Source of the DNA: an uncultured Cohaesibacter sp.
GTDB lineage: Bacteria > Pseudomonadota > Alphaproteobacteria > Rhizobiales > Cohaesibacteraceae
DNA length: 64,000 nt
Direction of reading: 5' to 3'
Assembly (NCBI RefSeq): GCF_963682185.1
Contig: NZ_OY821667.1
Coordinates: forward strand, 4,539,501-4,603,500
Shown: positions 1-64,000 of the stretch, piece after piece
Position numbering within the stretch: position 1 is the stretch's first letter
How the letters are laid out: the number at the start of each line of letters is the position of its first letter
Program-made: the position numbers and the translations under genes
The notes under the pieces: generated by a model
The model's input: the letters and a program-made list of their open reading frames with translations, nothing else
Database searches by the model: none
Told to the model about the DNA's origin: nothing

Positions 1-1391
1 ACCTGAGGGCTGTCGCCATCTGGGCCGAGGCCCTCGGCAAAGGCACGTCTTTTAAGCCTCATTGCCATGATGCCGAGCCGCATAGTCTCTTCCAGAATGA
101 GAATTCCGTAGACGATATAGAGCGACAGCTCAAAGACCTGGGTGCAAATGAGCAAGAGCGGCACTCCGAAGCCCCATTGTAGCCCGACCTGAACCCAGAA
201 CACCCATTTGGGCCGGTCTGTCGCACGCAATATGGCGCCGATGGTGACTGATGCCGTGCGCACCAGAACCAACAAGCCTCCATAAGGGATCAGCAACAGG
301 AAATTGATTCGAACCCAATCGGAGATATGCCAGGAGAGAGCGTCTGCGAGCAGCGTCACGCCGACAAACAGCAATGCAAGGCGTGGTGCCAGCAAGCGCA
401 GGGCTTTCAGTACAGAGAGGATTGCCCTGCGTAATTCCGGGCTGCCGGGCTCCAGATCCGCGCAAGTGAGAGTAGCCGACATAGCTACCGCCCGCCCGAG
501 CACATTGGCAACCGAGAGCCATGGGGTCATCAGCGCCAGAGCAGCAAAGGTCAAATAGGGTTGCTGGGCAAACAACAACTGATAAGCTTGCGCTCCGACA
601 ATGAGTGCAGCCACATTCAGCATGACCGGCAGCAAAACCGAACGCGGCAGCAGTGCTTCTCGGTCATAGTCTGCGCTCCCTGACGTTTCTGCGGCGCTTT
701 TGTCCCGCAGAGCCACGCGCATGTCGCGCACTGTCAGCACCACGAGATAAAGGAGCCGCGCGCTTTGACTGACAAGAGTCGCGATGGCCGCTCCCTTGAT
801 GCCCAGTTCCGGAGCTCCGAACCAGCCGTAGATCAGAAGCGCATTGAGAATGACATTGAGCGGCAACTCGATGGCAAATCCCCGCAATTCGCGCGGCGCC
901 TGTCGTCGAACATCGAAACTGATGGTCAGGAGATAGGCGGCAAAGCTGAGAGGAAGGGCGTAGACCATGAGCGCCAGATAGCGCTTCGCCGCAAAGCCGA
1001 TGCCGGATGTCGTGGCCAGCCAGTCCACAAGAAAATTGATGTTGAAGCGGAAGAGCAGAACAAGAATGATACTAAGCCCGAGGCCCAACATCATCATGCG
1101 CAGGAGGCGCACAAAGTAAAGGCGCATATCGCCCGCGCCAAAAGCACGCGTTAAAAGGATCTGTGCACCCGACCCAAGTCCGAACAACAGCGCCATGAAA
1201 ACACCATAGAGCCCTGCGCACAGGCCAAGACCCGCTAAGGTCTCATCACCAATCGGACCAACCATATTGGCATCAATCAGAATGGCGGAAGTGGAAAAAA
1301 GACCGGACAGCGAAAGAAAACCCGCCAACTTGAGAATAGAGGGGGTTTCACGATCGAGTAGGGCAGACTTGGTCGAAGGATTGGCTGTCAC
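1..1391 (-). CDS. MATE family multidrug efflux transporter (3' end beyond window)
   Basis: About 463 residues are visible, close to a full-length MATE protein (usually 440-480), so only the extreme C-terminus lies beyond the left edge. The frame is open from a GTG at 1391 (Val-Thr-Ala-Asn-Pro-Ser) to base 1. It reads as successive hydrophobic helices; the N-terminal region carries the MATE-like stretch LFSTSAILIDANMVGPIGDE, followed by GLGSGAQILLTRAFGAGD. Members are inner-membrane antiporters using H+ or Na+ to expel cationic drugs, dyes or metabolites; the substrate cannot be read here. No ATG precedes the GTG in frame before the upstream gap and the ribosome site is weak (AGAAGA), so the start is moderately certain. 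It is divergent from the next small gene. Confidence 0.85.
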   Translation of the reverse strand, partial: MTANPSTKSALLDRETPSILKLAGFLSLSGLFSTSAILIDANMVGPIGDETLAGLGLCAGLYGVFMALLFGLGSGAQILLTRAFGAGDMRLYFVRLLRMMMLGLGLSIILVLLFRFNINFLVDWLATTSGIGFAAKRYLALMVYALPLSFAAYLLTISFDVRRQAPRELRGFAIELPLNVILNALLIYGWFGAPELGIKGAAIATLVSQSARLLYLVVLTVRDMRVALRDKSAAETSGSADYDREALLPRSVLLPVMLNVAALIVGAQAYQLLFAQQPYLTFAALALMTPWLSVANVLGRAVAMSATLTCADLEPGSPELRRAILSVLKALRLLAPRLALLFVGVTLLADALSWHISDWVRINFLLLIPYGGLLVLVRTASVTIGAILRATDRPKWVFWVQVGLQWGFGVPLLLICTQVFELSLYIVYGILILEETMRLGIMAMRLKRRAFAEGLGPDGDSPQ

Positions 1392-1493
1392 GGGGATAAT
1401 GAAATCTTCTATTTGCGAATGGTTGGCGTTGGGCGGACATTAGGCTAAATTGCCCCCAATGCCAATGAAGAAGACCTCCAAGCCTGAAAGCGA

Positions 1494-1691
1494 ATGCTCG
1501 TGTCCAATCTTGTTATTTACAGTCCCTATCTGGGGATCGCCGTTCTAGTCATTTTCGTTCTGTCAGGCAAAGTTTTTCGCGATAACTGGAAAGCGGCAGG
1601 GCCTCACTGGAAGCGCAACTGCTGGCTCTCGGGAATCGTGGCGACCCTCTGCTTTCTGGCGCTGGCCTTCATACCCTTTGTTCCGCACTGA
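1494..1691 (+). CDS. Small two-helix membrane protein, function unknown
   Basis: A 65-residue protein with two predicted membrane helices: residues about 5-24 (hydrophobic, ending in SGK) and about 43-62, with a short basic loop (RDNWKAAGPHWKRN) between them. That organised pattern, the divergent position 100 bases from the MATE gene and a terminator-like hairpin 160 bases downstream support a real gene. I do not recognise the family. The ribosome site is weak, and two nearby upstream ATGs are out of frame. It could still be a chance ORF. Confidence 0.45.
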   Translation: MLVSNLVIYSPYLGIAVLVIFVLSGKVFRDNWKAAGPHWKRNCWLSGIVATLCFLALAFIPFVPH

Positions 1692-1848
1692 GATATCCAG
1701 TCAATCTGTGCAAAACCTGTCGTTTGAACAAAGGGGTCGTTTCATTTCTGTCATGAACAATGTGCATGAGTTTTGGCAATGGGCAACACTGCTTTTCGCT
1801 TCCATTGACCAGATTGACGGTGCGACGGAGCGACAGACAGCAGAAACG

Positions 1849-1880
1849 AAAAAGGCACGTCTTCGGCGTGCCTTTTTAAA
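1849..1880. terminator. Bidirectional rho-independent terminator
   Basis: An 11-bp perfect stem (AAAAAGGCACG / CGTGCCTTTTT) encloses a 7-base loop (TCTTCGG). The T-rich right arm serves the plus-strand gene ending at 1691 and the A-rich left arm serves the minus-strand apbE-nqrM unit ending at 1906. Confidence 0.85.
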
Positions 1881-1905
1881 TAGATCCTAACGCGCAATAG
1901 CCAGT

Positions 1906-2166
1906 TTATTCGGCTGCGCTCATGGCTGCTTCGCGTTCTGCTTTCTCGCGGGCCGCTTTCTTGCGAGGGCATTCCCCATGAAGACGCTCTTTGAGAGGGC
2001 TGTCCTTATCAACTGCGGCGCCGCAGATCAGGCAATGATCCGCATCGGAAATTGCGTTGAGGCCGCCGCATGAGCCGGCAATCGGTTTGCGCTTGAACAT
2101 GACGCCAATGGACATGCCAACAACAATGACCAAAAAGGCTCCGAATACGATAAGATAGGTTGCCAT
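1906..2166 (-). CDS. nqrM: NqrM, Na+-NQR maturation protein
   Basis: An 86-residue protein of the NqrM (DUF539) family, needed to assemble the cysteine-ligated iron centre between the NqrD and NqrE subunits of Na+-NQR. It has one N-terminal membrane helix (residues about 4-24), a basic stop-transfer KRK, then the family hallmark GSCGGLNAI and a CLIC motif, a further Cys near residue 65 and a charged Ala/Glu-rich tail. The cysteines presumably handle iron. It lies 51 bases after apbE on the same strand, so the two maturation factors form a unit divergent from nqrABCDEF. In Vibrio the same genes follow nqrF. Family identity is firm from the cysteine pattern and context. Confidence 0.9.
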   Translation of the reverse strand: MATYLIVFGAFLVIVVGMSIGVMFKRKPIAGSCGGLNAISDADHCLICGAAVDKDSPLKERLHGECPRKKAAREKAEREAAMSAAE

Positions 2167-2217
2167 CTAAATACCCTCTATGCCACCCGACACCTCTGAG
2201 CGCGGGCGGGTTGCTGA

Positions 2218-3255
2218 TCATTTTTCCGCCTTCATCAAAGCATCAAAAGCCTTGCTGCTTGATGTTACAAATCCGTTTTCTTCGCGGCGAATGAAATAGG
2301 CCGGAATGTCCAACTTGTCAGCCAGAGCACGACCTTCCTTTTCACCCAGCACCAGAAGAGCCGTTGCCATCCCGTCGGCGCGCATGCCATTGGGAGCCAG
2401 CACAGTGACTGAAGCAAGATTATGCGTGACCGGTCGCCCGGTCAGCGGATCGATGATGTGGGACATGCGCTGCCCCTCATCATTGAAATAGAAATTGCGA
2501 TAGTCCCCCGACGTAGCGATACCCATATCACTTACGGGAAGAACCAATTGCACTGACCGCCCGGCTTCATCGGGTTTTTCTATGCCGATCTGCCAAGGCT
2601 CGCCCATGCCATTCAGGCCATGAACCATAAGGTCACCGCCTATCTCTACGAGATAATTCTTAATACCATGCTTCGCAAGGGTGCGACCGATCAAATCTGC
2701 GCTATATCCCTTGGCAATCGCACCCAGCGTAATGGTGACACCCGGTTTGTTCTTGCGCACCATCGGGGGATCGGACTTCACATCCAAAAGCGTGCTCTGG
2801 CCAACATTGACCATGGCAGCTCGGATTTGTGCATCTGTTGGCGGATTCTCGTTGTCCTCTGGACCAAAGCCCCAAAGGTCGACAAGTGGCGAAACGGTAA
2901 TGTCGAATCGCCCTCCGCTGAGCTCGTGAATGGCCTGTGCTTCCTGCAAAACCTCGTGAAAACTGTCAGAAGTACTTAGCCAGTCCGTCGAAGAACTGTT
3001 GTTAAAGATGGAGATTTCCGACTCGTCTTTCCAGTTCGACATGGACTCGTTGGCGGCGTCCAGTGTTGCCTTTATGTCGTTATAAAGGGCCTCTTCGTCC
3101 ACTTTTCCGCGCGCATGCAGTGCCTTGATGGTGTAACTGGTGCCCATTGTGTTGCCACGGAGCTGATATTCGTCAGTTTGTTCGGAAAACAGATCACATC
3201 CTGCGAGAGCGAATAGACCAATAAAAACGGGAATAAGCCGGAAAAATAAGCGCAA
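2218..3255 (-). CDS. apbE: ApbE, FAD:protein FMN transferase (lipoprotein)
   Basis: ApbE cleaves FAD and attaches FMN through a phosphoester bond to threonines in NqrB and NqrC. The 345-residue protein has a lipoprotein signal peptide with lipobox LAGC (Cys20), placing it on the periplasmic side where its targets lie. Family motifs are visible: GTSYTIKA, MSNWKDESEISIFN, GAIAKGYSADLI, EIGGDL and, towards the C-terminus, the metal/FAD-site region MRADGMATALLVLG. Length is typical (about 330-350). It is transcribed away from nqrA and followed by nqrM. The acceptor sites are present in the same locus (nqrB Thr229, nqrC Thr240). Confidence 0.95.
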   Translation of the reverse strand: MRLFFRLIPVFIGLFALAGCDLFSEQTDEYQLRGNTMGTSYTIKALHARGKVDEEALYNDIKATLDAANESMSNWKDESEISIFNNSSSTDWLSTSDSFHEVLQEAQAIHELSGGRFDITVSPLVDLWGFGPEDNENPPTDAQIRAAMVNVGQSTLLDVKSDPPMVRKNKPGVTITLGAIAKGYSADLIGRTLAKHGIKNYLVEIGGDLMVHGLNGMGEPWQIGIEKPDEAGRSVQLVLPVSDMGIATSGDYRNFYFNDEGQRMSHIIDPLTGRPVTHNLASVTVLAPNGMRADGMATALLVLGEKEGRALADKLDIPAYFIRREENGFVTSSSKAFDALMKAEK

Positions 3256-3587
3256 TGGAGGGCCTCAATGCATCTATAACGTGCTGCAGACACTGGGACT
3301 GAACTTCTGATTACGCCTAAATCTGCGGCGTGGGGCGTTAGTTGGGCTCTTCTTTGACTGAAGTCAAGGTCTTTTTATTTACTTTGCAGGATTAGAATGG
3401 TGACGATCGAGGGAAATTTATTTCATTTTATCCATTCAAGTTGCTACCAATGGCAAAAGCCAACCATCTGGATGCAAATTAACTTGAATTGTTTGATCTC
3501 CCTCGTTAGCAAAGGGGAGGTGTTGTTAGGACAACACCGTATGTTGGCGCGAGGGGCGCCGGAAAACTCATTCAGTCAAGGTATGCT
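3256..3587. promoter_or_regulatory. Divergent apbE/nqrA promoter region with leader hairpins
   Basis: A 332-base gap without a convincing gene separates apbE and nqrA. It holds a TTGACT-GA-AGTCAA palindrome (3354-3367), a perfect 8-bp inverted repeat GGTGTTGT-TAGG-ACAACACC (3519-3538) and a GC-rich GGCGC/GCGCC repeat just after it. The last two would form hairpins in the nqrA leader about 30-70 bases before its start. They may be regulator sites or RNA structure; nothing identifies a regulator. Confidence 0.4.
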
Positions 3588-4937
3588 ATGAAGCTAAAAA
3601 AAGGATTGGATCTGCCAATAACAGGCGCTCCTGTCCAGACCATTCATGAGGGGCCAAAGATAACGAAGGTGGCTGTGAATGGTCGGGACTTCATCGGCCT
3701 GAAGCCCAAGATGCTGGTCGCGGAAGGAGACAAGGTCAAGAAGGGGCAACCGCTCTTCTTGCACAAAGCTTCCGAAGACGTAGTCTATGTGGCTCCGGGA
3801 GGCGGAACCGTTACGGCAATCAATCGTGGTGCACGGCGAGTGCTTGAGACCATTGTGATTGCACTGGATGAGGTGGAAGAAGAGATCACCTTCGAGGCGA
3901 CTCCTGCAGAACAGTTGAGCGCCCTCCCGCGCGAAAATGTCCAGAAGCGCCTCTATGAAAGTGGGCAATGGACTTATCTCAAGACAAGGCCTTACTCATA
4001 TGTGCCTGAACAGGGTACAGTCCCGCATTCCATCTTTGTCACAGCAATGGACACCAATCCGCTTGCTGCTGATCCTGCCGTTGTTATCGGCGAGAATGCA
4101 GCAGCCTTCAGTGCTGGTGTCGATGTTCTGTCCAATCTGACAGACGGTCACGTATATGTTTGCCATGCACCGGACGATAAAATGCCCGGCGTAACATCTG
4201 AGAAGGTTGTGTTCGAATCCTTCGCAGGTCCTCATCCGGCCGGTCTGGCTGGTACCCACATTCATTTCCTCGATCCCGTTAATGCAGAAAAGACCGTATG
4301 GTCTATCTCTTACGCAGATGTGATTGCCATCGGCAATCTCTTCACAACGGGCAAGATCGACACAGATCGCACCATTGCACTTTGTGGTCCTCTAGCCACC
4401 AACCCTCGTTTGGTGAAAACGCGCGTTGGTGCATCCACGGACGAACTGACTGCCGGGGAAATCGAAATCGGTATAAACTGCCGCGTCGTTTCAGGCTCGG
4501 TACTGTCAGGTAAGAAAGCTGAAGACCAGTTCGCTTTCCTTACCCGTTCGGCAACCCAGCTGACATTGATGGAAGAAGATACCAAACAGCGCATTCTGGG
4601 CTGGGGGTATCCATCAAACAACTATTGGTCCTTCACCAATGTTCATCTTTCCTCGTTGTTTGGCGCAGGCAAAAAATTTGCCTTCGGAACCAACCAGCGT
4701 GGCGGGCGACGTGCCATGGTGCCATTCGGTAGCTATGAACAAGTGGTGCCTCTGGATGTTCTGCCAACCCAATTGCTCAAGGCGCTGCTGACGCTGGATA
4801 CCGATCTTGCTCAGAAGTTGGGAGCTTTGGAGCTGGAGGAAGAGGATCTGGCACTTTGCACCTTCATCTGTCACTCGAAATATGAGTATGGCGAAGCACT
4901 GCGAGCCAATCTCATCAAAATCGAAAAAGAGGGCTAA
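3588..4937 (+). CDS. nqrA: Na+-NQR subunit A
   Basis: First gene of a complete nqrABCDEF operon for the Na+-translocating NADH:quinone oxidoreductase, which couples NADH oxidation and ubiquinone reduction to sodium export. NqrA is the cytoplasmic subunit without redox cofactors, involved in quinone access. The 449-residue product starts MKLKKGLDLPITGAP, the typical opening, and has normal length. No membrane helix is visible, as expected. The ATG at 3588 is chosen over an out-of-frame ATG five bases earlier because it gives the conserved N-terminus. nqrB follows after 3 bases. Confidence 0.97.
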   Translation: MKLKKGLDLPITGAPVQTIHEGPKITKVAVNGRDFIGLKPKMLVAEGDKVKKGQPLFLHKASEDVVYVAPGGGTVTAINRGARRVLETIVIALDEVEEEITFEATPAEQLSALPRENVQKRLYESGQWTYLKTRPYSYVPEQGTVPHSIFVTAMDTNPLAADPAVVIGENAAAFSAGVDVLSNLTDGHVYVCHAPDDKMPGVTSEKVVFESFAGPHPAGLAGTHIHFLDPVNAEKTVWSISYADVIAIGNLFTTGKIDTDRTIALCGPLATNPRLVKTRVGASTDELTAGEIEIGINCRVVSGSVLSGKKAEDQFAFLTRSATQLTLMEEDTKQRILGWGYPSNNYWSFTNVHLSSLFGAGKKFAFGTNQRGGRRAMVPFGSYEQVVPLDVLPTQLLKALLTLDTDLAQKLGALELEEEDLALCTFICHSKYEYGEALRANLIKIEKEG

Positions 4938-4940
4938 GCC

Positions 4941-6149
4941 TTGGGTCTGCGCAATTTCTTCGACAGCATCGAGCCGCATTTCCATAAAGGTGGCAAGCTG
5001 GAACGGTATTTCGCCCTTTACGAAATGGTGGAATCCTTCATCTACACGCCCAAAATGGTCACACGCGCCGCGCCGCATGCGCGCGACGATCTCGACCTGA
5101 AGCGTGTTATGTCTTATGTGGTTATCGCCACATTCCCCTGTGTTCTGATGGCTCTTTATAATACGGGCTATCAAACCAACTCAGCCATCGCCAGTATGGG
5201 GCTGACCGAGGTCGCCGGCTGGCGCGCCTGGATCATCAACCTCCTGGGCATTGGCTTCGATCCGAACAGCATCTTCGCCAATCTGGTGCATGGGCTGCTC
5301 TACTTCCTGCCGATCTATATTTTCACGCTGGCCGCAGGTGGCATCGTGGAAGTGATCTTCGCCATCGTGCGTGGTCATGAGATCAACGAAGGCTTCTTCG
5401 TGACCTCCATGCTCTATGCTCTGATCGTTCCTGCCTCTACCCCACTCTGGATGGTCTCTCTTGGTATCGTCTTCGGTGTGCTGATGGGCAAGGAAGTGTT
5501 CGGCGGCACCGGCAAGAACTTCCTCAACCCGGCTCTGGTCGGGCGTGCCTTCCTCTATTTCGCCTATCCGGCAGCAATGTCCGGTGATGCGATCTGGACC
5601 CCGGTCGATGGCTTCACCGGAGCAACCGCTCTGGGTGCGACGGCCTTGCACGGTACACAGGCACTGGCCGATATGGGCCTGTCCTGGTGGGATGCCTTCT
5701 TCGGCATCATGCAAGGTTCCATGGGTGAAACCTCTGCTCTTGCCTGTCTGATTGGAGGCATCGTGCTGGTCTATACTCGCATTGCCAACTGGCGTCTGAT
5801 CGCTGGCTGTGTTGCGGGTACCGTTGGCTTCTCGCTGGTGCTTAATCTGATTGGTTCTGACACCAACCCGATGTTCGGTATGCCATTCTGGTGGCACATG
5901 GTTCTTGGCGGTTGGGCATTCGGTCTGGTCTTCATGGTCACCGAGCCCGTGTCTGCTGCTCAAACCAACGCCGGTCGCTTCTGGTACGGTGTTCTGATCG
6001 GCTTCATGGTCATCATGATCCGCGTCGTCAACCCGGCTTTCCCGGAAGGCATGATGCTCGCGATCCTGTTCGGCAATATCTTTGCGCCGCTCATCGACTA
6101 TTTCGTTGTGCGCGCCAACATCAAGCGGAGGGCTGCTCGCAATGCCTGA
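4941..6149 (+). CDS. nqrB: Na+-NQR subunit B (covalent FMN)
   Basis: Integral membrane subunit of 402 residues carrying a covalent FMN, with riboflavin and quinone sites known in the family. The FMN attachment motif is DGFTGATAL with the acceptor Thr229, matching the SGAT site (Thr236) of Vibrio. The protein starts at TTG (4941): the encoded MGLRNFFDSIEPHF aligns with the conserved NqrB N-terminus, and GAGGG lies just upstream inside the nqrA end. About ten hydrophobic helices are visible. Its last 8 bases overlap nqrC (ATGCCTGA), suggesting translational coupling. Confidence 0.96.
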   Translation: MGLRNFFDSIEPHFHKGGKLERYFALYEMVESFIYTPKMVTRAAPHARDDLDLKRVMSYVVIATFPCVLMALYNTGYQTNSAIASMGLTEVAGWRAWIINLLGIGFDPNSIFANLVHGLLYFLPIYIFTLAAGGIVEVIFAIVRGHEINEGFFVTSMLYALIVPASTPLWMVSLGIVFGVLMGKEVFGGTGKNFLNPALVGRAFLYFAYPAAMSGDAIWTPVDGFTGATALGATALHGTQALADMGLSWWDAFFGIMQGSMGETSALACLIGGIVLVYTRIANWRLIAGCVAGTVGFSLVLNLIGSDTNPMFGMPFWWHMVLGGWAFGLVFMVTEPVSAAQTNAGRFWYGVLIGFMVIMIRVVNPAFPEGMMLAILFGNIFAPLIDYFVVRANIKRRAARNA

Positions 6150-6957
6150 GGCAACGGATAAGAAACTTGGTCCTTGGGGACGTTTTCTGGCGATGCCAGC
6201 GGACAATCCCGTCAAGACGGTTATCGTGGCCGTCGCCCTGTGTCTGTTCTGTTCCATGATCGTGTCAGCTGCTGCAGTGGCTCTCAGACCCGTGCAGGAG
6301 CAAAACAAGGTTCTGGACAAACGCCGCAATATTTTGCAGGTGGCAGGTCTGTTTGAACCGGGCATCAACGTCAATAAGGTCTTCAACGAGAAGATTGAAC
6401 CGCGTCTGGTTGATATCGCTTCCGGTACCTTTTCCGATGCAGCTGATCCGGCAACCTATGATCAGCGTGAAGCATCCAAGGATCCTGCGCAATCAATCGA
6501 TCTTCAGAATGACCCAGCCGGTATCGGACGTCAGGCCAAACTGGCGTCGGTTTATCTGATCCGCAACGATGCTGGTGATATCGACAAGATCATTCTTCCA
6601 GTCCATGGCTACGGCCTGTGGTCCACGATGTATGGTTTTGTTGCTCTTAAAGCCGATGGCAACGAAGTCGCCGGGTTCCAGTTCTACGAACAGGGCGAAA
6701 CCCCGGGCCTTGGCGCCGAGGTCGATAATCCACGCTGGCGTGCCCAGTGGCCGGGTAAGAAGATCTATGGTGAAGACGGCAATGTTGAAATTGCTGTCAC
6801 CAAAACCCCTGCGACCCCTGCTACTCAGGATTACCATATCGACAGTCTGGCCGGTGCCACACTGACCAGTCGAGGCGTTGACAACCTCATTCATTTCTGG
6901 ATGGGCGAACAAGGCTTCAAGCGCTTCCTTGATAATCTCAAAGAAGGGACGGTCTAA
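6142..6957 (+). CDS. nqrC: Na+-NQR subunit C (covalent FMN)
   Basis: A 271-residue subunit with one N-terminal membrane helix (about residues 22-42) and a periplasmic FMN-binding domain. The attachment motif is [12 protein letters not shown], acceptor Thr240, close to the Vibrio Thr225 site. The start is placed at the ATG at 6142 ([15 protein letters not shown]), overlapping the nqrB stop and preceded by GGAGGG. A longer in-frame reading from 6082 would add an unrelated out-of-family extension inside nqrB. The stop overlaps the nqrD ATG (TAATG). Confidence 0.95.
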
Positions 6958-7613
6958 TGTCTATGCACAAAAATAGCATGTTGGTCGACCCGTTGGTCGA
7001 TAACAACCCGATCACGTTGCAGGTTCTGGGCATCTGTTCAGCTCTCGCTGTGACCTCATCCCTAAAAGTGGCGCTCGTGATGGCCATTTCGGTGACGCTG
7101 GTGACGGCGTTCTCCAACCTGTTCATCTCGATGATCCGCAACCATATTCCAAACAACATCCGCATCATCGCGCAGATGGTGATCATCGCTTCTCTGGTGA
7201 TCTTGGTGGATCAGGTTCTCAAGGCTTATGCCTTCGAGATTTCCAAGACCCTCTCGGTCTTTGTGGGACTGATCATCACCAACTGTATCGTGATGGGCCG
7301 CGCTGAAGCCTATGCCATGAAAAACCCGCCCGTTGCGAGTTTTCTCGACGGCATCGGCAACGGCCTTGGCTACTCGTTCATCCTGATGTTGGTTGGTGTT
7401 GTCCGTGAGCTGTTCGGCTCAGGCTCCCTGTTCGGTATCACCATCCTCAAAACCGTGAATAACGGTGGTTGGTATGTGCCAAACGGTCTGCTGCTGCTGC
7501 CGCCTAGTGCGTTCTTCATCATCGGCATGATCATCTGGGCTTTCCGTACATGGAAACCGAATCAGGTTGAGGCGCGCGATTTCTCAATCATTGAACAAGA
7601 GGGAGGCCACTAA
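6957..7613 (+). CDS. nqrD: Na+-NQR subunit D
   Basis: A 218-residue integral membrane subunit of the NqrDE/RnfAE family, with about six hydrophobic helices. NqrD and NqrE pair with inverted topology and share the iron centre at their interface; each supplies two conserved cysteines, seen here as Cys in LGICSAL and in [14 protein letters not shown]. The ATG overlaps the nqrC stop. nqrE begins three bases after its stop. Confidence 0.96.
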
Positions 7614-7615
7614 GA

Positions 7616-8224
7616 ATGGAAGGTCTTATTTCTCTTGCGGTTAAGGCGATCTTTATTGAGAACCTTGCGCTTTCCTTCTTCCTCGGCATGTGTACATTCC
7701 TTGCCGTTTCCAAGAAGGTTGAAACCGCAATCGGTCTCGGGATCTCCGTAACGGTCGTTCAGGCCATTACGGTGCCTGCCAACAACCTGATCCTGCATTT
7801 CTTCCTGGCAAAGGGCGCTCTGTCTTGGCTAGGTCTTGAAAATGTAGACCTGACTTTCATCGGTCTGATTTCTTACATCGGCGTCATCGCCGCTATGGTG
7901 CAGATCCTTGAAATGATCCTCGATCGCTTCTTTCCGGCACTCTACAACGCCCTTGGCATCTTCCTGCCTCTGATTACGGTGAACTGCGCCATCATGGGTG
8001 GTTCGCTCTTCATGGTGGAACGCGACTATACCTTCGCGGAAAGCTCCGTTTACGGTGTTGCTTCCGGTCTTGGTTGGGCGCTGGCAATCACTGCCATGGC
8101 AGGGGTGCGCGAGAAGCTAAAATATTCTGATGTACCGGCTGGCCTGCAAGGCCTTGGCGTCACATTCATCACCGCAGGGTTGATGGCCATGGGCTTCATG
8201 GCTTTCTCCGGCGTGAAGCTGTAA
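7616..8224 (+). CDS. nqrE: Na+-NQR subunit E
   Basis: A 202-residue membrane subunit paralogous to NqrD, completing the NqrD/NqrE core with the membrane-embedded iron centre matured by NqrM. The conserved cysteine regions are [14 protein letters not shown] and [18 protein letters not shown]. Six helices are apparent and the length matches the family (about 198-202). A strong GGGAGG site overlaps the end of nqrD. It is followed after 13 bases by nqrF. Confidence 0.97.
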
Positions 8225-8237
8225 GGGAGGCTATAAA

Positions 8238-9458
8238 ATGGAAGAGTTTGCCCTTGGCATCACGTTCTTTATCCTGATCGTTCTGGCTCTGGTGGCGATC
8301 ATTCTGTTCGCCCGCAGCCGCTTGGTTTCCACTGGTAATGTGAACATCACTATCAATGGTGAAAAGACCATTTCCGTACCTGCCGGTGGCAAGTTGCTGG
8401 GAGCTCTGGCGAGCCAGAAGATCTTCGTTGCATCTGCCTGTGGTGGCGGTGGTACCTGTGCGCAGTGTCGCTGTAAGGTCTTCGAGGGCGGCGGGTCCAT
8501 CCTGCCAACCGAAGAAGCCCACATCACCAAGCGTGAGGCAAAGGAAGGCGATCGTCTTTCCTGTCAGGTCGCTGTGAAACAGGATATGTCCATTCAGGTG
8601 CCTGAAGAGGTCTTCGGCGTCAAGAAGTGGGAATGCACAGTCAAATCAAACGACAACGTGGCCACGTTCATTAAAGAACTTGTCCTGCAGTTGCCCGCTG
8701 ATGAGCATGTGAATTTCCGCGCTGGTGGTTATATCCAGATTGAAGCACCAGCTCATGAGGTCGCTTACAAAGACTTTGATGTTGCTGAGGAATATCGCGA
8801 AGATTGGGATAAATTCAATCTCTGGCAATATGTCTCCAAGGTTGAAGAACCGATCGAGCGTGCCTACTCCATGGCCAACTATCCTGAAGAAAAAGGCATC
8901 ATCATGCTCAACGTGCGTGTCGCCAGCCCACCTCCGGGCCAGCCGAACGTACCTCCGGGCCAGATGTCGTCCTTCATCTTCAACCTCAAGCCAGGTGATA
9001 AAGTCAACATTTCCGGTCCGTTCGGCGAGTTCTTTGCTCGTGATACCGAAAAGGAAATGATCTTTGTTGGTGGTGGTGCCGGTATGGCGCCGATGCGCTC
9101 GCATATCTTCGATCAGCTCAAGCGCCTTGATACCAAACGGAAAATCACCTTCTGGTATGGTGCTCGCTCCAAGCGCGAAATGTTCTATGTAGAAGATTTC
9201 GACAAGCTGGCCGAAGAACATCCGAACTTCACTTGGCATGTTGCCTTGTCTGATGCCTTGCCTGAGGATGATTGGGACGGTTACACCGGCTTCATTCATA
9301 ATGTGCTGTATGAACAGTATCTGCGTGACCATGAAGCTCCGGAAGACTGCGAATATTACATGTGCGGTCCTCCGATCATGAACCAGTCCGTGATCAACAT
9401 GCTGCTTGATCTGGGTGTTGATCGCGAAGACATCATGCTCGATGACTTTGGTGGTTAA
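8238..9458 (+). CDS. nqrF: Na+-NQR subunit F (NADH dehydrogenase module)
   Basis: The NADH-oxidising, electron-input subunit of 406 residues. Order: one N-terminal membrane helix (about 5-25), a plant-type 2Fe-2S ferredoxin domain with cysteine ligands Cys68, Cys74, Cys77 and Cys109 ([13 protein letters not shown] then LSCQ), an FAD-binding domain with [11 protein letters not shown], and an NADH-binding domain with [13 protein letters not shown] and the C-terminal [12 protein letters not shown]. All ligands for the 2Fe-2S cluster and flavin are intact. An AAGGGAGG ribosome site precedes the ATG. A strong terminator follows, closing the operon. Confidence 0.98.
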
Positions 9459-9488
9459 ACCTGGGTGACCAGAAACAAGAATAAAGAA

Positions 9489-9519
9489 AAGGCCGGAGCA
9501 ACCACGCTCCGGCCTTTTT
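9489..9519 (+). terminator. Rho-independent terminator of the nqr operon
   Basis: An 11-bp perfect GC-rich stem (AAGGCCGGAGC / GCTCCGGCCTT) with a 6-base loop, ending in a run of T, 30 bases after the nqrF stop. Confidence 0.93.
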
Positions 9520-9579
9520 GTTGTGCACTACATTTGCCGAGAAATTGGGCGAAGAGGGGGAATGAGAGCGACAGCCCTT

Positions 9580-10002
9580 CTAGTCCTTGGTAAAGCGCAA
9601 ATAGCCAGCAATGTGCGATTTACCGTCGCCATCCTTGGGGTGAGTGACTCCGTCATAAACAACGATTTCTTCAAAATCAAACGGGCTGACGCCTTCGATG
9701 CAAGCGACATTGATGCCATATTCATTCGGGCTAGAGCGGCGTTTGTGATGGGTATAGATACCGCACTTGGAGCAGAAATAATGCTCGGCGGTCATCGTGC
9801 CGAATTGATATTTGGTCAGCATCTCCTCGCCTTTGAGAAACTCGATGCCATCCAATGGTGTTGAAACTGCCGCGGCGCCTCTCATCCGGCAGATGGAACA
9901 TGTGCAGCGTCTCGGCGGCTTGTCATTTTCCGATATCGTGACACGAAATTGTACGGAACCGCAATGACAGGCGGCATTATAGCTGTGCCCTGGCTTTATC
10001 AA
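9580..10002 (-). CDS. GFA family zinc-binding protein
   Basis: A 140-residue protein of the GFA (glutathione-dependent formaldehyde-activating enzyme-like) family. Zinc ligands are conserved: CHCGSVQF (residues about 12-19), CTCSICRMRG (about 33-42) and FCSKCGIYTHH (about 76-86). Members are small cytoplasmic beta-rich proteins; some were proposed to act on the formaldehyde-glutathione adduct, but most have unknown substrates, so no reaction is assigned. The start is a TTG at 10002 (MIKPGHSYN) with AAGGAG seven bases upstream. It stands alone, convergent with nqrF. Confidence 0.85.
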   Translation of the reverse strand: MIKPGHSYNAACHCGSVQFRVTISENDKPPRRCTCSICRMRGAAAVSTPLDGIEFLKGEEMLTKYQFGTMTAEHYFCSKCGIYTHHKRRSSPNEYGINVACIEGVSPFDFEEIVVYDGVTHPKDGDGKSHIAGYLRFTKD

Positions 10003-10369
10003 CTCAAGTCTCCTTATACGTGGCGTGAGGACGCAAGTGTGCCGCCAATCACAGCCCTTGGCAAGAAGTGCATCCCTAGGGCGCGGTTGATCAGACGATG
10101 GTAGGCTCCAACAGAGTGCCTTCCAAGGCTAGGACAGCGCCCGTGTAAGGGGATCAAAGCCTTGCCGATGCGTGTCTTTTTGGTGAAAATCAGAATGCGA
10201 AATGCAACTATAAATATAGTCTTGATTGATTGTACAAGAATTAATATATTTTTTGGGCTAAAATATTTATGTGCGGCCATATAGGTGCAGAGGGTGGTTA
10301 AGACAACGAAAAATTCGCGTTGAAAGCGCCAAGGCTGCGGTTGTTTCTGGCGGAGGATGTATAGGGAGC
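10003..10369. promoter_or_regulatory. Divergent region upstream of the HutC-type regulator
   Basis: No convincing gene is seen here. The right half is very AT-rich and holds two short palindromes: ACTATA-AA-TATAGT (10207-10220) and TTGTACAA (10230-10237). The second resembles the core of HutC-type GntR operators and lies about 130 bases before the likely regulator start, so autoregulation is possible. Confidence 0.35.
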
Positions 10370-11068
10370 GTGCCTAAAAGTGGATATCTTGGGATCAAGG
10401 AGTATATTTCTTCCATGATCCGGAGCAAAGAATGGCCGCCAGGTCATTTGCTGCCAACGGAAACAGAGCTGGCTGCGCAATTTGATTGCGCCAGAGCGAC
10501 GGTCAATCGTGCATTGGGGGAATTGGCCGAAGAACAGATTATTGACCGAAGGCGCAAGGCGGGCAGCCGTGTGCGCGATGGTCGCGAACGGATGGCCAAT
10601 CTGAAAATCCAGTTCCCCTGTCGCGAAATCGAAGCGATGGGAAAGGAGCATCGCTATGTTTCTCTTCAAAGGGAAATGTGCGCACTGCCCGTGCTCTTGC
10701 AAAATATTGGAGAGACGGGGCTGGAAGATCAGTGCTTGCGGACAGAGGGGGTTCACTATGCCAGTGAGACCCCTTTTCAATTTGAGCGTAGCTGGTTCCG
10801 CAGAGATGCCTTTCCCGAATTGTTCCAAGAGGGTGGCAAGGTGAAAGCGCCCTGCGTAACACTTCTGGAAAAGAACCCCTTTTATCACGGCGGTTTGTGT
10901 ATTTCTGCTTCAAAAGCCAATCACTTGGAAGCGCGCCATCTGGGGATCAAGGTGGGGGAGCCTCTGATCAATAAAGAATATATTCTGACAGATGGGCTGG
11001 AAGGGACGCCCGTTGCTGTCATGCAAATCAGATACAAGCCTGACTATAGCGTTTCCTGCATATTCTAG
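10370..11068 (+). CDS. GntR/HutC family transcriptional regulator
   Basis: About 232 residues from the likely GTG start at 10370 (VPKSGYLGIKEYI). It has an N-terminal winged-helix GntR domain (WPPGHLLPTETELAAQF, then CARATVNRALGELAEEQII) and a C-terminal UTRA ligand-binding domain ending in a GTPVAVMQIRY strand typical of HutC-like sensors. The frame is open back to a GTG at 10271, but that would add an atypical 33-residue leader; GGAGG lies 12 bases before 10370. No histidine-utilisation or other catabolic gene adjoins it, so the ligand and target are unknown. Confidence 0.8.
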   Translation: MPKSGYLGIKEYISSMIRSKEWPPGHLLPTETELAAQFDCARATVNRALGELAEEQIIDRRRKAGSRVRDGRERMANLKIQFPCREIEAMGKEHRYVSLQREMCALPVLLQNIGETGLEDQCLRTEGVHYASETPFQFERSWFRRDAFPELFQEGGKVKAPCVTLLEKNPFYHGGLCISASKANHLEARHLGIKVGEPLINKEYILTDGLEGTPVAVMQIRYKPDYSVSCIF

Positions 11069-11089
11069 TGCGCTGCAACATGTTCAGGA

Positions 11090-11338
11090 TTAGAGGCTTG
11101 CCGACTTTTCGTGCGCAATTACATGTTCGATGGCTTGCATCAGGATAGGGAAATCATAAGACACAGCACCTGTTCGGACCCGGTCGCGCCCGATGCTGTA
11201 GGCGAGAAGCTGCGTGTCCAATGCCGCAAAAGCCGGTTCCACATCCATTGTGCATGTGCTCGGTGAGATTGCTTCAGCATCCAGCGCTATGGCGCGCGCC
11301 ACTTCAATCAACTCAGGGTCTTGATCTACGCCAACCAT
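11090..11338 (-). CDS. Small acidic protein of unknown function
   Basis: An 82-residue, mostly helical, acidic protein with no signal peptide or membrane segment (MVGVDQDPELIEVARAIAL...). It contains one Cys (in STCTMDVEP) and a Tyr/His-containing second half. AGGAG sits 6-7 bases before the ATG, which argues for a real gene. It lies downstream of and on the same strand as sdaA, 150 bases away, and convergent with the HutC-type regulator. I do not recognise the family. Confidence 0.55.
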   Translation of the reverse strand: MVGVDQDPELIEVARAIALDAEAISPSTCTMDVEPAFAALDTQLLAYSIGRDRVRTGAVSYDFPILMQAIEHVIAHEKSASL

Positions 11339-11489
11339 TATAGTCTCCTACTTTTGTAGAAGATACTTACTGATTTTTACGGAGGTGGGCATCCGTAAAT
11401 TATCGTATTTCCCAATTTTTGCACTGCAAAATAACCATGTGTGAATGAATTGGAATTGCGCATTCCCTGATTGGGTCTCCATGTCTCAC

Positions 11490-12905
11490 TCAGCATTCGG
11501 GTAGATTGACAGCGAGCCCGCCGAGCGACGTTTCCTTGTATTTCTCATCCATGTCGCGACCGGTTTCCCTCAAGGTGCGGATGCAATTGTCGAGCGGCAT
11601 GAAGTGGGAACCGTCACCATATAGAGCGAGGGAAGCCGCTGACACGGCCTTTATGGCGCCAAGTCCGTTACGCTCGATACAAGGCACTTGAACCAGTCCT
11701 TTGACCGGATCACATGTCATGCCCAGATGATGCTCCAGAGCGATTTCTGCCGCATTCTCAATCTGCTCATTGCTGCCGCCTAGAGCCGCACATAGGCCGC
11801 TGGCCGCCATCGCCGCTGCGGAACCGACTTCGGCCTGACAGCCCGCCTCAGCTCCCGATATGGATGCATTATGCTTAATGAGGCCACCAATCGCCGCCGC
11901 GGTCAAAAGGAAGGTCGTGATGCCCGCATCATTGGAGCCGGGGCAGTGGTCTCGATAGTAACGCAAAACGGAAGGCACCACGCCCGCCGCGCCGTTGGTC
12001 GGAGCGGTGACCACGCGCCCGCCTGCTGCATTCTCCTCATTGACCGCCATTGCGTAGCAGCTCAGCCAGTCATTGACCTGATGGGGCATCGGCATATTGT
12101 CGCCGTGGCTGCTGATGAGCTGCTGATGGATATGCTTGGCGCGCCGCTTGACCTTGAGCCCTCCGGGCAGAATGCCATCTTTGGCCAGGCCTCTATCGAT
12201 GGAAGAGAGCATCGCCTGCCAGATGCGGGCAATGCCTGCGTCAAGCTCCTGCCGCAGAAGGCTGATTTCCTCGTTGGCGCGCTTCATGGCGGCAATGGAA
12301 AGGCCGGAGCGCTGCCCCATGGCCAGCATTTCAGCAGCCGAGCCGAAGGGGTAGGGGAACCCTGCCGCTTGCTGTGCCTGATGAAGCGCGTCGGGCTTGT
12401 GGCTGATTTTCTCTTCCATTTCGCTGGCTGTCACGATGAAACCGCCGCCGATGGAATAATAGGTGACGCTGGCCAGCTGTCGATTGCCTTCGCCATAGGC
12501 GAACAGCTTCATGCCATTGGCGTGACCGGGAAGCGATGGGCCATAATCGAAGATGAGGTCTTCATCCGGATTGAAGCGCAGCCGCGGGAACCCTTCTGGT
12601 TCGATAAATTTCTCCTCGCGTACCCGTGCTTCCTGTGCTTCAGCGTCATCCGGATCAAGCCGGTCTGGCGCAAAGCCCAGAAGCCCGAGGATAACTGCGC
12701 GGTCTGTTGCGTGGCCCTTGCCGGTGAAAGCCAGCGAGCCATGCAGCGAACAACTTATGCGCCGGACGTCTCCAGCATCGACACCCATGAAGCCCCCCAC
12801 TCGCAAATCATCTATGAACCGCAAGGCCGCATTCATCGGCCCCATGGTGTGGGACGATGAAGGACCAATGCCGATCTTGAAGATGTCGAAGATGGAGAGG
12901 AACAT
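11490..12905 (-). CDS. sdaA: L-serine ammonia-lyase (iron-sulfur)
   Basis: A 471-residue single-chain L-serine dehydratase that converts serine to pyruvate and ammonia with a 4Fe-4S cluster. The N-terminal beta domain has the signature [20 protein letters not shown]. The alpha domain carries the cluster cysteines in [17 protein letters not shown] and [12 protein letters not shown]. Length fits SdaA/SdaB (about 455-470). It starts 30 bases after the gcvP stop and is surely co-transcribed with it. With GcvP feeding one-carbon units and serine hydroxymethyltransferase elsewhere, the pair would route glycine through serine to pyruvate. Confidence 0.95.
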
Positions 12906-12935
12906 AGGCGCTCACTCAATGAGAGGTGCTGCGGA

Positions 12936-15809
12936 TCACTCCGCAGCTTCGTCTTCCTCATAGGCATCCACCGGTGGGCAGGTGCAGATGAGGTGGCGGT
13001 CACCATAAACATTGTCGACGCGGTTGACCGGTGGCCAGTATTTATCCACTTCGAAAGCCCCCGCCGGGAAGCATCCCTGTTTGCGAGAGTAGGGGCGATC
13101 CCACTCGCCGACAAGGTCGCGCACGGTATGAGGGGCATTTTTCAGCGGATTATTCTCCGCGTCGATTTTCCCGTCTTCAATGTCCTGTGCTTCGCGGCGA
13201 ATGTCGAGCATGGCATTGATGAAGCGATCAAGCTCGGCCTTGGGCTCGGATTCCGTTGGCTCGACCATCAGCGTGCCCGGCACCGGGAAGCTCATGGTCG
13301 GTGCATGGAAGCCATTGTCCATCAGGCGCTTGGCGATATCGTCCACGGTTACGCCGCAGCTGTCCTTGAGCGGACGGGTTTCCAGAATGCACTCATGGGC
13401 CACGAGACCGGCCTTGGAGGCATAAAGGGTATCATAGGCGCCCTTGAGGCTGGCCGCGATATAGTTGGCGTTGAGGATGGCCACCTTGGTGGATTGGGTT
13501 AGGCCAGCACCGCCCATCAGCAGGCAATAGGCCCAGCTGACTGGCAGAATGGATGGCGAGCCGAATGGCGCGGCAGACACCGGTCCGATGGCTGCATCGC
13601 GCTCAGGGTGACCCGGCAGGTAAGGGGCAAGGTGTGCCTTGACGCCAATCGGTCCCATGCCCGGACCACCGCCGCCATGGGGAATACAGAAGGTCTTGTG
13701 CAGATTGAGATGGCTGACGTCGCCGCCAATGTCGCCCGGGCGGGAAAGCCCCACCATCGCGTTCATGTTCGCCCCGTCAATATAGACCTGTCCCCCATGC
13801 TCATGGGTGATGGCGCAAACATCCTGCACCGTTTCCTCGAACACACCGTGGGTGGACGGATAGGTGATCATGCAAGCGGCAAGATTGGCGCTGTGCTTTT
13901 CGGCCTTGGCGCGGAAATCTTCAACGTCAATATCGCCATTTTCGGCTGATTTGACGACCACCACCTTGAAACCGGCCATATGGGCCGAGGCGGGGTTGGT
14001 GCCGTGGGCCGAGGTCGGGATGAGACAGACATCGCGATGGCCTTCGCCGCGCGCCATGTGATAGTTGCGAATGGTGATGAGACCTGCATATTCGCCCTGC
14101 GCGCCCGAGTTCGGCTGCTGGGAAATGGCATCATAACCGGTCACAAGGCAGAGCTTTTCGTTTAGATCGTCGATCATCTCCTTGTAGCCCAGCGCCTGAT
14201 CATCGGGCACAAACGGATGCAGGTTGGCAAATTCGGGCCATGTGATCGGGATCATCTCGATGGTGGCGTTGAGCTTCATGGTGCAGGAACCAAGCGGAAT
14301 CATGGCCCGGTCGAGCGCCAGATCGCGGTCGGCGAGGCGACGCATATAGCGGGTGATCTCGGCTTCGGCACGGTTGAGATGGAAGATCGGGTGCGTGAGA
14401 TACTCGGTTGTGCGCAGATTGTTGGTTGGCAGACGGTAGGGGATATCCTGCTCGCGCTCATGCTCGAAGGCACCATAGGTCAGCTCGCCGCCAAAGCTCT
14501 TCCAGACCGCTTCCACGGTTTCCGGACGGGTCTGCTCATCAAGGCTGATGCCGATCTTGCTGTTGCCTACCTTGCGCAGGTTGATGCCATTGGCGACAGC
14601 TGCGTTGAGGATCACGCCCTGCAGCGCGCCCACTTCCACCGTGATGGTATCGAAGAACACATCCGGCTCTGGCTTGAAGCCCAGTTTTTCGAGGCCGTCG
14701 ACCAGACGTACGGTCTTGCGATGAACATATTGCGCAATCGCCTTGATGCCATCCGGCCCGTGATAGACCGCATACATGGAGGCGATGACGGCCAGCAGCG
14801 CCTGTGCGGTGCAAACGTTGGAGTTGGCTTTCTCGCGGCGAATATGCTGCTCTCGGGTCTGAAGGGCGAGGCGATAGGCTTTGCGGCCATGGCTGTCGAT
14901 GGTCACCCCGATGATGCGCCCCGGCATGGAGCGTTTGAAGGCATCACGACAAGACATGTAAGCTGCGTGCGGTCCGCCATAGCCAAGCGGAACGCCAAAT
15001 CGCTGGGTGGAGCCGACGGCAATGTCTGCACCCATTTCGCCCGGAGATTTCAGCAGCGCCAGTGCCAGCGGATCGGCAATCACGATGCCAAGGGCCTTGT
15101 TCTCGTGCAGCGCTGCCATGGCAGAGGTGAAATCACGCACATGGCCATGGGTGCCCGGATACTGGAAGATCGCACCGAAGACTTCTCTTGGCTCCAGCTC
15201 TTCAGGAGCGGCAACCTTCACTTCGATGCCCAGCGGTTCTGCACGGGTTTCGATGACAGCGATATTCTGCGGGTGACAATTCTCATCCACGAAGAAAATG
15301 TTGGATTTGGACTTGGCTGCGCGCTTGGCCATGGTCATGGCCTCCGCTGCGGCTGTGGCTTCATCGAGCAATGAGGCGTTGGCGATCTCAAGGCCGGTTA
15401 GGTCGGATACCATGGTCTGGAAGTTGAGCAGCGCTTCAAGGCGGCCTTGGCTGATCTCTGGCTGATAAGGGGTGTAGGCTGTGTACCAGGCCGGATTTTC
15501 AAGGATGTTGCGCAGGATGACCGGCGGGGTGCTGGTGCCGTAATAGCCCTGACCGATGAGCGAGGTGAGCAGTTTGTTCTTGGAAGCAACCTTGCGCATG
15601 TGATGCAGCGTGTCGCCTTCGGCCAGTGCACCACCCCATTTGAGCGGTTCTTTCTGGCGGATGGACGCCGGAACCGTCGCATCGATCAGCTCATCCAGTG
15701 TGGTGAAGCCAATCACCTTGAGCATTTCAGCCATTTCGCTCGGCGACGGCCCGATATGGCGTCGGTTGGCAAAATCATAAGCTTCATAATCGGTCAGTTT
15801 GAAGGTCAT
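12936..15809 (-). CDS. gcvP: Glycine decarboxylase, P protein (single chain)
   Basis: A 957-residue PLP enzyme of the glycine cleavage system. It decarboxylates glycine and transfers aminomethyl to the lipoyl H protein. Both homologous halves are fused, as in proteobacteria. The PLP lysine is Lys705 in [22 protein letters not shown] (glycine-rich loop intact). GAGGAG lies seven bases before the ATG. The partner genes gcvT and gcvH, usually just upstream, are absent here, so the T and H proteins must be encoded elsewhere. sdaA follows and an XRE-cupin regulator is divergent. Confidence 0.97.
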
Positions 15810-16115
15810 CGCCTGCTCCTCAATCCTTGTCTTTGCCTGTGGCTGTCACACTCCGGATCGTGACAGTCTCCCGCGGTTTTTCCAAGGGAAACGATCGGCT
15901 AGGGCTTTTAGGAAACATAGAGGATCGCGGAAAGCTGCCGATTCTTCACGTGGTTTCTTGTTAAGTTTCTTATAGGGGAATTTTCCCCTATATGCAATAA
16001 TGATGCTTATGCTTGTCAAAATCTACCCAAGAGGGGGTCCTTTGCAGATTTTGACCTTGAGAGAAATTTGTGCGAATTTGCAGCCCAAACAGGACAGCGA
16101 CGACAGGAGTGGAAC
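15810..16115. promoter_or_regulatory. Divergent gcvP / XRE-cupin promoter region
   Basis: A 306-base gap with two symmetric elements. One is TATAGGGGAA-TT-TTCCCCTATA at 15971-15992, a 22-bp element with perfect 10-bp arms. The other is CTGTCAC...GTGACAG at 15843-15866, around a TCCGGA core, 34 bases before gcvP. The first lies between the two genes and is the likely operator of the adjacent XRE-cupin regulator. I looked for a glycine riboswitch on the gcvP side and did not find its conserved cores. Confidence 0.5.
15971..15992. promoter_or_regulatory. Candidate operator palindrome of the XRE-cupin regulator
   Basis: Perfect 10-bp arms TATAGGGGAA and TTCCCCTATA separated by TT. It sits 124 bases before the regulator start and about 160 before gcvP. 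Symmetry, A/T-flanked GGGG blocks and position match a dimeric helix-turn-helix repressor site. That it is bound by the neighbouring protein is inferred. Confidence 0.6.
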
Positions 16116-16793
16116 ATGGGTGATCTGGAACGCGGGGAATTTGGCGCCATCGAAAGCCTCCAAGAGGACACATCTGTCACGGAAGCCATTCCCGGTGTGC
16201 TTGCTCCGGCCGGTGCTTCGGCACCCGGAGCCCCCGGCATGGATCAGTTGGGCCAAATGGTGCGCGAGGCACGCAAGCGCAAAGGCTGGACGCTGGAAGA
16301 GACAGGGCGTTATGCGGGCATTGGTCGCTCGACCCTGTCCAAGATCGAGAATGGCCAGACCAGCCCGGGCTTCGACATCGTGCGTCGTCTGACGCAGGCG
16401 TTGGAACTGGAAACGCCGAACCTGTTCCTGCAAAGCGGCAAGAGCGATCTGACCGGGCGGCGGGATGTGACCCGTAAGGGCGAGGGCGAAGGCAAGGTCA
16501 CCGCAACCTATTCCCATGAGCTTTTGTGCAACGAGCTAACCAGCAAGGCGATGTTGCCCTATGTCAGCACGATCAAGGCGCGAGATATTTCCGATTTCGG
16601 TGACTGGATCCGCCATCGCGGCGAGGAATTCATGTATGTGCTCTCCGGCGAGTTGGAGCTGCATACCGAGCATTATCGGCCACTGGCTATGCAAGCGGGC
16701 GATAGCGTCTATTATGACAGCTCCATGGGTCATTGCTGTGTAACCACCAGCAAGGAAGATGCTGTGGTGCTCTGGGTGAGCCTCGAGCGCTGA
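16116..16793 (+). CDS. XRE-family regulator with C-terminal cupin
   Basis: About 225 residues. After a flexible Ala/Gly/Pro-rich leader (1-43) comes an HTH_3 DNA-binding domain (about 44-100: LGQMVREARKRKGWTLEET, then GIGRSTLSKIENGQTSPG) and a small-molecule-binding cupin (about 160-222: HRGEEFMYVLSGELELH, then AGDSVYYDSSMGH). Such proteins sense amino acids, amines or related metabolites. The ATG at 16116 is chosen because AGGAG lies six bases upstream; an in-frame extension from 16068 is possible. Divergent from gcvP-sdaA with a palindrome between them, it likely controls glycine/serine breakdown and itself. Confidence 0.88.
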   Translation: MGDLERGEFGAIESLQEDTSVTEAIPGVLAPAGASAPGAPGMDQLGQMVREARKRKGWTLEETGRYAGIGRSTLSKIENGQTSPGFDIVRRLTQALELETPNLFLQSGKSDLTGRRDVTRKGEGEGKVTATYSHELLCNELTSKAMLPYVSTIKARDISDFGDWIRHRGEEFMYVLSGELELHTEHYRPLAMQAGDSVYYDSSMGHCCVTTSKEDAVVLWVSLER

Positions 16794-16825
16794 CCAGAAT
16801 CCAGAAGCAAAGGGAGCATAGTAAA

Positions 16826-17320
16826 ATGATTAGAAGCGCAAAGCCGGAAGATGCTGCCGCCATCGCGGAGATCTATAATGATGCCGTGCGCACCACCACC
16901 GCCATCTGGAATGATGAAACCGTGACCGTTCAGAACAGAGCCGACTGGATTGCATCAAAGCAGAAAGATGGCTGGCCGCTGTTTGTGCTGGAAGACGAGC
17001 AGGGCGCTGTGGCCGGCTATGCCACCTATGGCCCCTGGCGTGCGTGGGATGGCTATCGCCACACCGTGGAGCATTCGGTCTATGTAGAAAAAGGCCACCG
17101 GGGGCAGGGGATCGGCAAGGCGCTCATGCAAGCTCTTATCAGCAAGGCCAAGCAGACTGATATTCATGTGATGGTCGCAGGCATTGAAGCTGGCAATGAA
17201 GCCTCCATCAGGCTGCACGAAAAGCTGGGCTTCAATCAGGCGGGAAACCTGCATGAAGTTGGCACAAAGTTTGGCCGTTGGCTGGACCTGACATTTTTGG
17301 AATTGAAACTGAGTGAATGA
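16826..17320 (+). CDS. GNAT N-acetyltransferase, phosphinothricin acetyltransferase-like
   Basis: A 164-residue GNAT enzyme of the PAT/MnaT type that acetylates amino groups of small molecules such as phosphinothricin, methionine sulfone or related amino acids. The acetyl-CoA loop is GHRGQGIGKALMQALI; the substrate-side YGPWRAWDGYRHTVEHSVYV and C-terminal LHEKLGFNQAGNLHEVGTKF are typical. The start is the ATG at 16826 with AGGGAG upstream rather than a longer in-frame reading inside the regulator. It follows the regulator by 32 bases and may be co-transcribed. The natural substrate is unknown. A TGCCGGG/CCCGGCA hairpin lies at 17342-17364. Confidence 0.88.
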   Translation: MIRSAKPEDAAAIAEIYNDAVRTTTAIWNDETVTVQNRADWIASKQKDGWPLFVLEDEQGAVAGYATYGPWRAWDGYRHTVEHSVYVEKGHRGQGIGKALMQALISKAKQTDIHVMVAGIEAGNEASIRLHEKLGFNQAGNLHEVGTKFGRWLDLTFLELKLSE

Positions 17321-17554
17321 GACCGTGTGTGCTTGTGTTTTTGCCGGGCATATTTTTCCCGGCATAGGCAAAATATGCAGTCTCCCTCAGTTGAAATCCC
17401 GTTTTGTTTCTAAGGTTTTCCAATTATTGTAGTTGTTGCTCATATAATATAATTAAGTCATTGATTTAAAATGATAAAATTATATTAACCGAAATGGCCG
17501 ACTGGCATCGAATTTGCGTCCCTATTTTCATCTTTAATGATATGGAGGTATGCG

Positions 17555-18280
17555 ATGAGTGTGATTGGTAGTTCCACCAGCTCCAGCCAAGTATGGCAGC
17601 AATTAATAAGCAAGACAGACACGAACGGCGACGACGCAATCGGTGTGTCCGAACTCGCTGAATTGATTGGTGGTGATGACAGCACCAGCGAAGCGTCTTC
17701 TATAATTGGAGAATTTGACACTGATTCAGACGGCACTCTGAGTGAAGAAGAGTTCAATGCTGCTGTTGGCGGATCCAATCTTTCCGGCGACTATCTGAGC
17801 CTTCAGGAAATGCCGCCACCGCCACCTCCGCCAGCTGAGGAAAGTGCTTCATCTGAAGATGAAACCAGCATTGAGGATTTATTCGCCAGTATAGATAGCG
17901 ATGGCGATGGCTCGATTTCGCTTGAAGAACTTCAGGAGCAATTGGGCATAAGCGGTGATTCAGCGGAAAGCTCTGAAACCGATAGTGCGCAGACCTTGAT
18001 GGATCTGGTTCAAGAGATCTTGTCTGATAGTGATGACACATCTTCTAGCGATGACTTGGCGGCCGCTCCTCCTCCACCGCCACCGCCTCCAAGTGGGGCT
18101 GCCAGCGAGACTGAGACCGAGACCGATGAGGATGACACCACTGTCAGCAGTACCTCCAGTCTTGAGACCGAGCAATCCACCTCAGAGGGCGATATGTTTA
18201 TGGTCCGAATGATGGAGCAGCTCTATCAGCAGTCCAATCTGGGGTATGCCACTTCGAGCGGCGTCAGCTTTTCGATCTGA
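17555..18280 (+). CDS. EF-hand calcium-binding protein with poly-proline tracts
   Basis: A very acidic 241-residue protein with three canonical EF-hand loops: Asp22-Glu33 (DTNGDDAIGVSE), Asp55-Glu66 (DTDSDGTLSEEE) and Asp114-Glu125 (DSDGDGSISLEE). Two pure proline runs (87-93 and 172-179) separate low-complexity Ser/Asp/Glu/Thr segments. No signal peptide or membrane helix is seen. GGAGG seven bases before the ATG at 17555 sets the start over an in-frame ATG at 17537. The layout resembles proteins grouped as XopAW-like calcium-binding proteins, but no secretion system is nearby, so function is not assigned. The promoter side is AT-rich (about 17400-17490). Confidence 0.8.
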   Translation: MSVIGSSTSSSQVWQQLISKTDTNGDDAIGVSELAELIGGDDSTSEASSIIGEFDTDSDGTLSEEEFNAAVGGSNLSGDYLSLQEMPPPPPPPAEESASSEDETSIEDLFASIDSDGDGSISLEELQEQLGISGDSAESSETDSAQTLMDLVQEILSDSDDTSSSDDLAAAPPPPPPPPSGAASETETETDEDDTTVSSTSSLETEQSTSEGDMFMVRMMEQLYQQSNLGYATSSGVSFSI

Positions 18281-18300
18281 GCTGGTAAGTGAATGTGAAA

Positions 18301-18338
18301 CTGTATAGTTCCGGAGAGCAAACTCCCCGGAAATACAG
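18301..18338. other. Long hairpin downstream of the EF-hand gene
   Basis: CTGTA...TTCCGGAGAG-CAAA-CTCCCCGGAA...TACAG forms a roughly 15-bp interrupted stem with a 4-base loop, 20 bases after the EF-hand stop. There is no clear T run, so it may be a processed 3' end structure or weak terminator. The rest of 18339-18540, between convergent genes, shows nothing I can name. Confidence 0.45.
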
Positions 18339-18540
18339 CTTTGTTGACTGTCGCCTTCGAGCCAGTCTAGGGCGTAGGGCAGATGCCTAGCAATCCGCTA
18401 TCTTTATGGTCCGTGATGTTGAGAGCCTGACGAGGCAAGTCATCTCTGGGGCTGGATTCACACAGCTCACCAAGGGCGCACCAAGCGGCAATCTGCACTG
18501 TATGACAGCAAGACTTTCGGGAATGATTGACCTTTGAGCC

Positions 18541-19344
18541 TTAGTCAGTTGCTTCTAGAAGGGTCTGGTGAATTTGGTCAATCAGCTCGGGTTCAAGGCC
18601 AAGGCGAGCGGACAGCAAAGACAGATAGGCCTGCTCGGAAGGGGTGTCCGGTTCAATGGCCATGAGTGAGGCCAGATAGATTTCCATGGCCTGTTCTGTG
18701 CTGCGTGCCTGCGAGACGATGCTGTCAATATCGAGGGGCTTGTTGATCTGATCGAGCAAAAAGGCCTTTTCTTCAGCGCTTAGATCCTCTTGGCCAATTT
18801 TTTCGAAAATGGCCTGTTGCTCTTGCGCGTCGATAGTGCCATCGGCTTTTGCCGCTGCAATCATGGCGCTGACAAGCGTTGCTCCAAACCCTGTGGCACG
18901 CTGCGTCATTTCGTTGACTTCAAACCCGGACCCCATGGGTACCACTGGTACATGGGTGATTTTGCGAGAGGAAGCTCCTTCAGGGGTGTGAAGATGAGCG
19001 GGAATGGTTTGATCACCTCGCCCGACCTGTCCATCAACAACCGGAACACCGGCCTTCTTGCCCTGATAGTCCGAATAGGCCTTATAGGCGAGGCCTGCCA
19101 CCAACGCCAACCCGCCATAGGTTGCGGCTTTCTTGGCCATTTTGCGCCCCTTCTTGGAGCCCATCATATAGCCAGCCAAGCCTCCGGCCAAAGCGCCACC
19201 GCCAATGCCGCCAGCATTCTGTGAGAGATAATCCTTACCGCGTTGCATCAAATCACTATTGCCAGCCCCGGTGCCCTGAGACTGTGTTCCGGGGGCACCG
19301 GCTGCTCCCAGAAATTCATTGATCAGTTTTGATGCATCAAACAT
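18541..19344 (-). CDS. DUF533 (YebE-like) protein with TerB-like domain
   Basis: A 267-residue protein of the DUF533/YebE family. It has a Gly/Ser/Gln-rich N-terminal part, a hydrophobic glycine-zipper-like segment with a basic turn (about 45-90: GGIGGGALAGGLAGYMMGSKKGRK, quoted in part) and a C-terminal all-helical TerB-like domain (about 150-265) with the acidic AAAKADGTIDAQEQQAIF signature. E. coli YebE is an envelope-stress-responsive inner-membrane protein of unclear role; the same broad role is inferred. GAGGGG precedes the ATG. It is convergent with the EF-hand gene. Confidence 0.85.
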   Translation of the reverse strand: MFDASKLINEFLGAAGAPGTQSQGTGAGNSDLMQRGKDYLSQNAGGIGGGALAGGLAGYMMGSKKGRKMAKKAATYGGLALVAGLAYKAYSDYQGKKAGVPVVDGQVGRGDQTIPAHLHTPEGASSRKITHVPVVPMGSGFEVNEMTQRATGFGATLVSAMIAAAKADGTIDAQEQQAIFEKIGQEDLSAEEKAFLLDQINKPLDIDSIVSQARSTEQAMEIYLASLMAIEPDTPSEQAYLSLLSARLGLEPELIDQIHQTLLEATD

Positions 19345-19602
19345 TGATTACCCCTCTGTGAATTGTCTTTTTTACTTAGTCCCTTAAGGATATAAGAGCA
19401 GTTTGTGCGGTGGCAAGGTAGCCTATCCATCAAATTTCTTGGTCAATGGTCTCAGTCAAATGGATTGTTGCGATTATTGCCAAATAACGATAGCCATTCG
19501 GCACGTTAACTTCTTCGCTGTCTATGCCTTTTCAAGCGGGCAGGGATTGCTCAGGGGGAATGGGAAGCTCCGTCAAGGCACGGACACAAGAGCGGGAGTG
19601 GA

Positions 19603-19836
19603 ATGCGCATAATGAAGTTTCTGGATAAACTGCCAGTCAGCACACTTGTGATCGTCGCCCTGACATTGGGATTGGCACCTTTTGTGCCCGAACCGCATAT
19701 CTGGCAAAAGCTCAAGATGCTGGTTGCTGGCACGCTCTCACATCCCCTTGATATGTTTGATTTGCTGTTTCATGGGGTTCCCTGGCTGTTGTTGCTGGCC
19801 AAATTAGGTAGGCAGGCTTCCCTCTCGAGACGCTGA
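19603..19836 (+). CDS. Small membrane protein often mislabelled RND transporter
   Basis: A 77-residue protein with two hydrophobic segments (about 11-28 and 55-70), motif LTLGLAPFVPEPHIWQKLKMLVAGTL, quoted as family-typical in its first part (ALTLGLAPFVPEPHIW). Such proteins are widespread in proteobacteria and often carry the label RND transporter, although they are far too small to be one. Homologs usually start at the second Met (MKFLDKLP, 19612); the ATG at 19603 has GGGAG better placed, so either start is possible. Monocistronic; function unknown. Confidence 0.7.
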   Translation: MRIMKFLDKLPVSTLVIVALTLGLAPFVPEPHIWQKLKMLVAGTLSHPLDMFDLLFHGVPWLLLLAKLGRQASLSRR

Positions 19837-20405
19837 AACATCACATGCAGAGACATGACGCTTTAAGCCGCAAAGAAGACTTGGGTGATTCTCATCTGCC
19901 CATTCAGCACAACATGAGAATCGAAAATTCGCTTTATTGCTTGATTTGAAAGGTAATTTATTACCCGGGCCAAGCTGTGGACGAGTTCCCTTAATGCGCA
20001 CTTTGCAAACAGGCCAATTGTGTCAATCATTTCTAATATAGAATGGCGTGAAAAAGATATTCTGTAAGGAAATCGACCTACAAAAACTTGCCATAAGCAG
20101 CTGAGCACAACCAACAGAAGCAAGTTGGTTAATTATCACTTGAGAAAAATTGTAAAGTGCGAACGAAAACCGTTCTCATTAAACGATACTACTTTAGAAT
20201 CCAAGAAAAGAAGTCTTGATAAACGGAATGGTTGCGTAATCGTTGCTTTTGCACCATGTTCGGAGCGTTGTTTTTGCTCGATATTTCAGGTTTTTCGCAA
20301 TTTTGTTTTTTGGCGAACTTTTGCGATTTGAGAGGCGACAATCTTGTCATCCTGCGGTCATCTGTGATCCACTAAATGTGCATAGCGACTTACGGGTGAC
20401 GGGAA
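19837..20405. other. 569-base gap before the LysR regulator
   Basis: No secure gene. A minus-strand ORF of 86 codons (19863-20123) has no ribosome site or recognisable motif and may be chance or an eroded remnant. The right third is AT-rich with a TCGCAA ... TTGCGA inverted repeat (about 20293-20328) close to the LysR start, a possible autoregulatory site. Confidence 0.35.
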
Positions 20406-21275
20406 ATGAAATTATCAATCAATCAGATGCGCGCAGTTGAAGCGGTTGTGCGCACTGGTAGCTTCTCTGCTGCGGCAAAAGAGTTGGGCATTTCCCAACC
20501 CTCGGTTTCCAACCATCTTTCTGCGCTCGAAAAGCATTATCGCACGCAGTTGATCCATCGAAACGGGCGTCAGGCGGAGGCGACGGATACCTGCCGGGAA
20601 ATCCTGTCTCGCATTCGTTCCGTTCTGGCGATGACTGATGAGATCGAACATGCTCTTGAAGGAAGACGCCGCATGCAGGCCGGGTCCCTGCGCCTTGGCT
20701 ATTCTACCTATCAGTTTGCCATGCCGATTCTGTCAGACTTCATGACCAAGTTTCCAGAGGTGGAGATCGAAGCGCGAGCGATGGCTTCTAATGATCTTTT
20801 GCCCTTGTTGGAAGATGGCAAATTTGATGTCGTCTTCATCACCTCTGATGAGGCCCCTAGCCGTTTGCATGTCGAAAAAATCCGAACGGAACGGATCGTG
20901 CTCGTCGTCCCGCCGGATCATCCTCTTTGCGAGAAGGGGGCGGCCAGTTGGCAAGACGTATCGAATGCGGCTCTTGTTCAGAGGGAAAACAGCTCTGGTA
21001 CGCGTCGAGTGTTTGAAAAGGCCGCATCGACTGCCGGTGTGCAACTGAACACATTGCTTGCTCTTGGGTCCTGGGGGGCGATTGTGACGACGATCAACAG
21101 TGGAATGGGCATTGGCGTGGCGATGGAAGGGGAGGTGCTGCCTTCCAACAATGTGGTCATCATTCCCATCGAAGATGAAACTCTTACCGTTTCACATTAT
21201 CTTGCCTGCCTTCCTGAAATGCGGCATGTCTCAGCAATCAGGGCAATGTTTAATGCCCTTCAAGACAATGAGTGA
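20406..21275 (+). CDS. LysR family regulator of the phosphonate cluster
   Basis: A 289-residue LysR-type activator: N-terminal winged helix (about 1-60: MRAVEAVVRTGSFSAAAKEL, then ISQPSVSNHLSALEKHY) and a periplasmic-binding-protein-like effector domain (about 90-285). It sits 161 bases upstream of and on the same strand as the ABC-phnWX cluster. LysR regulators commonly control phnWX-type genes using 2-aminoethylphosphonate or a product as inducer; that role is inferred here from position. A 15-bp ATAGC-CTTAA-GCTAT palindrome in the following gap is its likely site. Confidence 0.9.
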   Translation: MKLSINQMRAVEAVVRTGSFSAAAKELGISQPSVSNHLSALEKHYRTQLIHRNGRQAEATDTCREILSRIRSVLAMTDEIEHALEGRRRMQAGSLRLGYSTYQFAMPILSDFMTKFPEVEIEARAMASNDLLPLLEDGKFDVVFITSDEAPSRLHVEKIRTERIVLVVPPDHPLCEKGAASWQDVSNAALVQRENSSGTRRVFEKAASTAGVQLNTLLALGSWGAIVTTINSGMGIGVAMEGEVLPSNNVVIIPIEDETLTVSHYLACLPEMRHVSAIRAMFNALQDNE

Positions 21276-21344
21276 TGAGAGAAATGGAAATATCCAATGA
21301 CTTGCACGCAAGGATTGTGACTTTTATGTGTCATGGTTCAATCG

Positions 21345-21359
21345 ATAGCCTTAAGCTAT
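21345..21359. promoter_or_regulatory. Candidate LysR binding palindrome before the importer operon
   Basis: ATAGC-CTTAA-GCTAT fits the T-N11-A pattern of LysR sites and lies 78 bases before the binding-protein start, next to an AT-rich stretch that could hold the -10 region. Ownership by the upstream LysR gene is inferred. Confidence 0.45.
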
Positions 21360-21436
21360 AGATAGTAAATGTTCATAAAACTGTTAAATAGTATCTCTAG
21401 GAAGGGGCTGCTCAATCCAAACAGGGAGACCTTCCA

Positions 21437-23491
21437 ATGAGCCCCAAATCCGTTTTTCTCGCCGGAGCGGCCTTTGTCGCGCTGAGCGCCTCAGCCTTTG
21501 CTGCATGCCCGGTAGCAACTGTTGCAGATATGAAAGGCCTGACCTCTGCCTATCCTGAGCAGTTTGAGTTGGCCGAATTTCAAAAAGCCGGTAGCTGCGA
21601 GCTGACCTTTGCCCAGAACCCGGATATCGCCAAATTCAACAGCCAGATCCTCGGCAACAAAGAGCTGCCAGCGCTTGCCGATCGTCTGCCGCAAGAGCCG
21701 CTTGTTGTTGCTCCTTATGATGCCGTTGGCACCTATGGTGGCGTGATTACCGGCCTTTCCAAGGGGACGGAATCTGGCACCTCGGATCTTCTCTCCGTGC
21801 GCCATGTAAACCTTGTGCGCTATGCCGATGACCTGCAGACCGTGGTTCCCAATATTGCCAAAAGCTGGGAATGGAATGACGACTACACGCAGCTGACCTT
21901 CACCCTGCGCAAGGGTCATAAATGGTCCGATGGCGAGCCTTTCACCGCAGCTGATATCGAATTCTGGTATAACGATCTGATCCTGAACAAAGATGTTTAC
22001 GAAAAGACGCCGGGCCGCTGGTTGTTCGCCGGAGAGCCCGCCGTTGTCAAGGCGCTGGATGATGTCACCGTCTCCTTCACATTCCCTGTGCCGACGCCGG
22101 GCATTCTCAACCGCTTCGCCGTTGACTATGGTCAGGCTTTCCAGCCCAAGCATTTCCTCGCCCAGTTCATGCCGAAATACAACAAGGATGCCGACAAGCT
22201 GGCCAAGGATATGGGGCTTGAGAATGGCGCTGCGGCAATCAAGATGTATTATGGCGGCTCCGACTGGAAAGACGTGCCAAGCCCGCTGCTGAAGGACGCT
22301 GAAGTTGCCGAGAAATTCGGTCGTGCCGTGGTGCCGACGCTGGAATCCCACATTGTGGTGGAAGAAAATGCCGAAGGCCGCAAGCTGGTCGCCAACCCTT
22401 ATTTCCATATGGTTGACACCGCAGGCAATCAGCTTCCCTACATTCCAGAAATTGACGAAAGCTACGTCAAGGACAAGGAAGTCCAGAATCTGAAGATCAT
22501 GAATGGCGAAGTCGTCTGGAAACAGCAGGCTGTCTTCTTGGAGGACTTCCCGCTGCTCAAGGAAAATGAAGCCAAGGGCAACTATACCGTTTCCTACGCG
22601 CCGACCTTCGGGGAGAATATCTTCTTCTCCTTTAACCGCACCCACAAGGATCCTGTGCTGGCCAAGCTGTTCAATGACATCCGCTTTGAACGCGCCATGT
22701 CCATTGCGCTGGATCGTGAAGAAATCAACGAGATTGTCTATCTGGGGCAGGGGACTCCGGCACAGGGTGTTCCGGCCGAACCAAAGACCGTGTCTTTTGT
22801 TTCCGAAGACATCCTCAATCAGGATATCGAATTCGATCCTGATCATGCCAGAGAGTTGCTCGCCGATATGGGCCTCAAGGATGCGGATGGTGACGGCACG
22901 TTGGAACGTCCGGATGGCAAGCCGCTGGTTATCCGCCTGATCTATTCCTCTCAGGGTGTGCCAGTGAAGATGATGGAACTGGTGCGTGACTATTGGTCCG
23001 CAGTGGGTGTTCGCATCGATCTTAAAGAGGTGACCTCTGATGAATATCGCGCTGGCGCCAACAACAACGATCTTGATCTGACAACTTGGAAATATGACGG
23101 CACCGCCGGTCCTGCTATTTCTCAGGATGTGACGGCCTTCATCCCGCCATTCGGGGATGTCTTCAACCCGGGCACCGGTTTTGCCTGGGCCCAGTGGATG
23201 GATTCCGATGGCAAGGAAGGCGTAGAGCCACCAGCCTATGTCAAGAAGCTCTATGACCTGTCCGAGAAGTTCTTGCAGGTTTCCATGGGCTCTGAGGAAT
23301 CCAACAAACTGGGCGCCGAGATCGTCAAGATCCATGTCGACAATCTGCTGAAAATCGGCACCGTCGGCGATATCGTCGCGCCTTTCCTTTATCGCAATGA
23401 TTTGAAAAACGTCAAACCGATCAAGGCCAAGTCCTACGACTTCTACTGGACATACCCATACCGCCCACAACAGTGGTTCCTGTCCAAATAA
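21437..23491 (+). CDS. Peptide-type ABC transporter substrate-binding protein
   Basis: A 684-residue family-5 (SBP_bac_5, DppA/OppA-like) periplasmic binding protein of the long class. Signal peptide about residues 1-22 (cleavage after ASAFA). The mature protein shows the family's conserved NIAKSWEWNDDYTQLTFTLR opening and LVIRLIYSSQG-type later strands. It is the first gene of an operon with two permeases, two ATPases, phnW, phnX and a phosphonate ester hydrolase. Context suggests the ligand is an organophosphonate, such as 2-aminoethylphosphonate or an ester or peptide conjugate of it, rather than a plain oligopeptide. AGGGAG precedes the ATG. Confidence 0.9.
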   Translation: MSPKSVFLAGAAFVALSASAFAACPVATVADMKGLTSAYPEQFELAEFQKAGSCELTFAQNPDIAKFNSQILGNKELPALADRLPQEPLVVAPYDAVGTYGGVITGLSKGTESGTSDLLSVRHVNLVRYADDLQTVVPNIAKSWEWNDDYTQLTFTLRKGHKWSDGEPFTAADIEFWYNDLILNKDVYEKTPGRWLFAGEPAVVKALDDVTVSFTFPVPTPGILNRFAVDYGQAFQPKHFLAQFMPKYNKDADKLAKDMGLENGAAAIKMYYGGSDWKDVPSPLLKDAEVAEKFGRAVVPTLESHIVVEENAEGRKLVANPYFHMVDTAGNQLPYIPEIDESYVKDKEVQNLKIMNGEVVWKQQAVFLEDFPLLKENEAKGNYTVSYAPTFGENIFFSFNRTHKDPVLAKLFNDIRFERAMSIALDREEINEIVYLGQGTPAQGVPAEPKTVSFVSEDILNQDIEFDPDHARELLADMGLKDADGDGTLERPDGKPLVIRLIYSSQGVPVKMMELVRDYWSAVGVRIDLKEVTSDEYRAGANNNDLDLTTWKYDGTAGPAISQDVTAFIPPFGDVFNPGTGFAWAQWMDSDGKEGVEPPAYVKKLYDLSEKFLQVSMGSEESNKLGAEIVKIHVDNLLKIGTVGDIVAPFLYRNDLKNVKPIKAKSYDFYWTYPYRPQQWFLSK

Positions 23492-23523
23492 AGCCATCGA
23501 CAAGGCTGTCCTAACCAATCAGG

Positions 23524-23570
23524 TGCGGGGGAGTGCTCCCGCATCAGTGCCTGCCTATGTCGGCAGGGTT
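23524..23570 (+). other. Two intercistronic hairpins after the binding-protein gene
   Basis: Hairpin one spans 23524-23543 (TGCGGG... / CTCCCGCA). Hairpin two spans 23550-23567 (CCTGCC-TATGTC-GGCAGG) and is followed by GTTTTCC. Such elements after a binding-protein gene commonly stabilise its message or partly terminate transcription so that it is made in excess over the permeases. Confidence 0.55.
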
Positions 23571-23589
23571 TTCCTGTGGGGATCCGATA

Positions 23590-24585
23590 ATGCTTCGTTT
23601 TACGCTTGAGCGACTGGTTGGCATGATTGTCACGATGGTGCTTGTTTCCATGATGGTTTTCCTGATCATGGAAATTCCACCTGGTGACTATGCGGATCGC
23701 TATGCCTTCCGCAAATATTCAGGCACCGGTATCGCCATTACGGAAGCGGACATTGAGGCCATCCGGCATGATTTCGGCCTCGATAAACCCATGGCACTGC
23801 GCTATGTCGACTGGATTGGCAACATCGTTCTACATGGCGATTTCGGGCAGGCCTTCGCCTTTGAGACCGATGTGACCAAGGTCATCGGTGACAAGGCTTG
23901 GCTGACTATGGCGATCCTGTTTGGAACATTGCTGCTCACCTACCTGATTGCCATCCCAATAGGCATTTATGCCGCCGTCAGGCGGGCTTCTTTTGCTGAT
24001 TACGGTCTCACGATCTTTTCTTATCTGGGGCTGGCTCTGCCCAACTTCCTGCTGGCTCTCATTCTGCTTTATTTCGTCAATCTCTGGTTCGATGCGGACA
24101 TTGGTGGATTGTTTTCAACGGGCATGTCCGATGCGCCTTGGTCCTTTGCCAAGGCATGGGACCTGATCAAGCATCTGTGGCTTCCGGCCTTCGTGCTGGC
24201 CTGGTCCGCGGTCGCCTATCAGATCCAGACCATTCGCGCCACCATGTCAGATGAACTCAACAAGCTTTCGGTTACGGCAGCGCGTGCCCGTGGTGTGCCG
24301 GAGACCAAGTTGCTGATCAAATATCCCGCCCGCCTTGCCATCAATCCGGTGGTCTCCACCATCGGTTTTGACGTCAACCGTATCTTCTCCGAGCTCCCCA
24401 TCGTTGCCGTCGTGCTGGGGCTGACAGAGCTCGGCGAATTGCTGCTCAATGCCTATCTCGATCTCGACATGTATGTCGCCGGAGCCATCCTGCTGATGCT
24501 TACCTTTGTGATTGTGTTGATGAACTTCATTTCGGACCTGCTGCTGGCCTGGCTTGATCCGCGCATCAAACTGGGGAGCAATTGA
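23590..24585 (+). CDS. ABC transporter permease, DppB-like
   Basis: A 331-residue inner-membrane permease of the BPD_transp_1 family. It has an N-terminal helix (LERLVGMIVTMVLVSMMVFL) and five further helices. The ATPase-contacting EAA-like loop is TAARARGVPETKLLIKYPAR. The start is the ATG at 23590 (MLRFTLERLVG) with GGGG upstream; a longer in-frame reading from 23533 passes through the hairpins and is not credible. It pairs with the following DppC-like permease, whose start is 3 bases past its stop. Confidence 0.93.
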   Translation: MLRFTLERLVGMIVTMVLVSMMVFLIMEIPPGDYADRYAFRKYSGTGIAITEADIEAIRHDFGLDKPMALRYVDWIGNIVLHGDFGQAFAFETDVTKVIGDKAWLTMAILFGTLLLTYLIAIPIGIYAAVRRASFADYGLTIFSYLGLALPNFLLALILLYFVNLWFDADIGGLFSTGMSDAPWSFAKAWDLIKHLWLPAFVLAWSAVAYQIQTIRATMSDELNKLSVTAARARGVPETKLLIKYPARLAINPVVSTIGFDVNRIFSELPIVAVVLGLTELGELLLNAYLDLDMYVAGAILLMLTFVIVLMNFISDLLLAWLDPRIKLGSN

Positions 24586-24587
24586 TC

Positions 24588-25763
24588 ATGGCAGATATCA
24601 CAGACAGCGGCGCTTCCATGTCCACCTCAACCAAAGGCTCGAAAGAGAGCGCAAAGGAACACAAGAAGCGGCTCAAATATTATTCAGCCAGCCAATGGAC
24701 CCTGATCTGGTGGCGTTTCCGCCGCCATCGTGCGGCCATGGTTGCTGCTGCTGTGCTTATCTTCATGGCGTTGTTGGGCATCTTTGCCGAGTTCGTGGCG
24801 CCCTATGGTCCAACCAGCCGCGATACCAAATATCTAGATGGTGCACCTCAAGTGCCGCTCTTCTGCGATCAGAATGGTTGTTCATGGCGCCCCTTCGTGC
24901 ATGGTGTCAGCACAAAACGCGATCCCGTGACGTTGCGGGCTATCTCGGTGCCCGATCCCGAGAAGCGTGTCTATCTCACCTTCTTTGCCCAAGGGGAAAA
25001 GACAGAGCTTTTGGGCTTTATCCCCTCCAAGATCCATTTCTTTTTGTTGGATGACAAGCGTGCCAAGCTGCATCTGTGGGGTACGGATGATCTGGGCCGC
25101 GATGTCTTTTCGCGTACCATCTATGCGACGCGTACTTCGCTTTCCATCGGCGTGATTGGCGTGTTGATCTCTTTCGTGCTCGCTCTCATCATCGGTGGCG
25201 TGGCTGGCTATGCCGGGGGCTGGGTGGACAATATCATCCAGCGCGTGACCGAGGTCATCCGCGTGGTGCCGATCATCCCGCTCTATATGGGGCTGGCCGC
25301 AGCCATGCCCAAGGAATGGTCCACCACAGAAGTCTATTTCGCGATGACGCTCATCCTAGGCTTTTTCGGTTGGCCCACGCTGGCTCGACGCATCCGCTCA
25401 CAGCTGCTTTCCATCCGTTCGGAGGATTATGTGGTGGCGGCACGGTTGGCCGGAGCGCGCCCGTTGCGCATCATTTCCCAGCATATGCTGCCCAGCTTTA
25501 CCAGCTTTATCATCGTCGATCTGGTGATCTCGTTCCCCTACATGATCCTAAGCGAGACGGCGCTGTCCTTCGTCGGCCTCGGCTTGCGACCACCTACGGT
25601 GTCGTGGGGCGTTCTGTTGCAACAGGCCCAGTCGGTGCGAGTCATCGAGCAGACGCCTTGGCTGTTCATTCCCGCAATCTTCGTGGTGCTGGCTGTGCTG
25701 GCCTTCACTGTGGTGGGCGATGGTCTGCGCGATGCGGCCGACCCATATTCGGACGCACGATAG
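24588..25763 (+). CDS. ABC transporter permease, DppC-like, with long periplasmic insertion
   Basis: A 391-residue permease, about 90-100 residues longer than ordinary DppC. After the basic N-terminal stretch (WWRFRRHRAAM) and first helix (about 50-72) there is a soluble loop of about 95 residues before the conserved HLWGTDDLGRDVFSR. Similar loops occur in the YejE-like long class that partners with large binding proteins. The EAA loop is VAARLAGARPLRIISQHMLP. The ATG at 24588 with GGGGAG upstream is taken as the start. The periplasmic loop has two Cys (CDQNGC) that could form a disulfide. Confidence 0.93.
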   Translation: MADITDSGASMSTSTKGSKESAKEHKKRLKYYSASQWTLIWWRFRRHRAAMVAAAVLIFMALLGIFAEFVAPYGPTSRDTKYLDGAPQVPLFCDQNGCSWRPFVHGVSTKRDPVTLRAISVPDPEKRVYLTFFAQGEKTELLGFIPSKIHFFLLDDKRAKLHLWGTDDLGRDVFSRTIYATRTSLSIGVIGVLISFVLALIIGGVAGYAGGWVDNIIQRVTEVIRVVPIIPLYMGLAAAMPKEWSTTEVYFAMTLILGFFGWPTLARRIRSQLLSIRSEDYVVAARLAGARPLRIISQHMLPSFTSFIIVDLVISFPYMILSETALSFVGLGLRPPTVSWGVLLQQAQSVRVIEQTPWLFIPAIFVVLAVLAFTVVGDGLRDAADPYSDAR

Positions 25764-25784
25764 GAAACGGGAAGGATATCAATC

Positions 25785-26786
25785 ATGCTGAAAGTAGAAA
25801 ATCTCTCCATTTCCTTCCGCACAGATGAAGGGCTGATCACGCCGGTTCAGGATATTGCCTTTGAAGTCCAGCCGGGACGCACGTTGGGCATCGTTGGGGA
25901 ATCCGGCTCGGGTAAATCCATCTCCACCAAGGCGCTGATGCAGCTTCTTCCCGGCAACGGCATCATTTCCAGTGAAGCGAAAATTCTCTATACCGACAAG
26001 TCCGGAAAGACATTCGATATCAACAAGCTGGGCAAAAAGGGAAGGGCCATTCGTCATATTCGGGGGGGCGAAATTGGTATGATCTTTCAGGAGCCCATGG
26101 CGTCCTTTTCGCCCGTTTACACCATCGGCAACCAGATGGTGGAAGCGATCCGGCTGCATCGCAATGTCGGACGCAAGGATGCGCGCCGCATCGCCATTGA
26201 AATGCTCGACAAGGTGGGTATATCCAATCCGGAAGCCCGCGTTGATCAATATCCTCACGAAATGTCCGGCGGCATGCGTCAGCGGGCTATGATTGCGCTC
26301 GCTCTCTCGGCTGGTCCCGCCTTGCTGATAGCTGACGAGCCGACCACCGCGCTGGACGTAACCATTCAGGCACAGGTGCTTGAATTGATGCGTAACCTGC
26401 AGCGCGATCTCTCCATGGGCATGATTTTCATTACCCATGATCTGGGCGTCATTTCCCATATCGCCGATGATGTGGCGGTGATGTATCTGGGTACGATTGT
26501 TGAGCGAGGACCGACCGACAAGGTCATTCACGAGCCGGCCCATCCCTATACGCAAGGACTGATCAAGGCCTTGCCCAGCGTTGATCGTTTGCATGATCGC
26601 TTGACACCCATTCCCGGAGACATACCCAGCCCCAACGACCGGCCCACAGGCTGCCCGTTTCATACCCGCTGCACCAAGGTGATTGCCGGGCTCTGCGATC
26701 AACATCAGCCGCAGATTTTACAGGTGGGGGAAGATCACACCGTGCGCTGCTTCCTGCATGAAAAACAGCAAAGGGCAAGCGCATGA
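25785..26786 (+). CDS. ABC transporter ATPase, DppD-like
   Basis: A 333-residue ATP-binding subunit: Walker A GESGSGKS (about 39-46), Q loop MIFQEPMASFSP, signature MSGGMRQRAMIA, Walker B LLIADEPTTALD and switch His in FITHDLG. The C-terminal oligopeptide/dipeptide extension carries the cysteine set (CPFHTRCTKVIAGLC) that in some Dpp/Opp ATPases binds a 4Fe-4S cluster. It overlaps the next ATPase gene by ATGA. Together the two ATPases energise the importer. Confidence 0.95.
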   Translation: MLKVENLSISFRTDEGLITPVQDIAFEVQPGRTLGIVGESGSGKSISTKALMQLLPGNGIISSEAKILYTDKSGKTFDINKLGKKGRAIRHIRGGEIGMIFQEPMASFSPVYTIGNQMVEAIRLHRNVGRKDARRIAIEMLDKVGISNPEARVDQYPHEMSGGMRQRAMIALALSAGPALLIADEPTTALDVTIQAQVLELMRNLQRDLSMGMIFITHDLGVISHIADDVAVMYLGTIVERGPTDKVIHEPAHPYTQGLIKALPSVDRLHDRLTPIPGDIPSPNDRPTGCPFHTRCTKVIAGLCDQHQPQILQVGEDHTVRCFLHEKQQRASA

Positions 26787-27934
26787 TCATGGACGCAACA
26801 AGGATGGACAACAGCAGCAAACAAGAGAACGAGCTTCTCATCGAGGTCAAGAATCTTGAGGTCCGGTTCCCGATCCGCAAGAAGAAACTCTTTTCATCCG
26901 AAGTCTCCTATCTGCGAGCGGTCGACGATGTCAGCTTTGACATCAGACGAGGCGAAACGGTCGGTCTGGTAGGAGAATCCGGCTCTGGCAAAACCACCGT
27001 TGGCCGCGCCATTCTGCGCGCCATTGACCCCACTGCGGGCGATGTAATCTTCCACACCCGCGAGCATGATATCTATCTTGATGAGTTGGAAGGGGAAGAG
27101 CTGCGCCGGTTTCGCAAGAAAATGGGCATGGTCTTCTCTGAAGGTCCCCATTCGATTGCCAATATGGCGAGTGACATTCTGCGTTCCTTTCGCCCGCGCA
27201 TGAGCCTTGTCTTTCAGGACCCCTATTCTTCGCTCAACCCGCGCATGACCGTGCGCGACATCATTGCCGAGCCTCTGGTCGCATCCGGCATGATGAAAAA
27301 TCGCGACAAGATCGATCAGCGGGTGCGCGATATCGCAAGTCGCTGCAAGCTCAATCTGGAGCATCTGCGCCGTTTCCCCCACGCATTCTCGGGCGGACAA
27401 CGCCAGCGCATCTGCATCGCGCGGGCCTTGGTAACGCGGCCTGATTTTGTCGTATGCGACGAGAGTGTTTCCGCGCTGGATGTGTCCATTCAGGCAGAGA
27501 TCGTCAATCTACTCAAAGACCTGCAGGAAGAAATGGGCGTTGCCTTTCTGTTCATTGCCCATGATCTGTCTGTGGTGGCCCAAATGTCCCATCGTGTGGC
27601 CGTGATGTATGTGGGCAAGTTCGTTGAATATGCGCCAACCGAGAGTCTTTTCTATAAGCCGCGCCATCCCTATACCCACGCGCTTTTGTCTGCCATTCCG
27701 ACCATAGATCCGGACGAGAGTTTCGATCCGATCAGGTTGGAAGGTGAAATTCCCAACCCGCTCGCCGCGCCATCCGGCTGTCGCTTTCACACCCGCTGCC
27801 CCTATGCCACGGAGCAATGCGCCAGTGAAATCCCGCACTGGCAGGAAATAGCGCCAGAGCATTTTGTGGCCTGCCACAGGGTGGATGAGCTCGATTTCTC
27901 CCGCGACAAACAAAGCGCCGAAACCACCGATTAG
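26783..27934 (+). CDS. ABC transporter ATPase, DppF-like
   Basis: A 383-residue partner ATPase: Walker [12 protein letters not shown], signature [15 protein letters not shown], Walker [13 protein letters not shown], switch FIAHDLS. An extra segment of about 40 residues after the Walker A region ([12 protein letters not shown]-like, ending [19 protein letters not shown]) is longer than in E. coli DppF. The C-terminal [14 protein letters not shown] cysteines match the Opp/Dpp extension. An ATG at 26783 overlaps the upstream stop. A 7-bp stem hairpin (GGAAGCA/TGCTTCC, 27950-27974) separates it from phnW. Confidence 0.95.
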
Positions 27935-27949
27935 AAACCAGACCCAAAA

Positions 27950-27974
27950 GGAAGCAACCAGCTCTGCTGCTTCC
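27950..27974 (+). other. Hairpin between transporter and phnW
   Basis: A perfect 7-bp inverted repeat GGAAGCA/TGCTTCC with an 11-base loop and no T run. It may stabilise or process the transcript between importer and catabolic genes. Confidence 0.4.
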
Positions 27975-28013
27975 CCAATAAACAAGAAAGCCTAACGAGA
28001 AGAGGATCGTCCG

Positions 28014-29228
28014 ATGTCCAAGCTGGACAATGAACGTGCCAACAATCTGAAAAGCAGTTTGCTGCCTGATCCCGAAATGGGCGAGCCTTTTCTGCTGACG
28101 CCCGGTCCGCTGACCACCTCCTTTGCCGTCAAGCAGGCGATGCTGAGGGATTGGGGCAGTTGGGATGGCGACTTCCGCGCCATGACTGCCGATATGCGCC
28201 GCCGACTGCTCGCTCTTTTGGGGGCGGAACAAGGTGCCTTTGAATGCATCCCCATGCAAGGCTCCGGCTCCTATCTGGTCGAAGCGATGCTCGGCACCAT
28301 GGTGCCCAAGGATGGCAAATTGCTTGTGTTGGCCAATGGGGCCTATGGTCTGCGGGCAGCAAAGACAATGGAAGCCATTGGCCGGGCCTATCATCTGCTC
28401 GACAAGGGCGATTATCTGCCTCCGCGTGGTGCCGAGGTGGCTGATATCCTTGCCAATGATCCGGCTATCACCCATGTGTTGGCGATCCATTGCGAAACCA
28501 GTTCGGGCATTCTCAACCCCATCGCCGAGATTTCCCAGGCCACCTATGCCGCCGGGCGCAAGCTGCTGGTGGATTCCATGTCTGCCTTTGGTGCTGTGCC
28601 CATGGAGCCTGACAAGATCCGCTATGAAGCGCTGGTTTCATCGGCAAACAAATGCATCGAGGGGGTGCCGGGCTTTGGCTTTGCGCTGGTGCGCCGCAGT
28701 GAACTCATCGCCACCAAAGGCAACTGCCATTCTCTCAGTCTTGATCTTCATGCCCAATGGGAAAATCTGGAAAGGAGCGGCCAGTGGCGCTTTACACCGC
28801 CGACCCATGTGGTTGCCGCATTTCTTGAGGCATTGAAAGCCCATGAGGCCGAGGGCGGTGTAGCGGTGCGTGGGGCCCGCTACACCAACAATCGCGACGT
28901 GATGGTCGCCGGCATGCGGGCGTTGGGCTTTGAAACCCTGCTCGATGCGCGTTGGCTTTCGCCGATCATCGTTACCTTCTTCTGCCCGGCCGATGAGCGC
29001 TTCCTGTTTGATCGCTTCTATGAGCTGATGAAAGACAAGGGCTTCATCATCTATCCGGGCAAGCTGACGGTGGTGGAAAGCTTCCGCATTGGCTGCATCG
29101 GCCAGATGGATGAAGCCATCATGCGTCGCGTTGTGGCTGCGGCAAAACAGAGCCTTGAGGAACTGGGCGTAACAAGCGCCGCCCCGCCTCTGGCAGCCTT
29201 TGAAGAGCGCAAGAAGCTGAACGCTTGA
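28014..29228 (+). CDS. phnW: 2-aminoethylphosphonate-pyruvate transaminase
   Basis: PhnW moves the amino group of 2-aminoethylphosphonate to pyruvate, giving phosphonoacetaldehyde and alanine, the first step of AEP breakdown. The 404-residue class V PLP aminotransferase shows the family opening FLLTPGPLTTS, the QGSGSYLVEAMLGT phosphate-binding loop, the cofactor aspartate in VDSMSAFGAVP and the PLP lysine in SSANKCIEGVPGFGF. The C-terminal IYPGKLT and FRIGCIGQM also match. Length is slightly above the usual 360-370 because of short N- and C-terminal extensions. phnX follows directly. Confidence 0.96.
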   Translation: MSKLDNERANNLKSSLLPDPEMGEPFLLTPGPLTTSFAVKQAMLRDWGSWDGDFRAMTADMRRRLLALLGAEQGAFECIPMQGSGSYLVEAMLGTMVPKDGKLLVLANGAYGLRAAKTMEAIGRAYHLLDKGDYLPPRGAEVADILANDPAITHVLAIHCETSSGILNPIAEISQATYAAGRKLLVDSMSAFGAVPMEPDKIRYEALVSSANKCIEGVPGFGFALVRRSELIATKGNCHSLSLDLHAQWENLERSGQWRFTPPTHVVAAFLEALKAHEAEGGVAVRGARYTNNRDVMVAGMRALGFETLLDARWLSPIIVTFFCPADERFLFDRFYELMKDKGFIIYPGKLTVVESFRIGCIGQMDEAIMRRVVAAAKQSLEELGVTSAAPPLAAFEERKKLNA

Positions 29229-29251
29229 AGGCCATTCGGAGAGAGAACATC

Positions 29252-30025
29252 ATGACACAGATAAAAGCGGTTATATTTGATTGGGCGGGAACGCTGGTGG
29301 ATTTCGGCAGCTTCGCGCCCATGGGCGTCTTCGTCAAATGCTTCGAGGAATTTGGCATCAAGGCGTCCATTGAGCAGGCTCGTGCCCCCATGGGGTTGCC
29401 CAAATGGAACCATATCCGCGCCATGATGGACGATGACGCCATCGCGGCCCAATGGCAGGCCAAATATGGCCAGGCACCAACCGATGCCGATGTCGACAAG
29501 ATCTATGAGATCTTCGTACCGATGAATGAAAAGGTCGCTGCCGACTATGCCGATCTGGTGCCCGGTGCGCTGGAAACCATCGATTGGCTGCGTACGCGCG
29601 GCATCAAGATTGGCTCCACGACAGGCTATACCCGCTCGATCATGGAGCATGTCTTGCCTGTTGTGAAGAAACAGGGGTTCGAGCCGGATAATCTCATCTG
29701 TGCGGATGATCTGGCCGAGGGCCGCCCCGGTCCGCTGGGCATGTATCAGAGCTTCGTGGATCTGGCCGTCTATCCGTCTTCTGCTGTCATCAAGGTGGAT
29801 GACACGGTGCCGGGCCTCAAGGAAGGTGTCGCCGCAGGCTGTATCACGGTCGGGCTGGCGCTCTCCGGCAATTTCGTCGGCAAGACGCCGCAAGAATTGG
29901 CTGCGCTTTCCGAGGGGGAAATTGCCAGCTTGCGAGAGGCCGCCACTGTGCTACTCAAAGAGGGGGGAGCGGATTATGTCATCGACACGGTGGCCGATCT
30001 GCCAGCCCTGATCGAAACACTCTGA
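29252..30025 (+). CDS. phnX: Phosphonoacetaldehyde hydrolase (phosphonatase)
   Basis: PhnX cleaves the C-P bond of phosphonoacetaldehyde to acetaldehyde and phosphate. It is a 257-residue HAD enzyme with the nucleophile Asp10 in IFDWAGTLVD and the Schiff-base lysine Lys51 in MGLPKWNHIR, the feature that separates phosphonatases from other HAD proteins. The core motifs STTGYTRSIM and IKVDDTVPG are present. The ATG at 29252 (GGAGAG upstream) is chosen over an in-frame start overlapping phnW. Two segments differ from the textbook enzyme: GRPGPLGMY replaces GRPxPWMxY, and VDDT replaces VGDT. Confidence 0.94.
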   Translation: MTQIKAVIFDWAGTLVDFGSFAPMGVFVKCFEEFGIKASIEQARAPMGLPKWNHIRAMMDDDAIAAQWQAKYGQAPTDADVDKIYEIFVPMNEKVAADYADLVPGALETIDWLRTRGIKIGSTTGYTRSIMEHVLPVVKKQGFEPDNLICADDLAEGRPGPLGMYQSFVDLAVYPSSAVIKVDDTVPGLKEGVAAGCITVGLALSGNFVGKTPQELAALSEGEIASLREAATVLLKEGGADYVIDTVADLPALIETL

Positions 30026-30068
30026 TTGTTAAAAGATCCTTTGATCGGATTTAAGGAGAACCCGCGCC

Positions 30069-31622
30069 ATGTCCAGACCGAATATCATTCTTGTAACGGC
30101 CGATCAGTGGCGCGGTGATTGTTTGGGCGCGGTGGGGCATCCGACTCTCAAGACCCCCAATCTGGATGCGCTGGCGGCCGACGCGGTTTTGTTTCGCAAT
30201 CACTATTGTGCAACGGCTCCTTGCTCGCCGGCGCGGGCAACTCTTTACACCGGTCTTTACCAGATGAACCACAGGGTGGTGCGCAATGGAGCGCCATTGG
30301 CTGACGGGTTTGATACGCTCGCCAAGGCCGGGCGCAGGGCTGGTTACAAGCCGACGCTGTTCGGCTACACGGACACGGCGCTCGACCCGCGCACTCTGGC
30401 ACCAGATGATCCGGCTCTGACCACCTATGAGAATGTGCTACCGGGCATGGAGGTGGGGCAAGCGCTGCCCGAAGATGACAAGCCATGGCTGACATGGCTC
30501 AAGACGCGCGGCCATGATGTTGCCTCCCGCTTTGAGGCCCACACGCCGCCGATGGAACCGGGAGAACGGGTCTCCATGCTGCCGCCTTGCTACGGGGCAG
30601 ATGAAACACCGACGGCCTTTCTGCTGGAAAAGATGGAAGATTGGCTGGATGAGCAGCGGGAGGAGGATGCACCTTTCTTTGCTCATCTCTCCTTCATTCG
30701 TCCGCATCCGCCTTTTGTTGTGCCTGAGCCTTACAACGGCATGTATGCGTCTGAGGCTACTCAAGACGCAGCACCTGCCTTCGATCGGCATCCCTGCGCC
30801 ACAGCCGAGGCGGCAAGCCACCCGTTTGCCGACTTGATGATGCAGCATAACGGGCTATCGAGCTTCCTCACCTATGATGAGGACGGCAACCCGAACCCGA
30901 AAGGGCGTGTCAAGGATCTGTCAGCTCATGATATCAGCCGTATTCGAGCCCTCTATTATGGCATGATCTCGGAAGTCGACGCCGTCATTGGCCGGCTGAT
31001 TGCCAGCCTCAAGGCGCGCGGGCTCTGGGAGAATACGGTCTTCATCTTTACCTCCGATCATGCCGAAATGATGGGGGATCACTGGATGCTCGGCAAGGGC
31101 GGGTTTCACGCCTCCAGCTATCACATCCCTCTGATTATCCGGACACCGGACGGCGGCCGCGGCGAGACGGTTAGCGCCTTTACGTCCAGCGCCGACATCT
31201 TCCCCACCTTGCTTGAAATTCTTGGTGATGAGGCGACCAACGCGCTTGATGGCACCTCGCTTATGGAGCATGTCTGCGGCAATCCCGTAAGCGGGTGGCG
31301 CGATGCCGCCTTTTACGAGTTTGACTTCCGCGCCCAGCGTGCGGGCAGCGCCGAACTCAAGGCCCGTATGCGGCAGGAGGAATGTTCGCTTGCGGTATTG
31401 CGAGACGAAGCCTTTCACTATGTGCACATCCCCGGCTTTCCAGCCCTGTTGTTCGATCTGCAAAAAGATCCCCAGTGCCTTAACAATGTCGCCGAGGATG
31501 AAGCCTATCTGCGCACGCGACTCACCTATGCCGAGAAGCTGCTTGATCTGAGGGCGCGGCATATGGATGAAACACTGGCCCGCATGCTGATGACCCCGCA
31601 AGGGGCGGTGATCACCGACTAA
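30069..31622 (+). CDS. Phosphonate monoester hydrolase / phosphodiesterase (sulfatase superfamily)
   Basis: A 517-residue alkaline-phosphatase-superfamily enzyme resembling the Rhizobium and Burkholderia PMH/PDE enzymes, which hydrolyse phosphonate monoesters and phosphodiesters. Visible are the metal-binding opening ILVTADQWRGD, the sulfatase-type CxPxR nucleophile motif PCSPARATLYTGLY (Cys52, converted to formylglycine in this family), TSDHAEMMGDHWMLGKGGF and C-terminal YEFDFRAQR. A sulfatase or choline-sulfatase activity cannot be excluded from sequence alone, but placement directly after phnW-phnX favours phosphonate esters. AAGGAG lies ten bases before the ATG. Maturation needs a formylglycine-generating enzyme elsewhere. 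Confidence 0.85.
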   Translation: MSRPNIILVTADQWRGDCLGAVGHPTLKTPNLDALAADAVLFRNHYCATAPCSPARATLYTGLYQMNHRVVRNGAPLADGFDTLAKAGRRAGYKPTLFGYTDTALDPRTLAPDDPALTTYENVLPGMEVGQALPEDDKPWLTWLKTRGHDVASRFEAHTPPMEPGERVSMLPPCYGADETPTAFLLEKMEDWLDEQREEDAPFFAHLSFIRPHPPFVVPEPYNGMYASEATQDAAPAFDRHPCATAEAASHPFADLMMQHNGLSSFLTYDEDGNPNPKGRVKDLSAHDISRIRALYYGMISEVDAVIGRLIASLKARGLWENTVFIFTSDHAEMMGDHWMLGKGGFHASSYHIPLIIRTPDGGRGETVSAFTSSADIFPTLLEILGDEATNALDGTSLMEHVCGNPVSGWRDAAFYEFDFRAQRAGSAELKARMRQEECSLAVLRDEAFHYVHIPGFPALLFDLQKDPQCLNNVAEDEAYLRTRLTYAEKLLDLRARHMDETLARMLMTPQGAVITD

Positions 31623-31627
31623 AGCCG

Positions 31628-32434
31628 CTAAAAGATGAAGCGATCCGAGCGATCCATGAAATCGTGCATATGCACCATGATCTGCTCTTCGTTGGCCAGC
31701 ACCACACCATAGGCTGGAGCTTCGAAATTGCCATATTGCCCCTTCGGAGAGGATGTCATCTCTAGGGCCACCTGATGGTTGAGCCCGCGCATGCAGGAAA
31801 CGGTCAGCCCGCGCCAATTGCCATAGACCATCCGATGGGCATGACCGACAAAGATATGCCGCACGCGATGGCGATGGGGCCTCAGGATCTGCCAGAAAGC
31901 CTCCGCATCTTCAAGGCGGCTCTCATCCATGTCGGGCAGGCCGATGGCGAAGGGGGGATGGTGCATGAACAGCATCACCGGCCCCGAGGTTTCGCTCAAG
32001 ACGCCTTTCAGCCATCCTTGCCTCTCTTCGCAATAACGCCCCACATCACTGCCGCGCTGGCTGGTATCCAGAAACAGGCACAGGCCGAATGGCGTGCGCT
32101 TGGAGCCTTGAATAAAGCCGCAATCGCAGCGCTGTGCTTCGGGGAAATGAAAGCGGAAGGTACGCACGTCATCATGATTGCCAACGAGAAGATGGGACGG
32201 AATGGACAGCCGCCGTAGTTCACGGGCAAATATTTCATAAGCAGCATCATCGCCATGATGGGTCAGATCACCTGTTATGACGACGAAGTCTGCATCATGA
32301 TGCTCGCTGTTGATGCTGTCGATTGCTGCGCGCAACCTGCCTGCTGGCTGTTGGCCGTATACAGCACCGCCATCCTTGACAATATGGCAATCGGTCAGAT
32401 GGATGAATTTCAGCATATCGGGATTTTTGATCAT
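31628..32434 (-). CDS. Class III metallophosphodiesterase (GpdQ/CpdA-like)
   Basis: A 268-residue calcineurin-like phosphoesterase with the full set of metal ligands: HLTDCHI (Asp15, His17), ITGDLTHHGD (Asp56), VGNHDD (Asn86, His87), MHHPPF and FVGHAH. The arrangement matches the GpdQ, cAMP phosphodiesterase and Rv0805 group, which cleave phosphodiesters including glycerophosphodiesters and cyclic nucleotides. Its stop is only 5 bases from the convergent phosphonate ester hydrolase stop, so it belongs to the same locus but a different transcript, divergent from the DeoR-Ugp block. Met7 is an alternative start. Confidence 0.88.
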   Translation of the reverse strand: MIKNPDMLKFIHLTDCHIVKDGGAVYGQQPAGRLRAAIDSINSEHHDADFVVITGDLTHHGDDAAYEIFARELRRLSIPSHLLVGNHDDVRTFRFHFPEAQRCDCGFIQGSKRTPFGLCLFLDTSQRGSDVGRYCEERQGWLKGVLSETSGPVMLFMHHPPFAIGLPDMDESRLEDAEAFWQILRPHRHRVRHIFVGHAHRMVYGNWRGLTVSCMRGLNHQVALEMTSSPKGQYGNFEAPAYGVVLANEEQIMVHMHDFMDRSDRFIF

Positions 32435-32979
32435 CTGGCAGGCACCTGTGTTTCAAGGCGGGAACGCTCGATGAGGTTCCCGAAGTCGGGTGACTATGCC
32501 CCGCAAAGATGACAATCAGATAATGGAATGACGACTCTTTGCTGACAAAAGACGAGGTCAATCGACCCGGCTCAGAGCGCGGCCTTGCAGCAATGGAATC
32601 TGGCAGGAACGCCCAAACCAGACCAGCCCCTATCGCTAGCCCTGTCATGCTTCCTTCATGACGCTGGGTGAAAGCGATGGTCATTTGAGCATCTTTGCAC
32701 AGTCGGGAAATTCGAAAAAGAATATAAAATTCAGTCAGAAAAGAGATGGTTGTTAAAATCTCATGTTCATTTTCAATTTCATTTGAATGTCACATAACGT
32801 TCAAATGGCTGAAATATTCGCGTCTTAACGTCCCCTCATAAACAGAGCAATTGAGCCTTTAGCCTCTCCAGGCGATGGGGGTGCCAGCTTTGGCAAAAGC
32901 CACAAGTGGGCGCCCCTGACTGGAGGGGACGAGGACAAGGTGGCTCTTTATGAGAGTCGCAAGAGCGGATCGGGGCATT
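32435..32979. promoter_or_regulatory. Divergent phosphodiesterase / DeoR promoter region
   Basis: About 545 bases with no supported gene. It contains the inverted repeat at 32780-32807 within an AT-rich stretch (32700-32830), the probable control region of the DeoR-led transporter operon. Confidence 0.5.
32780..32807. promoter_or_regulatory. Candidate DeoR operator
   Basis: CATTTGAATG, an 8-base spacer, then CGTTCAAATG: 10-bp arms with one mismatch. It lies 173 bases before the likely DeoR start. The owner is inferred from position. Confidence 0.45.
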
Positions 32980-33798
32980 ATGAAACAGTATAGCGAACGG
33001 CAATTGGAAATCATTCGGACGGTTACCGAAAGCGGCTTTTCAGCCATCGATGCCTTGTCCGAACAGTTTAATGTTTCCACGCAGACCATTCGCCGTGATG
33101 TCAACGCCCTGTGTGAGCTTGGCGAACTGCGTCGCGTCTGGGGCGGGGTGGAGCCACCACCCGTGAGCGGCAACCTGCTTTATGCCAAGCGCAAGATCAT
33201 GAATGTAACCGCCAAGCGGCAGATTGCCTTTGAAGTTGCCAAACATATTCCCGATGGCAGCACCATAGCGCTCTCCATAGGCACCACCCCGGAAATGGTC
33301 ATCGAGGCCTTGCAGGAAAAGGCCAATCTCAAGGTCTTTACCAACAACCTCAATGTTGCCATGCAGGCAAGCGAACGCCACGACTGGTCTGTGACCATTG
33401 CGGGCGGCAGCGTGCGCCCAGGCGACAAGGACATTCTGGGCTCGGATGTGGAGGCCTTCTTTGATCGCTTCGAGGTGGACTTCGGCATTTTCGGCGTGGC
33501 GGGTGTGACGCCCGATGGCGGCCTGCTGGACTTCTCCGAGGCTGAAGTGGGGAGCCGCCGGGCCATCATGAAAAACAGCCGAAAGTCTTTTCTGGTTATG
33601 GATCATAGCAAATTCGGGCGCGCGGCCCATGTGCGGGGCGGGCATCTTTCCGATGTGTCCTGCATTGTCTGCGATGAACCCATTCCGCATCCATTTGAAA
33701 GCGGGCTCGGCTCGGCCAGCGTCATTATTGCCAATGAAACAAGCCGTGATGAGAAGGCAGACGCGGGCAACGACCCTTATGAACGAGGCACGCGATGA
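32980..33798 (+). CDS. DeoR family repressor of the Ugp-like transporter operon
   Basis: A 272-residue DeoR/GlpR-type repressor: N-terminal winged helix (about 1-57: RQLEIIRTVTESGFSAIDAL, then VSTQTIRRDVNALCELGEL) and a C-terminal sugar-phosphate sensor domain of the DeoRC fold (LSIGTTPEMVIEAL, VFTNNLNVAMQA, GGSVRPGDKDILG, DHSKFGR). Such repressors usually respond to phosphorylated sugars or polyols. The ATG at 32980 with GGGG six bases upstream is preferred over an in-frame ATG at 32950. Its end overlaps the ATPase gene by ATGA, so it heads the operon and probably regulates it. Confidence 0.92.
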   Translation: MKQYSERQLEIIRTVTESGFSAIDALSEQFNVSTQTIRRDVNALCELGELRRVWGGVEPPPVSGNLLYAKRKIMNVTAKRQIAFEVAKHIPDGSTIALSIGTTPEMVIEALQEKANLKVFTNNLNVAMQASERHDWSVTIAGGSVRPGDKDILGSDVEAFFDRFEVDFGIFGVAGVTPDGGLLDFSEAEVGSRRAIMKNSRKSFLVMDHSKFGRAAHVRGGHLSDVSCIVCDEPIPHPFESGLGSASVIIANETSRDEKADAGNDPYERGTR

Positions 33799-34880
33799 GC
33801 GCTGCACATCCGGCCCATCACGGGCGATCAATCGAGCTGCAGTCGATCTCCAAAAGCTGGGATCAGACCAAGGCGCTCGATAGCGTGAACATATCCATTC
33901 CTGCGGGCTCTTTCACCGCCTTGCTCGGACCATCCGGCTGCGGCAAGTCGACCTTGTTGCGCATCATTGCAGGGCTGGAAACCGCCACGGAAGGAACGGT
34001 TCGGATTGGCGATGAAGATGTCACCCGCCGTCCACCAGACAAGCGCGATCTGTCCATGGTGTTCCAGTCCTACGCTCTGTTTCCACATCTGGATGTGGCC
34101 GAGAATATTATATTTGGCCTCAAGACCCGCAAGGAGCCGAAAAAGCAGCGCACCGAAAAGCTGCTCGCAGTTGCCGAGCTGATGGGCCTTGAAAAACTGT
34201 TGGATCGCAAACCCGGCGCGCTTTCCGGCGGACAGCAGCAGCGCGTGGCGTTGGCCCGTGCCGTCATTGCCGAGCGTTCCATTTGCCTGATGGATGAACC
34301 GCTTTCAAACCTTGATGCCAAATTGCGTCACGAAATGCGGGTTGAGCTGCGGGCCCTGCAACAAAAGCTCGGTTTTACCATGGTCTATGTCACCCACGAT
34401 CAAGCCGAGGCAATCACCATGGCGGATCAGGTGGTGCTGCTCAATGCAGGTCAGGTGGAACAGGTCGATGCGCCGCGCGCCCTTTATGATGCGCCACGCT
34501 CCACCTTCGCCGCCCGCTTTATCGGGACACCCCCCATGAGCCTGTTCGAAGCCTCAGCGCTTGGCGATATGGGCCAGCAACTGAGCCGTGATGCAGGCAC
34601 CGAACTGTTGCTCGGGCTTCGCCCGGAAGCGGTAACCCCTAATGAGAAGGGCCTTCTGAAGGCCACCATCGCTGCCGCCGAGTTTCAGGGCGCAGACACC
34701 ATGCTCGATTGTCTGGTTGGCGATGAAATGATCACCGTGCGGGCCTCTGGCAGAAGCCATTTTGCTGCAGGCAGTCCGGTCTCCCTTTCCTTCGCTCCTG
34801 AGGAACTGGCCTTGTTCGACAAGGCATCAGGGGCACGTCTCATAAAGTCCCAAAAACTGGTCGAGGCCCTGCGGTCTTGA
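33795..34880 (+). CDS. ABC transporter ATPase, UgpC/MalK family
   Basis: A 361-residue CUT1-type ATPase: Walker A GPSGCGKST, Q loop VFQSYALFPH, signature LSGGQQQRVALARAV, Walker B ICLMDEPLSNLD, switch YVTHDQAEA, then a C-terminal TOBE/OB domain (about 285-345). It energises the carbohydrate-type importer encoded next to it. It starts inside the deoR stop (ATGA), implying coupled translation. Family members serve sugars, polyols and sn-glycerol-3-phosphate. Confidence 0.95.
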   Translation: MSAAHPAHHGRSIELQSISKSWDQTKALDSVNISIPAGSFTALLGPSGCGKSTLLRIIAGLETATEGTVRIGDEDVTRRPPDKRDLSMVFQSYALFPHLDVAENIIFGLKTRKEPKKQRTEKLLAVAELMGLEKLLDRKPGALSGGQQQRVALARAVIAERSICLMDEPLSNLDAKLRHEMRVELRALQQKLGFTMVYVTHDQAEAITMADQVVLLNAGQVEQVDAPRALYDAPRSTFAARFIGTPPMSLFEASALGDMGQQLSRDAGTELLLGLRPEAVTPNEKGLLKATIAAAEFQGADTMLDCLVGDEMITVRASGRSHFAAGSPVSLSFAPEELALFDKASGARLIKSQKLVEALRS

Positions 34881-34933
34881 TCGATAACCAAATCTATTTT
34901 TAACAGTCAAACAGGATGAAAAGGACCATACCC

Positions 34934-36214
34934 ATGGCTTCCCGTTTTCTCAAATCCACTCTAGCAGCAGCCATGCTTTGCGCTGTTGCCATGCCAGCAT
35001 TTGCTGTTGACCTGCAATTCTATTTCCCGGTTTCTGTTGGCGGCAAGGCAGCTGATACCATCCAGTCGCTGACCGAAGACTATGTCGCGTCCCACGAAGA
35101 TGTGAATATCGATGCGATCTATGCCGGCTCCTATACCGACGCCCTGACCAAAGCCATGACGGCTGCCCGCGGCGGCAACGCCCCGCAGCTTTCGGTGCTG
35201 CTCTCCACCGACATGTTCACCCTGATCGATCAGGACCTGATCGAGCCATTTGATGACTTCGTCACTGAAGAAGAAGGCAAGGAATGGTTCGGCTCTTTCT
35301 ATCCTGCTTTCATGATGAACAGTCAGACCGGCGGCAAAACCTGGGGCATTCCTTTCCAGCGCTCCACGCCCGTCATGTATTGGAACAAGGAAGCCTTCAA
35401 GGAAGCTGGTCTTGACCCGGACAAAGCCCCGGCAACCTGGGAAGAGATGGTCGACTATGCGCACAAGCTGACCAAAAAGGACGACAACGGCAACGTAACC
35501 CAGTGGGGCCTGCGCATTCCGCTCGATGGCTTCCCTTACTGGCTGTTCCAGGGTCTGTCCACGCCAGCAGGTGCCATTCTGGCCAATGCAGACGGCAACA
35601 AGACCGACTTTGCCAACCCGAAAGTGGTTGAAGCCCTTCAGTTCCTCGTCGATATGGCCAAAAAAGAGAAGGTCATCGAAGATGGCGTGACCTCTTGGTC
35701 TGCCACGCCGAAAGCCTTTTTCGAGCGTCAGTCCGCCATGATCTGGACCACCACAGGCAACCTGACCAACATCCGCACCAATGCTCCGTTTGATTTTGGT
35801 GTCGGCTTCCTGCCAAAGCATGAACGCTACGGCGCACCAACCGGTGGCGGCAACTTCGTTCTGTTCAAGGATGCCTCTGAAGACCAGAAGAAAGCCGCTG
35901 TCAATTTCGTAAAATGGATCTCTGCTCCGGAACAGGCTGCCAAATGGTCCATCGCAACCGGCTATGTCGCTCCAAGCCCGGCCGCATGGGAAACCGAAGC
36001 CATGAAAGCCTACGCCAAGGACGTGCCGCAGGCTGCCGTTGCCCGCGATCAGCTTGAATATGCGGTTGCAGAGCTGTCCACCTATGAAAACCAGAAAGTG
36101 ACCAACTTCCTCAACGACGCCATTCATGCCGCTCTGGCTGGTGAGAAATCACCCAAGGAAGCGCTTGAAGAAGCTCAGAAGAAAGCGGAACGCGTTCTGA
36201 AAAACTATCGCTGA
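34934..36214 (+). CDS. ABC transporter substrate-binding protein, UgpB-like
   Basis: A 426-residue family-1 binding protein. Signal peptide about 1-24, cleaved after MPAFA. UgpB-like features are RSTPVMYWNKEAFKEAGLDP, TGNLTNIRTNAPFDFGVGFL, GGGNFVLF and a C-terminal TGYVAPSPAAW. UgpB binds glycerol-3-phosphate and glycerophosphodiesters, which would fit the neighbouring phosphodiesterase, but this subfamily also includes sugar and polyol binders. The second ATG (34934, AAGGA upstream) is taken as the start; an in-frame ATG at 34916 lacks a good site. A terminator-like hairpin follows. Confidence 0.92.
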   Translation: MASRFLKSTLAAAMLCAVAMPAFAVDLQFYFPVSVGGKAADTIQSLTEDYVASHEDVNIDAIYAGSYTDALTKAMTAARGGNAPQLSVLLSTDMFTLIDQDLIEPFDDFVTEEEGKEWFGSFYPAFMMNSQTGGKTWGIPFQRSTPVMYWNKEAFKEAGLDPDKAPATWEEMVDYAHKLTKKDDNGNVTQWGLRIPLDGFPYWLFQGLSTPAGAILANADGNKTDFANPKVVEALQFLVDMAKKEKVIEDGVTSWSATPKAFFERQSAMIWTTTGNLTNIRTNAPFDFGVGFLPKHERYGAPTGGGNFVLFKDASEDQKKAAVNFVKWISAPEQAAKWSIATGYVAPSPAAWETEAMKAYAKDVPQAAVARDQLEYAVAELSTYENQKVTNFLNDAIHAALAGEKSPKEALEEAQKKAERVLKNYR

Positions 36215-36235
36215 TCCACTTTGCGATTGGCTTTT

Positions 36236-36266
36236 GCGAGGGGGATGTCTTCCCCTCGCTTCTTTT
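36236..36266 (+). terminator. Attenuator after the binding-protein gene
   Basis: Stem GCGAGGGG/CCCCTCGC, an 8-base loop, then TTCTTTT, 21 bases after the stop. Placed inside the operon, it likely lets a fraction of transcripts continue into the permeases, keeping the binding protein in excess. Confidence 0.7.
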
Positions 36267-36301
36267 ATGACTTTGCGATGGATCGCATGTGAGGGGCAAG
36301 A

Positions 36302-37171
36302 ATGAGACGCGACTGGATATATGCTCTGCTGCTGCTGTTACCGGCGATGGTGCTGCTCATGGGCTTTACCCATATTCCAGCTATTGAAACCGTCATTAGC
36401 AGCTTTTTCTCGACGCCCCACGGACGTCGTCCGGCGAATTTCGTCGGCATCGATAACTATCTCTATCTGCTCGAAGATGATGTGTTTATCCGCTCTTGCT
36501 GGAACAACCTCATCTATGCCGCCATCACGATCCCTGCTTCCATCATCATTGCTCTGGTCATGGCGCTGTTTGTGCATAGTCGCATGGCTGGGCTTTCCTT
36601 TCTGCGCATGGCCTACTTCACGCCGACCGTGCTGCCGATGATCGCGGTGGGCAACATCTGGCTGTTTTTCTTTACCCCAAGCTTCGGGCTCATCGACCAG
36701 ATCCGCGCCCTGTTTGATCTGCCCGCGCAGAACTGGATGGGCGACCCTGACACGGTTCTTTATACGGTGCTGGTGGTTGCCGTCTGGAAGAATGCCGGCT
36801 TCTTCATGATTTTCTATCTCGCCGCCTTGCAGACCATTCCGGAACCCTTGCGCGAGGCGGCCAAGCTGGAAGGGGCAGGGCGCTGGACCTTCTTCCGCCG
36901 CGTCACCCTGCCGCTGATCATGCCCACGACCCTGTTCATTCTGGTGAACGCCATTATCAATTCGGTGCGCCTCATCGATCATATTTTCATCATGACCCTC
37001 GGCGGGCCGAACAATGCCTCCAGATTGCTGCTCTATCACATTTATGAAACGGCCTTTGAATATTGGGACACCGCTTCGGCCAGCGCGATGACTGTGGTCA
37101 TCCTGTTCGTTCTCTCGCTGTTGGCCATTGGGCAATTCTTCTGGCTCGATCGTAAGGTGCATTACAAATGA
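36302..37171 (+). CDS. ABC transporter permease, UgpA/MalF-like
   Basis: A 289-residue CUT1 permease with six predicted helices, starting with IYALLLLLPAMVLLMGF. The EAA loop is EPLREAAKLEGAGRWTFFRR, followed by VTLPLIMPTTLF. The motif NTIYAA-like cytoplasmic elements of the family are replaced by NNLIYAAITI. GAGGGG lies just before the ATG. It overlaps the next permease by ATGA and forms the channel with it. Confidence 0.94.
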   Translation: MRRDWIYALLLLLPAMVLLMGFTHIPAIETVISSFFSTPHGRRPANFVGIDNYLYLLEDDVFIRSCWNNLIYAAITIPASIIIALVMALFVHSRMAGLSFLRMAYFTPTVLPMIAVGNIWLFFFTPSFGLIDQIRALFDLPAQNWMGDPDTVLYTVLVVAVWKNAGFFMIFYLAALQTIPEPLREAAKLEGAGRWTFFRRVTLPLIMPTTLFILVNAIINSVRLIDHIFIMTLGGPNNASRLLLYHIYETAFEYWDTASASAMTVVILFVLSLLAIGQFFWLDRKVHYK

Positions 37172-38001
37172 CTGCTCAAGACACCATGCTTGCAGCCCGT
37201 CTCGATCGGGCGCTGATGACTTTCGGGGCCTGGCTGCTTGCCCTTCTATGGATTCTGCCGCTGGCCTATGCCGTCTGGACAGCGTTCCACCCTTCGGCCT
37301 ATGAGACCAATTTCACACTGACCGCCCCGCTGACGCTGGAAAACTTTCCAAAGGCGTGGGCGCAGGCACCCTTTGCGCGCTATTTCCTCAACACCATGAT
37401 TCTTGTGGCCATGACGCTCAGCGCGCAGTTGGTGCTCAGCACATTCGCCGCCTATGCCTTTGCGCGATTGAAATTCCCCGGCAAGACTATCCTCTTCACG
37501 CTGGTACTGCTGCAGCTCATGGTTACGCCCGATATCCTGCTGGTCAAGAACTATGAGACCATGGGTACGTTGGGGCTGGTGGATAGCATTCTGGCAATCG
37601 GGCTGCCCTATTTTGCCTCTGGCTTCTGCATTTTTCTGTTGCGCCAGACCTTCATGACCATCCCCAAAGAGCTAGATGATGCGGCTCGGATCGAAGGGGA
37701 AGGGCTGATAGGTACTCTCTGGCGGGTCTATATTCCGCTGGCGAAACCCACCTATCTTGCCTTTGGCCTTGTGTCGGTTTCTGCGCACTGGAATGACTTC
37801 CTGTGGCCGCTGATTGTCACCAACTCGGTGGAAACCCGTCCGTTGACCGTGGGCCTCTCGGTCTTTTCCATGACAGAGTCAGGAGTGGAATGGTCGGTGA
37901 TCAACGCGGCAACCCTGATGACCTCCGGTCCTCTTCTTGTGGGCTTTCTGCTTTTCCAGAGACAGTTTGTTCAAAGTTTCATGCGAGCTGGTATTAAATA
38001 G
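37168..38001 (+). CDS. ABC transporter permease, UgpE/MalG-like
   Basis: A 277-residue CUT1 permease with six helices; the EAA loop is PKELDDAARIEGEGLIGTLW followed by RVYIPLAKPTYLAF, and the C-terminal end QRQFVQSFMRAGIK is typical of MalG/UgpE proteins. It completes a one-ATPase, one-binding-protein, two-permease importer. A 105-base gap separates it from the TIM-barrel gene on the same strand. Confidence 0.95.
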   Translation: MTAQDTMLAARLDRALMTFGAWLLALLWILPLAYAVWTAFHPSAYETNFTLTAPLTLENFPKAWAQAPFARYFLNTMILVAMTLSAQLVLSTFAAYAFARLKFPGKTILFTLVLLQLMVTPDILLVKNYETMGTLGLVDSILAIGLPYFASGFCIFLLRQTFMTIPKELDDAARIEGEGLIGTLWRVYIPLAKPTYLAFGLVSVSAHWNDFLWPLIVTNSVETRPLTVGLSVFSMTESGVEWSVINAATLMTSGPLLVGFLLFQRQFVQSFMRAGIK

Positions 38002-38106
38002 GCCAAACCAACGAGTCGGCCCGACCTTGACCAAATAGTCAGAGCCAAAAATACAGGCCTGAAATACGGGCTTGAAAAACAGGCCAGATAAAAGGAATTA
38101 CATCCC

Positions 38107-38928
38107 ATGCCTTCATTGCCAGTGCTTGGCGCTTCGCTCAAATATGATGAACTTGTTTCTCTGAAAGACTGGATTTTTGAGAAGAACCGCACCATCGAAT
38201 TGCAGGATTTCTGCATGGTGGATGTTCTGGATGACGATCAGGACGACCTGATCGAGGCCTATAAGGATGTTCTGGATGGCTTCAGGGGCCTGCATGGCAT
38301 TCACGGCCCGTTTTTCAGCCTCGATCTGGCTGCGACCGATCCGCTGATCCAGCAGGTTGTGACGGTGCGTCTGCTCGATGCGCTTAATAAATGCGAAAAG
38401 CTGGGCGCGACACACATGGTCGTGCATAGCCCTTTCACATTCTGGCACAGCCTCAATTTCACCAACTATGCCTATCTCAAGCCGAATATCTTTGAAGCAG
38501 CGCAGCGAATACTGGAACCTGTTGTCCAGCGTGCCGAGCAGATTGGCTGTTGCCTGATGCTGGAAAATATCGATGATGCCGATCCGGCGTTGCGCTGTGA
38601 ATTGGTGGAAATCATCAATAGCCCGATGTTGCAGGTTTCCCTCGATACTGGCCATGCCCAACTGGCCCATGGCCAGTATAAGGCTCCTCCGGTGGCGGAT
38701 TATGTGACCGTCGCCGGTCCGCTTCTGGGGCATGTGCATTTGCAGGATGCCGATGGCTTTGCCGATCGCCACTGGCATCCGGGTGAGGGGTCCATTCCCT
38801 GGGGCGGTGTTTTCAAGGCGCTATCGGACATCCACGCCGCGCCGCGCCTGATCATCGAAGCGCGCGACCGCAAGGAGCTGTTGCCGAAAACGGTTAAACA
38901 TCTCGAGGCGCTTGGCTTGGCCGAGTAG
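38107..38928 (+). CDS. TIM-barrel sugar-phosphate isomerase/epimerase-like protein
   Basis: A 273-residue member of the xylose isomerase-like/AP-endonuclease-2 superfamily. Metal-ligand-like positions are visible in HGIHGPF, HMVVHSPFTF, CLMLENIDD (Glu), VSLDTGHA (Asp, His), LGHVHLQDADGF and LIIEARD (Glu). Members epimerise or isomerise keto-sugars, inositol derivatives and similar compounds, or cleave abasic DNA (endonuclease IV). Position at the end of the Ugp-like operon points to catabolism of the imported substrate. Its exact reaction cannot be read. Confidence 0.82.
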   Translation: MPSLPVLGASLKYDELVSLKDWIFEKNRTIELQDFCMVDVLDDDQDDLIEAYKDVLDGFRGLHGIHGPFFSLDLAATDPLIQQVVTVRLLDALNKCEKLGATHMVVHSPFTFWHSLNFTNYAYLKPNIFEAAQRILEPVVQRAEQIGCCLMLENIDDADPALRCELVEIINSPMLQVSLDTGHAQLAHGQYKAPPVADYVTVAGPLLGHVHLQDADGFADRHWHPGEGSIPWGGVFKALSDIHAAPRLIIEARDRKELLPKTVKHLEALGLAE

Positions 38929-39325
38929 CGGACGCTGCGCAAAGGGCGCTTCATGATTGAAATATCAAAAGGCGGTGCTGCGTGGCATCGCCCTTTGGTG
39001 CTGTTACTCGCAAATTACCTTTGGTTTACCTCGGATAGATCGCAAACAGGGCCTTTGGGCCCAATCTGCGACAATTGTGATCAGTTTCTCCACAAAAGGA
39101 ACCATTGGGATGGGTCTGATTGCTGGCCTTTGTGTCCATTCTTGGCTATGACCTTTGCCAGCCCGCACGCTGTTGCCCCTTGGCGTCAATTGTAGCCATG
39201 GCCATCCGAGCGTGCAGATTTTGAGCCTTTAAGCTCGCGTGATCTGGAGTTGACCTATCGTTGATCTCGAAAATGGCCCTTCGGACCTTCGCTCCGGCGC
39301 CGCCTCAGATGCGGCTGATAGTGAC
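38929..39325. other. 397-base gap before bioM
   Basis: No supported gene; an 80-codon plus-strand reading (38953-39195) lacks a ribosome site and known motifs. I looked for a BioR-type TTATCTATAA operator before bioM and did not find one. Confidence 0.4.
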
Positions 39326-40078
39326 ATGATGAACAATGCCATCGTCCTTGATGGGGTAAACCATCAATTGAATGACAAGCCTTTTTTCAAGGACCTGTCC
39401 ATAGAGATGCGTGAAAAGCGCATTGGTCTGATCGGGCGTAATGGCTCGGGCAAATCCACCTTGGCACGCATGATTTCCGGTCTCATTGAACCTGAGGCTG
39501 GGCAAATCCGCGTGCATGGTGTCGACATCGCCAAGGATCGCAAAAAGGCCATTGAAACGATCGGACTCATTTTCCAGAATCCCGATCATCAGATCATCTT
39601 CCCGACAGTGGAAGAGGAAATCGCCTTCGGATTGGAGAGCCTTTCTGGCAACCGCAAGCAGGCCCGCGAGGCCGCGCGCGGTTTCCTGCAATCCTTCGGA
39701 CGGCTTGATTGGGCCGAGCGGGGCACCTTTACGCTGTCGCAAGGGCAGCGGCATCTGGTTTGCCTGATGGCCGTGCTGGCCATGCAGCCCAAGGCGGTGT
39801 TGCTAGACGAACCCTTTGCCGGTCTCGATTGGCCTACCACGCGGCGGCTTTATCATTGGCTGGACGGGCTTGAGCAGCAAGTGGTGCTTGTCACCCACGA
39901 TATTGACCATCTGGAGAGCTATGATCGCATTCTCTGGCTTGAAAAAGGCCAACTGATTGCGGATGGCGCCCCGGCCGATGTGTTGCCAGCCTATCGCGAG
40001 AAGATGGAACGTCTGGTCTTCAGCGATGACGAAATTCTTGGCCCCGGCCTGCCCGCCACGAATGGGGAGCAGGGTTGA
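39326..40078 (+). CDS. bioM: Biotin ECF transporter ATPase
   Basis: A 250-residue ECF-type ATPase: Walker A GRNGSGKSTL, Q loop IFQNPDHQIIFPTVEEEIAFG typical of ECF A subunits (quoted in part), signature LSQGQRHLVCLMAVLAM, Walker B VLLDEPFAGLD. Followed by the T component (stop overlaps its start, TGATG) and the S component BioY, it makes the three-part BioMNY importer found in many alphaproteobacteria. The two consecutive ATGs at 39326 leave a 3-base start ambiguity. Confidence 0.95.
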   Translation: MMNNAIVLDGVNHQLNDKPFFKDLSIEMREKRIGLIGRNGSGKSTLARMISGLIEPEAGQIRVHGVDIAKDRKKAIETIGLIFQNPDHQIIFPTVEEEIAFGLESLSGNRKQAREAARGFLQSFGRLDWAERGTFTLSQGQRHLVCLMAVLAMQPKAVLLDEPFAGLDWPTTRRLYHWLDGLEQQVVLVTHDIDHLESYDRILWLEKGQLIADGAPADVLPAYREKMERLVFSDDEILGPGLPATNGEQG

Positions 40079-40731
40079 TGCTGTCCTTGACCGTAGAGCA
40101 AAGAAGCTGGATGCATCGATTGCCTGTGTGGCTGAAGCTTCTTCTGCTGTGCCTCTTTACGCTGGTGCTCTGGCCGCTGGCTGACTGGCGCCTGCTGCTG
40201 GCCTCCTGCCTTCCGGTGGTTTTGCTCTATGCCTCTGCCGGGCGCTATTTTGCGAAACTGGGTGCCCAGCGCTTGAAGCCGGTTGTCTATCTTGTCGCGA
40301 TTATCTTCATCTATCAGGTCGTCACGGGGCGCATCGAGGAAGGGCTCGCCATTTGTCTCAAGATAATCGCGACGGTCAGCCTTGCAAATTTGGTGACCAT
40401 GACATCGCGTCTTGATGATATGATGGCCGTAATAGAAACGCTGGCAAAGCCATTCCATGCGCTTGGCCTGCCGCCTCGCGCACTTGGGTTTGCCATGGGG
40501 CTGGTCATCCGTTTCACACCGCTGTTTCTGCAAAGAGGAACCCAGCTCAATCAGGCCTGGCGTGCGCGAAGCCCCCGGCGAACAAGTCCACGCCTTCTGG
40601 TGCCGCTGGCGCTCAGCGCCATTGATGATGCCGATAGGGTCGCCGAAGCGCTGAAGGCGCGCGGTGGGCTTCAGAATACAAAGACCAAAGAAATTCAGTC
40701 GGATAGCGCGATCCAAACTCGCGCTGAATAG
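40078..40731 (+). CDS. bioN: Biotin ECF transporter transmembrane subunit
   Basis: A 217-residue T-type membrane subunit with about five helices. The coupling helices carry the Ala-Arg-Gly signatures of ECF T proteins: ARSPRRTS and, near the C-terminus, ADRVAEALKARGG. The start is the ATG overlapping the bioM stop (TGATG); a TTG one codon earlier is also in frame. It connects the ATPase to BioY. Confidence 0.92.
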   Translation: MLSLTVEQRSWMHRLPVWLKLLLLCLFTLVLWPLADWRLLLASCLPVVLLYASAGRYFAKLGAQRLKPVVYLVAIIFIYQVVTGRIEEGLAICLKIIATVSLANLVTMTSRLDDMMAVIETLAKPFHALGLPPRALGFAMGLVIRFTPLFLQRGTQLNQAWRARSPRRTSPRLLVPLALSAIDDADRVAEALKARGGLQNTKTKEIQSDSAIQTRAE

Positions 40732-40754
40732 AATGTAAAGGGAGAATATAGAAT

Positions 40755-41300
40755 ATGGAACGCCAAGTTGCCTTTATCGCTCTTTTTGCGGCACTCGTTG
40801 CCGCATTGGGCCTCATGCCTCAATTCATGCTGCCGTTCGGCGTGCCCGTCAGCGCTCAGAGCCTTGGTGTCATGATGGCTGGCGTCGTGCTGGGCGCGCG
40901 CCGCGGTGCCCTTTCCATGATCTTGTTCATTGTGCTGGTTCTGGCCGGTTTGCCGCTGCTGGCTGGTGGCCGTGGTGGTCTGGGCGTGCTTGCCGGTCCG
41001 ACCGTCGGTTTCTTCCTTGGCTGGCCATTTGCTGCCTATACTACAGGTCTGATCGTGGAGAAATGGGGCAAGGGCAACCTGCTCATCGCCGGTACCTTCG
41101 CGTCCATCGTTGGCGGCATCTTCGTGCTCTACCTGCTGGGTGTCCTGGGCATGGCTGTGCGCCTTGATAAATCCTTCATGGAAGCTGCTTCCATGGTTCT
41201 GGTCTTCATTCCGGGCGACGTGATCAAGGCCTTTGTTGCCGGTTTTGTCCTTCAGGGCATTGCCAAGGCGCGCCCGAGCGCCTTGCTGTCACGCGGCTGA
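40755..41300 (+). CDS. bioY: Biotin transporter substrate-binding subunit BioY
   Basis: A 181-residue integral membrane biotin-capture protein with six helices. BioY signatures are VPVSAQSLGVMMAGVVLGARRG, quoted in part as VSAQSLGVMMAGV, then LAGLPLLAGGRGGLGVLAGPT, in part GGRGGLGVLAGPTVGF, and the closing FIPGDVIKAFVAG. AAGGGAG precedes the ATG. No biotin biosynthesis gene lies in the window. A terminator follows at 41382-41411. Confidence 0.96.
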   Translation: MERQVAFIALFAALVAALGLMPQFMLPFGVPVSAQSLGVMMAGVVLGARRGALSMILFIVLVLAGLPLLAGGRGGLGVLAGPTVGFFLGWPFAAYTTGLIVEKWGKGNLLIAGTFASIVGGIFVLYLLGVLGMAVRLDKSFMEAASMVLVFIPGDVIKAFVAGFVLQGIAKARPSALLSRG

Positions 41301-41381
41301 CCAAGTTGGCGGATCTTGCGCATGACGCATGACGCATGACAGGGCGTTTGATGCGCTCCATCCGCTTTCAATCTATCAAAG

Positions 41382-41411
41382 AAGGGGCGCCAAACCGGTC
41401 GCCCCTTTTTT
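41382..41411 (+). terminator. Rho-independent terminator of bioMNY
   Basis: Stem AAGGGGCG/CGCCCCTT with a 10-base loop and six T at the end, 82 bases after bioY. Between them is a triple GCATGAC repeat (41320-41340). Confidence 0.88.
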
Positions 41412-41723
41412 CTGGACAATAGCAGTTTGACCTCTCCTTCAGAATACGATCTTCTGAAGATCTATAGACTGTCTCTCCAATGGGAGCTTTCCATCGGATC
41501 ACTGCTATCCGAAAAAGGAGCTTTCAATGGCTCAAAGACGGTTCTATAGAAAAGTAAAATTAATTTGGGGGATGAAAATAACTGGAATTCCCTGTATGCA
41601 GAGCGTGGTTCGGGCGGGACGATATTGTCCCGGCGCAGTGTGGCAAAGACTTGCCATGGATTGAGGCGCTGTCTGTTGAAGTGAAACCTGTTTGTCAGAC
41701 TATAAATTTGTGAGGGAAGCGCA
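41412..41723. other. Gap between bioY terminator and glucokinase
   Basis: About 312 bases. A 45-codon ORF (41527-41664, MAQRRFYRKVKLIWGMK...) has AAGGAG six bases before its ATG but no known motif, so it is only a candidate leader or small protein. No other feature is clear. Confidence 0.25.
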
Positions 41724-42731
41724 ATGGCTTGGGAACTGGTTGCCGATGTTGGTGGAACCAATATGCGTTTGGCTGCCGCGGTGGATGGCCGCATCAAGGA
41801 ACAGCATACTTTCGATACGACCGGCACAATGCACTTGACCGATGCGGTTAAAAGCTTCGTTGGCAAGATTGGATCGAGCCCGCGCCATGTCGTGGTGGCC
41901 GCAGCGGGTGTTATCCAGAATGGCTATGTCACATTGACCAATGCTGGCAATCAGCAATTTTCGCAAGCCGATCTCATCGTGGCAGCCGGAGCCGAAGGCG
42001 CACGCATCCTGAACGATTTTGAAGCGGCGGCCTGGTCTCTCGTTACGGCCGATCCAGATGACCTCACGCTTATTCAGGGCACGCTTCCTGGCCCATTGCA
42101 AACCCCGCCAGCCCCGACGCCTCCGCGCCTGATCATTGGTCCGGGTACCGGTCTGGGGGTTGGCACCCAAGTCTGGGCTGGCCATCAGCCCGAGGTGCTG
42201 CAAGGTGAGGGGGGCCATGTGCGCGTTGCGCCCCATAGCCTTGACGAAGTCGCCGCATTCACAAAGCTTGCCGAACTGTGGCCGGAAACACAGATGGACA
42301 GCTCTCCATGCCTTGCTCTGGAAGCTGAGGCGATCCTGTCGGGTACCGGCATTCCCTATCTGATGAAGGCTCTGGAACTTCTCGACGGACAGGAACCTTC
42401 GGAGATGTCGGCGCGCGATATCTTTGATGTCGCCCGCACCGAGGGTAATCCGCTGGCCGTGCGCGCCATCAACATGTTTGCCCATCATCTGGGCGCCGTG
42501 GCTGGCGATCTGGCGCTTTATATTTCCGCCTATGGCGGCGTTTTCCTGACCGGTGGCGTGCTGCAGAAAAACGAATGGATCTTCCAGAACCCGCATTTTC
42601 TGCGCGGCTTCAATCAGGGCGGTCGTCATACCAAATTCCGCGTCAACATGCCGATCTATCTCTACCGCAATTCCAACTTCGGTCTTGAAGGGGCGATCAA
42701 CGCCATGACTTTTGATCCGGACTTGCACTAG
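41724..42731 (+). CDS. glk: Glucokinase
   Basis: A 335-residue ATP-dependent glucokinase of the bacterial Glk family (not the ROK type), phosphorylating glucose to glucose-6-phosphate. The ATP-binding opening is LVADVGGTNMRLA; the sugar and catalytic Asp region is TNAGNQQFS...ARILNDFEAAAWSL; further motifs are IGPGTGLGVG, EGGHVRVAP and the second phosphate motif GGVFLTGGVLQKN. Length fits (about 320-340). GAGGG lies upstream of the ATG. It is followed by its own terminator and then a pgl-like gene, so together they suggest the Entner-Doudoroff or pentose-phosphate entry. Confidence 0.94.
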   Translation: MAWELVADVGGTNMRLAAAVDGRIKEQHTFDTTGTMHLTDAVKSFVGKIGSSPRHVVVAAAGVIQNGYVTLTNAGNQQFSQADLIVAAGAEGARILNDFEAAAWSLVTADPDDLTLIQGTLPGPLQTPPAPTPPRLIIGPGTGLGVGTQVWAGHQPEVLQGEGGHVRVAPHSLDEVAAFTKLAELWPETQMDSSPCLALEAEAILSGTGIPYLMKALELLDGQEPSEMSARDIFDVARTEGNPLAVRAINMFAHHLGAVAGDLALYISAYGGVFLTGGVLQKNEWIFQNPHFLRGFNQGGRHTKFRVNMPIYLYRNSNFGLEGAINAMTFDPDLH

Positions 42732-42769
42732 ATCCGATCAATCGTCGATTTCTCCGTAAAGCCTATTTA

Positions 42770-42799
42770 GGTAGCGCCTCATCAAGGCGCTGCCTTTTT
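42770..42799 (+). terminator. Rho-independent terminator after glk
   Basis: A 10-bp stem GGTAGCGCCT/AGGCGCTGCC (one G-T pair), a 5-base loop and five T. The remaining 240 bases up to pgl hold nothing else I can name. Confidence 0.9.
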
Positions 42800-43040
42800 C
42801 ATGTCTTCTGTCACCTTTGAACAATCATAAAACTGCAATGTGCCAGTCCTAATAAGCCAGAAGAGGCATCGGGATCGATTCGAAGGAGCTGGCCAGTCCG
42901 ACTGCTCGTCAGTAAGGACTGGATCAAAGATTTCCTGAAGTGACACGCGTTGCGGCGGTCGTGCTTATCCCTGCCGAAAAGAATGAACAGGGCCTGTTTC
43001 GCTGCAGATCCGCAGCTTGCTCTGAAAGCAGGAGAAAAAC

Positions 43041-43727
43041 GTGACTGAAACCCGAGTTTATCCCGACCGAGGTAGCCTTGCGGCAGGCCTTGCCGAACAG
43101 GTGGCTGCTGAACTGAATAAAGCCATCCGCAAGAGGGGAAGAGCCACGCTTGCCGTTCCGGGCGGAGAAACCCCGCGCGCGTTCCTGACCGAACTCAGTC
43201 TGCAAAAAGTCGAATGGGACTGCGTGTCTGTCATCCTGACTGACGAGCATTTTGTGCCTGAATCTTCCGAACACTCGAATGGGTGTCAGGTGCGTACGCT
43301 TCTGATGCAGAATAGGGCTGCCGAAGCACAGTTCCATCCCTTTTATCACGAGGTTTCCGAGCCGGAAGACGCTCTGCCTCTGATCGCAACCGATCTGCAT
43401 GAGGTTCTGCCGATTGATGTTTGCATATTGGGTATGGGCACAGACACACGCGTTGCGGCGCTCTTTCCCAATGCGGACCTTCTGGAAGAAGCTCTCGGTC
43501 TATGGGCGCCGTCCGTCATGGTGGTTCGCGGTCACGAAGATGGAGAACCGCGCTTTACGCTCACGGCCCCGGTTCTGGAGCGTGCCCGCAAGGCGCATGT
43601 CCTGATTGTAGGTGAAGAAAAGAAAGTCACCCTGCGCGAAGCCCAGAAGGTTGGGCTCGTTGAAGAGGCACCTGTGAGGGTTATTCTAAATCGTGCACGG
43701 GCTACAACCATTCATTATGCCGATTAG
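43041..43727 (+). CDS. pgl: 6-phosphogluconolactonase-like protein with altered catalytic motif
   Basis: A 228-residue protein of the glucosamine/6-phosphogluconolactonase fold; Pgl hydrolyses 6-phosphogluconolactone. VPGGETPRAFL, ILTDEHFVP and the C-terminal HVLIVGEEKK and ARATTIHYAD follow the family. The catalytic motif, normally GMGxDxHTASLFP, reads GMGTDTRVAALFP, so the conserved His is Arg. Other alphaproteobacterial Pgl proteins share the rest of this motif. The start is a GTG at 43041 with AGGAG upstream. Either a tolerated change or loss of activity; a deaminase function is unlikely. Confidence 0.82.
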   Translation: MTETRVYPDRGSLAAGLAEQVAAELNKAIRKRGRATLAVPGGETPRAFLTELSLQKVEWDCVSVILTDEHFVPESSEHSNGCQVRTLLMQNRAAEAQFHPFYHEVSEPEDALPLIATDLHEVLPIDVCILGMGTDTRVAALFPNADLLEEALGLWAPSVMVVRGHEDGEPRFTLTAPVLERARKAHVLIVGEEKKVTLREAQKVGLVEEAPVRVILNRARATTIHYAD

Positions 43728-44317
43728 CTCTCTACACCAAGATAGAGCGTGCTCCTATCGGCCCATATCGATAATCAATACAAATTGTCGTGGAAAAAGG
43801 GTGATTCTGGTCAAAGCAATTGTCAAAATAGGCATTTCGATACAGAAAAGCTGTTCTCTGGGATCACTTCCATCTCTTCCACAAAGCGCTACAATCATCT
43901 AATGTGCAGACAGTGCAGTATGGTTTGAAATCACATAAGGCTAGCGCCCACTGTGGCTCAGAGAGATATGGTCCATATTGGCTCTTATGGAAAATATCCT
44001 GCTTTGCATCCATCTGGATGATTGCCGCGCTTATTGATAATGGATACAGAAATCAAATTGCCGAAAAGGTGGTTTTGGTGTCTGTTGGGAGTATGTCGAA
44101 TAGTCTGATTTATCTATGTGAATTTGCGTAAATGAGGAAAAATTACCACGATGCGGGACAAATTTTGGTAAATCGCACCGGATAACGCGCAACTGATCCA
44201 CAAAGATGGCTTGGCAATTTGACTTTGGTCTGCACTATAAGAGCCGGAGGGTAATTTGCTTCTTTTCTGGGGAGACTCAGCGGGGAGCATTAACATTTTG
44301 TGAGAAGGGAGTCTGTC
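43728..44317. promoter_or_regulatory. 590-base region upstream of pntA
   Basis: No supported gene; a 75-codon plus-strand reading (43904-44131) has no ribosome site or known motif. The long gap suggests regulatory sequence or a non-coding RNA, but I see no specific element. TTGGCA (44211) and TATAAG (44236) before pntA may form a weak promoter with a long 19-base spacer. Confidence 0.3.
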
Positions 44318-45889
44318 GTGAAGATAGGTACACCTAAGGAGCTGTTCGAGGGAGAGGCGCGCGTAGCCATGACGCCGTCTTCGGCACAGCAGCTTCAGAA
44401 ATTGGGATATGACTGTGTCCTGGAAAGCGGTGCTGGTGTTCTGGCCGGTTTTTCCGACGCGGTTTATACAGAAGCGGGCGTTGAAATTGTACCAAACGCG
44501 GCTGCGCTGTGGGAGGCTGCTGACATTGTTGCTAAGGTGCGACAGCCAGAGTCTGACGAACTGAAATATCTTGCCAAGGGCAAGACATTGATTTCGTTCT
44601 TCAACCCTGCAGGCAACGAAGAAGGCATGGAAGCAGCCAAGGCTGCTGGTTCGAATGTCATCGCAATGGAAATGGTGCCGCGTATTTCTCGCGCCCAGAA
44701 AATGGACGCTCTGTCCTCCATGGCGAACATTGCCGGTTATCGCGCTGTTATCGAAGCGGGTAACAATTTTGGTCGTTTCTTCACCGGTCAGATCACTGCT
44801 GCCGGTAAAGTGCCGCCTGCACGCGTTCTCATTGTTGGCGCCGGTGTTGCCGGTCTGGCCGCAATCGGTACGTCCGTTGCGCTCGGTGCTGTCACCTATG
44901 CATTTGACGTGCGTCCCGAAGTGGCCGAACAGGTCGAATCGATGGGCGCCGAATTTGTCTATTTGGATTTTGAAGAAGAACAGCAAGATGGCGCGGCCAC
45001 CGGCGGTTATGCTTCGGTACAGTCCGAAGAGTTCCGCAACGCCCAGCTTGCCAAATTCCGCGAAATCGCTGGCGACATGGACATCGTGATCACCACTGCG
45101 TTGATCCCGAACCGTCCCGCTCCAAAGCTTTGGCTTGAAGACATGGTCAAGGCCATGAAGCCTGGCTCCGTGATTGTCGACCTTGCTGCCGAACGCGGTG
45201 GTAACGTTGAAGGCACGGTCAAGGACGAGAAAGTCGTAACCGACAATGGCGTAACCATCATTGGCTATACCGACTTCCCATCCCGCATGGGCGCACAGGC
45301 TTCCGAGCTTTATGCAACGAACATCCGTCACATGATGACCGACCTGACCCCTGAAAAGGATGGTCAGATCAACCACAACATGGAAGACGATGTGATCCGC
45401 GGCGCGACCGTGACCTTTGAAGGCGAAATTACCTTCCCGCCTCCACCGCCGAAAATTCAGGCGATTGCGGCTCAGCCGAAGAAGGAAGTCAAGGAAAAGA
45501 CTCCTGAAGAAATCAAGGCCGAAGAAGAAGCTGCCGCCCGTAAGGCTGGTCGTCAGCAGATCGGCCTTCTGGTGGCTGGCGCAGTTGTCATGGGGCTTAT
45601 CGGCCTTTATGCACCTGCTGCCTTCATGGGCCACTTCATCGTGTTCGTACTGGCCGTGTTCATCGGTTTCCAGGTTATCTGGGGCGTCAGCCACTCCCTG
45701 CACACGCCGCTTATGGCTGTGACGAACGCCATTTCGGGGATTATCATCCTCGGCTCGCTCCTGCAGCTTGGCTCAGGGTCATGGATTGTGTTGCTTCTGG
45801 CATTCATTTCCATCCTGATCGCCTCAATCAACATCGTCGGTGGCTTCATGGTTACCCGTCGTATGCTGCAGATGTTCCAGAAATCCTGA
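44318..45889 (+). CDS. pntA: NAD(P) transhydrogenase alpha subunit (fused)
   Basis: A 523-residue PntA of the fused E. coli type: N-terminal NAD(H)-binding domain I (about 1-380) with VLIVGAGVAGLAAIGTSVAL (nucleotide fold near 174-179) and the RQPESDELK mobile region, then a Pro/Lys/Glu linker (about 380-420) and four membrane helices. With PntB it uses the proton gradient to reduce NADP+ with NADH. The GTG at 44318 (GGGAG seven bases upstream) gives the conserved MKIGTPKE start; an in-frame GTG at 44300 is less likely. Some alphaproteobacteria split this subunit in two; here it is whole. Confidence 0.95.
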   Translation: MKIGTPKELFEGEARVAMTPSSAQQLQKLGYDCVLESGAGVLAGFSDAVYTEAGVEIVPNAAALWEAADIVAKVRQPESDELKYLAKGKTLISFFNPAGNEEGMEAAKAAGSNVIAMEMVPRISRAQKMDALSSMANIAGYRAVIEAGNNFGRFFTGQITAAGKVPPARVLIVGAGVAGLAAIGTSVALGAVTYAFDVRPEVAEQVESMGAEFVYLDFEEEQQDGAATGGYASVQSEEFRNAQLAKFREIAGDMDIVITTALIPNRPAPKLWLEDMVKAMKPGSVIVDLAAERGGNVEGTVKDEKVVTDNGVTIIGYTDFPSRMGAQASELYATNIRHMMTDLTPEKDGQINHNMEDDVIRGATVTFEGEITFPPPPPKIQAIAAQPKKEVKEKTPEEIKAEEEAAARKAGRQQIGLLVAGAVVMGLIGLYAPAAFMGHFIVFVLAVFIGFQVIWGVSHSLHTPLMAVTNAISGIIILGSLLQLGSGSWIVLLLAFISILIASINIVGGFMVTRRMLQMFQKS

Positions 45890-45904
45890 TAGGCGGAGGT
45901 TATT

Positions 45905-47311
45905 ATGAACGCTGAATTGCAAACCGCCGCCTACATCGCGGCTACTGTGCTGTTCATCTTGTCTTTGGGTGGACTGAAGGATCAGGAAAGCGCCAAGCGC
46001 GGCGTCTGGTTCGGCATCGTCGGTATGGCGATCGCTGTTCTGGCCACCGTTTTCGGTCCGATCGATCCGCATGATATCACTCTGGGCACTGTGCTCGCTG
46101 CCAGCCCTGTCGTTCTGCTCATCGCAGTTGTCATCGGCGCCGTCATCGGTGCTGTTGTCGCCAAGCGCGTTGAAATGACCGGCATGCCGCAGCTGGTTGC
46201 CATGCTGCACAGCTTTGTGGGTCTGGCTGCTGTCTTCATCGGTCTCAACTCCGATATGACTGCGCATGCCTTTCCGACCCCTGCCGAAGAGGTCATCCAT
46301 GAGATCGAGATCTTCCTCGGTGTCTTCATTGGTGCGATCACCTTCACCGGTTCCCTGATTGCCTATGGCAAGCTGGCTGGCCGCATTGATGGTAAAGCCC
46401 TGCTTCTGCCGGGTCGTCACCTCTGGAATATCGTGATGGTGGTTGTGTCCTTCATCCTGCTCATCATGTATATGAACGGTGCAGGCGCATGGACCCTCTA
46501 TCTGATGACGCTGATTGCTTTCGTCATCGGTGTTCACATGGTTATGGCCATCGGTGGTGCCGACATGCCCGTTGTTGTCTCCATGCTCAACTCCTATTCG
46601 GGGTGGGCTGCTGCGGCAACCGGCTTCTTGCTCGGCAACGACCTGTTGATCGTGACCGGTGCTTTGGTGGGCTCCTCTGGTGCCATCCTGTCCTACATCA
46701 TGTGTAAGGCCATGAACCGTCACTTCATCTCGGTGATCCTTGGCGGTTTTGGTAACTCCACTGGCCCGGCCATGGAAATCGAAGGCGAGATGATCGCAAT
46801 CGACGCTGATGGTGTTGCTGCCAGCCTTGAAGATGCAGATAGCGTGATCATCGTTCCTGGTTATGGCATGGCCGTTGCTCAGGCTCAGCAGAATGTTGCT
46901 GAACTGACCCGCCGCCTGCGCGCCAAGGGCAAGGAAGTTCGCTTCGCCATCCATCCGGTGGCTGGTCGTCTTCCCGGTCATATGAACGTGCTGCTGGCTG
47001 AAGCCAAGGTGCCTTATGACATCGTGATGGAAATGGACGAAATCAACGAAGACTTCCCGGAAACGGATGTTGTCATCGTGATCGGTTCCAACGACATCGT
47101 GAACCCTGCAGCGCAGGAAGATCCAAACTCTCCGATCGCCGGCATGCCGGTTCTGGAAGTCTGGAAAGCCAAGCAGGTCTTCGTCTCCAAACGCGGTCAG
47201 GGCACTGGTTACTCCGGTATCGAGAACCCGCTGTTCTTCAAAGAGAACACCCGCATGTATTACGGCGATGCCAAGGCATCTCTGGACACGCTGCTTCAGC
47301 TGATTTCATAA
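45905..47311 (+). CDS. pntB: NAD(P) transhydrogenase beta subunit
   Basis: A 468-residue PntB: eight or nine N-terminal membrane helices (to about 265) forming the proton channel with PntA, then the NADP(H)-binding domain III with [34 protein letters not shown] and [12 protein letters not shown]. All hallmark motifs are intact. GGAGG lies upstream of the ATG, 15 bases after pntA. In this genome it would supply NADPH alongside the glk/pgl route. A strong terminator follows. Confidence 0.97.
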
Positions 47312-47337
47312 GCTGTAGAACTGTCCAACATGATTTG

Positions 47338-47370
47338 AAAGCGCCCGGGGGCATCCTCCGGGCGCTTTTG
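47338..47370 (+). terminator. Rho-independent terminator of pntAB
   Basis: Stem AAAGCGCCCGG.../...CCGGGCGCTTT with a short CATC loop and a TTTT tail, 26 bases after pntB. Confidence 0.93.
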
Positions 47371-47422
47371 TTTGCCTGTAGCCCTGTCAAAAAGAGACCT
47401 TGTACGTCGCCGTGCCTCAATT

Positions 47423-48325
47423 TCAATGCGGTTTAAACAAGCGAGCGGTCAACAGATGATCGATCAATGCACGCGTCCGAAGTGGCAAATGCTTGCGGGA
47501 TGGATAGACCAGCGAAAAGATCATCGTCTCTCCGGTCAATTCTGGCAGGATGGGCACCAGCTGCCCTGCGGCGACCTCTTTGCGTATGGTCGAGGGAAAC
47601 AGCTGCGCCAGTCCCATGCCTGCCATCGCCATGGCAATCACCATATGCGGTGAATTGCATAGCTCATACCGGGCCGAGGTGAGGGTAATCAGCTCTTTGC
47701 CGCGGAACAGCCGATGCACCCCGCCGGGGCTGACATTGTTCAGACAAACCCAGCGATGCTGGCTGAGCGCCTGCACATCGGTCGGCATGCCATGGATGGC
47801 CAAGTAGTCCCGGCTGGCATAAAGACAGAACCTGTCTTCATAGAGCACCCGCCCAATAAGGCTGTCATCGCGCGGCAAGCCAATACGAATGCCCATGTCG
47901 ATCCCTTCGGCAACAAGATCAAGCCGCTCGTCGCTGAGGATGATATCCAGCTCTACATCGGGATAGCGAGCCCGGAAACTTTCCAGTGCGGGCAGCAATT
48001 GCGAAACCCCAACATCGTGGGTCGCGGTGATGGAGACACGCCCGGAAGGCTTTTCCTGCGTAGCGATCTCTATGGTTTCCTCAAGCAGGCGGGGCAGGGC
48101 GCGCACCTTGTCATAAACTCTGCGGCCTTCTTCCGTCAGCGACAGTTTGCGCGTGGAGCGATGCAGAAGGCGCACGCCCAGATCATCCTCCAATTGGGTG
48201 ATCTGCTCAGACACGCGCGAGCGGCTTGATTTGAGGGAACGGGCAGCCGAAGCGAAGCTGCCTTCATCGACAACCCGCACGAATATCGCCAGTGGGCGCA
48301 GATGCTGATATCCGATTGTACTCAT
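47423..48325 (-). CDS. LysR family regulator, CrgA-like
   Basis: A 300-residue LysR regulator: winged helix near 10-65 (IFVRVVDEGSFASAARSL, then RSRVSEQITQLEDDLGVRLL), and an effector domain (about 92-295) with GIDMGIRIGLPRDDSLIGR, typical of the CrgA group. It is divergent from an NmrA-family reductase by 122 bases, the standard layout for a LysR repressor/activator controlling an adjacent stress-related oxidoreductase. The inducer is unknown. Confidence 0.92.
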   Translation of the reverse strand: MSTIGYQHLRPLAIFVRVVDEGSFASAARSLKSSRSRVSEQITQLEDDLGVRLLHRSTRKLSLTEEGRRVYDKVRALPRLLEETIEIATQEKPSGRVSITATHDVGVSQLLPALESFRARYPDVELDIILSDERLDLVAEGIDMGIRIGLPRDDSLIGRVLYEDRFCLYASRDYLAIHGMPTDVQALSQHRWVCLNNVSPGGVHRLFRGKELITLTSARYELCNSPHMVIAMAMAGMGLAQLFPSTIRKEVAAGQLVPILPELTGETMIFSLVYPSRKHLPLRTRALIDHLLTARLFKPH

Positions 48326-48447
48326 TAATGGAACTATCCATTCTGAAAAAGAGTTCTAGTGATAACAATGCAGCAACCCCATATTAGCGTCAACATCAAT
48401 GATAAACCGTCTGCTCATCTCAAAGAGCAACGAAGAAGGGAAACAAC

Positions 48448-49302
48448 ATGATTGCAGTAACAGGCGCCTCCGGCCATCTTGGTCGCCTTGTCATCAAAGC
48501 TCTTTTGGAGAGAACCGAAGCCAGCGAAATTGTTGCTCTGGTGCGCAATCCAGAAGCGGTATCTGATCTGGCAGCCAAGGGCATCACCGTGCGTAAGGCC
48601 GACTATGATCAGCCTGAAAGCTATGCTGAAGCCCTCAAGGGCGTCGAGAAGTTGCTGCTGATCTCCGGGAGCGCTGTCGGCCAGCGTGTGCCTCAGCATA
48701 AAGCCGTGGTGGAGGCAGCCAAAGCCAATGGTGTGAAATTCATGGCCTATACCTCCATCCTGAGGGCAGATCAGTCTCCGATGCTGCTCGCTGAAGAGCA
48801 CGCGGCGACAGAGGCCATCCTCAATGCATCCAGCATTCCTCATGCCCTGTTGCGCAATGGGTGGTATAACGAAAACTACAGTGAAAATCTCGCACAGGTG
48901 CTGGAAACCGGAGCTGTGATCGGGTGCTCTGGCGAGGGCCGTGTTGCCTCTGCGTCTCGCGCTGACTATGCCGAAGCGGCTGCCGTGGTTCTGACATCGT
49001 CCGTTGAAGAGCAGGCTGGCAAGATCTATGAGCTGGCAGGAGATGAGTCTTTCACGATGAGTGCCTTTGCCGCCAAGGTCGCGACCCTGTCCGGCAAGAA
49101 GGCTGCTTATATGGACATGTCCAAGGAAGACTATATCGCTGCGCTGACAGGTGCAGGCGTGCCGGAAGGCTTTGCCCAAGTGCTTGCTGACTCCAGCGCC
49201 AACGCTGCGGGCGGCTGGCTTGAAGACAATTCCAAAACCCTGTCTGCCTTGATCGGTCATCCGACAACGACCATTGCAGAAAGCATCAAGGCAGCCCTTT
49301 AA
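48448..49302 (+). CDS. NmrA/QorB-like NAD(P)H-binding oxidoreductase
   Basis: A 284-residue atypical short-chain dehydrogenase resembling QorB (YtfG), a NADPH:quinone reductase. The dinucleotide motif is MIAVTGASGHLGRLV at the N-terminus; VRNPEAVSDLAAKG, YTSILRAD and LLRNGWYNENY are family-typical. Activity on quinones is known for the E. coli relative and assumed here. GAAGGGA precedes the ATG. Divergently paired with a LysR regulator; a terminator follows. Confidence 0.9.
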   Translation: MIAVTGASGHLGRLVIKALLERTEASEIVALVRNPEAVSDLAAKGITVRKADYDQPESYAEALKGVEKLLLISGSAVGQRVPQHKAVVEAAKANGVKFMAYTSILRADQSPMLLAEEHAATEAILNASSIPHALLRNGWYNENYSENLAQVLETGAVIGCSGEGRVASASRADYAEAAAVVLTSSVEEQAGKIYELAGDESFTMSAFAAKVATLSGKKAAYMDMSKEDYIAALTGAGVPEGFAQVLADSSANAAGGWLEDNSKTLSALIGHPTTTIAESIKAAL

Positions 49303-49668
49303 GGCTCTCTCCTTGCTTTTTCATTTGATGAAGAAAAGCAGGGTCATGAACCGGGGGCGCCGAGGTGACCTCCGGTTTTTCTTTGCTCGTACGCGGGCCT
49401 TTCGAGCCTATAGTGACTGTGGGGCAGCCTGCGAAGGCACCCTTGCTACCTGCGACTTGAATCAATTTGTTAACGGCTTGAACCGTCTGAATCTCTCTTT
49501 TAAAAGTGATTCCTATCATTTTGATAAGATTCACGAATTTGCGTACACTTGAAGTGATTTTTGCGCCTGTCGGTGGCCGAACTTGAATCAGTTTCTGAAG
49601 AATGGGACGCCTTGCTTGAATCAAAATCTCAGGCACTGATAGCTGTCCTCTGACGGGGATTGAGCCCT
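49303..49668. other. Gap between convergent oxidoreductase and nagA
   Basis: 366 bases without a gene. A terminator (49349-49382) has the stem AACCGGGGG/CCTCCGGTT (one mismatch) followed by T-rich sequence. A 9-base repeat CTTGAATCA occurs three times (49456, 49582, 49615), two of them inside longer similar blocks. The repeat's role is unknown. Confidence 0.5.
49349..49382 (+). terminator. Rho-independent terminator after the QorB-like gene
   Basis: Nine-base arms AACCGGGGG/CCTCCGGTT with one mismatch, loop of about 14 bases, then TTTTTCT, 47 bases after the stop. Confidence 0.7.
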
Positions 49669-50859
49669 TCAGTGTGCCCGGTGAAAGCCATTGATCCAGC
49701 TGTGTTTGACGGTCCATGTCGCCGGATCGAAGGCTACCAGATCGGCGCTGAAGCCAGGCGCAATCAACCCCAGCGATGTATCCATGCGCATGAAGCTGGC
49801 CGGGTAGCGCGACGCCATCCGCAGGGCTTCCGACAGGGGCAGGCCGATCAGCTCGACCACGTTGCGCACAGCGCCTATCATGGTGAGGGCCGAGCCTGCC
49901 AAGGTGCCATCTTTGAGCTGGCATCTGCCATCTTGAACCGTGACCGTTTGATCATGCAACGTGAAGGCTGCCTCGTCAGACCCCACGCTCGCCATGGCGT
50001 CGGTCACGAGCATCACCTTGCCGCGCGGTTTGGTCTTGATGGCGTTGCGCATGGAAGCCGGATGCACATGAAAGCCATCCGCGATGAGACCGCACCATGT
50101 ATCGGGATCATCAAGCGCAGCCCCAACCACGCCCGGCTCACGACTGCCCATGGGTGTCATGGCGTTGAACAGATGGGTGAAGCCGCGCAGGCCCGCCCGG
50201 ATGGCTGCCGTCATATCCTGATAGCTGCCAGCCGTATGGCCTGCCGAAACCAGAGCCCCCTGATGAACGCACTCCCGAATGAAGGCTGGACCAACTTTTT
50301 CCGGCGCGATCGTGATGAGGCGGACACCAAGATCGGGATGTGTCATCAAATCCACTGCCCGATCATCTACCGGGCGCAATTGTTCTTCGGGATGGACACC
50401 CTTGCGGGCTGCATTGAGGTAGGGACCTTCGAAATGCACGCCCTTGATCGCGGACAGACTGCGATCTTCGCCCCAATGGCGGTGCGCCTGCTCGATAAGT
50501 CGCGCAACATGCTCCATGGCTGGCCATGCATCGCTGATTAGGGTCGGTAGCATTGATGTGGTGCCAAAGGCCCTATGGGCATCTGCCATGGCCTCTAGCT
50601 GTGGCAGGGTTGTGTCTGCATTGATCATCACGCCACCACCGCCATTCACCTGTGCGTCCACAAATCCGGGAGCCAGAACGAGCCCTGTGAGGTCATGCGG
50701 TTCATAGCCGCCCAGTTTGTTGGGGCTGTCGATGATGGACCTGATCCGACCGTCTTCCAGTGTCACGGCCTTGCCAGCGTGGAACTGGTCGCCATCAAAC
50801 AGGCGGGCATGCATCAGAATCTGTTTCATGGCGTCGGTCCGGTTGGCAAGGAAGCTCAT
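49669..50859 (-). CDS. nagA: N-acetylglucosamine-6-phosphate deacetylase
   Basis: A 396-residue amidohydrolase that deacetylates N-acetylglucosamine-6-phosphate to glucosamine-6-phosphate and acetate. Family motifs: VLAPGFVDAQVNGGGGV, GVHFEGPYLN (metal Glu), SAGHTAGS (His), THLFNAM (His), IADGFHVHP and VTDAMASVG (catalytic Asp). CAGGA nine bases upstream favours the ATG at 50859; Met11 is an alternative. Last gene of a kinase-regulator-deacetylase operon on the minus strand. Glucosamine-6-phosphate deaminase is not in the window. Confidence 0.95.
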   Translation of the reverse strand: MSFLANRTDAMKQILMHARLFDGDQFHAGKAVTLEDGRIRSIIDSPNKLGGYEPHDLTGLVLAPGFVDAQVNGGGGVMINADTTLPQLEAMADAHRAFGTTSMLPTLISDAWPAMEHVARLIEQAHRHWGEDRSLSAIKGVHFEGPYLNAARKGVHPEEQLRPVDDRAVDLMTHPDLGVRLITIAPEKVGPAFIRECVHQGALVSAGHTAGSYQDMTAAIRAGLRGFTHLFNAMTPMGSREPGVVGAALDDPDTWCGLIADGFHVHPASMRNAIKTKPRGKVMLVTDAMASVGSDEAAFTLHDQTVTVQDGRCQLKDGTLAGSALTMIGAVRNVVELIGLPLSEALRMASRYPASFMRMDTSLGLIAPGFSADLVAFDPATWTVKHSWINGFHRAH

Positions 50860-51000
50860 GGCGAGAATCCTGCTGCTGCAAGAGGGATTCCCTTATCATA
50901 GCATTACAGATGGGATGTTCCACGTCCGGTAGTGGATTTGATGGGCTAGGTAGGAAAAACAAACGGTTCCATGGGAGCCAAAGCTTCCCGACCACTTGGG

Positions 51001-51897
51001 TTAAATTTTGGATTCAGAGACGAATTCATAGAGGTCTCCACGGAAATAGGCGCGCACAAATTCGATTGGATGATCCTCTTGCCTGATCAGGCTGATTCTT
51101 CGGGTTGGCTTGTCTGCTCCATCATGAGCAGAATGAGAGCCCGTACCAGCCCCGGATCTTACCTCGGCCTCGACCCTGGCTCCCGATCTTGCCCCGGCCT
51201 CTGCGTGCTCGTTGCGTTGCCGGATGAAGGACCGCCGCTCTACATAGAGGCAGGCAGAGCCGGTCGGTACACCCAATAGATGGGCGTTGCTCACATCCAG
51301 CAACCGTGCTGACAGGGTCTGTACGCAACGGGTCGGGCGCTGGTGGTGATCTTCCAGCCATGAATAAAGCGATGTCTCGATGGCGGTCGGGTCTGGCAAG
51401 ACGCTATGAGGGAGAACCGTATGCTCAAGACATACTGGCTTTTCATCCACCATGCGCAATCGAAACAGCCTGCTGACAGGGCTATCGGGCATGATTTGCA
51501 ACGCTTCACACTCTTCCGGAGTGGGCGGCCCGCTTGAGCGTTCCAGCCACAGAGCTGCCGTAGGATGCCCCTTTATTTGCATGTCTTCGGTAAAGCCTGC
51601 TATCTGCCTTGGGCGCAGGGCAAGGCGCGAGGCAACAAAGGTGCCCGCACCATGGCGCTGCACCAGAATGCTTTTGTCCACGAGTACCCGAACTGCATTA
51701 CGCACCGTAACGCGGGAAATGCCCAGAGCAAGGGCAAGCTCACGCTCGGCAGGCAAGGCATCATTGACAGCAACAAGACCAGCTTCAATCGCCTTCTCGA
51801 TACCGCGTTGGAGTCTGAGATAAAGCGGTGTGGCGCTCGGGGCCTCAAGATCAGCTACCTGCCTGACATGCTCGATGAAGCAGTCAAGCTCAACCAT
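51001..51897 (-). CDS. GntR/UTRA regulator of amino-sugar use, with repeat insertion
   Basis: About 298 residues from the ATG at 51897, which overlaps the kinase stop (ATGGTTGA). N-terminal GntR winged helix (LPAERELALALGISRVTVRN) and a UTRA effector domain ending in EFVRAYFRGDLYEFVSE, like NagR/YvoA/DasR regulators that sense amino-sugar phosphates. The UTRA domain is interrupted by about 35 Ala/Gly/Arg/Glu/His-rich residues that include a 10-residue tandem repeat (EAGARSGARV, then EAEVRSGAGT). The open frame extends upstream to 52011 inside the kinase, but that leader is not credible. It probably controls the nag operon. Confidence 0.88.
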   Translation of the reverse strand: MVELDCFIEHVRQVADLEAPSATPLYLRLQRGIEKAIEAGLVAVNDALPAERELALALGISRVTVRNAVRVLVDKSILVQRHGAGTFVASRLALRPRQIAGFTEDMQIKGHPTAALWLERSSGPPTPEECEALQIMPDSPVSRLFRLRMVDEKPVCLEHTVLPHSVLPDPTAIETSLYSWLEDHHQRPTRCVQTLSARLLDVSNAHLLGVPTGSACLYVERRSFIRQRNEHAEAGARSGARVEAEVRSGAGTGSHSAHDGADKPTRRISLIRQEDHPIEFVRAYFRGDLYEFVSESKI

Positions 51898-52825
51898 GAC
51901 CGTATCGTTCTTTGTATCCCATATCCTGCTCATGGTTTGGCTGCAAAGGAGGCAGGGAGCCGCCAGCCATGAGAATGGCGCCATCACGGGCATCATACAG
52001 CCGCGGAACAATCAGGGAGGTTGTTTCCGCTTCCAGCCATGGTTCCACGGCCTCGGCGTAGCTGCCCATCAGGGCAATCTGGTTGATGCCGCGCCAAGCC
52101 AGCGCTCGCAACATGGCACTGGCCTGTGTGCCACAGTCAGACATGAGTTTGAGGGCCACCGGATCTTCTTTTTCGGCGAACCGAACCACAAGATGACCAT
52201 AACCGGCAAAGTCCGGTGGTGTGGCCCTGCTAGCCCACAGGGCCATTTCTTCCTGACTGTCACCAAACATCGCCATGATATGGTCTGTCATTGTGCTGAC
52301 TTCATAAATGCCATCCAGCGCTGCAATTGCATAGCGCAAGGCCAACACGCCCACTTGCGCCGCGCTTGCCATGTCTGAAAGGTCAAAGCCCCAGCCGCCG
52401 ACATTCACCGGATGATCCTTGACCAGACCATAGCCACAACTGCCCGTACCAAGAATCAGAATACCGCCATCGCGTGCGCCCCCATGTCCTCCAAGACAGG
52501 CGATGTGAGCATCGCTGGAGACCCGCAAGGAAGCAAAGGGATGTTCCCAGTTGCAAAAGGCTTCCTTGTCTGCACTGATGTGAAGCTCCGCAAGACCTAT
52601 CCCCACATGGGTATTGCCCAGGACTTCTGCGCCGAAGCCGGCATCCTTTAGCGTCTCTCGCGCCACGCACGCAACCTGTTCCTGCGCCGCCATGATGCCT
52701 TGACTGGTTCGCGCCGGGCCACTGATTGCTTCTCCAAGAAGGGAACCATCCCCGCTTCTTAGACGTCCGCGGCAATTGGAGCCGCCCCCGTCTATCCCCA
52801 TATACATGGTCTCTGAACTTGCCAT
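51890..52825 (-). CDS. BadF/BadG-type N-acetylglucosamine kinase-like protein
   Basis: A 311-residue ASKHA-fold kinase of the BadF/BadG/BcrA/BcrD family, whose characterised sugar members phosphorylate N-acetylglucosamine. Phosphate-binding opening MYMGIDGGGSNCRGRL, ILILGTGSCGYGL, GGWGFDLSDMASAAQ (sugar site, normally GWGF..SD.GSGAW) and a C-terminal ARDGAILMAGG. The start is the ATG at 52825 with GAGGAG eight bases upstream; a TTG two codons earlier is in frame. With nagA downstream it would give GlcNAc-6-phosphate in the cytoplasm. Sugar specificity is inferred from the operon. Confidence 0.88.
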   Translation of the reverse strand: MASSETMYMGIDGGGSNCRGRLRSGDGSLLGEAISGPARTSQGIMAAQEQVACVARETLKDAGFGAEVLGNTHVGIGLAELHISADKEAFCNWEHPFASLRVSSDAHIACLGGHGGARDGGILILGTGSCGYGLVKDHPVNVGGWGFDLSDMASAAQVGVLALRYAIAALDGIYEVSTMTDHIMAMFGDSQEEMALWASRATPPDFAGYGHLVVRFAEKEDPVALKLMSDCGTQASAMLRALAWRGINQIALMGSYAEAVEPWLEAETTSLIVPRLYDARDGAILMAGGSLPPLQPNHEQDMGYKERYGHG

Positions 52826-53231
52826 TGCCAAATCTCCTCACTGGGCGCTCAATGCGCTCCCGTCCCCATTTGCAATGGACTGGCTGATGAGCCTTCAGGT
52901 GAGCCAACCCATCTACCAAGAGTAGAAGACCAATCAAAGCCAATTTCAATTCGTCTTCCGAATGACGATGCAAATTCAATCGTTAGCGGATGAAAGTTGT
53001 TTCACAGATTGCATTGGTATCGAGGTGGTATTGTGTTTTTTGAACAAACCAAAAGCACTCAATTCACTATGCGTTAAACGCCAATGGAGCAGCTCTGCGG
53101 GCTTCTTCCCAAGGAGGAACTGGAGGTCACCTCATTTTGGGCTGGCATCAGGATTTCCCCTGAGGCATAGTGCTGTGCGCTGACCCATGCTAGTGCCCAC
53201 CTCGCTTTCGGAATAGACGACTATAGGACAA
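52826..53231. promoter_or_regulatory. Divergent nag operon / guanine deaminase promoter region
   Basis: About 406 bases without a gene. On the minus strand, two close copies of TTGGT (TTGGTCTTC ... TTGGTAG, about 52914-52934) recall half-sites of DasR/NagR operators but do not form a clear palindrome. TGGTAT is repeated at 53016 and 53027. No firm call. Confidence 0.3.
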
Positions 53232-54536
53232 ATGATGGCTGAAACGATCCTGCGCGGAAGACTGCTAACTTTTTTGCGAGAGCCTCAGACGCCCGAGGAT
53301 GACAGCGCACATCTCTATATCGAAGATGGTGCCCTGTTGATCGAGGATGGACTGATCAAAGCCAGAGGGGTTTTTGGCGAAGTGCAGGCCAAGGCGAGCG
53401 CGGAAGCGATCATCAAGGATCATCGCCCTCATTTGCTCGTGCCGGGTTTTATCGACACCCATTTGCATTTTCCGCAGGTGCAGGTGATAGCCAGCTGGGG
53501 CGCACAGCTTCTGGACTGGCTGGAGAACTATACCTTTCCGGCCGAAGCCCGCTATGCCGATCCTGATCACTGTGCCGCCATGGCCACGCGCTTTTTTGAT
53601 GAGATCATCGCCAATGGCACTACCACCACAGTGGCCTACTGTTCATCGCACAAAAGCTCGGCAGACGCCTATTTCGCCGAGGCTGAGCGACGCAACATGC
53701 GTGTGATTGGCGGCAAGGTTCTGATGGACCGCAATGCGCCCGAAGGGGTGCGGGATACACCGCAATCCGGATATGACGATTCCAAGGCTCTGATCGCCAC
53801 TTGGCATGGCAAGGGCAGGGCGCATTATGCCATCACGCCGCGTTTTGCCATCACCTCGACACCGGCGCAAATGGAAAGCGCCCAAGCTCTGGCTGCAGAG
53901 CATCCCGATTGTTACATCCAGACCCATCTGGATGAGAACCATGCCGAAATCGAACAGACCATGGCGCTTTATCCCGATGCGCCCGACTATCTGGGGATTT
54001 ATGAGCAGTATGGCCTGCTGCGCTCCAACGCGCTGCTTGGCCATTGCATCCATATGCAGCCTCGCGAAATTGATGTGCTGATTGATACCAAGGCGCGCCC
54101 CGTCTTCTGCCCGACCTCGAACCTTTTCCTTGGTTCGGGTCTGTTCGACTATGAAGGCTTGCGGGCTCGTGGCGCCACATGTGCCATCGCGACCGATATC
54201 GGTGGCGGTACGTCCTATTCCATGCTGCGCACCCTGCATGAAGGCTATAAGGCACTCTCCACGCGCGACGACACCAAAATGCATCCCTTGCGTGCCTTCT
54301 ATTGGGCGACATTAGGCAACGCCCTTGCGCTTGGTCTGGAAGATAGGATCGGCACCCTGGATGTTGGCTCGGAGGCAGATATCGTCGTGCTCGATAGCGC
54401 AGCCACCTCCGCCATGGCTCTGCGCATGGAGACCTGTCAGTCTCTGTCAGAAGAACTGTTCATTCTACAGATCATGTCTGATGACCGCTCTGTGGCCGAA
54501 ACCTATGTGGCAGGGGTGCCGATGAAGCGGCACTGA
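53232..54536 (+). CDS. guaD: Guanine deaminase
   Basis: A 434-residue zinc amidohydrolase that deaminates guanine to xanthine. Metal ligands: FIDTHLHFPQ (two His), QTHLDEN (His), LGHCIHM (His) and ATDIGGG (Asp). SWGAQLLDWLENYTFPAE and CPTSNLFLGSGL are guanine-deaminase-specific. Normal length. Two ATGs (53232, 53235) are possible with GGA upstream. It stands alone; xanthine dehydrogenase or other purine genes are not in the window. It is convergent with the flavoprotein, 28 bases away. Confidence 0.95.
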   Translation: MMAETILRGRLLTFLREPQTPEDDSAHLYIEDGALLIEDGLIKARGVFGEVQAKASAEAIIKDHRPHLLVPGFIDTHLHFPQVQVIASWGAQLLDWLENYTFPAEARYADPDHCAAMATRFFDEIIANGTTTTVAYCSSHKSSADAYFAEAERRNMRVIGGKVLMDRNAPEGVRDTPQSGYDDSKALIATWHGKGRAHYAITPRFAITSTPAQMESAQALAAEHPDCYIQTHLDENHAEIEQTMALYPDAPDYLGIYEQYGLLRSNALLGHCIHMQPREIDVLIDTKARPVFCPTSNLFLGSGLFDYEGLRARGATCAIATDIGGGTSYSMLRTLHEGYKALSTRDDTKMHPLRAFYWATLGNALALGLEDRIGTLDVGSEADIVVLDSAATSAMALRMETCQSLSEELFILQIMSDDRSVAETYVAGVPMKRH

Positions 54537-54564
54537 GCCGAGACGGGGGAAGCCGCATTCACCA

Positions 54565-55818
54565 TCAGCCCCGCTTCATCAGCACCTTGAGGTCAATGGC
54601 GGTGTTGGTGACAACGGCAGGGTCAGCCGTCTTGCCCGCTTCGATGAGTCGCTTGCCGACCATATAGGCACGGCCATCATTCATGGCGTCAACAGCCAGC
54701 AATTCCTCGCCCTTGTAATACCAGTGAGACGCTGCGCCTTCACCGCTATCGCGGATGATTACGCGATCATAGCCGCTGTTGAGGCCCGCAATCTGGAATT
54801 TGACATCATACTGATCTGACCAGAACCACGGCTTGGCAATATAGGGCTTCATTGCCTCGCCCTTGAGGCTGGCGACGATGTTGCCCGCGACTGCCTTGGC
54901 CTGATCAATGGCGTTGCCCACGCTTTCCAGCCGGATGCGCCCGCCGCGATAGGGAAAGCTTGTGCAATCGCCTGCAGCCCAGATATGCGGGTCGGAGGTG
55001 CATGAGAAATCATCCGTCCGGATGCCATTTTCCAGCGCCAACCCAGCCATTTCTGCCAGCTCGACAGACGGCTTCAGCCCGATGCCGCAAATCGCAAAGT
55101 CGGCCTCCAGCTCTTCGCCATTGCCCAACCGCGCGCAGCAGACATGCCCGGCTGTTCCGTCTTCTTTATCCCCGATAAGCGTAACCGACTGTGCCCCTTC
55201 GATGATGCGGACGCCGTGGCTCTGATGCAGCTGGCGGAAATAGTCAGATGTTTCAGGTGCCGCGACCCGTCGCAGGATGCGCTCGGATGCCACCACGAGG
55301 GTGACATCAAGGCCGCGCTTGGAACAGACAGCCGCAGCCTCAAGTCCGATATAGCCTCCGCCAACAATCAACACCTTGCGGCCTGCCACGATTTGCGGCT
55401 CCAGTTTGTTGATGTCATCAATCCCGCGGATGGGGTAGAGCCCGGCCAGTTCGCCTCCTTGCGCTGCAGGCAGGCATGCTGCGTCTCCTCCGGTAGCCAG
55501 CACCAGATGGTCATAAGCAATGCTTTCCTCTGCCAGACTTATCGTCTGGCTGGCGGGATCTATGGCGGTGACTGCCGCGCCGAGTTTCAGAGCAATCTGC
55601 TGCTCGTCATAAAAGCTCTGCGGGCGTAGGGTCAGGCCATCCAGATCCATGTCGCCCAGCAGATAGGCCTTGGAGAGCGGTGGGCGTTGATAGGGCAGAT
55701 AGGGTTCGGCCCCAATCAGGGTCAAGGCGCCGTCATAGCCCAGTTCTCGCAGCCTTTGTACCAGCGTAGCACCTGCCTGTCCGGCCCCCACAACGACAAC
55801 ATGTTCGGCTTTGCTCAT
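54565..55818 (-). CDS. Ferredoxin/rubredoxin reductase-like FAD protein
   Basis: A 417-residue pyridine nucleotide-disulfide oxidoreductase of the putidaredoxin/rhodocoxin reductase type. FAD site VVVVGAGQAGATLVQRLRE, conserved YQRPPLSKAYL, NADH site VLIVGGGYIGLEAAAV, GIGLKPSVELAEMAGL and the second FAD motif IWAAGDCTSFP. Such enzymes pass electrons from NADH to a ferredoxin serving a P450 or dioxygenase. No ferredoxin, P450 or Rieske oxygenase is adjacent, so its partner is unknown. AGGA lies upstream of the ATG. Confidence 0.92.
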   Translation of the reverse strand: MSKAEHVVVVGAGQAGATLVQRLRELGYDGALTLIGAEPYLPYQRPPLSKAYLLGDMDLDGLTLRPQSFYDEQQIALKLGAAVTAIDPASQTISLAEESIAYDHLVLATGGDAACLPAAQGGELAGLYPIRGIDDINKLEPQIVAGRKVLIVGGGYIGLEAAAVCSKRGLDVTLVVASERILRRVAAPETSDYFRQLHQSHGVRIIEGAQSVTLIGDKEDGTAGHVCCARLGNGEELEADFAICGIGLKPSVELAEMAGLALENGIRTDDFSCTSDPHIWAAGDCTSFPYRGGRIRLESVGNAIDQAKAVAGNIVASLKGEAMKPYIAKPWFWSDQYDVKFQIAGLNSGYDRVIIRDSGEGAASHWYYKGEELLAVDAMNDGRAYMVGKRLIEAGKTADPAVVTNTAIDLKVLMKRG

Positions 55819-56185
55819 TTTGGTTTTCCTGATCTTCCTGAAGCTTGGCTAATAGCCTCACACCATTCTTAGCTGGCTACCGTCCTCTCCGGTGGAAGTC
55901 AACGCACTCTCTGTATCAAATTGCATCAAACTGTTGCAGCATTTTCACCGAGCTGCCCATATCCAAGGGTCAAAAATCGCCTGCACATAGCGCCGAAAAG
56001 GCAGTGAAATGCAAAATTACGAAATTTTCACGGCAAAACCTATCAAACTCTGCCTTGTTCGCGGCCCTAACCCTTTCCTATCGCGCAACAGTTGGCTAAT
56101 GTCCCGCTCAATCTTTGATTGGCTTTTTCCTCCTCAAAAGAGGCGGTCCAGTGCCTTATTCGTTTGACTGAAAAGAAACAGACCC
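55819..56185. other. Divergent gap between flavoprotein and purU
   Basis: 367 bases, no supported gene, no T-rich terminator or strong palindrome; only a short CCTC/GAGG hairpin near 56129-56143. Presumably both promoters. Confidence 0.3.
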
Positions 56186-57058
56186 ATGAGCATGATTTTG
56201 AAAATGACATGCCCCGATCAGCCCGGTGTTGTGGCTGACCTGAGCGCGCGTCTCCTCTCCTTCGGATGCAACATTCTGGAGAGCAACCAGTTCTTCCAGC
56301 CCGCAGCGGATTCCAATCGGGAAGACGGTCTTGGTTCTTTCTTCATGCGCGTTGTTCTGGCGACCCCGGAAGGGTTGGATCTTGCCACTTTGCAAGACTC
56401 GATTGACGAGTTCGCAACCAAATTTGAAGCCAATATCTCGTTCCAACCTGCCGACAAGCAGGTTTCGACCATCCTCATGGTCTCCAAATTTGATCATTGC
56501 CTACAGGATATTCTCTATCGTGTGCAGAAGGGTACCTTGCCGCTGGATATCAAGGCCGTGGTGTCCAACCACGCCGATGCCCGCAACACGGTGGAACGCC
56601 TTGGCATCCCCTTCTATCTCTGGCCTGTGACCAAGGATAACAAGAAAGAACAGGAAGCCAAGATGGACGAGCTGATCGAGCGAACCGACGCAGAGCTTGT
56701 CGTTCTTGCCCGCTATATGCAGATTCTGTCCGATGACTTGTCCAGCAAGCATTCCGGCAAGATCATCAACATCCACCACTCCTTCCTGCCAGCCTTCAAG
56801 GGGGCCAAGCCTTACCATCGCGCATGGGAACGCGGCGTGAAACTGATTGGTGCCACGGCCCACTATGTAACGCCGGATCTGGATGAAGGCCCGATTATCG
56901 AGCAGGATACCGAACGGGTGAACCACGCCTATAACCCGGACGAACTGGTCAGCCGTGGGCGCGATATCGAGGCACGTGTCCTTTCGCGTGCATTGCGCAT
57001 GCATGCAGAAGGCCGTGTCTTTATCGATGGACATCGCACGGTGGTCTTCAGCAAATAG
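56186..57058 (+). CDS. purU: Formyltetrahydrofolate deformylase
   Basis: A 290-residue PurU hydrolysing 10-formyltetrahydrofolate to formate and tetrahydrofolate, balancing one-carbon units. An N-terminal ACT domain (about 1-85: LKMTCPDQPGVVADLSARL) is followed by the formyltransferase-like domain with the catalytic set VVSNH, NIHHSFLPAF (Asn-His) and TPDLDEGPIIEQD (Asp). Normal length. The ribosome site is weak. The link with the glycine cleavage/serine genes at 11.5-15.8 kb is metabolic, since both feed or drain the folate pool; they are not adjacent. Confidence 0.96.
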   Translation: MSMILKMTCPDQPGVVADLSARLLSFGCNILESNQFFQPAADSNREDGLGSFFMRVVLATPEGLDLATLQDSIDEFATKFEANISFQPADKQVSTILMVSKFDHCLQDILYRVQKGTLPLDIKAVVSNHADARNTVERLGIPFYLWPVTKDNKKEQEAKMDELIERTDAELVVLARYMQILSDDLSSKHSGKIINIHHSFLPAFKGAKPYHRAWERGVKLIGATAHYVTPDLDEGPIIEQDTERVNHAYNPDELVSRGRDIEARVLSRALRMHAEGRVFIDGHRTVVFSK

Positions 57059-57088
57059 CAACGGTTTGGCTTTTTGCCTGACAGATTT

Positions 57089-57126
57089 AAAACCGTCTTT
57101 CAGATGCGTTCTGATGGCCGGTTTTT
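57089..57126 (+). terminator. Rho-independent terminator after purU
   Basis: AAAACCG ... TCAGA-TGCGT-TCTGA ... CGGTTTTT forms an interrupted stem with a T tail, 31 bases after the purU stop. Confidence 0.65.
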
Positions 57127-57177
57127 GTGTCAGATAGCCAAGGAAAAATGCGGATTGAAACGTTTCAGAAGCCAAGC

Positions 57178-57217
57178 GACCATACCGCGCCATATCTGGG
57201 GGAGGCGCGGTATGGTC
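57178..57217. other. Perfect 14-bp inverted repeat
   Basis: GACCATACCGCGCC and GGCGCGGTATGGTC enclose a 12-base loop. It would make a very stable hairpin, has no T run and lies 50 bases beyond the purU terminator. Repeat element, regulator site or 3' end of a small RNA are all possible. The rest of 57218-57471 shows nothing else. Confidence 0.7.
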
Positions 57218-57471
57218 TATGGCATATTTCCGTGGGTCTAGTGGGGACTAAAACAGGAAATTTATGCCATTTCACGACAGATGGTACCTAGGAAGGCTTC
57301 TCTACATGGCCAGTTAGCATGCTCAATCATTCTCTTTATTCACAAACGAGTAATGATACGCCGAATCTTGATATAAGATGGCTACTGCATAGAGCTATGC
57401 ATTTTTGGTCTTCCTCCGGGGCATCTGAATCCGGTGAAACTCATTTCCAAATATGAAGGCCGTCACCTGTT

Positions 57472-57487
57472 TAGACCGAATGGTCTA
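57472..57487. promoter_or_regulatory. TetR operator TAGACC-N4-GGTCTA
   Basis: Perfect 6-bp arms around GAAT, 19 bases before the TetR start. It closely resembles the known operators of LmrA/YxaF-type TetR repressors (TAGACCRNTCNGTCTA), so autorepression by the next gene is likely. Confidence 0.75.
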
Positions 57488-57506
57488 GTGCTGTAAAGAA
57501 AAAATA

Positions 57507-58142
57507 ATGGAACATTCCACATATCAGAAACTCGTTGTCGCAGCCGCCGATTTGTTGCGTCAAAAGGGCTACGCAGCTACTGGTATTTCCGACCTCCTGC
57601 AGGCAGCGGGTGTGACGCGCGGATCGCTGTATCATCACTTCCCCGGCGGCAAAAGCGATCTTGCTGTTGCCGCTGCCCGCTACTCCGCAGAATTGCTACT
57701 CAACATGATCGAAGCTGCTTGTCGCAAGTCGCATTCTGAAGGGGGCGATTATCACGATGCGATGGTTGAGTATTGCAAAAAGGTTTACGCGTCTTTCGAG
57801 GAAAACGAAAACTGGCGCTTCATGACGGTGTCTGCAACCTTGCAGGAAGGGGGAGAGCGCAACGAAATTTTCAGCAAGGAAGCACGCAAGCATTATGCAA
57901 GAATCAGAATGAAAGCCATTGAAGAAGGAGGGAAATTCGGTCTGTCCGCAGAGGAATCCTATCTGCCATTGCGCAAGGCGATGTTGATGCTGGAAGGAAG
58001 CTGGCTGCTCTCCCGCGTCTTGGGTGATTCAATGCCGATGCGATCGGCGGTGAAGTTCATCGAAGAGGAAAAACTGTTTCATGAACTGCGTCAGCAGGCA
58101 CAACAGCAAGTATCCCACGATGAAACTCTCTTGGGGTTTTGA
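57507..58142 (+). CDS. TetR/AcrR family repressor, LmrA/YxaF-like
   Basis: A 211-residue TetR repressor: helix-turn-helix at about 8-55 (LVVAAADLLRQKGYAATGIS, then GVTRGSLYHHFPGGKSDL) and an all-helical ligand domain. The YHHFPGGK turn and the upstream operator point to the LmrA/YxaF group, whose members control drug efflux or oxidoreductase genes. No target gene is adjacent: the next gene, pbpC, is convergent, 4 bases from its stop. Ligand unknown. Confidence 0.92.
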   Translation: MEHSTYQKLVVAAADLLRQKGYAATGISDLLQAAGVTRGSLYHHFPGGKSDLAVAAARYSAELLLNMIEAACRKSHSEGGDYHDAMVEYCKKVYASFEENENWRFMTVSATLQEGGERNEIFSKEARKHYARIRMKAIEEGGKFGLSAEESYLPLRKAMLMLEGSWLLSRVLGDSMPMRSAVKFIEEEKLFHELRQQAQQQVSHDETLLGF

Positions 58143-58146
58143 CCCG

Positions 58147-60285
58147 TCAGGGGGCCTCACTTGGCACTTTCAGGAAGACGCTGACACTGTCGGCCCGACC
58201 GGCTGCATCGATAACTGTAAGCGTTGATTGGCCCTGACCATCAGGCATCCAGCTGATGCGCCGCTTGCGACCGTTTGCCGCAAAGACACGCCCGTTGCCC
58301 AGCCAGCGGAAGGGTGGCCTACCATTTTGCAATTTGACAACCAGAGGCATTTGTTTTCCCTGTGCGGTCGGGGTGAGTTCTATTCTGGCTCCATCAGGTG
58401 GATAGCTGATCTGGGGCGAAGCCTCGGGCACTTGGGAAGGCGCGGTCCAGAGGTTGGATATTCTGAAATGCTTGAGCGTTGGTGGCAGGTCGGCAAAGGC
58501 TTGCTCTTGCGCACCGAATGGCGCCTTGGGGAAGGGGGTAAGCGTCAGGCCGGAGCGGGCAAAGGCTTCATAAAGGATGGGCGCGGCGGCACTGCGCCCC
58601 GTGATGCCCGGCACGGCGCTGTTGTCCGGTTTACCAACCCAGACACCAATGACATAGCGGCCGTCAAAGCCAACAGACCAGGCATCGCGATAGCCATAGG
58701 ACGTACCGGTCTTGTAGGCGATGGAAAGTTTGCCTGTGCCCCGTGGCGGGGTGGCATCCTTGAGAATATGGCTAACATGCCAACTGGCTTCGCGGTCCAG
58801 CACCGGCATGCGGATGGTAGCACCTGCTGAAGGTGTCAGGGGCTGTTCATGCAGCCGCTTGATCCGACCATCATTGACAAAGCTCGTATAGAGCTGGGTG
58901 AGATCCTTCAAGGTAATACCCAGCCCGCCAAGGCCGATCGCCAACCCCACATCGCTGCCCTCGGGTAGTTTGACCGATACATCGCCACGCTTCAATCGTT
59001 CCATCAGGCGAGCTGGCCCAACCGCATCAAGCAGCGCCACTGCGGGCACGTTGAGCGAGAGCAGCAACGCATCATGGATGCTCACATCGCCTTGATAGCC
59101 CATATCGAAATTTTTGGGCCTGTAGCCGCCAAAATCCACGGGGCTGTCTGTAATCTGGGTCTGGGCGCGGATCAGCCCTTCTTCGAAGGCAAGGCCGTAG
59201 ATAAAGGGCTTGAGAGCTGAGCCCGGCGAGCGCTGTTTGCGAGTCATATCAATCCAGCCTGAGCGCGCAGCGCTGAGATAGTCTGCTGAGCCCACTTCAG
59301 CCAAAATGGCCCCGCTTTTGCCATCTGCCAGAATGAGGGCGGCGGAGAGATCTGGCGCCAGCTTGCCGGCGGCATCCAGAAGCACTTGCTCCATCTTTTC
59401 CTGAAGATCGCGATCCAGCGTTGTTTGATGCTTCCGCTGCAATGACGACTGACTGTGAAGGCGATCTGCCACATGGGCGGCCAATTGCGGCATGGTATGA
59501 CGCACAGCCTCCAGCGGTTGCGCCGAAGCACGGGTCACTTCGCTTTCTGGCATGAGACCGGCGATGGCCATGCGCTCAAGTACGGTGTTGCGTGCAGCAA
59601 GGGCGCGTTTGGGCGAAATATCCGGCCTGCGGGCCTCTGGCGATTGGGGCAGGGCCACCAGCAGCGCAGCCTGCGCCAAGCTCAGCTCTTTGGGCTCCTT
59701 GGCGAAATAGGCAAGCGATGCCGCGCGGATGCCCTCAAGGTTGCCGCCATAGGGGGCGAGCGTGAGATAGGCGGTCAGAATCTCCCGCTTGCTCATGCGT
59801 TCTTCGAGTTGCAGAGCGCGCAACATCTGCCAGAATTTGGCTTTGAAGCTCCGTTTTTCGCGTGGTTCGAGAAGGCGGGCAAGCTGCATGGATATGGTGG
59901 ATGCGCCCGAAATGATCCGGCCATTTGAGAGCAACTGCCAGCTGGCCCGCAGGATGGCGCGCAGGTCTACGCCTGCGTGGTCCCAGAAGCGCTTGTCTTC
60001 ATAAGTCAGCAGAGTGTCAATGAATTCGGCATCGACGCCATCAAGATCCGCGCCAAGGCGCCATTGACCGGCCTTGTTGGTATAGGCGCGCAACAAGGCT
60101 CCATCCCGGTCGACCACTTCAACGGAGAGATCGGTGAGTTTGTCGAGCGGTGGCGGATTGATCCGATCAAAGACCATGAATCCGCCGACGCTTCCCAGAC
60201 CTACAAGGATGAGAAACCCCAAACCAGCGACCATGCCAAAGAGCATCTTCGGCATGGCTTTCTGTCTGTTACGCAGCTTCAACAA
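58147..60285 (-). CDS. pbpC: Penicillin-binding protein 1C
   Basis: A 712-residue class A bifunctional PBP. One N-terminal membrane helix (about 15-40), GT51 transglycosylase domain with catalytic Glu96 in TYEDKRFWDHAGVD and TISMQLARLL, then the transpeptidase domain with SPGSALKPF (Ser356, Lys359), SLN (410-412) and YKTGTSYGYRD (Lys525), and a C-terminal BiPBP_C beta domain (about 625-710). It builds and cross-links peptidoglycan in the periplasm. TTG at 60285 is the start in the longest frame; ATG at 60255 is possible. Its start is 18 bases from the alpha-2-macroglobulin stop: one operon. Confidence 0.94.
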   Translation of the reverse strand: MLKLRNRQKAMPKMLFGMVAGLGFLILVGLGSVGGFMVFDRINPPPLDKLTDLSVEVVDRDGALLRAYTNKAGQWRLGADLDGVDAEFIDTLLTYEDKRFWDHAGVDLRAILRASWQLLSNGRIISGASTISMQLARLLEPREKRSFKAKFWQMLRALQLEERMSKREILTAYLTLAPYGGNLEGIRAASLAYFAKEPKELSLAQAALLVALPQSPEARRPDISPKRALAARNTVLERMAIAGLMPESEVTRASAQPLEAVRHTMPQLAAHVADRLHSQSSLQRKHQTTLDRDLQEKMEQVLLDAAGKLAPDLSAALILADGKSGAILAEVGSADYLSAARSGWIDMTRKQRSPGSALKPFIYGLAFEEGLIRAQTQITDSPVDFGGYRPKNFDMGYQGDVSIHDALLLSLNVPAVALLDAVGPARLMERLKRGDVSVKLPEGSDVGLAIGLGGLGITLKDLTQLYTSFVNDGRIKRLHEQPLTPSAGATIRMPVLDREASWHVSHILKDATPPRGTGKLSIAYKTGTSYGYRDAWSVGFDGRYVIGVWVGKPDNSAVPGITGRSAAAPILYEAFARSGLTLTPFPKAPFGAQEQAFADLPPTLKHFRISNLWTAPSQVPEASPQISYPPDGARIELTPTAQGKQMPLVVKLQNGRPPFRWLGNGRVFAANGRKRRISWMPDGQGQSTLTVIDAAGRADSVSVFLKVPSEAP

Positions 60286-60303
60286 GGACGTGCTCGTTTC
60301 TTC

Positions 60304-63300
60304 CTAGCGGATGACATTCATCCAGCCGCTTGCTGTGCGCGCCGCCTTTTCAGGCCGGTACATGTCTTCAATCACCGCAGCCGGATGCATGAAGCTGCCC
60401 GGAGAGACGGCCCGCACCGTGTAGGCGATGGTGAAGTCCTTGGCTCCGCCCTGTTCGCGGTTGATGGCGGCGAGCACCCGATCCTTGCGGAATTCCACAT
60501 GGGCGACATCCGTCTTCGGCAACCAACTGAAATTTTGCTGCTCGGCGCTTTTCACGAGATGCGGATTTTCTACCTCAAGGCCAGCCGGTAGCAGGTCGCT
60601 GATCATCAGGCGAGAAGGCTCGTCGTCAAACTGGGTCGCATTGACCACCACGACAAGGCGTTCATTCTGCTTGACCTCAGCCACATTGACCGGGCTGCCA
60701 TCCAGTGCGTGATAGCTGCGCGAAATGGCAAAGCCGTTTCCGCCTGCAGGCAGAGGCTCTGATGGTGAAGCAACCACGGTTACGAGCGCTTCCAGAGGGG
60801 CGTCGCCGCCATTGACGATGGTGACAGGCTCTTCATCGATGGCTTGCCCATTATAGGAGGCCACCAGAGGCCCCGAACTGGCCACGCCATTGACCGAGAT
60901 ACCCAGATCCGCGGTGGCTTCTGCCTCTGCGCGAGCGGCCAGAACCATCCAGACCTGCTCCTGCGTATTGAGACGCTTTTCGGGATCATGAATGCGGCGG
61001 GCAAGAGCTTTGATCCCTTCAAGGCTGCCAAGGGCAGGGCTGACCTCGGAAGCCAGCGCCAACATGCCAGCCACATCGCGCTGCAGGCTGGAGAAGCTAT
61101 AAACGCCGCCTTCTGACATCGCCATGTCGCCTTCGCGTCGTTCCGCCAGCCAGAGGGCTGAATCAAAGGCCCGTTCGGCGCGAGTGCGATCCCCATAGAG
61201 CGCGAGTGCTGCGCCCAGTTGAGCCCGCGAGAAGGGACTGTCAAAGCTGTCGAGCTTGGTCTCTACATAGTAGCGCAGGTCTCCGGCCGAGGCCATGCGA
61301 TTGCGCGCCAGATCATAAAGACCATAGGCAACGCTGGCTGAATCCCGCTGCAGATCGCTCTGATAGGCGAGGCGATTCTTGATGTCTTGCAAGGCCCGCT
61401 TCATTGCTTCTTGCGGCACCTTGAAGCCCTGCTCTTGTGCTCTTGTCAGGAAGTCGGTGGCATAGGCCGTGAGCCATGGATCGTCAACATAGCCGCCGCC
61501 CCAAAGGCTAAAGCCTCCCATGTCGCTCTGATAGGACAAGAGCTTGTTGATGGCTTTCTCGATGCGTTCCTTCATTGCCGTGCCAGAAAGGCTGGCCAGC
61601 TCTTCAGGCAGGTTGAAGGCCAGTTCCTTGGCATAGAGTAGTGGCAGGGCACGACTCGTGATCTGCTCAGCGCAGCCATAGGGGTAGCGATCCAGCTGCA
61701 TGAGCAAAGAGGCAACATCATAGGTGCCTGGTTCATTCACCGATACCGAGAGGGTGGCATTGTGCTTTTGCAGTCCGGCCATCCATGCCGCATCCAGCTT
61801 CAGCTCTCCACCCCCGGCGGTTAGCGGCACGCGTGTCACAGTGGTCAGCGGAAGCACGCCAGAACGCACCGGCATCTGCGCATCATAAAGAATGCCCAGT
61901 CCGTCGCCTGAAGTGGAGGTCAGCTTGACGGTGACATCGCCCATGCCTTCCTTGAACCCGGTAAGAGGCACGGAGAGGGAGACCATCTCATCCTTTTTGA
62001 GGGTGACGGTTTCCGGTGCCTTGGCTATATCCAGCGCAAGGCTCTCGCTGGTGATCAATTCCAGATGATAGTCCCCTTCGGGGGCTTCCAGATTGGTCAG
62101 TTCAATAATGGCTCGGGAGGTGTCGCCCGGTGCCAGAACCTTGGGTAAGCTTACATGCACCACAATGGGGTCGCGGATGATGGTGTCTTCATCGCTGCTG
62201 CCAACCGCATTGTCGGTCCAGGCGGTTGCCATCAGGCGTGCTGTGCCGTTGAACTGCGGAATGTCGAAAGCGACTTTGGCTGCGCCATTTTCATCAAGGC
62301 GCACGATGCCGGAGACGAAGGCAACCAGTTCCTGTGTCGGCACATCGCCGCTGGCATCCATCTGTGGACCACCGCCGTCACCGCCCGTGCGCAGGGCACC
62401 GAATGCGCCATTCGAGCCATCGATCAGACGGCCGTAAAGGTCGCGAATATCCACGCCCAGACGCCGCTGGCCGAAATAGCGCCCGACAGGATCAGGCGTC
62501 TTGTATCCGGTGAGATTGAGGATGCCCTCATCCACCAGAGCCACCGTAACATAGGCTTCCTCTCCGGCCTTGAGGCCATCCACTTTGACCGGAACTTCCA
62601 TCTGTTCACGTGGGCGGATGGTTTCTGGTGCCTCCATGCTGATGGAAAGGGCGCGCTCTTCAGGCGAGACGCCCAGCCATTCCACACCGATGGCTCGCAT
62701 CGGATTGCGCGACGCGCCTTTGTCGGACGGGCGATAGAGATTGGCCAGCAGATAGGCGCCAGCGCCCCAGTCTTCTTCCACCGGAATGTCGAGCGTGGTG
62801 CCTTCAGCCGGAACATCGACAGACAGCGTCTTGCTGATCCGGTCTGTGCCGATGGCAAGGAGAAGCTTGCCTGCAAAGCGCGGTGAAACCTTCAGCTTGG
62901 CAGTCTCGCCTGCCTTGTAGCTTGGCTTGTCAAGCGCCAGTTCCAACCCGTCTGGCGTATCAAGCGAGCCTGCGCTGGCCCAACCTGCGCGGAATTCAAC
63001 GCTGGTGCTGTCGCCAAGGGTCAGCCGATACCGGCCCCATTCAACCGGGAGAGACAGTTTGGCAGGGTCGCCCGTGCCCAGATCGACCTGACCGTCAGCC
63101 ACCTTGCTTTCCAGATCCACCGATTCCGAGTACCAGCTAGACCCGTTGCGATACCATTGATACTGGCGCTCGATCTTGACGAGGGACCAATCCACGCTAG
63201 ATTGGCTCGCCCGACTGGCATCCGGAGATACGGCTATGAGCTGGAACTGTGCGTCACTATTCTCGCTCACCTGATTGCCGTCAAACTGGGGCTTGATGCC

Positions 63301-64000
63301 CAACATGATATCGTCGGGTTTGACGCGATATTGCGCCCGACGCTCGATGGCGCGGCCGGAGCCTTCCTGCATCCGCACAACCAGATCAGCGATCTTGGGG
63401 CGGGTGGAGGCACGCAACGCTCCGAGGCTGAAGTCATATTGGCCCTTGCCGTCTGCGTCCAGTGCGGGCAGTGGGCCCAGCGGTATCCGCTCTATGCCGG
63501 TATCTTCTTCTTCGGCCAGACCAAAGAGATAGCCTTCAAAGCCATCCATCTTGCGGGTTTCGCGCACCAGTATATCGCCGGAAAGGGCGAGACCGGCAGC
63601 CGGAGCGCCATAAAGATAGCGCCCTTCGATGGCACCGGTTGCGCTATCGCCAACGGCAATGACGTCTCCGTCGGGCGTCAGGGTCATATCGGTACGATCA
63701 GGGATGAAATCCTCGACAAGGAAACTCACTTCGCCAAGGGCCGGTTTCTTCGGATCGGCAAAGATCTGAACCCGCCAGCCGCCGCGTTTGGCGTTACTGA
63801 GAAGGGGTAGATCCACTGAATACCCCCCGAGCGCCTTGCCCGAGCCGATCAGACGTTGGGCTTCCACGCCATCGGGGCGCAGGAATGAGAAGGTGAGCGG
63901 CAGATCTTTCACAGCACGGGCGGTGTCATCGCGCGCCAAAGCAGAGACATGCACCTCCTCGCCAGGGCGATAGACCCCACGCTCGGTCCATGCATAGACA
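60304..64000 (-). CDS. Bacterial alpha-2-macroglobulin (5' end beyond window)
   Basis: About 1,231 C-terminal residues are visible; the family is usually 1,500-1,800 long, so several hundred N-terminal residues, including any lipoprotein signal, lie past the right edge. The edge region reads TERGVYRPGEEVHVSALARD, the MG2-type motif. The thioester motif CAEQ is intact (codons 61663-61674, YPYGCAEQITSR), as needed for trapping proteases. Later come the alpha-alpha toroid (QSDMGGFSLWGGGY) and C-terminal domain. Bacterial A2M guards the periplasm from foreign proteases and travels with pbpC, as here. Confidence 0.95.
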   Translation of the reverse strand, partial: VYAWTERGVYRPGEEVHVSALARDDTARAVKDLPLTFSFLRPDGVEAQRLIGSGKALGGYSVDLPLLSNAKRGGWRVQIFADPKKPALGEVSFLVEDFIPDRTDMTLTPDGDVIAVGDSATGAIEGRYLYGAPAAGLALSGDILVRETRKMDGFEGYLFGLAEEEDTGIERIPLGPLPALDADGKGQYDFSLGALRASTRPKIADLVVRMQEGSGRAIERRAQYRVKPDDIMLGIKPQFDGNQVSENSDAQFQLIAVSPDASRASQSSVDWSLVKIERQYQWYRNGSSWYSESVDLESKVADGQVDLGTGDPAKLSLPVEWGRYRLTLGDSTSVEFRAGWASAGSLDTPDGLELALDKPSYKAGETAKLKVSPRFAGKLLLAIGTDRISKTLSVDVPAEGTTLDIPVEEDWGAGAYLLANLYRPSDKGASRNPMRAIGVEWLGVSPEERALSISMEAPETIRPREQMEVPVKVDGLKAGEEAYVTVALVDEGILNLTGYKTPDPVGRYFGQRRLGVDIRDLYGRLIDGSNGAFGALRTGGDGGGPQMDASGDVPTQELVAFVSGIVRLDENGAAKVAFDIPQFNGTARLMATAWTDNAVGSSDEDTIIRDPIVVHVSLPKVLAPGDTSRAIIELTNLEAPEGDYHLELITSESLALDIAKAPETVTLKKDEMVSLSVPLTGFKEGMGDVTVKLTSTSGDGLGILYDAQMPVRSGVLPLTTVTRVPLTAGGGELKLDAAWMAGLQKHNATLSVSVNEPGTYDVASLLMQLDRYPYGCAEQITSRALPLLYAKELAFNLPEELASLSGTAMKERIEKAINKLLSYQSDMGGFSLWGGGYVDDPWLTAYATDFLTRAQEQGFKVPQEAMKRALQDIKNRLAYQSDLQRDSASVAYGLYDLARNRMASAGDLRYYVETKLDSFDSPFSRAQLGAALALYGDRTRAERAFDSALWLAERREGDMAMSEGGVYSFSSLQRDVAGMLALASEVSPALGSLEGIKALARRIHDPEKRLNTQEQVWMVLAARAEAEATADLGISVNGVASSGPLVASYNGQAIDEEPVTIVNGGDAPLEALVTVVASPSEPLPAGGNGFAISRSYHALDGSPVNVAEVKQNERLVVVVNATQFDDEPSRLMISDLLPAGLEVENPHLVKSAEQQNFSWLPKTDVAHVEFRKDRVLAAINREQGGAKDFTIAYTVRAVSPGSFMHPAAVIEDMYRPEKAARTASGWMNVIR

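Follow-up and report, generated by a model that had tools for sequence, protein, structure and literature searches.

Degradation of 2-aminoethylphosphonate (AEP) by the PhnW-PhnX pathway has been described together with uptake by AepXVW, PhnSTUV or AepP. According to the available parts of PMC8316502, the substrate-binding proteins (SBPs) AepX, AepS and PhnS belong to pfam13343, and phosphonates occur built into natural lipids and glycans. LysR regulators adjoin other phn clusters. The accessory enzymes PbfA, PbfC, PbfD and PbfF feed AEP derivatives into the core pathway, each working on free aminophosphonates at their carbon or amine side. In the available portions of the papers compared here (PMC5649143, PMC10574752, PMC10590968, PMC8154272, PMC12366243, PMC8316502, PMC9381506, PMC5488252, PMC5870055, PMC5066984), AEP routes begin at free AEP, and a term search of the AEP literature in this set found neither an SBP_bac_5 importer nor a phosphonate monoester hydrolase (PMH). 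No published description of an importer-PMH-PhnWX operon was found, most subscription journals lying outside the search.

PMHs are promiscuous enzymes characterized mainly in the test tube, and to our knowledge their native substrates are unsettled; the literature search found no paper title or abstract that settles them. The prototype PMH gene, pRL90232 (L082), is immediately followed by a different ABC importer, which looks SBP_bac_5-like in an alignment, and no AEP genes are near it in the stretch examined.

The window, a 64,000-nucleotide stretch of an uncultured Cohaesibacter sp., carries a LysR gene, a five-gene SBP_bac_5 importer, phnW, phnX and a PMH-type hydrolase gene on one strand, with a metallophosphoesterase gene convergent to them. 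This arrangement had been proposed in the first-pass annotation, and every ORF was found in its place:

20406..21275, + strand: LysR regulator (ORF, NCBIfam match)
21437..23491, + strand: SBP_bac_5 substrate-binding protein, 684 aa (ORF, Pfam match)
23533..24585, + strand: importer permease B, BPD_transp_1 (family profile match)
24582..25763, + strand: importer permease C, BPD_transp_1 and OppC_N (family profile match)
25785..26786, + strand: importer ATPase D, ABC_tran and oligo_HPY (family profile match)
26783..27934, + strand: importer ATPase F, ABC_tran and oligo_HPY (family profile match)
28014..29228, + strand: PhnW, 2-aminoethylphosphonate:pyruvate transaminase (NF010006, 541.9 bits, cut-off 296)
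29225..30025, + strand: PhnX, phosphonoacetaldehyde hydrolase (TIGR01422, 333 bits, cut-off 220)
30069..31622, + strand: cytoplasmic PMH-type sulfatase-fold hydrolase with a CSPAR motif (PDB neighbours, diagnostic residues)
31628..32434, - strand: calcineurin-type phosphodiesterase, a SpdA/GpdQ-like metallophosphoesterase (family profile match), convergent

PhnW and PhnX both exceed curated equivalog cut-offs and are members of the phosphonatase pathway, of the same families as in the described AEP systems. The only phnW of the genome sits in this cluster. SBP_bac_5, BPD_transp_1 and ABC_tran with oligo_HPY all score above gathering thresholds, giving a peptide/nickel-type ABC importer. The LysR and SBP genes are 161 bp apart, and downstream of the SBP gene the spacing consists of 21-79 bp gaps or of 4-bp overlaps (permease B/C, ATPase D/F and phnW/phnX). 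The genes may be transcribed as an operon; a promoter and terminator scan gave counts at chance level.

The hydrolase has the PMH group as its nearest PDB entries (4uph, 603 bits; 2w8s, 351; 2vqr, 330). It has the PMH residues D12, C52, N73, Y100, D102, H213, D330, H331 and K343, where for most of the diagnostic residues other than the Tyr/Asp pair the numbering used for comparison is the one we take to apply. The Y100/D102 pair makes it a D-PMH; the CxPxR motif and the metal and substrate residues are also kept, and it shares the FGly motif, metal and Tyr/Asp residues with the PMHs 2vqr, 2w8s, 4uph and 4upk of sulfatase subfamily S1_0. Matches and residues thus agree with the earlier call of a PMH/PDE-type enzyme. 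PMHs have Tyr 105 and Asp or Thr 107 (Y105/T107), where arylsulfatases have Lys and His (PMC5488252, available parts), and the Tyr/Asp pair rules out an arylsulfatase. The score against the PehA equivalog NF045661 (462 bits, cut-off 900) places it in the PMH family but not as PehA. Known PMHs were assayed with aryl esters (PMC5488252, available parts), whereas the gene described here goes with AEP catabolism and with an importer of its own. For formylglycine maturation, no convincing aerobic formylglycine-generating enzyme was found. The window's genome has an anaerobic maturase, which was not found in three genomes carrying the same predicted operon (G003, G012, G017).

No signal peptide was seen by eye on the PMH, so a substrate common to it and the importer must enter intact. 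On balance it is probable that the genes form an operon under LysR control that scavenges an aminophosphonate in ester form by intact import, followed by the PMH and PhnW/PhnX. The periplasmic SBP would capture an AEP monoester, with the phosphonate of AEP esterified to an alcohol. Glycerol or a sugar is the likeliest alcohol, as in a phosphonolipid or phosphonoglycan fragment. The importer would carry the monoester in intact, and the cytoplasmic PMH, predicted to act on AEP esters, would split the P-O-C ester into AEP and the alcohol. PhnW would then transaminate AEP to phosphonoacetaldehyde, and PhnX would cleave this to acetaldehyde and phosphate. The proposed order of events, like the reading as a whole, draws on gene content, families, catalytic residues, co-conservation, replacement of parts by equivalents and operator conservation. 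PMH promiscuity, the lack of a convincing aerobic formylglycine-generating enzyme, the loci with no PMH or no phnW near the SBP gene and the other phosphonate routes in the genome count against it.

The system is a new combination of known parts. Known AEP uptake SBPs are pfam13343 proteins, whereas the window's importer has an SBP_bac_5 protein and is joined by a PMH. The PMH follows the same idea as the Pbf enzymes, but its target would be the phosphonate ester, which would have to be imported whole. An operon of this kind, with importer, PMH and PhnWX conserved as a unit, would open the pathway to esterified AEP and add a new SBP family that could be looked for in marine metagenome surveys. 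It would also give PMHs a class of physiological substrates, and so a natural job. The broader proposal, which we rate at a little under even, is that marine alphaproteobacteria may take up intact glycero- or glycosyl-AEP, set free from phosphonolipids or phosphonoglycans, by a dedicated importer and release the AEP in the cytoplasm, and that at least this branch of PMHs may have the hydrolysis of such natural esters as its native role.

The binding protein matches SBP_bac_5 (193 bits, cut-off 32.4) as its sole Pfam family, and by eye its N-terminus resembles a signal peptide. It is not a pfam13343 protein, the family of AepX, AepS and PhnS, in line with the earlier remark that known AEP importers use other families. 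It falls below the DppA equivalog (47 bits, cut-off 1005). Its closest solved structures with stated ligands are sugar binders, the large SBP_bac_5-type proteins SPH1118 (pectin, ~30% identity) and MelB (alpha-galactoside, ~23%). In the close group, 12/12 aligned members retain the W..D of DppA-like proteins (D554 in the window); what they lack is just the DP after it, so an amine-bearing ligand fits. A more distant group, with SBPs 48-52% identical, also lacks the Asp of W..D. The kept W..D, along with permeases and ATPases of the oligopeptide/nickel family, would also suit an AEP-containing peptide. Such a phosphonopeptide is very unlikely as the ligand, since the conserved set has a phosphoester hydrolase but no peptidase, the nearest proteins with stated ligands bind pectin and alpha-galactosides, and the DP, together with the Asp in the 48-52% group, is missing. 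The first-pass interpretation is supported in part: of the bigger AEP conjugates that it suggested, the peptide-linked form becomes less likely. Gene context and sequence point to an AEP ester as the putative ligand; the identity of the alcohol is more tentative.

The full set is present in 11/11 Cohaesibacter genomes carrying the SBP at 80% or more identity, with one PMH cut by a contig end, and this conservation exceeds chance. Among 28 loci with an SBP at least 60% identical, a PMH-clade hydrolase is found in 23 and phnX in the same 23, bearing out the co-occurrence expected earlier. The two agree in presence or absence at 27 of the 28: L029, L033, L034 and G284 have neither, while at G346 both phnX and phnW are present, 17-18 kb away from the SBP gene, and no PMH lies there. 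G284 and G346 have a PMH elsewhere in the genome. The step before PhnX at the 23 loci is PhnW in 20 and a TIGR03364 oxidase in three (L026 of Roseibium aggregatum, L027, L039); this PbfD family converts AEP to phosphonoacetaldehyde (PMC10590968, available parts). A PMH tree, from which the truncated L235 and L247 were dropped, includes 22 of the 23; these form two well-supported clades (13 and 8 members) and L039. In the 48-52% group, importer and PMH adjoin phnW and phnA at five loci, and phnY is present at four of these. The parts thus appear replaceable within the same logic: PhnW or a PbfD-type oxidase, PMHs of separate clades, and phnX or phnA/phnY.

Close relatives keep the importer, PMH and AEP genes as a group, so they do not show the absence of phnWX from the neighbourhood that was named earlier as refuting the proposal. 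More distant SBP relatives have the PMH as the partner, often without phnWX close by, and some lack both. The 48-52% group has a PMH at 9/26 loci, some of them short, and GlcF adjoins the SBP gene at L054. In a class sample of 384 other genomes, with the subfamily set at 43% or more identity and at most 3-4 candidates scored per genome, a PMH lies within 10 kb of 6/11 subfamily SBPs and 1/129 other large SBP_bac_5 proteins (p=3e-7, phylogeny ignored); two more of the latter pairs are just over 10 kb apart. PhnW occurs anywhere in the genome for 9/11 subfamily members, against 69/373 others (p=2e-5) and 37/100 genomes that carry other large SBPs (p=0.007), again ignoring phylogeny. None of the 11 has phnW within 10 kb of the SBP gene, which limits the phnWX association to closer relatives. 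Window-like importer ATPases lie near five of the best 40 PMH sites, all five in the SBP subfamily, which rules out an Opp-type importer as a general PMH partner. Opp-type ATPases are near one (L252) of 23 PhnW sites examined, of 79.

The LysR protein has the AEP-associated family TIGR03339 as its best NCBIfam match among 52 families, at 209.7 bits, below the cut-off of 341.1. Candidate sites are:

21345..21359, + strand: candidate LysR-type operator, 15-bp palindrome (ATAGC-N5-GCTAT) located 92 bp ahead of the start of the SBP gene
20344..20361, + strand: Pho-box-like sequence with 2 mismatches upstream of lysR, suggestive
32642..32659, + strand: Pho-box-like sequence with 2 mismatches between the phosphodiesterase and DeoR genes, weak

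A looser pattern, ATA[AG]-N7/8-[CT]TAT, picked after viewing the alignment, occurs ahead of the SBP gene at 22 of the 24 close loci covered (L039, L077, G284 and G346 left out of the 28), against 270/7200 shuffles. Another palindrome, TGAC-N8-GTCA at 21318-21333, is exact in 11/24 loci. The Pho-box consensus used is the one we presume to hold. In 10/11 Cohaesibacter loci a match occupies the same place ahead of LysR (2 mismatches in three, 3 in six, 4 in one); it is not seen at eight loci of other genera (4-6 mismatches). Of 600 randomly drawn 300-bp pieces of the window, 12 reach 2 mismatches and 26 reach 3 or fewer, and the whole window has 9 matches against 5.9 expected. It is only the position in Cohaesibacter that suggests a Pho box upstream of lysR.

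This Pho-box-like site would suit another explanation, that the importer is of a new family taking up free AEP and the PMH serves another use, such as unrelated phosphodiesters under phosphate starvation. PMHs cleave phosphate diesters in vitro (PMC5488252, available parts), the sole PhnW of the genome lies in the cluster, and the W..D kept in the close SBP group could hold an amine. This explanation is nevertheless unlikely. The PMH is a wider-shared neighbour than PhnW across the SBP subfamily, it agrees with phnX at 27/28 close loci, and among SBP structures with a stated ligand the nearest are sugar binders. The genome also has a second importer (L262) of AepXVW layout, found as the best hit of AepX at 32% identity. 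Its best NCBIfam matches are AEP-transporter families, all far below cut-off (131, 320 and 97 bits against 393, 458 and 593); AEP may be its ligand. Together with the C-P lyase in this genome, it means that other phosphonate routes exist.

The metallophosphoesterase is present in 8/11 Cohaesibacter loci and in no other SBP-subfamily locus searched, and is thus ruled out as a constant part. It scores 210 bits against the SpdA 2',3'-cyclic nucleotide phosphodiesterase family NF050112 (cut-off 400). Beyond it lies a further block:

32950..38928, + strand: probable accessory block with a GlpR-like DeoR regulator, a Ugp-like ABC importer and a TIM-barrel protein

The Ugp-like importer consists of an ATPase, an SBP and two permeases; its SBP scores 175.6 bits against the glycerol-3-phosphate-binding UgpB family NF008211 (cut-off 411). 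These neighbours, the GpdQ-like phosphoesterase, and a GDPD gene beside the importer at the PMH-less L034 and G284 would fit an importer of glycerophosphodiesters such as glycerophosphoethanolamine, or of another phosphodiester, cut by the PMH and the metallophosphoesterase, with phnWX merely co-regulated. We regard this as improbable, given the agreement of phnX and PMH at 27/28 loci, the joining of both PhnX and PhnA/PhnY routes to the importer-PMH module, and a LysR whose best match, although below cut-off, is the AEP-associated family. For an imported AEP ester, the GDPD, GpdQ-like and Ugp-like neighbours hint that the ligand may be a glycerol ester. In Shimia sp. CNT1-13L.2 (L040) the same accessory block follows the importer and other modules are rearranged. 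A convergent PMH/phosphoesterase pair recurs in G230 (L183).

The simplest account of the cluster is that the importer would take up a monoester of 2-aminoethylphosphonate (AEP), a phosphonate monoester hydrolase (PMH) would hydrolyse it, and PhnW and then PhnX would process the product. The genome is 5.39 Mb, with Cohaesibacter as its nearest named relatives. The plus strand carries, in order, LysR, a 684-aa SBP_bac_5 substrate-binding protein (SBP), the two permeases and two ATPases of its importer, PhnW, PhnX and a hydrolase of the sulfatase fold. On the opposite strand, a calcineurin-type phosphoesterase ends 5 bp past the hydrolase. The gene identities of the first-pass annotation were each matched by Pfam and NCBIfam. 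From the SBP onward, genes are separated by 21-79 bp or overlap by 4 bp, a spacing that would fit a single transcript. Features located in the window are:

17537-18280: acidic protein upstream of the cluster, with repeats that resemble EF-hands by eye, plus two polyproline runs
21345-21359: 15-bp palindrome ATAGC-N5-GCTAT before the SBP gene
21437-23491, plus strand: SBP
39326-41300: ECF-type importer, with ECF ATPase and CbiQ-like permease (family search) and a BioY-like third gene (by eye)
41724-42731: glucokinase, after the ECF-type importer

The ECF-type importer seems unrelated to the cluster.

By sequence, the sulfatase-fold hydrolase is a PMH. Its closest solved structures belong to the PMH group (4uph, 603 bits; 2w8s, 351; 2vqr, 330; 4upk, 314), and alignment with the Rhizobium leguminosarum PMH, translated from its own gene (locus L082), shows that D12, C52, N73, H213, D330, H331 and K343 are kept. 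It has Tyr at 105 and Asp at 107 (R. leguminosarum numbering), which matches the signature given by PMC5488252 (Tyr with Asp or Thr in PMHs, Lys with His in arylsulfatases) and makes it a D-PMH. The PMH N-terminus, MSRPNIILVTADQW, has no signal peptide by eye and the SBP has one, so that if the two share a substrate the ester must pass the inner membrane intact.

Importers also adjoin PMH genes elsewhere. The structurally studied PMH gene pRL90232 on pRL9 of R. johnstonii 3841 (L082, 10001-17213) has another five-gene ABC importer directly after it, and the order on a Roseibium plasmid (L081) is PhnF-PMH-importer; both importers are leads to native PMH substrates. Ugp-like ABC importers lie near PMH genes in two loci of other Alphaproteobacteria (L177 and L208), so several importer types recur beside PMHs. 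The convergent pair recurs too, since genome G230 (L183, 7455-10686) has a window-like phosphoesterase (249 bits) convergent with a PMH, with the SBP absent.

The window PMH has a CSPAR motif. The sole FGE-fold protein found in its genome (G000:C1:4052908-4053573, L260) looks secreted and, on our reading, appears to lack the cysteine pair that is catalytic in FGEs. An anaerobic maturase is encoded in this genome and was not found in G003, G012 and G017, which all have the same operon.

Within the Cohaesibacter family sample (20 genomes), 11 genomes, among them that of the window, have an SBP of at least 80% identity. Each of the 11 has the complete set of LysR, SBP, the two permeases, the two ATPases, PhnW, PhnX and PMH, with the PMH of G010 cut at a contig end. 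PMH orthologues (at least 67%) are found in exactly these genomes, the other nine having none or only paralogues of 37-42%. PhnW is in all 11 and in four of the nine others (G002, G008, G018, G019).

The search outside the genus yielded 53 named loci. SBPs of at least 60% identity define 28 distinct loci: 11 from Cohaesibacter (L028 included), Roseibium L026 and L027, L029-L040, the plasmid pSC52_2 of a sea-cucumber gut isolate, G284 and G346. A PMH-clade gene is present in 23 of the 28, and phnX in the same 23; the effective number is below 28, as the PMHs of L038 and pSC52_2 are near-identical and 11 loci represent one genus. L029, L033, L034 and G284 have neither gene at the SBP locus. In G346 the SBP is 17-18 kb away from phnX and phnW, and there is no PMH at that place. 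PMH genes lie elsewhere in G284 and G346, and the G284 PhnW is on another contig. The main rival explanation is that the importer takes up free AEP and the PMH serves another purpose; against it, PMH and phnX agree in 27 of the 28 loci, and the PMH link runs across the SBP subfamily. An AepXVW-like set (SBP, ATPase, fused permease) lies elsewhere in the window's genome (G000:C1, around 2476793-2477590, L262). Its best matches are AEP-transporter families, well below their cut-offs, and free AEP might enter through it or by another route.

For the imported monoester, glycerol as the alcohol is hinted at by the GpdQ-like phosphoesterase beside the operon, the Ugp/GlpR-like neighbours and, at the two loci L034 and G284 where PMH is missing, a GDPD gene by the importer. 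A sugar is hinted at by the SBP fold relatives, the pectin-binding SPH1118 and alpha-galactoside-binding MelB. SPH1118 has a chemotaxis role, of which a PAS-containing chemoreceptor gene directly after the importer in Leisingera L029 (16457-17932) is reminiscent. Shimia sp. CNT1-13L.2 (L040) has the rearranged order LysR-PhnW-PhnX-PMH-SBP-importer, and the block after the window cluster (GlpR-like DeoR, Ugp-like importer, TIM-barrel protein) follows there despite the rearrangement.

The gene set varies. L026, L027 and L039 have a TIGR03364 oxidase at the place expected for PhnW; PMC10590968 gives TIGR03364 as the annotation of PbfD1 and shows PbfD enzymes to convert AEP or N-methyl-AEP to phosphonoacetaldehyde. 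In a tree built from 78 PMHs, which include 22 of the 23 from close SBP loci (L235 was too short), 13 of the 22 fall in one starred clade, eight in a second and L039 apart; there are three label changes, at least two of them forced. SBPs of 48-52% identity come from 26 loci (L041-L066, some of them short). A PMH occurs in nine, and in five of the nine (L041, L044, L047, L050, L052) phnW and phnA lie beside it; four of the five also have phnY, and L044 begins at a contig edge. No phnW without PMH was found among the 26. Together with PhnX in the close loci, this joins a single importer subfamily and its PMH to both hydrolytic AEP routes. Without PMH, L058 has phnY, and L057 and L061 have a PbfA-like gene in front of the importer and a PhoX alkaline phosphatase directly after it, possibly another ester-cleaving variant. 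Gammaproteobacterial SBPs of about 50% identity (L053-L056, L059; some contigs short) had no PMH or AEP genes found nearby, and a glycolate oxidase GlcF gene adjoins that of L054; the subfamily may have other substrates too.

Among 384 other Alphaproteobacteria, scored on at most the best three (SBP, PMH) or four (PhnW) candidates per genome, 11 have a subfamily SBP (at least 43% identity). For 6/11 a PMH lies within 10 kb, versus 1/129 among SBP_bac_5 hits that are more distant (Fisher p=3e-7, phylogeny ignored); G311 is a seventh, its PMH being a fragment at the edge of a contig, and in G299 and G377 a PMH is just over 10 kb from more distant hits. PhnW is present in 9/11 of these genomes versus 69/373 others (p=2e-5) and 37/100 with other large SBPs (p=0.007), phylogeny again ignored. 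In none of the 11 does PhnW lie within 10 kb of the SBP. PMH is thus the wider partner of the SBP, and phnWX a partner in closer groups.

Term searches found no PMH in the AEP clusters of PMC10590968, PMC8154272, PMC12366243 and PMC10574752, and no SBP_bac_5 importer in those of PMC8316502. For C-P lyase bacteria, PMC5649143 names a PMH as a candidate for releasing phosphonates bound as esters to marine polysaccharides; that a PMH may release natural phosphonate esters is thus not in itself a new idea. What appears to be new is the joining of a PMH to AEP catabolism and to an importer of its own; all parts are from known families, and it is the combination that is new.

The regulator has AEP-associated LysR as its best family, with a score below the cut-off. 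A Pho-box-like site (2-4 mismatches) lies at a constant place before lysR in 10 of the 11 Cohaesibacter loci; eight loci from other genera showed none, and as a regulatory sign the site is no more than suggestive. The palindrome before the SBP gene has the form expected of a LysR operator and is a putative one. Of 24 loci, 22 have a looser form of the palindrome, picked after viewing the alignment, ahead of the SBP gene, versus 3.8% of shuffles.
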